DNA from: Chromatiaceae bacterium
GTDB lineage: Bacteria > Pseudomonadota > Gammaproteobacteria > Chromatiales > Chromatiaceae
DNA length: 36,790 bases
Assembly: GCA_024639005.1 (NCBI GenBank)
Contig: JAHEJD010000014.1
Location: 12,931 to 49,720 of the forward strand
Reading direction: 5' to 3'
The notes under the pieces were generated by a model. That model saw only the letters and a program-made list of their open reading frames with translations. It ran no database searches and had not been told where the DNA came from. The position numbers and the translations under genes were made by a program. Positions 1 to 36,790 of this stretch are shown one piece after another (position 1 is the stretch's first letter; each line of letters begins with the position of its first letter).

Positions 1-334
1 ACAGTAGGGACAGCGGTTATCCGGCATCGATACACCGTTCAGTCCAATAAAGTTAAAATAATTATCGCCCAAAAATAAGAAAAATTAAGGGAATGGGGGG
101 AATGAGTGTGCAATATCCAGATTTCCCCAGATTTAGGAATCAGGATCCGGCAGGCTTTGGGCGCCATAGGACCGCTGCGGCCGGGCTGCCGCTTCGATTT
201 GTCCCCGGCGTGAGTATTAGAAATCCGGCTTGGGAGGAAGCCCATTCTTGCAGCCGAGCCCTGACTCCATTGCCACCGCTCTAACGCCGGACCGACGCGA
301 CGCGGGAGGACGTTTCCGATCATCGGTCAAACGC
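1..334. other. Upstream region of the envelope-motor operon, no gene recognised
   Basis: I see no convincing gene here. Both strands carry only short, compositionally odd open frames. Positions about 45-100 are clearly AT-rich compared with the rest of the window and lie upstream of a nine-gene plus-strand operon, so this is the likeliest place for its promoter. I could not assign a clear -35/-10 pair. The sequence may also be the 3' flank of a gene lying outside the window. Confidence 0.4.
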
Positions 335-351
335 CCATAATGCGATTATGG
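335..351. promoter_or_regulatory. Perfect 7-3-7 palindrome at the start of the motor operon
   Basis: CCATAAT, a GCG spacer and ATTATGG form a perfect inverted repeat. It contains the ATG at 348, the upstream-most possible start of the first operon gene. Size and symmetry fit an operator for a dimeric regulator or a small 5' hairpin that could mask the start codon. No regulator family can be named from the sequence. It could also have arisen by chance. Confidence 0.3.
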
Positions 352-989
352 CCTCGGTAAGACACCAGCTTTTCCCCAAGATGCAGACTCACGCCAAGCC
401 GATGATCCGGATAGCGCAGCCGCCCAATGCCGTTGGCTGGGGCACGCGTCAGGGTTTCTTGCTGGGCTTGTTGACCTGTGGTCTCGTGTTGCTCGGCTGG
501 GCCAGTGCTGCGTCGGCGAGTGACGAGGGCGGCCAAAACCCAAGCTTCACGCGTATCGATCGGGAAGTTCAGGCGATAAAACGGGAAATGCTGGATATCA
601 ATCGCGACCTGTCCGCGCTGGAAGGGGAACTGCTTTATCCGCCAGAGCACCGGTTGACCGTTTTTTTGTCGTTAGGCAGTGATACGTTAATGGACATCGA
701 CGCCCTTAAGATTGACCTGAATGGGAACCCGTTGGTCCATCGCACGTACAGCGACGCCGAGATGAAAGCCCTGCGAAAAGGCGGGGTGCACAAGGCCTAT
801 ATTGGCAGCATCGAGAAAGGCGAGCACGTTCTTCGGGCGCAACTGAGCGGCACGGGTCGAAGGGATCAGCTATTCGACATTGTGAACAGCGCCAGATTCA
901 CAAAGCTGCAAGGGACAAGATACGTCGAGCTCCTGGTGTCGGAATCAACGCTGCGGGGCGTACCGCGGTTGACGATTCAGAGTTGGTAG
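348..989 (+). CDS. Exported protein of unknown function, first gene of envelope-motor operon
   Basis: I do not recognise a named domain. With the start at 348 the protein has 213 residues. A positively charged N-terminus is followed by a hydrophobic stretch at about residues 36-52 and an Ala/Ser-rich cleavage-like region (ASAASAS), so it is probably exported to the periplasm. A short helical segment (about 65-92) could form a coiled coil and precedes a globular C-terminal part. The start is uncertain: ATGs at 381 and 402 are in frame, would shorten the long n-region, and no start has a strong ribosome site. The gene overlaps the next one by a few bases. Its position ahead of the TPR and TolQ/ExbD/TonB-like genes suggests a periplasmic accessory of that machine (inference). 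Confidence 0.75.
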   Translation: MASVRHQLFPKMQTHAKPMIRIAQPPNAVGWGTRQGFLLGLLTCGLVLLGWASAASASDEGGQNPSFTRIDREVQAIKREMLDINRDLSALEGELLYPPEHRLTVFLSLGSDTLMDIDALKIDLNGNPLVHRTYSDAEMKALRKGGVHKAYIGSIEKGEHVLRAQLSGTGRRDQLFDIVNSARFTKLQGTRYVELLVSESTLRGVPRLTIQSW

Positions 990-3076
990 CGAGCGTGGCC
1001 GGGCAACATTTGCAGCATCCTACCCTTGCATTAGCCGCAGTTGGCCTGGCCGTCCTGTGCTGGTCGGGCGGATCCGGACACGCCGGCAGCCAGGAGGGCG
1101 ATCGCGGACGCCTTCAGGAACTCCTGCAACGCGAGGCGCTGTTCTATCACCATCAAAGAGATCACTTTTCGGCGATTACCCGCCTTGAGTCGGCACGCGA
1201 CAGCCAGCCGAAACAGGGGCCGCCTACCGAGGCGGAACTGCTCCTGGTCAGAATGAAGTTGGCTTTCGGGGTGCATGAAGACGCCGACCGGGTGCTGCGC
1301 CGTTTGCGCGAGGACGACATACCCGAGGCCCAGGCCAACACCGCTTGGTATGAATTGGCGGAAACGCTGTTTCGCAAGGGCTATCCTGCGGCCGCAAACG
1401 AAGCGCTCGACAGTCTGCGGGGTAGGGTGCCCGAGGACATCGCCGGCAATGTGCAACTGTTGCGTGCAAATGTGCTGATGGCATTGCGCCGTTATGCAGA
1501 GGCAGCACGAGCGCTCGAGAACTGGAGGGGACCCCGGGCGTTGGCGGATTACGCATATTTCAATCGTGGGATAGCGCTGTGGCGGGCAGGGAATCAATCA
1601 GAGGCCACCAGCTCGCTCGAGCTGGTGGCCGATGGGCGTGCTGAAGGCGAGGAACGTCTCGCCCTCAAGGACAGGGCCAATCTGACACTCGGGTATATCG
1701 CGCTCAGGGGCGAGCATCCGGAGCAGGCGCGAAAGCGTTTCAAAAAGGTCCGCGGTGCGGGCCCCTATTCTAACCGAGCGCTTCTCGCGATCGGCATTGT
1801 AGAGCAGGCACAGGGGCGGCCTGACGAGGCGTTGTCGGTCTGGATGACGTTGCGCCAACGTCCGTCGGCGGACCCCGCCGTGCAAGAGTCTTATTTGGCC
1901 GTTCCTTATGCGCTTCGCGAGCAACAGGCACCGCAGGCAGCGCATGGTTACGAACAGGCCGTGACGTCATTTTCTCGCGAACTCGAGGATGTGAACCTCG
2001 CGCGCGAGGCCGTACAGGCGGAAAAAAATCTTGATCGCTTGCTGCGAAGTGCACGCGCGCCTGGGGCCGTGGACGAGCAGCGAGACGAGACCTCAGCGAA
2101 GTCTCTGGAGTCGCGCTATCTGGGGCGCCTGATGGCCAGTCGCCGTTTTCAGGAGACCTCGCTCGGGCACCGCGATCTGCTGGCAATGCTGGGCGATCTG
2201 GACCAGAGCCTCAAGGAGATGAATCAGCTAACGGACGTCGAGCCGCAGGCCGTCGTCGAGAGAAAGAGAAGAATTGCAGGGGCGCCGCGCCGCGCCGCGG
2301 ACCCAGGCACCGAGCCGGATCCCGATCCTGCGAGCTATCGCGTCGATCGCAATCGCCGCGCGGCGGCGCAGGCTACATCTCCCGAGGTGCTGGAGTGGCA
2401 GCAGGCACCGGGGCTTGAGCGACCTTCGCGCGAGATTCCTGTACTGCCTGAGATCGAGTCGCCGCTGGAGGCTGACTACGGGGCATTGCCGAACTCAGAT
2501 CCGAGCGGGCTTCCCGAATCCGAGGTCATCTGGCTTCCCCCTGCGCCGGAAGCCATCGACGCGGACGACATAGACCGGTTACCGCTCGCGCCCGACGTCG
2601 TATGGTTGCCACCGGCCAGCAGCTTTCGCCCGATAACAAGCCAGGATTTCGCCTATCCTGACCTTGCGCTACCGGAGGAGTCCCCTATGGATCCGACGCG
2701 TCAGTTGCTACGGCGAACGACGGAAGTCGGCGCGGATTCCGATCTTCCGCCCGATACAGGGTTGGGGGAAAACCCACTGGGCGGGTTGTCTGCGGCCTTG
2801 GGCCGAACCAATGACCGAATAGCGCAGATCGCGCGTAAGGCGAGGGATCGACGCAGTGGCGTAAAGGACTATCGCGCCCTCATTGAGGCGCTCCAGGCGC
2901 GAGCTCTGAGGTTGCGCGAACGCATTGCTGCCGCCATTGAACTCTACGAGCGCTACGCCAGGGCCCTGATCATCGACGAACTCGAGGACCGCCGGAGTCG
3001 GCTGGAGGACTACCTCCAGCAGGCCCGTCTGGAACTCGCGAAGACCTATGACCTCGATACCGATCTGCCACGATAA
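983..3076 (+). CDS. Exported TPR-repeat protein with C-terminal coiled coil
   Basis: This 697-residue protein probably starts at TTG 983, overlapping the upstream stop, or at GTG 995. A hydrophobic segment (about residues 13-33) looks like a signal peptide. Residues about 45-330 are helical pairs with TPR character (alternating Ala/Leu/Tyr patterns such as A-x-x-x-Y and repeated 'RYAEAARAL'-like helices). Residues about 430-580 are Pro/Asp/Glu-rich and low in complexity, with two copies of a WLPPA motif. The last 120 residues are charged helices typical of a coiled coil. TPR scaffolds next to TolQ/ExbD-type motors occur in Myxococcus Agl/Glt and in Vibrio TtpC-TonB2 systems, so a periplasmic scaffold for the motor is the best guess. 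No enzyme motif is visible. Confidence 0.8.
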   Translation: MVASVAGQHLQHPTLALAAVGLAVLCWSGGSGHAGSQEGDRGRLQELLQREALFYHHQRDHFSAITRLESARDSQPKQGPPTEAELLLVRMKLAFGVHEDADRVLRRLREDDIPEAQANTAWYELAETLFRKGYPAAANEALDSLRGRVPEDIAGNVQLLRANVLMALRRYAEAARALENWRGPRALADYAYFNRGIALWRAGNQSEATSSLELVADGRAEGEERLALKDRANLTLGYIALRGEHPEQARKRFKKVRGAGPYSNRALLAIGIVEQAQGRPDEALSVWMTLRQRPSADPAVQESYLAVPYALREQQAPQAAHGYEQAVTSFSRELEDVNLAREAVQAEKNLDRLLRSARAPGAVDEQRDETSAKSLESRYLGRLMASRRFQETSLGHRDLLAMLGDLDQSLKEMNQLTDVEPQAVVERKRRIAGAPRRAADPGTEPDPDPASYRVDRNRRAAAQATSPEVLEWQQAPGLERPSREIPVLPEIESPLEADYGALPNSDPSGLPESEVIWLPPAPEAIDADDIDRLPLAPDVVWLPPASSFRPITSQDFAYPDLALPEESPMDPTRQLLRRTTEVGADSDLPPDTGLGENPLGGLSAALGRTNDRIAQIARKARDRRSGVKDYRALIEALQARALRLRERIAAAIELYERYARALIIDELEDRRSRLEDYLQQARLELAKTYDLDTDLPR

Positions 3077-5906
3077 ACGCTTGTTGTTCGGACTGATTGC
3101 GGTTCTCGCGTTGCTGACCGGCTGCACCAGTCAACCCGCGCTTGAATCAGAGGCCGCAAGCGAGCGCCCCGATACGTCGGTAGCACCGATTCCCGCCAAC
3201 GCCACCGAGACCATACAGGTGCGCCGAGAGCAGGCGATCGCTGCTTACCTCGACTACCTGAAGCGCTATCCCGCGTCTCCGGAAAGGCCTCAGATCCAGC
3301 GACGCCTTGCAGACCTCATGCTCGACGGTGCGGCAGAACTGGGGGTAACGACCGAGACCTCTGCCGGTAGTGCACTACAGCGGGACGTCTCTCGCGATGA
3401 ACGCCTCACCGCTGCGATTGAAATCTATGAAGGTCTATTGCGTCAGGATCCACAGGCGCACACGGACACGGAACTGTTGTATCAGCTGGCGAGGGCCTAT
3501 GACGAAAACGCGCAACCAGAACGCGCGATGGCCATTTTCGAACGTTTGATCGAGGACCCTGGCAGCGCTGAAAATCGCCTGTACGCAGACGCGCAATTCA
3601 GACGGGGAGAAATCCTGTTCGGCAAGGCATCCTTTCAGCTCGCCGAGAATGCCTATCGCGCGGTCGTGAGCTTGGGTGATTCCGTGGCGGTTTTCGAGCA
3701 AGCCATGTACAAGCTTGGCTGGAGCTTGTTCAAACAGGGTCGGTACCAGGATGCATTGCAGGTCTTTTTCTCGATTCTGGACCGCAAGGCGCCAACCAGC
3801 GGGTCTTTCAGTGCCTACTTGAGCACGCTATCCAGCGCCGAACAAGAACAGGTCAGTGATGTGTTGCGTGCGATTAGTCTGTGCTTCTCGTATCTGGCCG
3901 GCCCGGATTCCATGGCCGCGTATTTCAGCGTTCATGAAGGACGCACCTACGAGCGACGAATTTATCAAGACCTCGCCGGATTATATGAACGAAAGGAGCT
4001 CTTCACCGACGCCGCCGTGACCTATCTGGCCCTTGCTCAGCGTGCGCCGCAGGATCGCCGGGCGCCACGTCTGTTCGTCGAGTCGATTCGTCTCTACCGT
4101 CAGGCTGGGTTGGTCAACAAAGTCCTCGAGGCGCAGGCGGCATTCGTTGGTGGTTATGGTCTGGCGAGCGGATTCTGGGAACACCGTTCTGTGCGGAAAT
4201 GTCCAGCGGTTTTGGCGGCCCTGCAATCGAGCCTCGTGGACTTGGCTGCCCATTACCGCGAGCTGGCGCTAAGGACACGTCAGGAGGCCGATTATCGCGA
4301 AGCAGAGCGATGGTACCGTGCCTACCTGGCGTGGTTTAACGACACGCAACGCGCGGATGAAATGCATTATCTGCTCGCAGAGCTCCTCTTCGAAGTGGGT
4401 CAATACGCTTCGGCTGCCGTAGAATTCGAGCGCATCGCCTACCGGCGTACAGGCCACGCCCAGGCCGCGGAGGCAGGAATGGCTGCCATCGTGGCTTACG
4501 AAAGATTGGAGGAACGCGCCGATGACGCCGATGTTACGGGCGAGAGCACACGCAAGATGACGAGCGCCATCCGTTTCGCCACGACCTACTCGGATCACCC
4601 CAAGGCCGCTGCGGTGTTCCGACAGGCCGGCGTCGAATTGCTCGAGCAAGACCAGGACCGCACGGCAATTCAGGTGTGCGAAACCCTACTGCAGACCGCC
4701 AAGCCATCATCCGCCGGGCTACGGCAGGTCGCCTGGTCCGTATTGGCTCAGGCCCGCTACAAAATGGGCGATTACGCGAACGCCGAACAGGCGTATCGGG
4801 AGGCCCTTAGCCTGACGGAACCGAGCGACAAACGTGGAGATGCGTTGAACAAGGGCATGGCGGCTACGGTATACAAGCTGGCCGAGGAACAGCGTGCAAG
4901 AGGTGACGAACGTGCATCAGCGGCATTGTTTCTGCGTGCTGCGAAGGCTGCACCGGGCACGTCTGTCGCCGTGACCGCCGAGTATGATGCCGCGTCCGCG
5001 CTGCTGGCATCGCAGCAATGGCAAGACGCAATTACGGTGTTAGAGGCGTTCCGCGCAGATTATCCTGCACACCCGTTACAGCAAGAAGCCACAAAAAAAC
5101 TCGCATTCGCTTATATCCGCGACGGCAGGTATTTAGACGCGGCCGCGATTTATCGGCAGCTTGGAACGGGCGCCGGAGAGGACGCATTGCGTCGTTCCGC
5201 ATTAGTGCGGGCCGCAGAACTCTATGAGCAGGGTGGTGACTTACCGCAGGCGATCGAGGCCCTTGCTCAGTATGCCAGGGAGTTTCCCCGACCGGCTATC
5301 GAGGTCATTGAGGTGTATTGGAAGTTGGCGGCATTCGAGAAGGCCCGCGGCGATACTGCCCAAAGTCGGGATTGGCTGCAAAGAGTGATCGACGCTGAAC
5401 GCTTGGCCGGCGGCGCTGGAGGCGTACGCATGCGCACATTGGCCGGCAAAAGCACACTCGAACTCGCTGGCCATAAAGCAGGTTCGTTTCGTCGCATACG
5501 TCTGGTCGAACCGCTACAAGCGAGACTCAACGAAAAGCTAGGCGCGATGCGGCAGGCGCTCAACATGCTCGAAGCGGCCACCGCCTATCAGATCGATTCG
5601 GTCAGCTCCGCGGCGACATACCAGATCGCGAGCCTCTATCGAGAACTCAGTGAAGCCTTGCGCGCATCAGAACGCCCAGCCGGTGTCGGCTCGGAGGAGC
5701 TGGTGCAGTACGAGCGTGAACTGGAAGAGCAAGCCACCGGCTTCGAGCACAAAGCGATAGAGATTTACCAGACTCATTCGCGCCGCGTGTCGGAAGGTCA
5801 AAGCGACCGCTGGACCGAACTGAGTCTGAAATGGCTCGATGAGCTGCAGCCTAAACTAGCTGTCGAGGAGGCAAAGCGTGCACCTGCCGTCGCAGCGCCG
5901 AAATAG
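3048..5906 (+). CDS. Large TPR lipoprotein of the envelope-motor operon
   Basis: The 952-residue product starts inside the upstream gene (29-base overlap). It has an N-terminal lipoprotein signal with a lipobox (LLTGC, Cys about residue 26), so it should be anchored to a membrane, probably the outer membrane because Asp does not follow the Cys. Nearly all the rest is helical repeats of TPR or tol-pal YbgF-like type, for example the A-x-x-x-Y-x-x-x-L patterns near residues 140-230, 560-600 and 640-770. Large TPR lipoproteins of this kind accompany TolQ/R-like motors, as GltE/AglT-type proteins do in myxobacteria. It probably links the motor or its TonB-like arm to the outer membrane or peptidoglycan (inference). 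No catalytic motif was seen. Confidence 0.82.
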   Translation: MTSIPICHDKRLLFGLIAVLALLTGCTSQPALESEAASERPDTSVAPIPANATETIQVRREQAIAAYLDYLKRYPASPERPQIQRRLADLMLDGAAELGVTTETSAGSALQRDVSRDERLTAAIEIYEGLLRQDPQAHTDTELLYQLARAYDENAQPERAMAIFERLIEDPGSAENRLYADAQFRRGEILFGKASFQLAENAYRAVVSLGDSVAVFEQAMYKLGWSLFKQGRYQDALQVFFSILDRKAPTSGSFSAYLSTLSSAEQEQVSDVLRAISLCFSYLAGPDSMAAYFSVHEGRTYERRIYQDLAGLYERKELFTDAAVTYLALAQRAPQDRRAPRLFVESIRLYRQAGLVNKVLEAQAAFVGGYGLASGFWEHRSVRKCPAVLAALQSSLVDLAAHYRELALRTRQEADYREAERWYRAYLAWFNDTQRADEMHYLLAELLFEVGQYASAAVEFERIAYRRTGHAQAAEAGMAAIVAYERLEERADDADVTGESTRKMTSAIRFATTYSDHPKAAAVFRQAGVELLEQDQDRTAIQVCETLLQTAKPSSAGLRQVAWSVLAQARYKMGDYANAEQAYREALSLTEPSDKRGDALNKGMAATVYKLAEEQRARGDERASAALFLRAAKAAPGTSVAVTAEYDAASALLASQQWQDAITVLEAFRADYPAHPLQQEATKKLAFAYIRDGRYLDAAAIYRQLGTGAGEDALRRSALVRAAELYEQGGDLPQAIEALAQYAREFPRPAIEVIEVYWKLAAFEKARGDTAQSRDWLQRVIDAERLAGGAGGVRMRTLAGKSTLELAGHKAGSFRRIRLVEPLQARLNEKLGAMRQALNMLEAATAYQIDSVSSAATYQIASLYRELSEALRASERPAGVGSEELVQYERELEEQATGFEHKAIEIYQTHSRRVSEGQSDRWTELSLKWLDELQPKLAVEEAKRAPAVAAPK

Positions 5907-5996
5907 ACCTCGGGCTTTGTCTGGCCGCGCAGGCCCGGCTGGCTGCAAACTCGTGCGGTCGGAAATCACTCGCCTGCTCGAAGAGAGAAAGACACA

Positions 5997-6275
5997 ATGA
6001 ACATCAGGTGCGATGTCTTATGCTTGTTGCTTCTATTCTGCATGGCAGTTTCAACCCCAGCCCTCGGTCAGGAGAGTTTAGAGCAGGATCAGCTCTCGAT
6101 TCGTGGCAATCGCGCCTTACCGAAGACTTTGTATATTGCGCCATGGAAACGTCTGGGCGCCCCCCTCGAAGGCGATGCGTTGAACAGTCGTCTGGAGGAC
6201 AAATTGGACCCGGTCGAGCAGGACCTTTTTCGCAAAGAACTGGAACTGCATCGGGATGGCTACATTCTGGAATGA
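5997..6275 (+). CDS. Small secreted protein between TPR lipoprotein and motor genes
   Basis: This 92-residue protein has an obvious signal peptide (about residues 1-24, hydrophobic core CLLLLFCMAV, cleavage near ALG-QE). It leaves a mature domain of about 68 residues with the motif LPKTLYIAPWK followed by a charged helical tail. A purine-rich ribosome site (AGAGAG) precedes the ATG. The family is not one I can name. Its invariant-looking PWK motif and position directly before the TolQ-like gene suggest a small periplasmic subunit of the same complex. An internal open frame in another phase (6008-6511) overlaps it but has no signal peptide and unusual composition, so this frame was chosen. Confidence 0.7.
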   Translation: MNIRCDVLCLLLLFCMAVSTPALGQESLEQDQLSIRGNRALPKTLYIAPWKRLGAPLEGDALNSRLEDKLDPVEQDLFRKELELHRDGYILE

Positions 6276-6323
6276 ACCGTCGCCGTCGGATTGAATTTCG
6301 AATAACACGCAGAGGTATAAAAA

Positions 6324-6977
6324 ATGGAAGCGCTCTATGCTGCGCTAAGGTTTTTCCAGACGGGCGGCCTGTTCATGTACCCAATCGCTTTTATTCTGGC
6401 GATTGGCGTTGCCATTATTGTCGAGCGTTACGCCTATCTGACGGTGGTCGGCATCAACAATCGGAGGATATGGAAACGAATCCTGCCTCTCGTGCGAGAT
6501 CGCAAGTATGAGGTGGCGGGAGAACTGGTCGCTCAGTCGAATACTGCCATGAGTAAGATTCTCGGTTACGGCTTACAGCGCGCCGGATCCGGCGGCAAGG
6601 GAGAAGATGTCCAACTCGCGATGGAAGAAGGCGTGTTGGAGTTCATTCCACGACTGGAGAAACGCACTCACTATCTGGCGACCTTCGCAAACATTGCTAC
6701 CTTACTGGGTCTTCTGGGGACGATCATGGGATTGATCGAGGCGTTTTCCGCCGTTGCCGGGGCCGGCCCTGCCGAGAAAGCCAATCTGTTGTCGGCGAGT
6801 ATATCCGTCGCGATGAATACCACAGCATTTGGTCTCATGGTCGCTATTCCACTGCTGCTGGCGCACGCCTTTATGCAAACCAAGGCCGGCCGTGTCGTGG
6901 ATAGCTTGGAAATGGCCACGGTCAAGCTGGCGAATCTCATGTCGGTCGATACAAGAAGCGCACAGGGTCGGACATGA
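6324..6977 (+). CDS. TolQ/ExbB/MotA-family proton-channel protein
   Basis: This 217-residue inner-membrane protein has three membrane segments: about residues 15-35, 116-140 and 155-180. The third-helix region carries the family pattern NTTAFGLMVAIP, and helix two carries ATLLGLLGTIMGLIEAF with the conserved Thr. Both line the proton path in ExbB, TolQ and AglR. The cytoplasmic loop has the usual length. An AGAGG ribosome site lies seven bases before the ATG. In this family the pentamer surrounds ExbD/TolR-type helices and turns proton flow into mechanical work on a periplasmic partner. The two downstream ExbD-like genes and the TonB-like gene are the expected partners, and the ATGA overlap with the next gene indicates coupled translation. 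Confidence 0.95.
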   Translation: MEALYAALRFFQTGGLFMYPIAFILAIGVAIIVERYAYLTVVGINNRRIWKRILPLVRDRKYEVAGELVAQSNTAMSKILGYGLQRAGSGGKGEDVQLAMEEGVLEFIPRLEKRTHYLATFANIATLLGLLGTIMGLIEAFSAVAGAGPAEKANLLSASISVAMNTTAFGLMVAIPLLLAHAFMQTKAGRVVDSLEMATVKLANLMSVDTRSAQGRT

Positions 6978-7489
6978 GACAGCCGCGCCGACACTTGGCA
7001 GGGCGGGGTTCGCCCGAGGTAGACGTGACCGCGTTCCTCAGCCTTATGGTGATTCTCGTACCCTTTCTAATGATCACCGCCGTGTTCTCTCGAATGACAA
7101 TCTTGGAGCTTGAGGCCGCGGCGAGTGCAGGTGCAGTAATGCCTGAACCGGATGCGCTGCAGCTTCAGGTGTGGGTTCGTGAGAAAGTCATTGAAGTGCG
7201 TCACCAGGGGCGAAAGGGGCCGCTCCGGTTCGACAGGACAGCGGACGGCCAGGACAACCAGAGGCTCGCCGAACTTGCGGCGGAATTGAAAGCGCAGTTT
7301 CCTCGCAGTGTGCAGGCGACCCTGTTTCTGGAACCGCAGATCAGCTATGACGATTTGGTGCAGATCATGGACGCGGTGCGCATTCGGCCAAGCCGCGACC
7401 GGGGTGATGACAAGCTGACCGAGCTTTTCCCGCAGATCACGCTGGCAGAAACACCAGCAGACAATTCCGTCGTAAAGGCGGTGAAATGA
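6974..7489 (+). CDS. ExbD/TolR-family protein lacking the usual proton-path Asp
   Basis: The 171-residue product has a short cytoplasmic N-terminus, one membrane helix (about residues 20-42) and a periplasmic domain, as in ExbD, TolR and AglS/AglQ. The start overlaps the TolQ-like stop (ATGA). Aligned by eye with the typical 'MTPFIDVMLVLLIIFM' pattern, the helix reads VTAFLSLMVILVPFLM, so Ser23 sits where the essential Asp normally lies. An Asp is present six residues earlier (Asp17), before the membrane. This subunit may therefore be structural, or use a different proton route, while the next gene supplies the canonical Asp. The C-terminal part (after about residue 130) is longer and more charged than in minimal ExbD. 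Confidence 0.9.
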   Translation: MRQPRRHLAGRGSPEVDVTAFLSLMVILVPFLMITAVFSRMTILELEAAASAGAVMPEPDALQLQVWVREKVIEVRHQGRKGPLRFDRTADGQDNQRLAELAAELKAQFPRSVQATLFLEPQISYDDLVQIMDAVRIRPSRDRGDDKLTELFPQITLAETPADNSVVKAVK

Positions 7490-7992
7490 TGGTAGCCCCG
7501 CAACTCATACGGCGCATACAGCGGCGCCGGGTCAAGGTTGAGGCTCGGCCGCAACTCAATCTGGTGGCGCTGATGGATGTCTTTACGCTGCTGGTGTTCT
7601 TCTTTCTTGTGCATTCTTCAGACGTCGCAGAATCAGCGAACACTCATCGCATCAGCCTGCCTGAATCCTTGGCCGATCTTGCGCCGAGACAGGCCGTCGT
7701 TGTCACTGTCACCAAGGACCTGCTCCTGGTGCACAATGAACCTGTGGCGTCGGTCGAATCTGCACTCAATTCGCAACAGGATGAGATCGCTCCACTCAGG
7801 ACTGCGTTGCAGAATATCCGGGAGGCGGGAGGCGGTTCGCCCGTCTCGGATCCGCCTACCCGCGAAGTCACTATCATGGGCGACAAAACGATACCCTTCA
7901 GGTTGTTAAGAAAAGTGATGATCACCTGCACGCAGGCAGGATACGGCCGCATTTCACTTGCGGTCCTGCAGAAATCGGGGCCATCGGGATAG
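7486..7992 (+). CDS. Second ExbD/TolR-family protein, canonical Asp present
   Basis: The 168-residue product has one membrane helix at about residues 26-44 (LNLVALMDVFTLLVFFFLV). Asp31 lies at the position that carries protons in ExbD and TolR. The basic N-terminus (RRIQRRRVK) fits a cytoplasmic tail, and the rest is periplasmic. Two adjacent ATGs (7486, 7489) are possible; the first overlaps the preceding stop as ATGA. Pairing one TolQ-like with two different TolR-like subunits is known from Myxococcus AglRQS, which supports an Agl-type rather than a simple Tol or Ton motor. The next gene starts seven bases after the stop in the same frame. Confidence 0.92.
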   Translation: MMVAPQLIRRIQRRRVKVEARPQLNLVALMDVFTLLVFFFLVHSSDVAESANTHRISLPESLADLAPRQAVVVTVTKDLLLVHNEPVASVESALNSQQDEIAPLRTALQNIREAGGGSPVSDPPTREVTIMGDKTIPFRLLRKVMITCTQAGYGRISLAVLQKSGPSG

Positions 7993-7998
7993 GCCGTC

Positions 7999-8981
7999 GT
8001 GACGGCAAGCTACTCGCAACCGATTCTGCCGTGGTCGGGGCCGCAACCAGAGGATCTGCGGTTTCGCCGTGTCCTCGCTTCGGTCCTGGCCCTGTTCCTG
8101 GTGGGGGGGCGACCATACCCTACCTGAGGATGCCGCAGCCCGAATCGGATCTGGCACCCGTGATACCCACGCGACTGGCGCGAATTATCGCCGAGCCAAT
8201 TGCACCCGTCTCGGAACCTGTCGCGATATCGCTGCCGCGGCAGGCGATAGCGCAGCAGGCTAGGAGTACCCAGAGGGCGCCAGAGAAACTGCCAAGCAAA
8301 GTGCCTGCGAAAAAGGCGGACAAGTCGCCGCCGACACCGGCGCGTGACGTTGCACCGCAGCGTAAACCGGTGGAGAAAGTCGGGCTCCTGGCTATGAGCG
8401 ATGCCCTCAACACCCTGCGCAGCGCGACGCCGAATATCGCAAACCCCGTCCCATTGCCGGCTCGGGCCGACAGCGAGGGCCAATCTCCGGCGCTGAAGAC
8501 GCAGGCGCTCACCGCCGGCGTGACCAAGGGCAGCGGAGGAATCGGTGTCGGGATGCCGACCCACCAGCAGGTTCTGGGCGCGAACGGGTCGGCGATCGGC
8601 GGCATCGCCAGCGCACGCCGGCAGGGCGACGTCGCTGACCGGACCGGCATTTCGGCAGCGCAAGAAACACCGGGGGGTCGCCGTGGAAACATCCGAACCG
8701 AAGAGGAGATCCAAGAGGTCCTTGACCGCAACAAGCGTGCGATTTACAGGATTTACAATCTGGAACTACTCGCGGATCCGAGCCTGCATGGCAAGGTCGT
8801 CGCTAGCATTACCATTGCGCCGTCTGGCAAAGTAACCGATTGTAGGATCGTCTACAGTGACCTAGGCGCCCGTTCTTTTGAAAAAGAGCTCGTTGCACTC
8901 ATCAGGCGAATCGATTTTGGTCCAAAGCCGAGCGTGCCCGCGGTAACAACGAGAGTACCGATCGAGTTCTTCCCATCCTGA
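7999..8981 (+). CDS. TonB-like energy transducer with AgmX/PglI C-terminal domain, split by -1 frame change
   Basis: From GTG 7999 the frame encodes a cytoplasmic N-terminus (SYSQPILPWSGPQ), an RFRR motif and a hydrophobic helix (RVLASVLALFLVGG). It then hits TGA at 8125. The -1 frame takes over exactly at the G7 run 8103-8109 and continues the helix (GATIPYL) into a Pro/Ala/Lys-rich periplasmic linker and a C-terminal domain of about 95 residues (from EEEIQEVLDRNKRAIYRIYN to VPIEFFPS). That domain matches the AgmX/PglI TonB-like fold. Joined, the protein is about 327 residues with the usual TonB or GltG layout. The unjoined downstream frame begins at GTG 8031 with a sequence that makes no membrane anchor. 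The cause could be a lost G (mutation or base-call error) or programmed -1 slippage. It should couple the motor to periplasmic or outer-membrane partners. Confidence 0.85.
8103..8109 (+). other. G7 run at the frame change in the TonB-like gene
   Basis: Seven consecutive G follow GT. Read in the upstream frame the run is G GGG GGG, which fits the X XXY YYZ pattern of -1 slippery heptamers. The stop of the upstream frame lies only 16 bases further on. One extra G would restore a single open frame through the membrane helix. I saw no obvious strong stem-loop just downstream. A homopolymer base-call error is the simplest alternative. Confidence 0.6.
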
Positions 8982-9018
8982 AGAGGCGTAGCGGTTTGTT
9001 GAGGGGGCAAGAGAATCC

Positions 9019-10002
9019 ATGAGTTCCCATCGCTACCTAAACTGTTCGCGTATAGTTGGCGGGGCCTGCCTATTGCTGTCGTTGCATTGCTGGGGCATGC
9101 AGGATCCCAATTACGCCCTCGATTGGCGTCAGCTCCTGGAAGCGCCGGATCCGGTCCAGCTCACGACATTGGCGTCACGCTATGAAAACGGACAGGGGTT
9201 CCGCCATGACTATGCGCGGGCGAGGCAGCTCTATTGTGCCGCGGCGCGCCTAGGCCATCTGCCGGCGCAACGACGGCTCGCCTGGTTGTATGCCCATGGC
9301 GTCGGTGCGCCTCAAGACGTAGACCTCGCCGCGGCCTGGCTCAAAGTAGCCGCGGCCAAAGGGGATCTGCAGGCGCGAAAATTCCTCGCATTTCTGGGTC
9401 AATCCGGCCCGGGAAGGCAACCTCGTTGCACTTACCTGAGCCGCTTCGATGAGTATGCCAGGGCGATCATCCCTCCCGCATTGGGACGAAGCGAAATTGA
9501 CTGGTCAAGAGATACCGGCCTGGCGAAGGGTGTGAGCCGCCCAACACCATTACAAATCGCCAGCTGGGTAACGCAGCTGGCGCCGCGTTACGGGCTTGAG
9601 CCAGAGTTGATTTTGTCGGTAATCCAGGCCGAGTCGAACTTCAATCCACGGGCAAAATCGCACAAAAATGCCCAAGGTCTTATGCAGTTGATCCCGGACA
9701 CTGCGACCCGTTTCGGTGTAAAGGACATTACACATCCGATTCAGAATCTGCATGGCGGCATGGCGTATATGCGCTGGCTACTCGCGTATTTCCAGGGCGA
9801 TGTCCAGCTGGCCCTCGCCGGCTACAATGCCGGCGAGGGAGCGGTCGAAGAGTATCGCGGTATCCCACCTTACTCGGAGACCAGGAACTATGTGCGCAAG
9901 GTTATCCGAAGCTATGGGAAGTCCACCCATCCACCCGTGGAACAGGTGGTTGCGCCCTCGCGAATCCTCTCCGCCAGCCTGGGAGACCGGTCGCCTCGTT
10001 GA
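9019..10002 (+). CDS. Sel1-repeat lytic transglycosylase (SLT domain)
   Basis: This 327-residue exported enzyme has a signal peptide at about residues 1-27. Two Sel1-like repeats follow at about 48-125 (ASRYENGQGFRHDYARARQLY, WLYAHGVGAPQDVDLAAAWL). The C-terminal SLT domain (about 176-300) has the catalytic Glu205 in AESNFNP, then GLMQLIP, AGYNAGEGAV and YSETRNYV. These enzymes cleave the MurNAc-GlcNAc bond of peptidoglycan with 1,6-anhydro product formation. It is the last gene of the operon, about 37 bases after the TonB-like gene with a purine-rich leader. This suggests local wall opening so that the envelope machine can span the peptidoglycan, or Sel1-mediated docking to it (inference). 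Confidence 0.93.
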   Translation: MSSHRYLNCSRIVGGACLLLSLHCWGMQDPNYALDWRQLLEAPDPVQLTTLASRYENGQGFRHDYARARQLYCAAARLGHLPAQRRLAWLYAHGVGAPQDVDLAAAWLKVAAAKGDLQARKFLAFLGQSGPGRQPRCTYLSRFDEYARAIIPPALGRSEIDWSRDTGLAKGVSRPTPLQIASWVTQLAPRYGLEPELILSVIQAESNFNPRAKSHKNAQGLMQLIPDTATRFGVKDITHPIQNLHGGMAYMRWLLAYFQGDVQLALAGYNAGEGAVEEYRGIPPYSETRNYVRKVIRSYGKSTHPPVEQVVAPSRILSASLGDRSPR

Positions 10003-10098
10003 GCATCGGGTGCTGGGAAAAGCTTTCTTCTGCGGACTATACTTCAGACGAGGAGCCGCAGGTTTGTCTTCCCAACTTGTCGCGAGACGGAGCCGACC

Positions 10099-10533
10099 AT
10101 GCAACTCATCAGACTAGAGGAAGAGTTAAGGCTGAATGTGCCGGAGATCGACTCTCAGCACGAGACGCTGATAAGCCTGATTAACCAGCTCCATACAGCC
10201 ATGCTGCGCGAGGCAGACAAAGCATCCCTCGATGACCTGCTGTCGCAGCTCTTAGACCATACGCGGAGTCACTGTTCCTACGAGGAGCAGTTGATGTCAC
10301 AGTATGGCTATCCGGCGTACGCGGCGCACCGATCGGAACACGAGAGGCTCATCGAACATCTCGAGAATCTCATGGGCCGTTACAAGAATGGTGATCTTCT
10401 GCTCTCTTTCGCGGTGATGCTAGAACTCAAGGGCTGGGCGACCATACACATCGAGAAATCCGACAAGCTGTTGGGCATCTTTCTCAACGACCGGGCGGGA
10501 ATCGATACCAATCATCACAAGGGTTCGGGTTGA
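10099..10533 (+). CDS. Bacteriohemerythrin
   Basis: This 144-residue single-domain hemerythrin has all seven di-iron ligands: His21 (DSQHE), His58 and Glu62 (HCSYEE), His77 and His81 (HRSEH), His117 and Asp122 (HIEKSD). It should fold as a four-helix bundle that reversibly binds O2. Bacterial members store or deliver O2 to oxidases or monooxygenases, or sense it. No extra sensor domain is fused. A GGAG ribosome site precedes ATG 10099. A USP gene follows after four bases, so the two are probably co-transcribed, which suggests a role under redox or oxygen stress (inference). Confidence 0.93.
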   Translation: MQLIRLEEELRLNVPEIDSQHETLISLINQLHTAMLREADKASLDDLLSQLLDHTRSHCSYEEQLMSQYGYPAYAAHRSEHERLIEHLENLMGRYKNGDLLLSFAVMLELKGWATIHIEKSDKLLGIFLNDRAGIDTNHHKGSG

Positions 10534-10537
10534 TCTC

Positions 10538-11017
10538 ATGGCCATTCCTCGATTCAAGACCATCCTCTATGCCACAGACCTGGGAAAGAACATGCGGCCG
10601 GTCTTCCGACATGCCGTCAGCGTCGCCGAGCAATACCGGGCCAAGATAATAATGCTGCATGTTGCCCAACCCCTCGGCGCGACAGGTAAGGCAGCCCTTG
10701 AACTCTACTCACCGAAAAAGGTGAAGAGTCTGGAACACGATGCGATAAAAGAAATCCTCGATAAAATGCAAAAGCGCCTGGGGAAGTTTCAGCGCGACGA
10801 GCTTGGGAAAGATTCAACCCTGGTCGCCAAAGTGGTCGCGGTAGTCGGTGATCCTGCTGAAAAGATATGGAAGTTCGCAGCTTCCGAGGATGTCGACTTG
10901 ATCGTGGTTGGCAGCCACACTGGCGGCGGTTTCGGGTCAGGCTTTCTGGGCTCAACAGCCCGCAAGCTGATCAATATAAGCGATAGACCCGTGCTGGTCG
11001 TCCCTGTAAAGAAGTAA
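10538..11017 (+). CDS. Universal stress protein (UspA family)
   Basis: This 159-residue single USP domain has the opening strand ILYATDLGKN and the C-terminal nucleotide-binding signature, a Gly-x2-Gly-x9-Gly-Ser type pattern (VVGSHTGGGFGSGFLGSTA followed by PVLVVPV). It is therefore expected to bind ATP. A Lys-rich helix lies in the middle (residues about 50-85). The start lies four bases after the hemerythrin stop with only a weak ribosome site, consistent with translational coupling. It is the first of three USP genes in the window; the other two lie beside transport genes. Its cellular target cannot be read from the sequence. Confidence 0.93.
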   Translation: MAIPRFKTILYATDLGKNMRPVFRHAVSVAEQYRAKIIMLHVAQPLGATGKAALELYSPKKVKSLEHDAIKEILDKMQKRLGKFQRDELGKDSTLVAKVVAVVGDPAEKIWKFAASEDVDLIVVGSHTGGGFGSGFLGSTARKLINISDRPVLVVPVKK

Positions 11018-11030
11018 GCGAAAAGAATAT

Positions 11031-11288
11031 CTAACGAAGCGCGACGTCGTTGACTTTGTCGATGGTGCCGCCCTCATGCAGGACAAAATAGTCCCCGCTT
11101 TTCGGTTCATGCAAAATAAAGACCGGGGCTTGGAACAGGGGCCTGCGAACGAACTTTACTGACCACCCGATCCTTAGCAGTCGCGCCAAGGTCTGATGCT
11201 GCGGTTCTGTCAGTCTGGATTGCATGTCATCGGGGACCGGCGCTTGCCCTATCCGACGCTCATTGACCTGGGTATGATTATTCAACAT
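11031..11288 (-). CDS. Small conserved protein of unknown function
   Basis: This 85-residue cytosolic protein has no signal or membrane segment. The second half (WSVKFVRRPLFQAPVFILHE then YFVLHEGGTID) resembles a short conserved family seen in marine and other Gammaproteobacteria: a Trp/Phe/Arg-rich segment followed by a beta strand ending in a G-T-I/L turn. I recognise the pattern from memory only and know no function. It converges on the USP gene with just 13 bases between the two stops, and no clear terminator is visible there. Confidence 0.7.
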   Translation of the reverse strand: MLNNHTQVNERRIGQAPVPDDMQSRLTEPQHQTLARLLRIGWSVKFVRRPLFQAPVFILHEPKSGDYFVLHEGGTIDKVNDVALR

Positions 11289-12102
11289 GGTTCATCTGCC
11301 TCACGTACAAGATACGCTCTCGCAAGCGCGTCTGCGGTTAACCAGCCTGCAAATCCCACCGATTTCCTGCTGCGGGCGGCGATACACTCGCCCTGACGGG
11401 CCGTACTCGCTACAGCCGGTTCGACGTAGTGTCAGCTACGCCTTCACCGTCTTTCACTGCGTGCGCCCCGCCATGGCGGCGTCTCGACACCCTCGCGACG
11501 AAAAACGGTGAAATTTGCAGGCTAGCGGGCGGCCCCGCCGGCATGGCCGCGATCAGGAAGGTGGTGCCTGTCGTAACTAGTACAGGAACCAATCTCTCCA
11601 GAACAGCGCCGTGCAATCCGCATCTTGATCGCAAACCCCTCAGCATTTCGTCTCACTTGTGATTGAAGCAAAGACTGCGCCAAGCAAGACTTTCTCAGGT
11701 TAGCCAAATAGTTAGCTTTGGAGGCCTTCTGCAGAGCGGCCGCATCGTAAAGAAAGTTGACGCAGACGGCAGCGTGATTACTTGTACGCAACCGCGGCAC
11801 CGGCGGGGCCGTCAAGCGGGATGACATCGAAGCACCGAGATGTGCCGAATGCGGCTTCGTAACGCCGTTCTGATCTGAATCGCCGCTTCTCTGCCATCGG
11901 CACGAATACCTCGAGTGGCGCCATCATCGGGGCTTCGCGCCGCGGCACCTGACCCGGGGGCGGGATCCCAGCGCCGTTGCGCATCGTTCGAAGCGCGTCA
12001 TTTTTGCGTTCTGCGCAAAGATCCTTTGCGAAAAACCCTGTTTATTTTAACTGAACGATTTACTAGGTTAGGCGCATCGAAGGCATAATCTGGAGAAACG
12101 AC
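11289..12102. other. Gene-poor region of about 0.8 kb
   Basis: No frame here gives a protein I can support. The open stretches at 11429-11662 (+), 11522-11827 (-) and 11778-11984 (-) are rich in Arg, Pro and Ala, overlap one another, and have no domain, signal or good ribosome site. The last 100 bases turn AT-rich (TTTATTTTAACTG near 12040) and probably hold the promoter of the pirin gene. The stretch could be a decayed gene, but I cannot identify a parent. Confidence 0.4.
12014..12030. promoter_or_regulatory. Perfect 7-3-7 inverted repeat upstream of pirin gene
   Basis: CGCAAAG, ATC and CTTTGCG form a perfect palindrome about 70 bases before the pirin start, next to an A-run and an AT-rich segment. 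It could be an operator for a dimeric repressor. It is unlikely to be a terminator because no T-run follows on either strand. The regulator is unknown. Confidence 0.3.
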
Positions 12103-12801
12103 ATGCTTGCAATGCGACGCGCGCAAGAGCGCGGCCACGCCAACCACGGCTGGCTGAACAGTTATCACACCTTCTCCTTCGGCGGTTACCACGATCCCCG
12201 CCATATGGGGTTTTCGAACCTGCGGGTGATCAATGACGACACCGTGGCACCTGGCGGTGGGTTTGGCACTCACGGCCATAGCGACATGGAGATCATTAGC
12301 TACGTGCTCGACGGCGCCATGGAACACAAGGACAGCATGGGGAATGGCTCGGTGATCCGTCCCGGTGATGTGCAGCGCATGAGTGCCGGCACCGGTGTCA
12401 CCCACAGCGAGTACAACCCATCGTCTGAGGAGCCCGTACATTTTCTGCAGATCTGGCTGCAGCCCAACAAACGCGGCGTCGCGCCTGGCTACGCCCAGAA
12501 GTACTTCTCGCCCGAGGCGCGGCGTGGCCGCCTGGAGCTGCTGGTGTCGCCCGACGGACGCGATGGATCGCTAGCCTCGCATCAGGACGCGCTGCTATTC
12601 GGCACGCTGTTGGATGCCGAAGCCCAGGTGAGGCATCCGCTTGCGAAAGGTCGCCGCGCCTATGTGCATGTCGCACGGGGCAGCGCACGGGTCAACGGCG
12701 AGGTGCTTGGAGGTGGCGATGGCGCGGCCATCGAGGACGCGAGTGAGGTCCATCTCGAAGGGGTCGATGCTGCCGAGGTGCTGCTCTTCGACCTGCGATG
12801 A
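12103..12801 (+). CDS. Pirin family protein (YhhW-like bicupin)
   Basis: This 232-residue protein has the full pirin layout. The N-terminal cupin holds the metal ligands His57, His59 (THGHSDME), His101 and Glu103 (GVTHSE), the same spacing as in E. coli YhhW, which has quercetin 2,3-dioxygenase activity. The second cupin (about residues 145-232) is typical of the family. An N-terminal motif (ANHGWLNSYHTFSFGGY) is also diagnostic. A GGAG ribosome site sits eight bases before ATG 12103. The physiological substrate is not known; redox or stress roles are proposed for pirins. It stands alone, with an ankyrin gene converging on it 36 bases downstream. Confidence 0.94.
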   Translation: MLAMRRAQERGHANHGWLNSYHTFSFGGYHDPRHMGFSNLRVINDDTVAPGGGFGTHGHSDMEIISYVLDGAMEHKDSMGNGSVIRPGDVQRMSAGTGVTHSEYNPSSEEPVHFLQIWLQPNKRGVAPGYAQKYFSPEARRGRLELLVSPDGRDGSLASHQDALLFGTLLDAEAQVRHPLAKGRRAYVHVARGSARVNGEVLGGGDGAAIEDASEVHLEGVDAAEVLLFDLR

Positions 12802-12837
12802 AATGCCCGTCTGGCGGTAGGGTGGGCAAGGGCCGAA

Positions 12838-13236
12838 TCACTCTGGCCTGTCGTAGGTGGCCAGATAGCCCGCGAGATCTTCCAGGCCGGCGTCCTCTGC
12901 CAAGTCCGCAGCGGTCTTGCCGCTGAACCCTGGGGCCCCACTGCCGCGCAGCGCTGTGTCGGCCCCGGCAGCCACAAGCAACTTGGCGATACCGGCCTGG
13001 CGGTAGAGTACGGCCAGCATCAGCGCGCTCAGGCGATACTTGGCGGTAGTATCCAATGCGGCTTCCTTTTGTAGCAGCAGTTGCACCACCTGCTCGTGGC
13101 CATATCGCGCCGCGAGCATCAGCGCGGTCTGCCCGTATTTGTCCTTGCTGTCGACGTCGACGCCCTCGCGAAGGAGGTTGTCAATCACCGCGAGATCCCC
13201 CCCGACCGCGGCCTTGCGCCAGTCATTGCGCATCAC
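12838..13236 (-). CDS. Small ankyrin-repeat protein
   Basis: The 132-residue cytosolic protein is built of about three to four ankyrin repeats. Clear examples are DKYGQTALMLAARYGHEQVVQLLLQKEA and the following SALMLAVLYRQAGIAKLLVAAGA, then a GKTAADLAE repeat. No signal peptide or catalytic domain is present, so it is a protein-binding module with unknown partner. The start is GTG 13236 or, with better ribosome-site spacing (GGTGGAG), ATG 13233. A 12-base sequence covering this ribosome site is repeated about 180 bases upstream. Confidence 0.85.
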   Translation of the reverse strand: MMRNDWRKAAVGGDLAVIDNLLREGVDVDSKDKYGQTALMLAARYGHEQVVQLLLQKEAALDTTAKYRLSALMLAVLYRQAGIAKLLVAAGADTALRGSGAPGFSGKTAADLAEDAGLEDLAGYLATYDRPE

Positions 13237-13238
13237 TC

Positions 13239-13426
13239 CACCTCAGATACGAATGGCACTTACTAAAGTACTTGCGCCCCGGCGCATTCGACCCGCGGGA
13301 CGCCGTGAATCCATCCGTGGAGGCTCGACTGCCGCATCCCTGCGGCAGACGCCCGAGCATCGAACACGCCGGCGCGCTGATTGATACATCTGGACCCGCT
13401 AAGTAATTCCCATTCACCTCAGATAC
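13239..13426. repeat. 12-bp direct repeat flanking a 164-bp segment
   Basis: CACCTCAGATAC occurs at 13239-13250 and again at 13415-13426. The first copy covers the ribosome-binding region of the ankyrin gene. The 164 bases between have no recognisable gene. The pattern could be a short duplication or the scar of an insertion with a 12-bp target duplication, but no terminal inverted repeats were found inside. Confidence 0.4.
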
Positions 13427-13618
13427 ACGGTTTCCATCGACCGGAGGTAATCAGAAATCAATTGAACATCCATTGCAATGCGCCGTGCGATAGAACGGCA
13501 GTAAGGATGGCCACAGATGCGATGCCGGTTAGAGATTTCCAGGCTAGAGTTATAAGGTAGGCATCCGTAGATCCGCTTCTGCAGAGCGGCAACCATCGTC
13601 GTCGAATCGGAGGGAACC
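13427..13618. other. Intergenic region before small membrane protein
   Basis: No gene is supported here. The minus-strand frames (13414-13674, 13550-13939) run against a better plus-strand gene and lack ribosome sites. The segment is the divergent promoter region between the ankyrin gene and the membrane protein gene at 13619. It contains mixed AT-rich stretches but no clear promoter consensus. Confidence 0.35.
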
Positions 13619-13903
13619 ATGAAATCCAATTGGCTCAAGATCCTTAACCCGATCGTGCTGCTCCTCGCGGCCAATCAGTTCGCGACCGGGTTCAGGCCCG
13701 GTCTGTATGGGAAGGGCACCTTTCGGTTCGCGCACAAGCAGATGGCGATTGTGCTGTTGATTGCCCTTGCGGCGCACCTCGGGCTGAATAATGCGTGGGT
13801 TCGCCGCACCTACTTCAGGCAAAGGCCCAGACCGAAGCGTACTGCTGCATCGAGTGAAAATCCGAGTGCTGGGCTTCCAGGCGTATCGGGCCTGCGACGA
13901 TAG
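13619..13903 (+). CDS. Small two-helix membrane protein, DUF4405/cytochrome-b-like
   Basis: The 94-residue protein has two hydrophobic helices, about residues 8-25 and 42-58. The second is bordered by His39 and His53 (HKQMAIVLLIALAAHLGLN). That His-x13-His spacing within one helix recalls the heme-binding helices of DUF4405-type cytochrome b proteins, but only part of such a domain is present. A basic Arg/Pro-rich tail follows. An excellent ribosome site (GGAGGGAACC) precedes ATG 13619. It may be a stand-alone small membrane protein or an N-terminal remnant of a longer one. Heme binding is inference. Confidence 0.65.
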   Translation: MKSNWLKILNPIVLLLAANQFATGFRPGLYGKGTFRFAHKQMAIVLLIALAAHLGLNNAWVRRTYFRQRPRPKRTAASSENPSAGLPGVSGLRR

Positions 13904-13987
13904 ATGCGGCAACCTAAACGCCGATCCACGCTCGTGCAATGTGTCGGTTAGTACCTTCGGCTTCGGGCTGAATTGTACCGGGGCAGG

Positions 13988-14290
13988 TCAAAAGGCGTCG
14001 CTGGCGCACTGCCAGCCGAGCGCCCTCAGTTTCTCGACCAATTGTTCCGCTTTCTGCTCGCAATAGTTCACGTCATTCTCTGCCCTCCACAGCACACGGG
14101 GGATGGCGTTTTCCGTTGTCTTGCTGTAGTACACCCTGCACGGCAGTGGGTTCGGCGCATTCGGATAGAAGACTGTCACCTGTCGGATTAGCTCGGCATT
14201 CCGGCAGGTCCAGGAGCTTGCAGTGCTTTCCGCGACAAACCCGAGGAAAGCCGCTAGAAACAGCACAGACTTAAAGTTTCGACGCCACAT
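13988..14290 (-). CDS. Small secreted Cys-containing protein
   Basis: This 100-residue protein has a signal peptide at about residues 1-24 (NFKSVLFLAAFLGFVAESTAS). The mature part has four Cys (in WTCRN, PCRVYY, NYCEQK and WQCASD), so two disulfides are likely in the periplasm. It resembles a family of short periplasmic proteins in Gammaproteobacteria with the pattern SWTCRN...PC.V.Y...YCE.KA...L..GW.C. I recognise this by eye only and know no function. A GGGAGAGG ribosome site precedes the ATG. It is followed at 14415 by a same-strand upstream neighbour, 124 bases away. Confidence 0.75.
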   Translation of the reverse strand: MWRRNFKSVLFLAAFLGFVAESTASSWTCRNAELIRQVTVFYPNAPNPLPCRVYYSKTTENAIPRVLWRAENDVNYCEQKAEQLVEKLRALGWQCASDAF

Positions 14291-14414
14291 CGTCTCTGTC
14301 CTCTCCCAACGAATCCCGCGCCTGTGATCTTGTGAAGAGCGACTCAGGTAGCGTTCCTCGGCGGCCGGTTAAGCTGGGCTCCCCTTGGGCCCATTCAACG
14401 ACCCCGGCGATCTG

Positions 14415-14783
14415 TCAGGCTTCGTGCATACGCGATTTATCGTGCTTTCCCGCAATCCGACCCAACCTGTATGAGTCAACGATGCCAAAAAGCCAGAAAA
14501 CGAGAAATGCAGCGGCCGAGATGCTTGTAGAAGAACTATCGGCGCCCAGCGATTGTTCTGAAACGAGGCGGGCTATCGCACCGGCATCCAGCGGCACCCC
14601 TTCGCGCTGGATGCGTTCGGCAATTGGCAGCGCCTTGCTCACAGCGCTCGCGACAATAAAATAGAGCGCAAACGCCGAACCGGCGGACAATAAGAAGCCG
14701 AGAGAGAATCGCTTCATGTAAAGGTGTCCGACACCCGGGAAGACCAGGGCTGACAACAAGGCGGCTTTGGTTGATCGCCTCAC
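14415..14783 (-). CDS. Small membrane protein next to the MITE-like element
   Basis: The 122-residue protein begins with a GTG at 14783. Its N-terminal region (AALLSALVFPGVGHLYMKR) has the Pro-Gly...Gly-Tyr turn common in small TM2-like or DUF6677-like membrane proteins. Further helices lie at about residues 28-47 and 90-108, and a charged tail follows. The start codon lies only three bases from the CTAG that borders the inverted-repeat element, so any ribosome site would lie inside that element and none is visible. The insertion may have replaced the native 5' leader and reduced expression. Function unknown. Confidence 0.65.
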   Translation of the reverse strand: MRRSTKAALLSALVFPGVGHLYMKRFSLGFLLSAGSAFALYFIVASAVSKALPIAERIQREGVPLDAGAIARLVSEQSLGADSSSTSISAAAFLVFWLFGIVDSYRLGRIAGKHDKSRMHEA

Positions 14784-14786
14784 GGA

Positions 14787-15054
14787 CTAGTGGGCCAAGT
14801 GGAAAGTTCTGTAACACTCAGAGCCACTGTGCGAGTGCGAATCAAGGCGCGTTTCGCAGGCAATGGCCCCTCCCTTGGCAAGAAACGCAACACCGAGTCG
14901 CGCTCGCTCAGCGGCTCCCTAAGGGCCGCGCCACAAGCATCGTGGGCTGTGTTGCAGTCCTTGGAAAGGGCCTGCCATTCCCTGCGGACTGCGCCTTGCC
15001 CACAATGCTTGTGGCGCGGCTGAGCGTTACAGAACTTTCCACTTGGCCCACTAG
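14787..15054. mobile_element. MITE-like element with 29-bp perfect terminal inverted repeats
   Basis: Positions 14787-14815 and 15026-15054 are perfect reverse complements, each beginning or ending with CTAG. CTAG is its own complement, so the outer four bases may be a target duplication, as produced by IS5-type transposases. Inside, 14925-14947 and 14998-15020 form a second inverted repeat (22 of 23 matching). Smaller stems (GCGTTTC/GAAACGC, GCAGTCC/GGACTGC) nest between. No transposase is encoded; frames across the element are by-products of its symmetry. The 268-bp size, absence of coding capacity and repeats fit a non-autonomous MITE. A structured RNA is an alternative. Confidence 0.75.
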
Positions 15055-15131
15055 GGTGCCGCAAATAGCCGAGGGATCCAGCGGGGTAAACTCGCTGTGC
15101 AACGAAACAGACGAGGTCTGTGCATTTCCCC

Positions 15132-15272
15132 ATGCGATACATTATGAGTCGAAGGGCATATAAATATCTGAGTAGTTTAGCGAATTTGCGGGATGATGGC
15201 CGAATGACACGCAAAGTACCATCACCTGCTAAATCGTCGGTTCCGCAGTGCTCGTCATTTAATGAACAGTGA
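15132..15272 (+). CDS. Possible small protein, low support
   Basis: A 46-residue frame starts at ATG 15132, or 42 residues from ATG 15144. It begins MRYIMSRRAYKYLSSLANL and continues into a Ser/Pro-rich tail. Its stop overlaps the start of the next gene by 11 bases, a pattern common in coupled genes. The first half looks like an amphipathic basic helix. No ribosome site is obvious and no family is recognised, so it could be chance. Confidence 0.25.
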   Translation: MRYIMSRRAYKYLSSLANLRDDGRMTRKVPSPAKSSVPQCSSFNEQ

Positions 15273-15792
15273 GGCCATGAGATCTCAGGCGGCCGCTGTC
15301 CTCGGCCTGATCGAGAGTGCGTTCGCGGATCGATCACCGCCGTCTGCAATGACCGATTCTCTGCAACTGTCGGATTCAGAATATTCGGAGGTGATGTCGT
15401 TTCAAGGACTGCGCTGGCAGGATGTGACTTTCGAGCACGTTCAGCAGTATTCAGATGCAGTGTTCTGGTTCTCACCGACTGCCTTCTGCTACTACCTGCC
15501 CGGCCTGCTGGCACCGGGTCTGAGGGATATGCGCTGGGATTGCAATGCCTATGACTCGCTTATTGGCTGCCTCGACCGCGGCCCTGAGCCTGACAATTGG
15601 GATGACTTCTTTGTGCCGCGTTGGCCTTTGTTGTCCGTTGATGAGATCGAGGCCGTTGCGAGTTGGGTGCGGTGGCTGGAAACCGTTCAGCCCAAGGGAT
15701 TCTTCGATAACGCCTACGAGAGGGTTCTAGACACCCTGACCCTCCTCAAGTGGAAGGCCGAGGAGAGGGAAGCGCCCGCGAAGACGCCTTGA
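15262..15792 (+). CDS. DUF6714-like protein of unknown function
   Basis: The 176-residue cytosolic protein resembles DUF6714: an N-terminal IESAF helix, then a segment with WQDVTFEHVQQYSDAVFWFSPTAFCYYLPGLL, in which an acidic-aromatic stretch leads to the 'F-P-x-A-F-x-Y-Y-L-P' motif. A C-terminal helix (SWVRWLETVQ) follows. Proteins of this type are scattered in bacterial genomes, often near immunity or stress genes, without a defined activity. The start may be ATG 15262 or ATG 15277; the second has GAGG very close upstream. No operon partner is clear. Confidence 0.75.
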   Translation: MNSEAMRSQAAAVLGLIESAFADRSPPSAMTDSLQLSDSEYSEVMSFQGLRWQDVTFEHVQQYSDAVFWFSPTAFCYYLPGLLAPGLRDMRWDCNAYDSLIGCLDRGPEPDNWDDFFVPRWPLLSVDEIEAVASWVRWLETVQPKGFFDNAYERVLDTLTLLKWKAEEREAPAKTP

Positions 15793-15910
15793 CCACATCG
15801 ACTCGAATGGCAAAGACCGCAGGAAAAGCCGCCGCTATCGACTAATCTTCAATGATTAGCATGGGACTCTGCGCTAGGCGGGGGTCGAAAGGGTCGAAAC
15901 GACTGCAACG

Positions 15911-16531
15911 GTGGCCTCGATGAGTGATCTGAGTGTGAAGGAACTGATGGTGCCCGTGGAAGACTACGCCTCGGTACCCCTTGGCGCATCGATCCTCGAG
16001 GGCATACTGGCGTTGAAGGAGGCTCAGCATCGAGAGTTTCGCGAGGATCCGGAGCGACACCGTGATCGGGCGGTCCTCGTAAAGGATGCACAGGGCGAGG
16101 TGGTCGGCAAGCTCTCCATGTGGTCGATTATCGGGTGCCTCGAGCCGAATTATCATCGCGTCAAAGGGGGCGCCGCATCGTCGATGGCGGCGTCGCGGAT
16201 CGGCACTGCCCGCGCCATGGTGGAGGACGTCATGGAATCGTCTCATCTGTGGCGCAGCCGCTTACGTACGATAGCCCGAGATACGGCACACCTGAAGGTT
16301 CAGGATCTGCTGCATGAACCGCGCAAGAAAGAACTGATCGATGAGAATTCGTCTTTGGAAACGGCCATTCATCAGCTGTCGACCGGGCACTTCATGTCTC
16401 TGCTGGTGACCAGGAACAATCGTATTGTCGGCCTTCTGCGCCTGGTGGATGTCTTCGATGCCGTATGCCGCATGATCAGTCGTGAAGACGTTCGGGCGGC
16501 GGTCGATGACGGCAATTCGAGCACTATCTGA
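15911..16531 (+). CDS. CBS-domain protein
   Basis: The roughly 205-residue cytosolic protein has two CBS motifs separated by a long insert. The first opens with LSVKELMVPVEDYASVPLGASILEG and ends in VLVKDAQGEVVGKLSMWSIIG (about residues 7-85). The second begins at about VQDLLHE (127) and ends LLVTRNNRIVGLLRLVDVFD. Such pairs bind AMP, ATP or similar ligands and usually regulate a partner. The insert (about 85-125) is Ser/Ala/Arg-rich. The start is GTG 15911 or ATG 15920. It has no fused output domain. Which protein it regulates is unknown; three other CBS proteins lie in the window. Confidence 0.85.
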   Translation: MASMSDLSVKELMVPVEDYASVPLGASILEGILALKEAQHREFREDPERHRDRAVLVKDAQGEVVGKLSMWSIIGCLEPNYHRVKGGAASSMAASRIGTARAMVEDVMESSHLWRSRLRTIARDTAHLKVQDLLHEPRKKELIDENSSLETAIHQLSTGHFMSLLVTRNNRIVGLLRLVDVFDAVCRMISREDVRAAVDDGNSSTI

Positions 16532-16731
16532 ACTCGAGCGGGGCTGGGGGGTGTGCCCGGGGAAGGCCCTCAGAATGCCTGAAACCCCCCGGAAATAGGC
16601 CTCTTATTCATCCGATCGCCCGTCTGGCTCGGTGCGGCGCTTGACGCAGAGCCGAGTTCGGCCGACGGCCGGTCTGTTTCCTATGTTGAGGAATGGGGCA
16701 ACCCGCCTCGTTCTGCGACAGGAGCAGTCCG
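16532..16731. other. Intergenic region upstream of the integrase remnant
   Basis: No gene is supported. The segment contains G- and C-rich tracts, including a GGGGGGT at about 16546 and ACCCCCC about 35 bases later that could pair, without a following T-run. It separates the CBS gene from the recombinase remnant. Confidence 0.3.
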
Positions 16732-16935
16732 ATGACCCAGACAACTCACACCATCAGCCCCTGACGCTAATGCATGCTCGACGACACGCGGCTGCGCAAG
16801 CTCTCACCGAAGACGCTGTCTGGTTTTTTCCGCGCAGTGAAGCGGTTCGCCGGCTTTCCCGGCCGCTCGCCCGATAGCGCGATGGTCGAAGGTCTGCGCA
16901 GTTACCAGCTGCACCTGGTCGATCAGGCCTGGCCA
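16732..16935 (+). pseudogene. Decayed tyrosine-recombinase (IS91-associated type) N-terminus
   Basis: In one frame from ATG 16732, preceded by AGGAGCAG, the translation begins MTQTTHTISP, meets two stops (16762-16770), and resumes with MLDDTRLRKLSPKTLSGFFR, then AVKRFAGFPGRSPDS and YQLHLVDQ. This matches the N-terminal core-binding domain typical of tyrosine recombinases linked to IS91-like elements (pattern 'M..DM..R.....T...Y...V..F..FLGRSPD.A....L...Q.H'). The catalytic domain (Arg...His-x-x-Arg...Tyr) is absent; similarity ends near 16935. It is a truncated relic of a mobile element or integron-like integrase and is not expected to be active. Confidence 0.75.
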
Positions 16936-17061
16936 CGAGTATACCGAGGTTCAGGAAGGCATTTCGCGGGGAAGACCTTTAGATTATTACAATTAGTTTA
17001 CAATCAGGTGAACCATCTTTCAGCGTAGCGGCGAGGCTCACGTTATCGTGCGTCAAGAAAC

Positions 17062-18357
17062 GTGCAAGACCTGTTGATACTTTTCGTCCTCTTGGTCCTG
17101 TCCGGGCTGTTTTCCGGCTCGGAAACGGCGCTGGTTTCCATATCTCTCGCCAGGGCGGAGGCCTTGAAGAGAGAGGGACGGGCCGGTTCGACTGCCCTCC
17201 ATTATCTCAAGACCAACCCCGCGCGCATGCTGATCACCATCTTGGTCGGCAATAACGTGGTCAACATCGGTGCATCAGCCTTGGCGACGGTCATCGCCAC
17301 CAGGCATTTGGGGCACATCGGGCCCGGCATCGCCGTGGGCGTGCTTACAATTCTCATTTTGGTGTTCGGGGAGATCACCCCGAAGAGCCTGGCGACCCGA
17401 TATTCTGAGCGCATCTCGCTTGCGATCGCGCCGGTGATGTTTGGCTTCATGCGGGCCATCTACCCATTGGTCTGGGTCTTCGACAGATTCACGAACTGGG
17501 TGCAGCGTATGGCCGGCAAGGAGGGAGACCCGATGGTCACGGAGGCTGAACTCATCAGCATGCTGGAGCATGGCGAGGACGAAGGAACTATCGAGGCAGA
17601 TGAGCGTGAGATGATCGAGCGGATCTTCTTTCTCAACGATCTGCGCGCCGCCGACGTCATGACCCCGATGCGCCGGGTGTTCATGCTGGATGGGCGCCGC
17701 ACTTTGGCCGAGATCCTCTCCGCGGTGCTGGAGGAGCCCTATTCCCGCATGCCGCTCTACGGCGAGGATTCCAACGAGATACTGAAGGTACTCTTCCTCC
17801 GGGACCTCTTGGAGGCAGTGGTAGCCGGCCGCATGGACGCCCGCGCGATGGACATCGGGCGCAGCCCCCTTTTCGTTCCATCCAACATGAAGATCGACCA
17901 GCTGCTACCGTTGCTGCGCAAGCACAAGCAACAAATGGCAATCGTGGTCGACGAGACCGGTTACCTGGAAGGCGTGGTGACCCTGGAGGACTTGGTCGAA
18001 GAAGTCGTGGGCGAGATCTATGATGAGATAGACGCGCTGCCTGAACATTACATGGCCCTCTCCGAGGGTGGGATCCTCGTCGGTGGTGATGTGGAACTCC
18101 GCGTCGTCGAGGGGTTCTTCAAAAGGGACTTGCCTGGCAAACCGACCGACACGGTCAGCCGCTGGATTCTGACCCACACGGCACGCATTCCGGAAAAGGG
18201 TGAGCGCCTATCGTTAGACGGAATAGAAATACGGGTCCACGATGCCTCTCAGCGACGCATTCGCCAGGTGGTGCTGACGCGCGGCAGCGGGGATCCTCTC
18301 GCGGAAGCGGGAGACCGTGCAGCCGATGACAAACACACGGAACTCAGCGATGGCTGA
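17062..18357 (+). CDS. CNNM/CorC-family (DUF21-CBS) membrane protein
   Basis: This 431-residue protein starts at GTG 17062. The DUF21 membrane domain covers about residues 1-150 and includes the family motifs LSGLFSGSETAL near the start and GEITPKSLA. Two CBS motifs follow (about 195-320, from DVMTPM to VVDETGYLEGVVTLEDLVEEVVGEI). A CorC/HlyC transporter-associated domain ends the protein (about 340-415, with VEGFF and DTVSRWILT). The family is linked to Mg2+/Co2+ or Na+-coupled Mg2+ export, with ATP binding to the CBS pair. Its older 'hemolysin' name is not functional. It is next to a USP gene and the Na+/Pi transporter locus, within an ion-homeostasis neighbourhood. Confidence 0.93.
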   Translation: MQDLLILFVLLVLSGLFSGSETALVSISLARAEALKREGRAGSTALHYLKTNPARMLITILVGNNVVNIGASALATVIATRHLGHIGPGIAVGVLTILILVFGEITPKSLATRYSERISLAIAPVMFGFMRAIYPLVWVFDRFTNWVQRMAGKEGDPMVTEAELISMLEHGEDEGTIEADEREMIERIFFLNDLRAADVMTPMRRVFMLDGRRTLAEILSAVLEEPYSRMPLYGEDSNEILKVLFLRDLLEAVVAGRMDARAMDIGRSPLFVPSNMKIDQLLPLLRKHKQQMAIVVDETGYLEGVVTLEDLVEEVVGEIYDEIDALPEHYMALSEGGILVGGDVELRVVEGFFKRDLPGKPTDTVSRWILTHTARIPEKGERLSLDGIEIRVHDASQRRIRQVVLTRGSGDPLAEAGDRAADDKHTELSDG

Positions 18358-18621
18358 CCGCTCTTGCGCTACTCCAGGCCGCTCACAAATGCTGTCCCGC
18401 AATCGATCCGGGTCTTGCCGGGGTAGGTCGAGCAGGCGATCGAGGAAGTACCGCAAGTGCGGCGGTCTCGAACGAGGCTTCCTGAGGGTCCGATGCGGGT
18501 GCAGACGTCAGCGTCAATTGGTCACGATGACCGCTACGTGTAATCGGACGTTCATCATCTTGTAACAAAAGGCCTCCAAACTCTCCCTCAGGTCAATCCC
18601 GACCATCTGAGGTGCGCTTTC

Positions 18622-19185
18622 ATGAGTAGCCCGCTAGACGCTGAGAGTTCCGTGCAGCCTATCCTGGTCGCTATGGATTTTGGGGAGGCCGCACGCGCCG
18701 CATTGATCTCTGCGGCTCGACTGGCGATCTCCACGGGTGCACCGCTGAAGATCTTGCATGTCGTCCACGATCCGGGCGACCAGCCCCACTGCTACGAGCG
18801 CAAAGGCGACGCCGAGGCCATTATGCCTATCGCCGACCTGGCGGCGCGCAGGTTGCAAGAGTTCGTGTTGGAAACCTACCTTGGCAACCCGGATCTGCAC
18901 ATCCTGCAGACGCCGGACACCTTGCTGGTCTGCGGCCTGCCGGCGACGCGCATCCCGGAGGTGGCATCCCTGGTCGATGCTCGCCGGGTAGTGATGGGGC
19001 ATACCAAGACCAATGGGATTTGGGACAAGCTCTTTGCGTCGCTGTCTGAGCGGGTTGTCCACAGCTGCGGCGTGCCGGTCAGCGTGGTGTACGCGGAAGG
19101 CGAAGCCGCCGCCGGTGCTGAAGCCCGGTACCGGGATTCGAGAGTCGGTGCGGCGGCCGGCAGGGATGCGGCGCTGGACCACTGA
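18622..19185 (+). CDS. Universal stress protein, divergent nucleotide site
   Basis: The 187-residue protein has one USP domain: opening strand PILVAMDFGEAARAAL, then LKILHVVHDPGDQP. The C-terminal signature is altered: VVMGHTKTNGIWDKLFASLSERVVHSCGVPVSVV has G-x-x-K-x-x-G instead of G-x2-G, so ATP binding is less certain. A short Ala/Gly/Arg-rich tail extends beyond the fold. GAGGTG lies eight bases before ATG 18622. It resembles the USP at 21150-21761 (shared HVVHDPGD/E motif), and the two sit on either side of the Na+/Pi cotransporter gene, suggesting a related role there. Confidence 0.9.
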   Translation: MSSPLDAESSVQPILVAMDFGEAARAALISAARLAISTGAPLKILHVVHDPGDQPHCYERKGDAEAIMPIADLAARRLQEFVLETYLGNPDLHILQTPDTLLVCGLPATRIPEVASLVDARRVVMGHTKTNGIWDKLFASLSERVVHSCGVPVSVVYAEGEAAAGAEARYRDSRVGAAAGRDAALDH

Positions 19186-19309
19186 AAGCGGGGAACCCCG
19201 AGGCCGCCCGTTTTTGCCCTTAACGTTAGCCCTCCCGTACGTTCCGGGTTCAGCGTCGATCTCAAGGCGTCGGCGTCAAAGGCCTTGATGCCCTCCGCCC
19301 CCATCGTGA

Positions 19310-21115
19310 TTACCCGGCGGCCTCCGCCTCCGGGACCTCCTTCGGTTCCACGGTCTTTGCCATGCGTTTTGCAAAATAGTAGACGCGCTGAAGCTTTTCC
19401 GCGATATCCATCTCGATCGTGTAGGCCGCGATCCGGTTGGGTTCGTCCGCGACCAGGCGCTGCGCCTGGTGGACCGCGGTCGAATTGGCGATGCGTCCAA
19501 TCTCGTCCTTCATGTGCGTCACCGATGCCGCCGCCGCCGCATCGTTCCCTGCCACCGCGCGGACGGCGGTTTCCACTGCGCCGACGACCACGCCATGGAA
19601 GCCCTTCAGCACCTCCTGGGTGGGCTGACTTATCGCGACGTCCTGATCGATGCGACTGAGCCCCAGATCGACCAGATTGGTCTCCACGATGTCGCCGATG
19701 TTCTCCAGGTTGTTGACCGCCTCCATCAGGCGCATGAACTCGAGGTTCTGCTCCTCTGTCAGCTCCAATCGGCTGATCTTGCCCAGGTAGCTGAGGATCT
19801 GCGCCTGCAAGACATCCACGCGCTCGTCCATCGTGCGGATGGCCGACAATGAGATGCGATCGCCGCCGATAATGGCGGGCATGATCTTTACCAGCATCTC
19901 GTTGACCTGCTGGCCCATGTGCTCAACCTCCATGCGCACCCGGTCCAGGGCAAGCGAGGGGGTCGCCAGCAGTTCGTCATCGAGGTACTTGGCGCGAATG
20001 ATCATGCCTTCCTCTTCCAGTGGCCTGTCGGGTACCAGCCACTCCACGAAGCGCGCGATCTGTGGCGTGAACCAGATGAAGATCAGCGTGTTCGAGATGT
20101 TGAATATCGTGTGGGCGTTGGCGATCTGGCGCGGTGTCTCGGCCCCCAGTCGCGCGACGCCGGCCAGTTCCGGGTGGGATGGTGAAAACGAGGTGACGAA
20201 TGCCGCCAACTGATGGATTAGACCGATCCATATAAGCACGCCGGCGACGTTGAAGAGGACATGTACGACGGCCGCGCGAAAGGCCTCGCGCGTCTTGCCG
20301 ATTGTCGCCAACAACGCCGTGACGCAGGTGCCGATATTGGCGCCGAAGGCCAGGGCGATGCCGGCCGGCAGGGTGATAAAGCCCTGGCTTGCCATGACGA
20401 TGACGATCCCGGTGGTAGCAGATGACGATTGGATCAGTGCGGTGAACGCCGCGGCGGTCAGGATGCCAATCAGAGGATTCTCCATCGTGACCATCAAGTC
20501 GAGGAACGGCTGATAGGTGCGCAGCGGCTTCATTGCATCGCTCATGATGCTCATGCCGAAGAAAATCAGGCCCAATCCCATCAGCATATTGCCGTATTGG
20601 CGGATCTTGTCGTTCTTCGAAGTAAACGACATGCCGAAACCGACCGCCACCATCAGCAGCGCTGCCTTGGTCACTTTGAAGGCGACGATCTGTGCGGTGA
20701 CGGTGGTGCCGATATTGGCGCCCATGATCACGCCGATCGACTGCGACATCGACATCAGTCCGGCGGTGATAAAGCCCACGACGAGTACCGTGGTCACGGA
20801 TGAGGATTGGACAACGGCGGTGACGAATGCGCCGGTAATCGCGCCCATGTAGCGGTTGGTGGTCAGTTTTGCGAGAATTGCCTTCATGCGCTCGCCGGCG
20901 ACCGCCTTCAGCGCGTCTGACATCTGGTCCATGCCAAACAGGAACAATGCGAGACCGCCCAACAGCTGCATCAGCATGGTTCCTGTTTCGATCGTCTGGC
21001 CGCCGCCATCGGCCGCGAATGCGGGCATCGACCAATAGAACATGGCCCCGGCGGCTGCACCGACCGATAGCAGCGTGAAATTTGCAGGTATATCGCGGGC
21101 TGATAGTCTCGGCAC
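19310..21115 (-). CDS. Na+/Pi cotransporter family protein (NptA-like) with PhoU-like tail
   Basis: From GTG 21115 the protein has about 601 residues. The start was chosen because AGAGAGGACG precedes it; the longer frame would overlap the upstream gene. Two inverted Na/Pi-cotransporter repeats carry the signatures QSSSVTT and QSSSATT, each followed by GANIGT(T/C)VTA, typical of SLC34/NptA proteins. The C-terminal 200 residues are helical and PhoU-like (AVNNLENIGDIVETNL, IGRIANS). It should import phosphate with Na+ across the inner membrane, with the PhoU-like part monitoring flux. A signal-like segment lies at the N-terminus. It follows a USP gene (34 bases apart), so the two are probably one operon. 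Confidence 0.94.
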   Translation of the reverse strand: MPRLSARDIPANFTLLSVGAAAGAMFYWSMPAFAADGGGQTIETGTMLMQLLGGLALFLFGMDQMSDALKAVAGERMKAILAKLTTNRYMGAITGAFVTAVVQSSSVTTVLVVGFITAGLMSMSQSIGVIMGANIGTTVTAQIVAFKVTKAALLMVAVGFGMSFTSKNDKIRQYGNMLMGLGLIFFGMSIMSDAMKPLRTYQPFLDLMVTMENPLIGILTAAAFTALIQSSSATTGIVIVMASQGFITLPAGIALAFGANIGTCVTALLATIGKTREAFRAAVVHVLFNVAGVLIWIGLIHQLAAFVTSFSPSHPELAGVARLGAETPRQIANAHTIFNISNTLIFIWFTPQIARFVEWLVPDRPLEEEGMIIRAKYLDDELLATPSLALDRVRMEVEHMGQQVNEMLVKIMPAIIGGDRISLSAIRTMDERVDVLQAQILSYLGKISRLELTEEQNLEFMRLMEAVNNLENIGDIVETNLVDLGLSRIDQDVAISQPTQEVLKGFHGVVVGAVETAVRAVAGNDAAAAASVTHMKDEIGRIANSTAVHQAQRLVADEPNRIAAYTIEMDIAEKLQRVYYFAKRMAKTVEPKEVPEAEAAG

Positions 21116-21149
21116 GGTCTCGTCCTCTCTGCTCTCTTGCGTTTGGCTT

Positions 21150-21761
21150 CTACTGCTTGACGATAGTGACTGGCACCGGGCAAAGATGTACGACCTGCTC
21201 GGCCTTCGATCCAAGAAACAGGTGTTTGAGCCCGGTGCGGCCCTGACTGCCCATGACGACCATGCTCGGCTTGACCTTTTCCACTACCTCCAGGATTCGC
21301 GTCACCGGCAGTCCGATCACCATCAGGTTCTCGGCTTTACGGAGGGCCTTTCGGTGTGGGTGTGCTTTTATCAGGGTCGTAAGAAAGTCATCGAATACCT
21401 CTGCGGCGATATCCTCCAGACGGTCGATGCGTTTCTTTTTTACCAGCGAGGCGTAGTAGCCGGGCATCTCGCCGGGGTCATGCACCACGTGCAGCACGAT
21501 CAGGTTGGCGGACATGGACTCGGCGAGCTCTGAGGCGAATAGCAGCGCGGCCTTCGAGTGGGCGGAGAAGTCCACCGGTACCAGAATCACGCGGCCATGC
21601 CCTTTCTTGCGGGCGGCCTTGGCCACCTTGGCGAGCTCTGACTTGTTGTCAGCCACACGGACCGTTTGAGTCTGCGCCGGCTTCACCGACGGGTCGGCGG
21701 TCGCGCCGGTATCTGCGTTGACCTCAGCTGACGTTTCGGAAAGATCCTTAGGATCGGACAT
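21150..21761 (-). CDS. Universal stress protein upstream of Na+/Pi transporter
   Basis: The 203-residue protein has an Asp/Ala/Thr-rich N-terminal extension of about 50 residues, then a USP domain (VILVPVDFSAHSKAAL, IVLHVVHDPGEMPGYY). The complete ATP signature is present: VVMGSQGRTGLKHLFLGSKAE fits G-x2-G-x9-G-(S/T), followed by PVTIV. The start ATG 21761 has GGAG in the overlapping end of a short upstream frame. It is co-oriented with, and 34 bases from, the Na+/Pi cotransporter gene, so it may adjust that transporter to the ATP level (inference). Confidence 0.93.
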   Translation of the reverse strand: MSDPKDLSETSAEVNADTGATADPSVKPAQTQTVRVADNKSELAKVAKAARKKGHGRVILVPVDFSAHSKAALLFASELAESMSANLIVLHVVHDPGEMPGYYASLVKKKRIDRLEDIAAEVFDDFLTTLIKAHPHRKALRKAENLMVIGLPVTRILEVVEKVKPSMVVMGSQGRTGLKHLFLGSKAEQVVHLCPVPVTIVKQ

Positions 21762-21767
21762 CGATGC

Positions 21768-21908
21768 TTACTCCGTTGGGCTTGCGGGGCGCGGGCCTGT
21801 CTGCTGTCCGCCCCTGATCATGTCGCTGCCGACGACCTTTCCGCACATGAGGGGTGTCAGTAAGGAAATCTGATACTGAGCGACTTTGGCTTTTTGCGAG
21901 CGTTTCAT
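21768..21908 (-). CDS. Possible 46-residue leader peptide before USP gene
   Basis: The frame begins MKRSQKAKVAQYQISLLTPL after a purine-rich stretch (GGCGGAAAGG). It ends in TAA six bases before the USP start, with the USP's GGAG lying in its last codons. The placement would couple the two translationally. A basic N-terminus and one short hydrophobic patch are all that can be described. It may be a leader peptide, or only part of the 5' untranslated region. Confidence 0.3.
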   Translation of the reverse strand: MKRSQKAKVAQYQISLLTPLMCGKVVGSDMIRGGQQTGPRPASPTE

Positions 21909-21982
21909 CCTTTCCGCCTCGCGCTTTTTGATTGTATACACAAAGTGGAGCATATGACCTCAGGTGGCGAGTTGTAAAGAAA

Positions 21983-22000
21983 CTGTCATATTTAATTCAC
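21983..22000. promoter_or_regulatory. Candidate Pho box upstream of USP-Na/Pi operon
   Basis: CTGTCAT, ATTT and AATTCAC have the 7-4-7 layout of PhoB boxes (consensus CTGTCAT-N4-CTGTCAC/T). The first heptamer matches fully and the second at four of seven. It lies about 75 bases upstream of the leader frame, and about 220 upstream of the USP start, that precede the Na+/Pi transporter. On the minus strand a TTTACA follows next to it and could be a -35 element, with TATGCT 18 bases further. The box is read on the plus strand, opposite to those genes, which lowers confidence. Confidence 0.35.
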
Positions 22001-22131
22001 GCGCAGCCTGCCCTTGAGGGAGGCGCCGGGTGATGGTTATGCGGGAACGGACGAGTTTCGGTTCGCGGTCGTCGCGAGGCACCGGACCCAATGGCACTGG
22101 CTTGAGACCAGGCGACGTTATCCCGGCAAGG
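22001..22131. other. Intergenic region, nothing recognised
   Basis: This 131-bp segment lies between the candidate Pho box and the 3' end of the CBS gene. I see no gene, clear terminator or repeat in it. Confidence 0.35.
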
Positions 22132-22590
22132 CTAAGACGAAGCCGCGTAGATCTCGGCCATCTTCTGTGCGATACCCTGAATCGTGATGATGCCCTGATA
22201 CCTGCCGTCATCCACGACGAAAAGGTAGCTGGTGTCGTTCTGCTCCATGATCGCCAGGGCCTTGATCGCCGGCTGATCAGAGCCTATCGTGACATGCAGC
22301 CGCTGGACGTAGGGATCCACCAGGCTGTTCAATAGCTGTTCGATTTTTTCTTGTGCGTTTCCTATGCAAGAGAGGAAACTTCCCAAGAGCGGCGCCGCGG
22401 CCACCAGGTGTTCCGGCAGACAGCCCATCTCCATGACGCGCTTCAGTGTGATGCGGCCCGTCAGTTTTCCCGTTTCGTCGACGCATGGCAACGCCTGGAC
22501 GTGCGCTCGACCGCATTCGGCGAATACGTCGCGAACCGGCATCCTCGGCGTGACGACCTTGGTGGGGATGAGGGTGTCTCTGACCAACAT
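22132..22590 (-). CDS. CBS-pair protein after the ArsB/NhaD-type transporter
   Basis: The 152-residue protein is essentially one CBS pair. The first motif begins MLVRDTLIPTKVVTPRMPVRDVF and includes PCVDETGKLTGRITLKRVME. The second (about residues 90-145) ends with LFVVDDGRYQGIITIQGIAQKM. Between them is a 30-residue helical insert. CBS pairs bind adenosine ligands and often gate transporters. It lies 76 bases downstream of the transporter gene, with a hairpin between. A different CBS protein lies just upstream of that same transporter, so both are likely its regulators. Confidence 0.88.
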   Translation of the reverse strand: MLVRDTLIPTKVVTPRMPVRDVFAECGRAHVQALPCVDETGKLTGRITLKRVMEMGCLPEHLVAAAPLLGSFLSCIGNAQEKIEQLLNSLVDPYVQRLHVTIGSDQPAIKALAIMEQNDTSYLFVVDDGRYQGIITIQGIAQKMAEIYAASS

Positions 22591-22639
22591 TGCTTCGTTC
22601 TAAGCCAAAGAGTGATCGCGCCGCGCGGTCTCGCAACGG

Positions 22640-22670
22640 CTAGCCCTGCATGTTGCAACATGCAGGCTAG
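22640..22670 (-). other. Strong intercistronic hairpin between transporter and CBS gene
   Basis: The 31-base segment is almost a perfect palindrome: TGCATGTTGCAACATGCA (18 bases, fully self-complementary) flanked by CTAG-containing arms with one bulged C. It overlaps the transporter stop codon. No T-run follows on the minus strand, so it is not a typical terminator. A role in mRNA processing, differential expression of the two genes, or protein binding is possible. Confidence 0.6.
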
Positions 22671-24016
22671 AGATACCGCAGGTAGACATAGACAGTAGCA
22701 ATAACGATGCTCAATAGCATCAACGGGAAGGCCAGCAGCATAAACTGCAGAAACTTGATTCTGTGCCCGGCGCGTTCGGCGAACCCGGCGACGATCAGAT
22801 TGGCGCTGGCGCCGACCAGCGAGCCGTTGCCGCCCAGACAGGCCCCCAATGCCAGGGACCACCACAGGGGTTCCAGATTCTCACTGCCACCAAAGGTCGG
22901 CGCCATCGACTCGATCAACGGGATCATCGTCGCGACAAAAGGGATGTTGTCCACGATCGCGGAGGCGACGGCCGAGACCCATAGAATCAGCAGTGCGGTG
23001 ACGGTCATGTCGCCTTCGGTCACACTGATCACCTTGTTGGCCAGAATCTCCAACAGCCCGGCATGTTCGATGCCCGCCACCACGATGAACAGACCGACGA
23101 AGAAGAAGATGGTTACCCACTCCACTTCACCGAACGAGTGCTGTACGTCTTCCGTCTGCTCTTCGGCATCCCGTCCGAGATTGGTCAAAAACAGGAGCAT
23201 GCCGGCGCCGAACATGGCGATCGTCGCAGGTTCCAGATGCAGTGGATGGGCAAAAATGAACCCAATGACCACAAGCGCGAGTACCGAGAGCGACTGTTTC
23301 ATCAGCCGCGGGTCGGTGATCGCATCTCGTTCCCGGAACTGCAGGATGCGGGCTCGCGCTTCGTCCGTCGCCGTCAAGTGCCTTCCCCAGATGAAGTAAA
23401 TTACCGTCATGGTCACGAGCAGGATCGGCGGGACGATTGGCGCGAGATTTGCCAGAAAGTCGTTGAACGTCAAGCCGACCGCCGAACCGATCATGATATT
23501 GGGCGGATCACCAATCAGGGTTGCGGCGCCACCGATGTTCGACGCGAAGATCTCTGCAAAAAGGTAAGGGTAGGGACTTACCTCGAGCTCTTCCGTTATC
23601 AAGAGGGTGATCGGTGCAATCAGCAGCACTGTCGTCACGTTGTCGAGAATCGCAGAGAAGACTGCGGTTACCACGGACAGCATGAGCAGGATGCCCCACG
23701 GACGCGCCTCAACCTTTTTGGCCGCCCAGATGGCGACAAACTGGAAGACACCGCAGCGTCGGGTAATGGCGACCAGCACCATCATCCCTGTCAGCAGTCC
23801 CAGGGTATTGAAATCGACGCCCGCCAGCGCCTGCTCCTGATTGAGCACCCCGACGGTGATCATCAGGCTGGCGCCGAGCCCTGCAACGATGGCGCGATTG
23901 ATCCGCTCCGTAACGATGACGATGTAGGTGACGATGAAAAGTATCGTCGACACCCAGAGCGGGTCCAGCCCGAAAAGCACATGCGAGACCATCTCCTGAT
24001 TCGGTTCCACGCTCAT
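22667..24016 (-). CDS. ArsB/NhaD-type ion transporter (IT superfamily)
   Basis: The 449-residue inner-membrane protein has about eleven hydrophobic segments. The family motifs ILDNVTTVLLIAPIT (first half) and AIVDNIPFVATMIPL (second half) are repeated, and GASANLIVAGFAE ends the second repeat. GDPPNIMIGSA is also typical of ArsB, NhaD and the P protein. It should move an anion or Na+ against H+; arsenite cannot be inferred because no ars genes are nearby. The start overlaps the upstream CBS gene stop (ATGA), so the two are translationally coupled. The CBS genes on either side suggest regulation by nucleotides. Confidence 0.93.
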   Translation of the reverse strand: MSVEPNQEMVSHVLFGLDPLWVSTILFIVTYIVIVTERINRAIVAGLGASLMITVGVLNQEQALAGVDFNTLGLLTGMMVLVAITRRCGVFQFVAIWAAKKVEARPWGILLMLSVVTAVFSAILDNVTTVLLIAPITLLITEELEVSPYPYLFAEIFASNIGGAATLIGDPPNIMIGSAVGLTFNDFLANLAPIVPPILLVTMTVIYFIWGRHLTATDEARARILQFRERDAITDPRLMKQSLSVLALVVIGFIFAHPLHLEPATIAMFGAGMLLFLTNLGRDAEEQTEDVQHSFGEVEWVTIFFFVGLFIVVAGIEHAGLLEILANKVISVTEGDMTVTALLILWVSAVASAIVDNIPFVATMIPLIESMAPTFGGSENLEPLWWSLALGACLGGNGSLVGASANLIVAGFAERAGHRIKFLQFMLLAFPLMLLSIVIATVYVYLRYL

Positions 24017-24582
24017 GAGGGGTCTTTCGGGTCTTTCGAGTCTTTCGGGTCGCTCTCCGCACCCTGAGATCTTCCACAGGGATCGGGATGCGCGCCGTCC
24101 TCGCCGACCATCGACTTGTCAATCAGCAGTCGCTCGAGTACATCCCAGGAAGAGATCATGCCGACGAGCTTTCTGCGCTTACCCTTGACCACGATCACGG
24201 GCAGGCTCGTATCGTCGCTCTGGTCGAGTAATTCGAATACCTCGGGAAAGCTGGTGGACGGTTTACAGAATTTCAGGTTTTTCTTTTTTTCCAGATACTC
24301 CGACACCGGTTTTTGGCCGACCTCCCTCAGTCGCTTGTAGAGTGTCCCCACTTCATCCGGCATGAAGCTGAGGTCTTTAAGGCCAAACTTTATCTTACCG
24401 GCATTCGGCAATAACAATCGGATCAGCGGGCGTATCCCGAATAGGCCAATAAACTCGTCATGCTCGTCGACCACCGGTAGATTGCGGATCTGCTTCTCGT
24501 GCATGATCTGCAGGGCATCGCATACCTTGTCGGTTGGTTTCAGCTTAACCAGCCGGAAACTCATGATATTCTCGACGGTCAT
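24013..24582 (-). CDS. CBS-pair protein coupled to ArsB/NhaD-type transporter
   Basis: The start at ATG 24582 was chosen because AGGAAAGAG precedes it; a much longer upstream frame overlaps another gene and looks non-coding. The 189-residue protein has a CBS pair: first motif MTVENIMSFRLVKLKPTDKV then LPVVDEHDEFIGLFGIRPLI; second about residues 95-165, ending VIVVKGKRRKLVGMISSWDVLERLL. A hydrophilic tail with repeated DPKD/SKD/PKD units ends the protein, encoded by a 9-bp tandem repeat. The stop overlaps the transporter start, which strongly suggests a regulator-transporter pair. Confidence 0.88.
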   Translation of the reverse strand: MTVENIMSFRLVKLKPTDKVCDALQIMHEKQIRNLPVVDEHDEFIGLFGIRPLIRLLLPNAGKIKFGLKDLSFMPDEVGTLYKRLREVGQKPVSEYLEKKKNLKFCKPSTSFPEVFELLDQSDDTSLPVIVVKGKRRKLVGMISSWDVLERLLIDKSMVGEDGAHPDPCGRSQGAESDPKDSKDPKDPS

Positions 24583-25087
24583 CTGGCTCTTTCCTCGTCT
24601 ATGCGGATACATCGGATCCCATGTCTGACGATTTTCGCGCAGACGCAGGGCTACAGGCGACACAGTACTGACCCGATTGCCGGTAGCGGTTTGCGCAGCA
24701 GCCTGGGCCTTGCCCATCGCTCGCCGATGGCAGGTCTCGACACGAAACTCGGGCGCGACCCGCCTATACTGGTACCGGAGATGCACCCCGGGGTGGGCAT
24801 CACGGCAGCGACGCAGAGCAGTAGTATCTGGGCAGTAACCCGAAAGTGTACAAGATTCTCTATGACCCGAAGGTGCGTTGTATCGATCCGGCGTGGCGCC
24901 GCAACGCGGAGGCTCACGGGACTCTCTGCCTCGCACCCCTCTCAGATCTCCGCGCGCTGTTGGAGGCCATCCGGGAGTTCGGCTCGTTAACTTTACGGCC
25001 GGCGTGGCGGAGAAAAGCGCCACATCGGATCGACGATTGCGCAGTGCGGCGCGCATGAATTCTGGAAAAACGGCACAGGACGATGAG
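24583..25087. other. Divergent intergenic region of about 0.5 kb
   Basis: The segment separates a minus-strand operon from a plus-strand one and must carry both promoters. No protein can be supported: frames at 24499-24990 and 24651-24917 have no motif and conflict with each other. A perfect six-base stem GTGGCG/CGCCAC occurs at 25004-25023. In-frame starts at 24878 and 25055 would lengthen the next gene, but its best ribosome site is at 25088. Confidence 0.4.
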
Positions 25088-25429
25088 ATGAACGATGCCG
25101 GCGAGCAACAGGCCCTCTGCCCCCACTGCGGGCAACCACACGACGCAGCCGCGCAAGCCTGCCCTGCCTGCGGGGTGGCCCGCGAGCCGGCGGCAATGCT
25201 TCCGGGTGCGGAGTCAGAGTGGGCCCATGCCAGGGACGGTCTCAAGACGAAATGGGTGGCCTCAGTGATTGCGTTTTGGGTTAGCGTGGTCATCCTGGGA
25301 GTTGTCTTCTTCATAGAACAGCGGCTCAATCTTATGCTTACCTCCATCGCCCTCGGCATGCTGGTCATCGGAATCTGGCTGAAGACCCGATATCAAATGC
25401 ATCTCCGCAACGATCCGAGCAAACATTGA
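25088..25429 (+). CDS. Zinc-ribbon membrane protein
   Basis: Starting at ATG 25088 (AGGA before it) the protein has 113 residues. An N-terminal zinc ribbon, Cys11-x2-Cys14-x10-Cys25-x2-Cys28 (CPHCG, CPACG), is followed by two membrane helices at about residues 60-80 and 85-103. The ribbon would face the cytoplasm. Similar short zinc-ribbon/two-helix proteins are common but uncharacterised. The stop overlaps the start of the next gene (TTGA), so the two probably act together. ATG 25055 is an alternative start. Confidence 0.75.
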   Translation: MNDAGEQQALCPHCGQPHDAAAQACPACGVAREPAAMLPGAESEWAHARDGLKTKWVASVIAFWVSVVILGVVFFIEQRLNLMLTSIALGMLVIGIWLKTRYQMHLRNDPSKH

Positions 25430-25896
25430 CACGCGGCCGCTTAATCGACCTGGGATGCCAGGCTGCCGATTTGCACCATCGGTACCATGAGATCCACAGT
25501 GCCTTGTTCGGTGCGGCTTCATTCCGCTTGATTGTCGATGCACTGCGCGGGCAACGGCGACGTGCGTACAAAGAATGCGCACAGACGCTGCAAGGCCTCC
25601 GCGAGGAGTTGGCCATACTCGAGGGACACATCACCGGTCTTGCACAGGCAGACGCTGCCAAAGGCGTCGACCGCGAAATGCGGCAGGTGCTGCTGGAATA
25701 CACGCGGAGCCTGACCCAGACGGTCGCCGGGCTGGCTACCATCTTCGCGGGCCTGGGGCAAGACGAATCGGCCTACCGCGACCCTGGACCCGAGAGCCGC
25801 TCGCGTTTTACCGAGGACAAGCTTCAATATGACCACCTGCTGTCGCAGCTGGAACGCCTGGGGACCCGGCTCAACAGACTCTTCTCCAACTACTGA
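25426..25896 (+). CDS. Helical cytosolic protein of unknown function
   Basis: The 156-residue product starts at TTG 25426, overlapping the stop of the zinc-ribbon gene as TTGA. It is rich in Leu, Arg, Gln and Glu with heptad-like spacing, especially in QTLQGLREELAILEGHI and LLSQLERLGTRLNRLF, so it should be a helical bundle or coiled coil. There is no signal, membrane helix or motif that I recognise. The tight overlap suggests it partners the membrane protein at the inner face of the membrane. Function unknown. Confidence 0.7.
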   Translation: MTRGRLIDLGCQAADLHHRYHEIHSALFGAASFRLIVDALRGQRRRAYKECAQTLQGLREELAILEGHITGLAQADAAKGVDREMRQVLLEYTRSLTQTVAGLATIFAGLGQDESAYRDPGPESRSRFTEDKLQYDHLLSQLERLGTRLNRLFSNY

Positions 25897-26217
25897 TATG
25901 CGGGTCTTGATGGCCTGGCCGTGCGACGCTATCGCCTCGCTTCCGATACGAGACAAGACGGAATCGAAACAGATAACCATGTGGCCGGTAAGCAGGACCG
26001 GGATGCTTCGCCGGAGGTCAGTATTTGCGGGAAGTCAAAAAAATGCAATAAAAATGTCATAGAAGGCCCTTAGCGCCCGCGCGGCTGTTGCCCAAGGGCG
26101 TAATCAGGCGCATGTTTAACAACAATATCCAAATTACTCACTGTGAATCACGGCATCGGGCGAGGCGCTGGTCTAGGCCGCCTTCGCGCAATCTGCTGCC
26201 TCTTGGAGGACGTAAAA
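25897..26217. other. Intergenic region upstream of PhoU-like/PiT pair
   Basis: The 321-bp segment has no gene I can support. Its middle is A-rich (26030-26060) and holds a Pho-box-like sequence at 26043-26060, so it is probably the promoter region of the following phosphate genes. No -35/-10 pair stands out. An in-frame start at 26143 would extend the next gene, but the strong ribosome site favours 26218. Confidence 0.4.
26043..26060 (+). promoter_or_regulatory. Candidate Pho box upstream of PhoU-like/PiT operon
   Basis: ATGCAAT, AAAA and ATGTCAT form a 7-4-7 direct repeat in the correct orientation. The second heptamer matches CTGTCAT at six of seven positions and the first at four of seven. 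The A-rich spacer is typical. It lies about 158 bases before the DUF47 gene. PhoB control of a phosphate transporter is plausible but unproven. Confidence 0.35.
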
Positions 26218-26898
26218 ATGAAAACGACCAATCCCATAGCCGCCCTGTTCGGGCGGTCGCCGTTCAAGCCCATACAGGCGCACATGCGAGTCGTTCTCGA
26301 ATGCGTGGCCGAGGTCCCGGGGATCTTTCAGGCGGTGGTGGACGGTGATCAGGCCAAGCTGGAGGCGCAGAAAAACCTGATCTTCGAAAAAGAGCAGGCC
26401 GCCGATGAGATCAAGAACCAGCTGCGCGGGCACCTGCCCAAGAGCCTGATGATGCCGGTTGATCGGCGCGACCTGCTGGACGTGCTGGCCATGCAGGATT
26501 CGATTGCAGACACCGCCCAGGATATCGCGGGCATGTTGGTCGAGCGCCGGATGGAGGTGCCGGAAGGCATGGCGGAGCCTCTGATGGCCCTTGTCCATCG
26601 CTGCTTAGACACCTGCAACGCGGCGGGCAAGATCATTGAGGAATTGGATGAGCTGTTGGAAATGGGTTTCCGAGGCCGTGAGGCGAACCAGGTCGAGGAG
26701 ATGGTGGCTAAGCTCAACGTGATCGAGGACGAGACCGACGAGCTGGGCATGCAGCTGACGCGCAGCCTGTTTGCCCAGGAGGACAGCATGTCGGCAGTGT
26801 CGGTGATGTTCTGGTATCAGCTCATCCAGTGGATCGGTGATCTCGCGGACTATGCGGAAAAGGTCGGCGACCGGCTCAGGTTGTTGATCGCTCGCTGA
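26218..26898 (+). CDS. DUF47 (PhoU-like, TIGR00153) protein
   Basis: This 226-residue helical protein is of the DUF47/TIGR00153 type. It has the opening NPIAALFGRSPFKPIQAHM, the EKEQAADEIKNQLRGHLPKSL segment and DRRDLLDVLAMQDSIADTAQDIAGML, which carry the acidic/His-like PhoU helix motifs, plus a C-terminal GDLADYAEKVGDRLRLLIA. The family nearly always precedes a PiT transporter and is thought to control it. An excellent GGAGGA ribosome site precedes ATG 26218. The PiT gene starts 93 bases downstream on the same strand, so the pair is an operon. Confidence 0.94.
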   Translation: MKTTNPIAALFGRSPFKPIQAHMRVVLECVAEVPGIFQAVVDGDQAKLEAQKNLIFEKEQAADEIKNQLRGHLPKSLMMPVDRRDLLDVLAMQDSIADTAQDIAGMLVERRMEVPEGMAEPLMALVHRCLDTCNAAGKIIEELDELLEMGFRGREANQVEEMVAKLNVIEDETDELGMQLTRSLFAQEDSMSAVSVMFWYQLIQWIGDLADYAEKVGDRLRLLIAR

Positions 26899-26991
26899 GC
26901 CGAGGAGCGCAGGCGTTGTCAGCCACCACTGAAAATCATGCGGCGATCGCTACACGCGGCCGCTAACCAACGAGAACAATAGGCAAGAGTT

Positions 26992-28257
26992 ATGGAAATC
27001 ATCTCCGAATACGGCACGATCTTTACGGTCATGGCCGTCATCTTCGGTCTCTACATGACCTGGGGTATTGGCGCCAACGATGTCGCCAATGCAATGGGCA
27101 CCTCTGTGGGTTCCGGTGCAATTACCGTCAAACAGGCGATCTTGATCGCAGCGATCTTCGAATTCACCGGCGCCTTTATTGCCGGTGGCTCGGTAACCGC
27201 GACGATCCGCAAGGGGATCATCGACCCATCCGCGATAGCCGGGTCTCCCGAATACCTGGTGTATGGGATGTTGGCGGCCCTCTTGGCCGCGGCGATCTGG
27301 TTGATGGTCGCCTCCTACCGCGGTTGGCCGGTCTCCACCACCCACTCTATTGTGGGTGCGATCGTCGGTTTCGCAGTGGCCGGCATCGGTATGGATGCCG
27401 TCAATTGGGGCAAGATCGGTCAGATCGTCGCCAGCTGGCTGGTCTCGCCGATGCTCGGTGGAGTCCTCGCGCTGCTGTTGATGTTGAGCATCCGCAAGTT
27501 GATCCTGAATGCCGACAACCCCTTTGCCAAGGCCAAGAAGTATGGCCCCCTCTATGTGTTCCTGGTGGGCTTCATCGTCAGCCTGGTCACGCTGTTCAAG
27601 GGCCTGAAGCACCTCAAGCTCGAATTCTCCATGGGCGAGAGCTTCGTGATAGCCGTCATCTTCGGGCTCATCGTCGCCTTCATCGGAAGGCTGATGATCA
27701 ACCGTGTCCATGTGGATGAGACGGCCGATCGCGATTTCCACTACGCCAGCGTCGAGAAGGCCTTCGTGCCGATGATGATCTTCACCGCCTGCGCGATGGC
27801 CTTCGCCCACGGCTCCAACGACGTGGCGAACGGCATCGGGCCGCTGGCCGCGGTCATCTCGATTGTCGAGAGTGGCGGCGAGGTGGCGCAGAAGGCGTCG
27901 CTGCCGATCTGGATACTGCTGCTCGGCGGTGTCGGCATCGTGGTCGGCCTGGCCACCATGGGCTGGAAGGTGATGCAGACCATCGGCACCAAGATCACCG
28001 AACTGACCCCGACGCGTGGCTACTGCGCGACCCTGGCCGCAGCCACTACGGTCGTACTGGCCTCCAAGACGGGTCTACCGGTATCGACCACGCATATCGC
28101 GGTGGGTGCGGTCATGGGGGTCGGCCTGGCACGGGGCCTGGGTGCCCTGGATCTGCGCGTGATCGGAAATATCGTGATGTCCTGGGTGGTCACGCTGCCG
28201 GCCGGTGGCATACTGGCGGCTATCTTCTTTTTCATCTTCAAGGGCATCTTCGGCTAG
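26992..28257 (+). CDS. PiT-family inorganic phosphate transporter
   Basis: The 421-residue inner-membrane protein has the twin PiT signatures: GANDVANAMGT at about residues 27-37 and GSNDVANGIGP in the second half. The repeated STTHSIVGAIVG and STTHIAVGAVMG motifs are also present. About ten to eleven membrane segments are visible, with a short central cytoplasmic loop. PiT proteins import metal-phosphate or phosphate with H+ or Na+. It is paired with the PhoU-like gene upstream. It gives this locus a second phosphate carrier in addition to the Na+/Pi cotransporter at 19310-21115, probably of different affinity. Confidence 0.95.
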   Translation: MEIISEYGTIFTVMAVIFGLYMTWGIGANDVANAMGTSVGSGAITVKQAILIAAIFEFTGAFIAGGSVTATIRKGIIDPSAIAGSPEYLVYGMLAALLAAAIWLMVASYRGWPVSTTHSIVGAIVGFAVAGIGMDAVNWGKIGQIVASWLVSPMLGGVLALLLMLSIRKLILNADNPFAKAKKYGPLYVFLVGFIVSLVTLFKGLKHLKLEFSMGESFVIAVIFGLIVAFIGRLMINRVHVDETADRDFHYASVEKAFVPMMIFTACAMAFAHGSNDVANGIGPLAAVISIVESGGEVAQKASLPIWILLLGGVGIVVGLATMGWKVMQTIGTKITELTPTRGYCATLAAATTVVLASKTGLPVSTTHIAVGAVMGVGLARGLGALDLRVIGNIVMSWVVTLPAGGILAAIFFFIFKGIFG

Positions 28258-28354
28258 CCGGCCGGAAGTTTCCGCCCGCCCGCGCGGGTCTGCCGATGCC
28301 TTCGCTGTATCGGTGACCCGCGTGCACTGGTGATGCCCAGTCTCTGTAACCGAA

Positions 28355-28972
28355 ATGTTCGAGTTAGCTACAACGCCATGTTCTGGGCTGCACTACATGA
28401 AAGGCCTGGCCTTTCCACTGGACGTCAAGTTCCGACAGGTGCTGGTCACCGGGCCACCCGGGGCCGGCAAGACCACGCTGATTCGACAGCTCGGCGGTTG
28501 GTCGGAAGAGGGCTATCTCGACCTCAGCCGGCCGCGTTGGTGGACCGACCAGGCCCTCGCCATCCGTCCGCGCGAGATTCATCTGGGGTTGCCTTTCATC
28601 GGCTTTACGCAAGCGCTCGCGGTTTTCGACCCGGAATGGCTGCAGGGCAAGTCTCATCCGCGGCTGGACCTGCGGCGCATCCGGGTCCCGCCGCCCAAGC
28701 GCCACCTGCTTTCGACCGATTGGCGGGGAAGGTATGTATTCGAGTTTCTGTTGCCGTCGGCCGAGGCGCTGTTCGAACAGCGCAGCCTGCGTGCGCGTCG
28801 CGGCACTCACCCGGTAGATCGCCAGCTCAGTCCGGAGCTCGTGACAGCCCAGCTGGAGGTATTTCATCAGTGTGCTCTCCACCTTGCACGCAGCGGCGTT
28901 CGCGTCTACATAAGGCGAGGGGTCTCCAGTCCCCCCGACTGTATCGTCTATACGGCGCGCGCCGATGAATAA
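28355..28972 (+). CDS. P-loop NTPase paired with FHA phosphatase
   Basis: The 205-residue protein has a clear Walker A, GPPGAGKTT at residues 33-41, followed by a short strand LGGWSEEGYLDLSRPRWW that is unlike most AAA proteins. A distant Walker B is not obvious; FVEF- or DLRR-type acidic strands are the only candidates. The C-terminal half has a beta-strand pattern (RVYIRRGVSS) but no named domain. The start is ATG 28355 or 28397. The last eight bases overlap the start of the phosphatase gene, so the two are co-translated. It may be a kinase or NTPase opposing the phosphatase, which is inference. Confidence 0.75.
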   Translation: MFELATTPCSGLHYMKGLAFPLDVKFRQVLVTGPPGAGKTTLIRQLGGWSEEGYLDLSRPRWWTDQALAIRPREIHLGLPFIGFTQALAVFDPEWLQGKSHPRLDLRRIRVPPPKRHLLSTDWRGRYVFEFLLPSAEALFEQRSLRARRGTHPVDRQLSPELVTAQLEVFHQCALHLARSGVRVYIRRGVSSPPDCIVYTARADE

Positions 28973-30419
28973 GTCGTCTGTCAATTCCAACCCAGACCTG
29001 CTGAAGCGCCTTCGCCGGGCCTTCTCGGGTCTGAGTCGTTGTCCGCAGTTGAAGCTACGCGACGCCTACCGGCTGGTAGACGGCAGTGTGCGCGTGCCCT
29101 ACGAGGGGTTCCCGATCGAGCTGCTGCTGGGCAATGACGGCAAGAGGCTGCATCTGTATCCCGAGTACCCTCTGCAGGGTGACGGGAAACCCGGCGGGTC
29201 GCCGAATTTTCTGATCGAGGAGCCGGATCATGCCGCCGGCACGGCCATCAGCGGTTTCCTGCGCCTCGAGCCTGGACAGGAGCTCACTCTCGGGACGGAA
29301 GATCGACAACAACGGGTCCTGTTCGACTACCCTGACAGCGTCGCGCCGCGTCATCTGAAAGTGGTGCACGATGACGATGCGGTAGTATTCAGGGACAGGA
29401 CGTCGATCGGCACCTGCCTTTCACCGATGCTCAACGTGGAAAAAACGGAGCGGCTTGCCTGTCTGCGGCGCGTGTTGGAGATCTTCGGTGGCCCGCTCAA
29501 GCCGCTGCGAAAGGGCGACGCCCTCGCATTGATCGAGCAGGTCAACCATGTCATGAAGAACGAGGTGTTTCGCCCCCGCGACAGTCGTGGCCTGCCCGGT
29601 GGTCTGCTGCAGCTGCCGGGCGAGCTGACGCCTATTGTGGTGGCCGACCTGCATGGGCGGGTCGAAAACCTGCTGGTGATCCTCAGTCATAATGGCTTCC
29701 TGCGCGCCCTGGAGAAGGGAGAGGCCTGTTTGGTGATCCTCGGCGATGCGGTCCATTCGGAACGCGATGGGGAGTTGGAAGAAATGGACGACTCGATGCT
29801 CATGATGGACCTGATATTTCGTCTCAAACTCCGTTTCCCGGAAAACTTCTTTTTCCTGCGGGGCAACCATGACAGTTTCTCCGAGGATATTGGCAAGGGC
29901 GGGGTACCGCAGGGGCTACTGTGGAAGCGCGCCTTGAAGAAGGCGCGCGGCCCGGATTATCGCAGGGCCATGCAACGCTACTACGACCTGCTGCCCTATG
30001 CGGTGACCTCGCCGGATTTTTGTGCCACACATGCGGCACCGCCGAGGAACAAGATCTCGGTGGATAAGTTGATCGAGATCCATCGCTATCCCGGTTTGGT
30101 CAAGGAACTGATCAATAATCGCATGTTGCGAAGTAACCGGCCCAGCGGATACACGAAGGGCGATGTCCGGCGATTCCGCAAGGCCCTCGGTGTGTCGCCC
30201 GAGACCCCGTTCATCGTCGGCCACACGCCCATGGACCGGACCGATACCTACTGGCTAAATGTGGGAGGGGCCGACAATCATCATATCCTGTACAGCGCCG
30301 GCGAGACCTGGGTCGGTACCATTACGCGGATCCATGGAGAGATGTGTCCGATGAGGTACCCTTGCGAACCCGAGCTTCGGCACTACTCACCCGATCAAGG
30401 AGAGCGGGTCGTCCCGTAA
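28965..30419 (+). CDS. FHA-domain PPP-family serine/threonine phosphatase
   Basis: This 484-residue protein has an N-terminal FHA-like domain at about residues 98-155 (GTEDRQQRVLFDYPDSVAPRHLK, then RDRTSIGTCLSP, with Arg129-His130, Ser147 and Gly149-Thr150). A PPP phosphatase domain follows: D228-x-H230-G (ADLHGR), G260-D261 (GDAVHSER), G300-N301-H302-D303, His356 and His420 supply the metal and phosphate ligands. FHA domains bind phosphothreonine, so the enzyme may recognise and dephosphorylate marked proteins. The gene overlaps the preceding P-loop gene. The next gene begins about 340 bases later. No serine/threonine kinase of the Hanks type is visible in the window. Confidence 0.9.
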   Translation: MNKSSVNSNPDLLKRLRRAFSGLSRCPQLKLRDAYRLVDGSVRVPYEGFPIELLLGNDGKRLHLYPEYPLQGDGKPGGSPNFLIEEPDHAAGTAISGFLRLEPGQELTLGTEDRQQRVLFDYPDSVAPRHLKVVHDDDAVVFRDRTSIGTCLSPMLNVEKTERLACLRRVLEIFGGPLKPLRKGDALALIEQVNHVMKNEVFRPRDSRGLPGGLLQLPGELTPIVVADLHGRVENLLVILSHNGFLRALEKGEACLVILGDAVHSERDGELEEMDDSMLMMDLIFRLKLRFPENFFFLRGNHDSFSEDIGKGGVPQGLLWKRALKKARGPDYRRAMQRYYDLLPYAVTSPDFCATHAAPPRNKISVDKLIEIHRYPGLVKELINNRMLRSNRPSGYTKGDVRRFRKALGVSPETPFIVGHTPMDRTDTYWLNVGGADNHHILYSAGETWVGTITRIHGEMCPMRYPCEPELRHYSPDQGERVVP

Positions 30420-30762
30420 GACCGCCTCGGCCGGCGCGGTAGGCCGCTGAGCGAGCTCGCGAACGGCCACTGGGACGAGTGTTTCCCGACCGTGGCGCAG
30501 CGCCCGGAGCACGTCATTCCTTTCTTTGCCTTCGCGCAGTTTGCTTTATGCCTGTGAGGTGCATGTCGTTTCTGCCCCAGACCCGCGCGCTGGTTTGCGA
30601 GACAGCATCGCTGAAATAACGCGCATTGCGCTGCGCTAATTTTTAAAGAAGAATCCAGACGGATGATACATAGAGAACTGCTTCAGGCGCTGACCAGCAG
30701 AAGAAGAAGGAGGCGGCAGATGGTGAGGAGAGTGCGAAACATTTCCGCCATCGCGCGGGGCC
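30420..30762 (+). other. Intergenic region before first 2PGK-like gene
   Basis: This 343-bp segment probably contains the promoter of the downstream signalling genes. It has an AT-rich patch near 30640 (CTAATTTTTAAAG). A 35-residue Arg-rich frame at 30663-30770 (MIHRELLQALTSRRRRRRQM...) overlaps the start of the kinase gene. I regard it as doubtful; it could also be a leader. Confidence 0.35.
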
Positions 30763-31935
30763 GTGGCTAAGAAGCTCGTTATCAAAACCAACACCGGCGA
30801 GCGTATTCCATTCCTTCGCGGTGTATTGGTCGAGTCTTTGGCGCGTTCCGGTCTCTCGTTCCATGATGCTTATCTGGTGGCGCAGTCGATTCGTGGCGGG
30901 CTTGGCGATGACGTCGAGATTAGCGCTGATGCACTAAAGGACCGGGTGGCCTCTGAGGTCCGTAAACGCTTCGGCGAGACGTTGGCGACAGCTTATGAAA
31001 GGGGCTCCGCTGTTCAGCGGCAGATCATGGTCCGCTACGCTGGGGAAGACGCGCCCTTTTCGGCAGGCCTGCTTTCTCGTTCGCTGCAGGCCTGTGCAAT
31101 CAGGCGTGATAATGCGCTGGAGACCGCAAAGCGGGTGCAAGACCACCTGCGGAAAATGGGCGAGGCCGATATAGAGCATCTTGCTCTGAGGCAGGTTGTT
31201 TACGAGCATCTTCAACAACATTGTTCGCAGTCAGCCGCGGATCGCTATCTCTGCTGGCAACTGTTCAGAGACAGTGGTCTTCCTCTGATACTGCTAATCG
31301 GCGGTATCACCGGTACCGGAAAGAGCACGCTGACAACAGAATTGGCTTATCGGTTGAACATCGTCCGTACGCAGTCGACCGACATGATGCGCGAGATCGT
31401 GCGCTCCTATCTTCCTCGAAAAAAAGTTCCCACGCTGGCGTATTCGAGTTTTGAGGCATGGCGTGGTCTGACGAAGCGCGGTGCACCGGGAAACGACCCG
31501 GATAACGACGCCTTGGTCCTCGGTTTCCTCTCCCAGTTCAGTGCAGTAAAAAAAGGACTGGAGGCGACCATTTATCGGGCCGTCAAAGAGGGCCAGGATC
31601 TGATCGTGGACGGGGTGCATGTCTTGCCCTCCCGGCTCGAGCTGGACATCGCCACGGATCAGGCAATCGTGATCCCACTGATGCTGGTTGTGCCTAAACG
31701 GAAAACACTGGCGAAACGCCTCAAAAATCGTGCGCGCGACCAGCCCGAGCGTCCGGCGTCGCGTTACATCCAGGGGCTGGATGAGATATGGGCGCTGCAG
31801 TCGTATCTGGTCAGTGAGGCGGAAGAACATGACGTAGCGCTGATCGTCAACAGCGATATCGACGAGGCCTTACACGCGCTCCTGATGCAGATCAGCGACA
31901 CCATCGCCCGGCGCTTTCCGCCTAGCTCCCGATGA
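30763..31935 (+). CDS. Double-ATP-cone 2-phosphoglycerate-kinase-like protein
   Basis: The 390-residue product (GTG start) has two ATP-cone modules, about residues 4-82 and 87-168. The first reads KLVIKTNTGERIPFLRGVLVESL; the second has the same pattern (MVRYAGEDAPFSAGLLSRSLQ). A P-loop kinase domain follows: Walker A GGITGTGKST (180-189), then RTQSTDMMREIVR, SSFEAWR and DLIVDGVHV. The kinase part resembles archaeal 2-phosphoglycerate kinase, which makes 2,3-bisphosphoglycerate, and plant LPA1-type homologues linked to phytate. Its own substrate is not known. It overlaps the histidine-kinase gene by four bases (ATGA) and has a paralogue at 34465. Confidence 0.88.
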   Translation: MAKKLVIKTNTGERIPFLRGVLVESLARSGLSFHDAYLVAQSIRGGLGDDVEISADALKDRVASEVRKRFGETLATAYERGSAVQRQIMVRYAGEDAPFSAGLLSRSLQACAIRRDNALETAKRVQDHLRKMGEADIEHLALRQVVYEHLQQHCSQSAADRYLCWQLFRDSGLPLILLIGGITGTGKSTLTTELAYRLNIVRTQSTDMMREIVRSYLPRKKVPTLAYSSFEAWRGLTKRGAPGNDPDNDALVLGFLSQFSAVKKGLEATIYRAVKEGQDLIVDGVHVLPSRLELDIATDQAIVIPLMLVVPKRKTLAKRLKNRARDQPERPASRYIQGLDEIWALQSYLVSEAEEHDVALIVNSDIDEALHALLMQISDTIARRFPPSSR

Positions 31936-33887
31936 CGTTACGAAACATGTCAGAAATCGCACGCTCAGCCTTGCAAGCGCACCCGCCCGCAGATGATGCG
32001 GGCGTTCTGAGGCCGCTGTGGTGGGCCTATGTGCCGGTTGTGCTGCTCGCCTTGCTCGGCGTGTCGATCGCGATCTTTCTGTTTGCTCAATCAGTCGACA
32101 GTGTGAAGAGCGAGGTCGAGATCAAATTTCGCGAGGCCTCGCACGACCGTATTCTGGTCGTACATCGCGAGATCTCTGCAGCGCTGGCCATAACCCAGGA
32201 TATTGCGAGTCTGTTCGGGGCATCGAAGGTGGTGAGCCGGCGTGATTTTCGAAAATTCGTCGGTCCATCGCTGCAGCGCTTCCCTGGCATAAGGGCCCTG
32301 ATGTGGGCCCCTGTGGTACCGAGCGCAGAACGCGCCGGCTTTGTCACCCGTGCTCGTGGCAGCTATCCCCCGTTCAAGATTCGCGAGTTCGAACCTGTGG
32401 GTAAGGGAGTCGAGAGCGGCGATCGCCCCTACCACTATCCCGTGCTGTATGTGCAGCCGTTTACCAGCAACAAGGCGATCCTGGGAATCGACTTAGCCTC
32501 CGATCCGATGGTTTCGAAGCTGTTGCAGGCGGCCGAACTTGCGCAGACGCCGCAGGTCTCGTCGGCGATCTCGCTGGACGGGGGTGATGCCGCGGCAAAA
32601 GATTTTGTCGTTGCGATAGCGGTGTCGACAGAGGATGAGTCGGCAGAGGAAGATCAGGGCCCACTCGTCGCCCATGTCGCCGCCGTCCGGGGCTTTGCGC
32701 TCGGCGCGTTTGGCATCAGGGACATCGTCGAGCAGGGCCTGTTGAATACCAGGCCCGGCGGCATCGACCTGCACTTTTACCGCGATGACACCGACGGTGT
32801 CGCCCAGCCGTTGTATACGCACCTTTCCCGTCTCAGAGGCGACTCGGTTAGCTACAAGGCCGAAGAAAACACTGGTCTGACCTACAGCGAGCACATCACT
32901 GTCGGCGGCGAGCGATGGCGGGTGGTTTGTAATGCTGCGCCTAGTCGATTCGATATCGACTTGTTCACCAGCTGGATCATTTTGTTTGGGGGTATTGCGT
33001 TTACGGCCTTGCTCACTGTCTATCTCGCAACTATTGTCGGCCGGACTCGCCGGGTGCGACTGGAGGTCGCAGACAGAACCGCGCAGCTACGCGAGGCAGT
33101 AGCTGCGCTGAACCGCGAGGTGGTAGAGCGCAAGTCGGCCGAGCACCAGCTACAGAGCCTCAATGAGCAGCTGGAGCAACATATCGCTCGTCGCACGGCC
33201 GAAGCGGAAAGGCGGGCCCAGTACCTGGAGCAGTTCGCCTATGTGACATCGCATGATCTCAAGGCACCCTTGCGCGCTGTCAGCAATCTGGCGCAGTGGA
33301 TCGAGGAGGACCTCAATAAAAAGCTGGACGATAACTCGCGAGAGCAGCTGTCCCTTCTGCGCGACCGGGTACGTCGCATGCACGATCTAATCGAGGGGCT
33401 GCTGGAGTATTCGCGTGTGGGTAAGACCGGCGCCAATGAAGAGATGGTCGATACGCGCGAACTGATCGAAGAGACCATCGACTCGCTGCTGCCCCCCAAA
33501 GGTTTCAAGATCCGAATTCGGGGTGAGATGCCGACGCTGCGCGCTGATCGGTTGCAGCTCGGCCAGGTTTTCGCCAACCTGCTGAGCAACAGCCTGAAGC
33601 ACCATGGCGGTGAAAAGGGCAAAATCCGGGTCGCGGTAGAGAACGCCGGCGCCCAATACCAGTTCTCCATATGCGATGATGGCGAGGGAATGGCACCGGA
33701 ATACCACGATAAGGTTTTCCTGATGTTTCAGACGCTGGGATCGAGCGACATGGGCGGCAGCACCGGAATCGGTCTGGCGCTGGTGAAAAAGATTGTGGAA
33801 GAGCATGGCGGCAAGATAAGGCTCGAGTCGGCGGTCGGCGAGGGCACCTGCGTCTTCTTCACCTGGCCGAAAGGCCCGAGTGAATAG
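31932..33887 (+). CDS. CHASE-domain sensor histidine kinase
   Basis: This 651-residue kinase has a membrane helix (about 32-52), a periplasmic CHASE domain (about 75-330, with FPGIRALMWAPVVP and GSYPPFKI motifs), a second helix (about 345-368), a coiled coil (375-430), and a HisKA region with phospho-acceptor His441 (SHDLKAPLRAVSNL). The ATPase domain has the N box ANLLSNSLKHHG, G1 CDDGEGMAP, F box VFLMFQTL and G2 STGIGLALVKKIVEEHGGKI. All catalytic motifs look intact. CHASE domains sense small extracellular molecules such as cytokinin-like or stress signals. The start overlaps the upstream 2PGK-like gene, and a CheY-like gene follows, so the three may form one pathway. Confidence 0.94.
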   Translation: MTLRNMSEIARSALQAHPPADDAGVLRPLWWAYVPVVLLALLGVSIAIFLFAQSVDSVKSEVEIKFREASHDRILVVHREISAALAITQDIASLFGASKVVSRRDFRKFVGPSLQRFPGIRALMWAPVVPSAERAGFVTRARGSYPPFKIREFEPVGKGVESGDRPYHYPVLYVQPFTSNKAILGIDLASDPMVSKLLQAAELAQTPQVSSAISLDGGDAAAKDFVVAIAVSTEDESAEEDQGPLVAHVAAVRGFALGAFGIRDIVEQGLLNTRPGGIDLHFYRDDTDGVAQPLYTHLSRLRGDSVSYKAEENTGLTYSEHITVGGERWRVVCNAAPSRFDIDLFTSWIILFGGIAFTALLTVYLATIVGRTRRVRLEVADRTAQLREAVAALNREVVERKSAEHQLQSLNEQLEQHIARRTAEAERRAQYLEQFAYVTSHDLKAPLRAVSNLAQWIEEDLNKKLDDNSREQLSLLRDRVRRMHDLIEGLLEYSRVGKTGANEEMVDTRELIEETIDSLLPPKGFKIRIRGEMPTLRADRLQLGQVFANLLSNSLKHHGGEKGKIRVAVENAGAQYQFSICDDGEGMAPEYHDKVFLMFQTLGSSDMGGSTGIGLALVKKIVEEHGGKIRLESAVGEGTCVFFTWPKGPSE

Positions 33888-33944
33888 CGAAACGCTAGAT
33901 ATGGTGGCCCAGGCCGCGGATCTAAATACCTGGAGCGTGGATTC

Positions 33945-34370
33945 ATGCTGAATGCTGATGACCCAATTCTGCTGGTGGAAGATGACAGAGTGGACATCAT
34001 GACGGTGCAGCGTGCGCTGAGAAAGAATCAGATCGGTAACCCGCTGCACATCGCCCGCACCGGTCTGGATGCACTCGACATGCTGCGTGGGCAGCATGGA
34101 CAGGAAAAGATATCGCCACCTCCCGCGCTGATCCTGCTGGACCTGAACCTGCCAAAGATGAGCGGCATCGAATTCCTGCGTGCCTTGCGTGAGGACCCCG
34201 AACTCCGAGAGATGCGCATCATCGTGCTGACGTCGTCGAACGAGCCAAAGGATCGCGCCGCTGCGTTCGAACACGATGTCGACGACTACATCGTAAAGCC
34301 TCACTCCTTCGACGAATTCTCGCGCGCGATAGCGACGGTCCTGACGCTCTGGGACTCATCGGAGACTTAG
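33945..34370 (+). CDS. Single-domain response regulator (Rcp1/CheY-like)
   Basis: The 141-residue protein is one receiver domain without output. Acidic residues Glu12-Asp13-Asp14 (LLVEDD), phospho-acceptor Asp66 (ILLDLNLP), Thr96 (VLTSS) and Lys118 (IVKPH) are all present. The long loop before the phospho-site is typical of Rcp1-like regulators that pair with phytochrome-type or CHASE/GAF kinases. GGAG precedes ATG 33945. It is 57 bases after the histidine-kinase gene, so it is the likely cognate regulator. With no output domain it must act by protein contact, possibly with one of the flanking 2PGK-like kinases (inference). Confidence 0.94.
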   Translation: MLNADDPILLVEDDRVDIMTVQRALRKNQIGNPLHIARTGLDALDMLRGQHGQEKISPPPALILLDLNLPKMSGIEFLRALREDPELREMRIIVLTSSNEPKDRAAAFEHDVDDYIVKPHSFDEFSRAIATVLTLWDSSET

Positions 34371-34464
34371 CGCTATTTGCCGTCATCCCGGGAGCTGGAC
34401 CTTGGGCTACACTCGATCAAGTTGCCGGTGATGACTCGCCGGCGGGGCATGCGCTGATATTACT

Positions 34465-35655
34465 ATGGCCAAACTGTACGTCATCGATTCCAAAGAAGGC
34501 ACCAAGATCCCGTTTCTCCGGGGCATCCTGACCCGTTCGCTGCAGGACGTCGGTGTCGATTTCGAGGAGGCCTACGAACTGGCCTCAGCGATACGCGGCA
34601 AACTGAGCGAGGACACCCAGGTCAAGACCTGGGAGCTGCGCAAACTGGTGGCGGGGCAACTCCGCGAGAGCCATGGGAAGAACATCGCAGATCGGTACGT
34701 CTCGAAGGTCAAAGGCGCCAATACGGTCGTGATTCTCGGTGACGAGGGCCAAGCGGCGGCCTTTTCCGTCGAAGTTCACAGCAAGTCGCTGGAGGTCTGC
34801 GGTATCTCCGGCGAAGAGGCACGCAATCTGAGCCGCCGGCTGGGGCAACACCTGGTAGCGCGTCAACGCAGACAGGTGAGCAAATCGTACCTGGGGAGGT
34901 TGACCTACCGGATGCTGGCCAGGGAGGCCGACCGGCGCCTGGCGCAACGCTATCTGGTGTGGCGTGATTTCAAGCGCAGCGGCATACCGCTGCTGTTGTT
35001 GATCGGTGGCACCGCGGGATCGGGCAAGAGCACCCTCGCGACCGGCCTGGCCAGTCGGCTCGATATCTTTCGTACCCAGTCCACTGACATGCTGCGCGAA
35101 ATCATGCGGATGATGATGCCGGAGCGGCTGATGCCGGTTCTGCATCGCTCTTCGTTCGAGGCCTGGCGGGCGTTGCCGGAAAGCACCGGGCCTCTAGAGC
35201 AGGAGGATCGGATCGCCGACGGCTACCGCAGCCAGACCGGGCTGCTGGCGGTGGCCTGCGAAGTCGTGGTGCAGCGGGCGGTGCGGGAGCGGGTATCGAT
35301 GGTGCTGGAGGGTGTACACATCGACGCCAGTACGGTGAAGCGGCTGCAGGGCGGTGACGAGATCATCGTGGTGCCCATCATGTTGGCGATTCTGAAGCAG
35401 GACGTGTTGCACAAGCGGATTCGCGGTCGCGGGACCACTTCGCTGCAGCGGCGCGCACAGCGTTATCTGAAGAGTTTCGATTCGATCTGGCAGCTGCAGT
35501 CCTACCTGTTGTCGGAGGCGGACAGGGAACAGATTTCAATCGTCGTCAATGACGACAGGGAAGATACCATCGCCGAGGTCCTGCGGATCATCGGCGACAC
35601 CCTGTCGGCCAGGCTGGAACCGACGCTGAAGCGGGTATTCCCCGCTGTAGGGTGA
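34465..35655 (+). CDS. Second double-ATP-cone 2-phosphoglycerate-kinase-like protein
   Basis: The 396-residue product is a clear paralogue of 30763-31935 and shares the full layout: two ATP cones (about 3-82 and 86-170), Walker A GGTAGSGKST (181-190), then FRTQSTDMLREIMR, RSSFEAWRAL and MVLEGVHID. Differences are scattered along the whole length, so it is an old duplication and not a recent tandem copy. ATP cones sense ATP/dATP versus ADP and usually switch activity. The stop overlaps an alternative apgM start (TGATG), tying this gene to phosphoglycerate metabolism. The ribosome site is weak. Confidence 0.88.
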   Translation: MAKLYVIDSKEGTKIPFLRGILTRSLQDVGVDFEEAYELASAIRGKLSEDTQVKTWELRKLVAGQLRESHGKNIADRYVSKVKGANTVVILGDEGQAAAFSVEVHSKSLEVCGISGEEARNLSRRLGQHLVARQRRQVSKSYLGRLTYRMLAREADRRLAQRYLVWRDFKRSGIPLLLLIGGTAGSGKSTLATGLASRLDIFRTQSTDMLREIMRMMMPERLMPVLHRSSFEAWRALPESTGPLEQEDRIADGYRSQTGLLAVACEVVVQRAVRERVSMVLEGVHIDASTVKRLQGGDEIIVVPIMLAILKQDVLHKRIRGRGTTSLQRRAQRYLKSFDSIWQLQSYLLSEADREQISIVVNDDREDTIAEVLRIIGDTLSARLEPTLKRVFPAVG

Positions 35656-35696
35656 TGCTCGGCGGATCAGATGAATCCACCCTCGGGGGACCGACG

Positions 35697-36790
35697 ATGC
35701 GATACAAGGGGCTGATGATCATCCTCGACGGTTTGGGGGATCGACCCTGTCCGTCGCTGAACGGGCAGACCCCGCTGGAGGCAGCGGTCACGCCGACGCT
35801 CGATCGACTGGCCCGGGACGGGATAAGCGGCATGGTCGACCCCCTGCTCGCCGGCGTCCCGGTCGGCACGCATACCGGCACCGGGGTACTGATGGGCCTG
35901 GCACCCGTAGATGCGACGCAGCTGGCGCGAGGCCCGGTGGAGGCGGCCGGGATCGGGTTGGTAATGCAGCCTGGGGAAGTGGCCCTGCGCTGCAACTTCG
36001 CGACCTTGAGAGAGGAAGGACAAGGCCTGAGGATCGACGATCGGCGTGCCGGCCGAATCCAGGATGGTACCGAAGAGCTGGCGGCGGCGCTGCGCGACAT
36101 CCCGCTGGGAGACGGCATCACAGGCGGTCTCTACCCGACGACCCAGCACCGCGCGGTCCTGGCACTGCGTGGTACCGACCTGTCGAGCCAGGTGACGGAT
36201 ACCGACCCGGGTGGCGGCCGCAAGAGCCGAGGCGTGCTCACGGCACAGGCGCGCTATGCGGGCGACGCTACCGCACGGCGCACGGCGCAGGCGGTCAATC
36301 AATTCGTCCACGCGGCCCATCGCATCCTGGCGCAGCATCCCCTGAACGGCGATCGTGAGGCGCGCGGGCTGCCGCCGGCCAACGGCATAATCACCCGCAG
36401 TGCCGGCCGTTCCGGTGCCTTGCGCAATCTGCTGGCATGGTGGGGGATTCGCGCCTCGGTGATCGCGGGCGAGCGCACCGTCGTGGGCCTGGGCCGGTTG
36501 TTCGGGTTTCGGACGGTCCACCAGGCCGGTTTCACCGCCTTGCCGACGACCGATCTGGACGGAAAGCTGGCCGCCGCGGTCGCTGAACTCGAGACCCATG
36601 ACCTCGTCTTCCTGCACATCAAGGGGCCGGACATCTGCGCCCATGACCGTGATCCCCTCGGGAAAAAGTCCTGTCTGGAACACATCGACCAGGTTCTCGC
36701 CGGCCTGCCGCAGACGGATCTGGTGATCGGCGTGACCGGCGATCACTCCACCGACAGCAACCAGGGCCGGCACTGCGGTGATCCGGTACC
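35697..36790 (+). CDS. apgM: Archaeal-type cofactor-independent phosphoglycerate mutase (partial)
   Basis: The frame stays open to the window end (about 364 residues visible; the 3' end is missing). It begins MRYKGLMIILDGLGDRPCPS, typical of ApgM, with PVGTHTGTG, GGLYPTTQHRAVL, HIKGPDICAHD and GVTGDHST as further alkaline-phosphatase-superfamily motifs (metal-binding Asp and His). It converts 3-phosphoglycerate to 2-phosphoglycerate. A GGGGGA ribosome site supports ATG 35697; ATG 35655 is in frame and overlaps the previous stop. Placement directly after a 2-phosphoglycerate-kinase-like gene makes a shared 2-phosphoglycerate pathway plausible. The antisense frame at 35667-36773 is a shadow. 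Confidence 0.93.
   Translation, partial: MRYKGLMIILDGLGDRPCPSLNGQTPLEAAVTPTLDRLARDGISGMVDPLLAGVPVGTHTGTGVLMGLAPVDATQLARGPVEAAGIGLVMQPGEVALRCNFATLREEGQGLRIDDRRAGRIQDGTEELAAALRDIPLGDGITGGLYPTTQHRAVLALRGTDLSSQVTDTDPGGGRKSRGVLTAQARYAGDATARRTAQAVNQFVHAAHRILAQHPLNGDREARGLPPANGIITRSAGRSGALRNLLAWWGIRASVIAGERTVVGLGRLFGFRTVHQAGFTALPTTDLDGKLAAAVAELETHDLVFLHIKGPDICAHDRDPLGKKSCLEHIDQVLAGLPQTDLVIGVTGDHSTDSNQGRHCGDPV

Follow-up and report, generated by a model that had tools for sequence, protein, structure and literature searches.

A family of bacterial two-cone kinases, here called K and represented twice in the window (the whole stretch of 36,790 nucleotides analysed, from a Chromatiaceae bacterium), is related to an archaeal producer of 2,3-bisphosphoglycerate. 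It has phosphate-import and polyphosphate genes as neighbours in many of its loci, a pattern suggesting that bacterial phosphate storage or sensing includes a metabolite step not described so far. In the open-licence PMC literature, no paper was found that joins 2-phosphoglycerate kinase (2PGK) with bacterial phosphate uptake.

Five forward-strand genes occupy the end of the window. The first, K1 (30763..31935, GTG start), is an open reading frame in which domain models recognize a two-cone P-loop kinase of 390 aa. Its end overlaps by 4 bp the start of a gene for a CHASE-domain histidine kinase (HK; 31932..33887, 651 aa), whose CHASE (102 bits), HisKA and HATPase_c domains all score over the Pfam cut-offs, followed by a single-domain receiver (RR; 33945..34370, 141 aa) with Response_reg (73 bits) as the sole Pfam domain found and no output domain detected. 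K2 (34465..35655), a second two-cone P-loop kinase of 396 aa by domain models, with a predicted structure of pLDDT 88.1, precedes a gene that domain models assign to the cofactor-independent phosphoglycerate mutase-like proteins (apgM-type; 35652..36788). An ATG at position 35697 is the more probable beginning of this gene, whose 3' end is open, being broken off at the contig end, which is also the end of the window. All the elements described by the sequence-only reading, twin two-cone kinases around CHASE two-component genes and beside apgM, were present, and both kinase genes are intact.

Upstream of K1 and on the same strand lie genes for a DUF47/PhoU-like partner of Pit (26143..26898; PF01865, 184 bits) and for a Pit-type phosphate transporter (26992..28257; Pfam PHO4, 412 bits) that ends 2.5 kb before K1, both of which are also found near K in relatives. 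They are followed by a gene for a small P-loop protein with no family assigned (28355..28972), which adjoins Pit in relatives and whose predicted structure is of low confidence (pLDDT 67.8), and by a PPP-like metallophosphatase gene (28965..30419; Pfam Metallophos, 33.4 bits, with PP1 matches at approximately residues 223-306), which adjoins the small P-loop protein in the locus maps of several relatives. One relative of this metallophosphatase occurs also in a control stretch (L122). A Na/Pi symporter on the reverse strand (19310..21214; TIGR00704, 245 bits, cut-off 210) is the second phosphate importer of the window.

K1 and K2 share 38% identity. By alignment with K2, the cones of K1 span approximately residues 1-80 and 84-172 and its kinase part residues 173-390; in the predicted structure of K2, a similar strand/helix unit appears twice (residues 1-82 and 88-172). 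The Pfam ATP-cone model matched the second cone only in both proteins, and the first cone was matched separately by the 2PGK model NF003259 (25.6 bits in K1, 51.6 bits in K2). With archaeal 2PGK (COG2074; NF003259 / PRK04220), K shares the succession of ATP cone and P-loop kinase and a nearly whole-length match (model positions 3-293 of 306 in K1, 9-296 in K2), but K has two cones where the 306-position model has one, its scores (268.8 bits for K1, 260.4 for K2) are under the curated 2PGK cut-off of 343, and its bacterial host and phosphate-gene context are different. The best match of K1 (residues 5-377) was PRK12337, named '2-phosphoglycerate kinase' (NF008994, 492 positions), although the alignment starts at model position 90 for K1 and 95 for K2 and the scores (274.5 and 246.4 bits) are far under the cut-off of 603. 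The mevalonate-3-phosphate 5-kinase model NF008996, whose 193 positions cover the kinase part only, matched the kinase domain much more weakly (78.5 bits for K1, 51.4 for K2). Fold comparison of the predicted structure matched the kinase domain of K2 to gluconate and adenylate kinases, and solved structures searched by sequence with K yielded weak P-loop matches only.

The P-loop and other active-site residues were kept in at least 90% of 93 homologues, so K1 and K2 are not decayed genes; an RTQSTDMxRE stretch and many more polar residues were also conserved. In a phylum-wide draw in which up to four first-look candidates were scored per genome, a convincing K match was obtained in one of 398 genomes, that of the window itself, included by design, and the seven other matches were fragments of 17-22 bits. 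A plasmid search returned one partial match from Deinococcus (31.7% identity over residues 176-373). Thermus and Deinococcus are reported to share the 2PGK and apgM COGs with archaea or eukaryotes, these being absent from the other bacteria compared in 2005 (PMC1274311); they are the same two COGs as here, and the passages of that paper that concern them do not describe gene linkage or phosphate context.

The surroundings of K were compared in the best 80 of 140 confirmed candidates, a set that favours closer relatives and is made up of 17 K1-clade loci (L026-L042) and 63 others. In the tree, K1 falls in the HK-linked clade. Among these best 80, K1-HK-RR was kept without K2, with HK less than 1 kb from K in 15 of the 17 loci, and RR was the best conserved member of this module in the loci compared. 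K2-apgM was kept without two-component genes, with apgM within 1 kb of K in 37 of the 63 loci, always downstream and on the same strand (37/37); in the other 26, some of them at contig ends, no apgM was present within that distance. As many loci have short flanks, these linkage counts are lower bounds. The order K1-HK-RR-K2-apgM was detected in none of the 80 loci nor in 15 contexts from relatives (L006, L130-L143), many of which end early at contig ends. Conserved linkage holds both for apgM and for the two-component genes, each with its own kinase. The single system that had been claimed, with twin kinases bracketing the two-component genes, looks more like a pair of adjacent modules, in an arrangement seen nowhere else among these loci and contexts.

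In 45 of the 63 loci outside the K1 clade, again from the best 80 of 140, K had a gene for phosphate import or polyphosphate metabolism less than 5 kb away, the families counted being Pst, PhoU, Pit-DUF47, Na/Pi symporter, PPK2 and Ppx. These loci belong to five phyla as labelled (Pseudomonadota, Bacteroidota, Rhodothermota, Planctomycetota and Thermodesulfobacteriota). As most records are metagenome bins, some phylum labels in the set of 80 (L033, L060) may reflect misbinning. The type of partner varies, with Pst in 18 of these 63, PhoU in 17, PPK2 and Na/Pi in 11 each, Pit/DUF47 in 10 and Ppx in seven. Within 2.5 kb of K, phosphate genes reached 25.7 per 100 kb; identical models run on control stretches totalling 260 kb gave 0.38, the families having been picked after the neighbours were seen and the controls being the first bases of 20 arbitrarily chosen contigs from eight K-carrying relatives of the window's family (G001, G003, G010, G015, G020, G028, G029, G030) and no true random sample. 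After merging the loci from the best 80 of 140, the link was kept in 31 of 42 clusters at 70% identity and in 24 of 32 at 60%. The sequence-only reading had arrived at a phosphate connection by way of plant LPA1; the support for it comes from these neighbours, which that reading did not draw on.

This connection is weaker for K1, because none of its 17 clade members (L026-L042, best 80 of 140) has a phosphate gene within 7.5 kb; the exceptions are the window itself, with its Pit gene, and L043, where a K1-type gene of basal position lies close to Pst. Control of K by a Pho box found no backing, since the pattern that we take as the E. coli-type consensus (up to three mismatches) occurred in one of 80 upstream regions versus approximately 1.4 expected by chance, although the boxes of other lineages could differ.

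The apgM-type gene of the window matches the archaeal-type enzymes (TIGR00306; 2zkt, 3idd, 3kd8) over their whole length up to the contig end, where its truncated sequence scores 315.7 bits against a cut-off of 320, and K-linked copies in other genomes reach 344.2 bits. The window's copy has Thr, as do K-linked copies in 41 of 41 filled positions, at the column where the three solved archaeal structures have Ser, the Ser of G-S-D-T that is presumably the nucleophile. In contrast to this column, those that we take to be metal ligands were kept (41/41, 39/40, 40/40, 40/40, 40/40, 40/40), as were the arginines of DRRAGR, presumably substrate-binding (40/40, 40/40, 39/40). Full-length apgM was detected in eight of 14 K-carrying relatives, always beside K, versus none of 15 relatives without K (Fisher p 0.0007, relatedness uncorrected), and it may have been missed in some carriers because their genomes are incomplete (69% for G013). 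The K-negative set for the mutase counts consisted of 15 same-genus or same-family genomes only, leaving aside G005, G009, G019, G021, G025, G033 and the same-class G035-G055, of which G019 and G033 match K marginally.

The mutase gpmI, which the window's own cell has, scored over its cut-off in 55 of the 59 genomes, which rules out apgM as the sole mutase of most K carriers. The four exceptions (G026, G072, G078, G081) all carry K; in three of them (G072, G078, G081) additional apgM relatives have Ser at this column, and in G026 no full-length member of the gpmI, apgM or gpmA families was found. Given this redundancy and the Thr in 41 of 41 copies, the K-linked enzyme is probably not the housekeeping mutase, and it may do something else. 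Thus, of the mutase making 2-phosphoglycerate that had been proposed, the apgM-type gene stands, but its role in supplying 2-phosphoglycerate is weakened. A PGM-like histidine phosphatase gene lies less than 1 kb from K in 10 of the best 80 of 140 loci, the two K groups contributing five apiece; the window's genome gave no good match to it (best 21.8 bits).

The explanation that we favour, tentatively and at somewhat short of even confidence, is that K forms a bacterial 2PGK-like branch in phosphate homeostasis, in which K2 phosphorylates phosphoglycerate and the apgM-type enzyme feeds it substrate. Here we infer substrate and product, the role of the cones, the target of the receiver and the direction of control. 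K2 would most likely act on a phosphoglycerate, probably 2-phosphoglycerate, yielding 2,3-bisphosphoglycerate or a closely related bisphosphorylated acid, and the apgM-type enzyme would be a dedicated paralogue that supplies or rearranges its substrate. The product could store phosphate and energy in soluble form, or serve as a signal, coupled to whichever importer of phosphate and enzymes of polyphosphate metabolism a given genome encodes, and the histidine phosphatase, where present, would take the phosphate off again. K1 would be an old paralogue with the same chemistry, run with the CHASE histidine kinase and the lone receiver, so that its activity or its partners would depend on an outside signal. 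The cones may allow control by ATP level, as their domain names suggest. A precedent may be found in archaeal cDPG, made from 2-phosphoglycerate via 2PGK and suggested to be a phosphate and energy store (PMC10690619).

A possible but rather doubtful alternative keeps the phosphate role but gives K a different substrate, either an inositol monophosphate or some other small acid or polyol that carries phosphate. The plant 2PGK homologue LPA1, needed for normal seed phytate, has been proposed to be an inositol monophosphate kinase (PMC4844318, PMC7020182); LPA1/OsPGK1, tied to phytate storage (PMC4844318), is likened to K by description only and differs in its plant context and proposed inositol phosphate substrate. 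The predicted fold of K, nearest to gluconate and adenylate kinases, would leave the choice of acceptor wide, and the changed nucleophile column of the apgM paralogue would suit another substrate. However, this frequent partner retains the DRRAGR arginines and metal ligands, and no inositol gene was present among the approximately 25 annotated neighbour families.

It is unlikely that the kinase domain is an ATP/ADP-sensing regulator or acts on a protein partner such as PhoU, a transporter or the receiver, with no metabolite involved. ATP cones are allosteric modules elsewhere and K adjoins PhoU, Pst and receivers in some loci, but its full P-loop, RTQSTDMxRE and many polar residues show the conservation expected of an enzyme, its fold matches metabolite and nucleotide kinases, and a mutase-type gene is linked to it. 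Also improbable is that phosphate genes accompany K as mere bystanders, because a handful of conserved stretches of chromosome have been passed on as units: several loci are indeed close relatives, from tubeworm symbionts (L076, L082, L085, L094), but the link withstands merging at 60%, with differing partner genes in the five labelled phyla. Only a slim chance is left to a role of K in producing a stress solute, cyclic or linear bisphosphoglycerate, in the style of hyperthermophilic methanogens, with the phosphate genes merely feeding it. Archaeal 2PGK is indeed part of a cyclic bisphosphoglycerate pathway (PMC12136491, PMC10690619). Against this, no cyclic-2,3-diphosphoglycerate synthetase was detected among the annotated neighbour families, and several K carriers are, as labelled, tubeworm or clam symbionts, unlikely to be hyperthermophiles. 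That K primes the BPG-dependent mutase GpmA, of which 2,3-bisphosphoglycerate is the known cofactor, deserves hardly any credence, because gpmA was over its cut-off in one of 44 K-carrying genomes versus four of the 15 relatives without K.

Returning to the phosphate-homeostasis branch, a more far-reaching form of it, speculative and rather doubtful, is a circuit in which a small phosphorylated metabolite, possibly 2,3-bisphosphoglycerate, would inform Pst/PhoU, Pit and the polyphosphate enzymes of the cell's phosphate and ATP state, or buffer that state, being made by the ATP-cone kinases and removed by a dedicated histidine phosphatase. To our knowledge, it is not settled how bacteria gauge the phosphate inside them; such a circuit would be a bacterial counterpart of eukaryotic inositol pyrophosphate signalling or phytate storage, with K1 and the CHASE kinase feeding in a signal from outside the cell. 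This kinase family, rare and defined, recurs beside phosphate importers of several unrelated kinds and enzymes of polyphosphate metabolism, together with a modified mutase and sometimes a phosphatase, and so offers concrete proteins for testing a phosphate-related metabolite in bacteria. The phytate phenotype of plant LPA1 and the archaeal bisphosphoglycerate store may both reflect an older link of this kinase fold to phosphate storage.

The last six kb of the window, which ends with the contig, carries on one strand the genes for K1 and K2, two-cone P-loop kinases related to 2-phosphoglycerate kinase (2PGK), in the order K1 (390 aa), CHASE histidine kinase (HK, 651 aa), lone receiver (33945-34370, 141 aa), K2 (396 aa) and an archaeal-type phosphoglycerate mutase-like gene (apgM), the latter incomplete and running into the contig end. 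The K1 and HK genes overlap by 4 bp, and the apgM frame opens 4 bp within K2 or, with the ATG at 35697 instead, starts 41 bp past it. The gap separating K1 from the metallophosphatase gene upstream contains a terminator-like site (30621-30636); the scanned region contained 13 such sites vs. 7.6 ± 2.6 in shuffles, and the same scan found no promoter-like sites there. Domain and gene-call data bore out the sequence-only reading that K1 and K2, with two cones each, bracket HK and the receiver and are followed by apgM. K1 and K2 are 38% identical and were the sole two family matches within the window's genome.

In both K1 and K2, Pfam detected a single ATP cone plus a P-loop kinase. A further, N-terminal cone is evident from a separate 2PGK-model match ahead of the Pfam cone (51.6 bits in K2, 25.6 bits in K1) and from the predicted structure of K2 (pLDDT 88.1), which contains a strand-strand-helix-helix-strand-helix-helix unit twice ahead of the kinase domain. 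This domain (around residues 173-390) matched structures of gluconate kinases, adenylate kinases and NRK1 (Z about 13 to 15.6). In 93 distinct homologues, pooling K1-type and K2-type rows, GGxxGxGKS, RTQSTDMxRE, Q257, R271, E275, G283, R322, R329, W342 and Q345 (K2 numbering) were conserved in at least 90%. As both types share these residues, catalytic activity is probable for K1 and K2 alike, and their chemistry may be the same.

The family is rare: in a phylum-wide draw of 398 genomes, the window's own was the one clear carrier. Among 56 relatives, 18 had a K match; four of these matches were weak, with at most 23 bits in G019, G033 and G044 and 50 bits in G043, and 14 remain once they are set aside.

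A collection scan provided 80 loci, the best 80 of 140 candidates, most records being metagenome bins with genes called from open reading frames and family models. In the tree, a K1 clade (22 rows, SH-aLRT 98) was separate from the remaining K proteins. Among the best 80 of 140, loci L026-L042 all belong to this clade, and in 15 of these 17 a CHASE kinase followed K1 within 1 kb; the exceptions were L039, whose contig stops 0.2 kb past K1, and L042, with a histidine phosphatase there instead. L043, basal in the clade, had no CHASE kinase but Pst genes and a histidine phosphatase nearby. In that locus (8614-11859) K2-type and K1-type kinases are divergently adjacent, followed by the histidine phosphatase and Pst genes, so that it unites most themes of the K loci. 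The receiver was the best conserved member of the K1 module, with K1, HK and receiver identities to the window's proteins of 65, 60 and 83% in L026 and 52, 48 and 75% in L035. Across L026-L041 its conservation was around 15 to 25 percentage points above that of K1 or HK in most loci compared, as if it had several partners.

In the other 63 of these best 80 of 140 loci, apgM was detected less than 1 kb from K in 37, downstream and on the same strand in every case. On the question whether apgM, kinase and CHASE genes stay together, linkage held for each module separately, the five-gene arrangement joining both being found in no other locus of the best 80 of 140, many of which end early. G001, a genome from the window's genus, lacked K1; its K2 (L131, same contig as L059) lay about 5 kb from a DUF47-Pit, small P-loop protein and metallophosphatase group, with a Na/Pi symporter in between. 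According to genome searches read against the tree, 12 genomes from among the relatives and 30 further genomes picked for having K carry a K1-type gene, and eight of the 12 carry a K2-type gene as well. In four tubeworm symbionts (L076, L082, L085 and L094) the frame preceding K2 is very long (about 1,130 aa), and a receiver-model match lies 68-205 bp ahead of K2; therefore, K2 too can adjoin signalling genes.

Neighbours of K were clustered and representatives scanned with models, which recognised PstS, PstA/PstC, two PstB families, PhoU, Na/Pi symporter, DUF47, Pit, PPK2-type polyphosphate:AMP phosphotransferase and Ppx/GppA. Outside L026-L042, 45 of 63 loci (best 80 of 140) had at least one phosphate or polyphosphate gene within 5 kb of K, and 57 had such a gene or apgM; neither was found by K in L053, L056, L069, L075, L086 and L102 (6/63). 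Loci L026-L042, 17 of the same 80, had no phosphate-family gene within 7.5 kb of K. In the 63 loci, phosphate-gene density was 25.7 per 100 kb within 2.5 kb of K and 8.6 at 7.5-10 kb, and a single PstB-like gene (228 bits) was matched in the control stretches from K-carrying relatives (259,824 bp). When similar loci from the best 80 were merged, a phosphate gene was present in 31 of 42 clusters at 70% identity and 24 of 32 at 60%. As the families were chosen after the neighbours were seen, the argument rests on effect size rather than on p = 1e-7. Partners varied between loci: Bacteroidota and some Gammaproteobacteria had Pst and PhoU, Planctomycetota combined PhoU with a Na/Pi symporter, and others had PPK2 and DUF47-Pit.

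The window itself contains DUF47-Pit, 2.5 kb ahead of K1, as well as a Na/Pi symporter (19310-21214). A small P-loop protein with no family assigned (28355-28972) and a PPP-like metallophosphatase (28965-30419) adjoin DUF47-Pit in several relatives, all sharing one strand in L059 and L061, whereas in L065, L080 and L098 the metallophosphatase gene is on the other strand; one metallophosphatase relative occurred without Pit in a control stretch (L122). Both genes may form a second, undescribed phosphate module. The window also encodes a MamN/CitMHS-type transporter adjoining a CBS-domain protein (22667-25368, minus strand). In L082, a PhoU-domain protein (19715-20821) about 8.5 kb downstream of K2 has a C-terminal match to low-molecular-weight phosphotyrosine phosphatase (25.5 bits); in other loci, members of its family adjoin Pst genes.

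A PGM-like histidine phosphatase (Pfam His_Phos_1) was detected less than 1 kb from K in 10 of the best 80 of 140 loci, five within L026-L042 and five elsewhere. Nine examples have visible RH, E and H residues, and relatives with solved structures go by the names phosphatase, phosphoglycerate mutase and alpha-ribazole phosphatase. The window's genome had no good copy (best 21.8 bits).

Full-length apgM was present in 8 of the 14 K-carrying relatives, always beside K, and in none of 15 relatives without K. The window's genome has another mutase, gpmI, over the cut-off, as do 55 of 59 genomes searched, so apgM appears dispensable for glycolysis in most carriers. G081, without gpmI, has a canonical apgM (507 bits) separate from the K-linked copy (341 bits). 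All 41 distinct K-linked copies with a filled column have Thr where solved archaeal enzymes have Ser; three non-linked paralogues (NL148, NL149 and NL152) have Ser, and in the remaining three non-linked rows the site appears degenerate. The K-linked copies retain the DRRAGR arginines and metal ligands. Thr serves as the nucleophile in other members of the superfamily, such as phosphopentomutase, so activity of the Thr type is plausible, and its reaction may differ. The model of a related family, PhpG, is named for phosphonoformyl transfer to 3-phosphoglycerate. In L051 and L063 the K-linked apgM is broken into two open reading frames.

Published work offers two parallels to K, which are not tests of it. 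In methanogens, cyclic 2,3-diphosphoglycerate (cDPG), made from 2-phosphoglycerate via 2,3-diphosphoglycerate, is a suggested phosphate and energy store (PMC10690619) and in Methanothermobacter a major phosphorus-containing solute (PMC4302986); rice overexpressing LPA1, a 2PGK homologue, had higher seed phytate and total phosphorus (PMC4844318).

Some phosphate role is likely for the K family; its phosphoglycerate version, the favoured reading, is put forward tentatively. In the latter, K2 would use ATP to turn a phosphoglycerate into a bisphosphate, its substrate being provided or rearranged by the Thr-type apgM, and K1 would carry out the same reaction under the CHASE kinase and lone receiver. 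The resulting bisphosphate pool would buffer or report phosphate and energy state, beside importers and polyphosphate enzymes.
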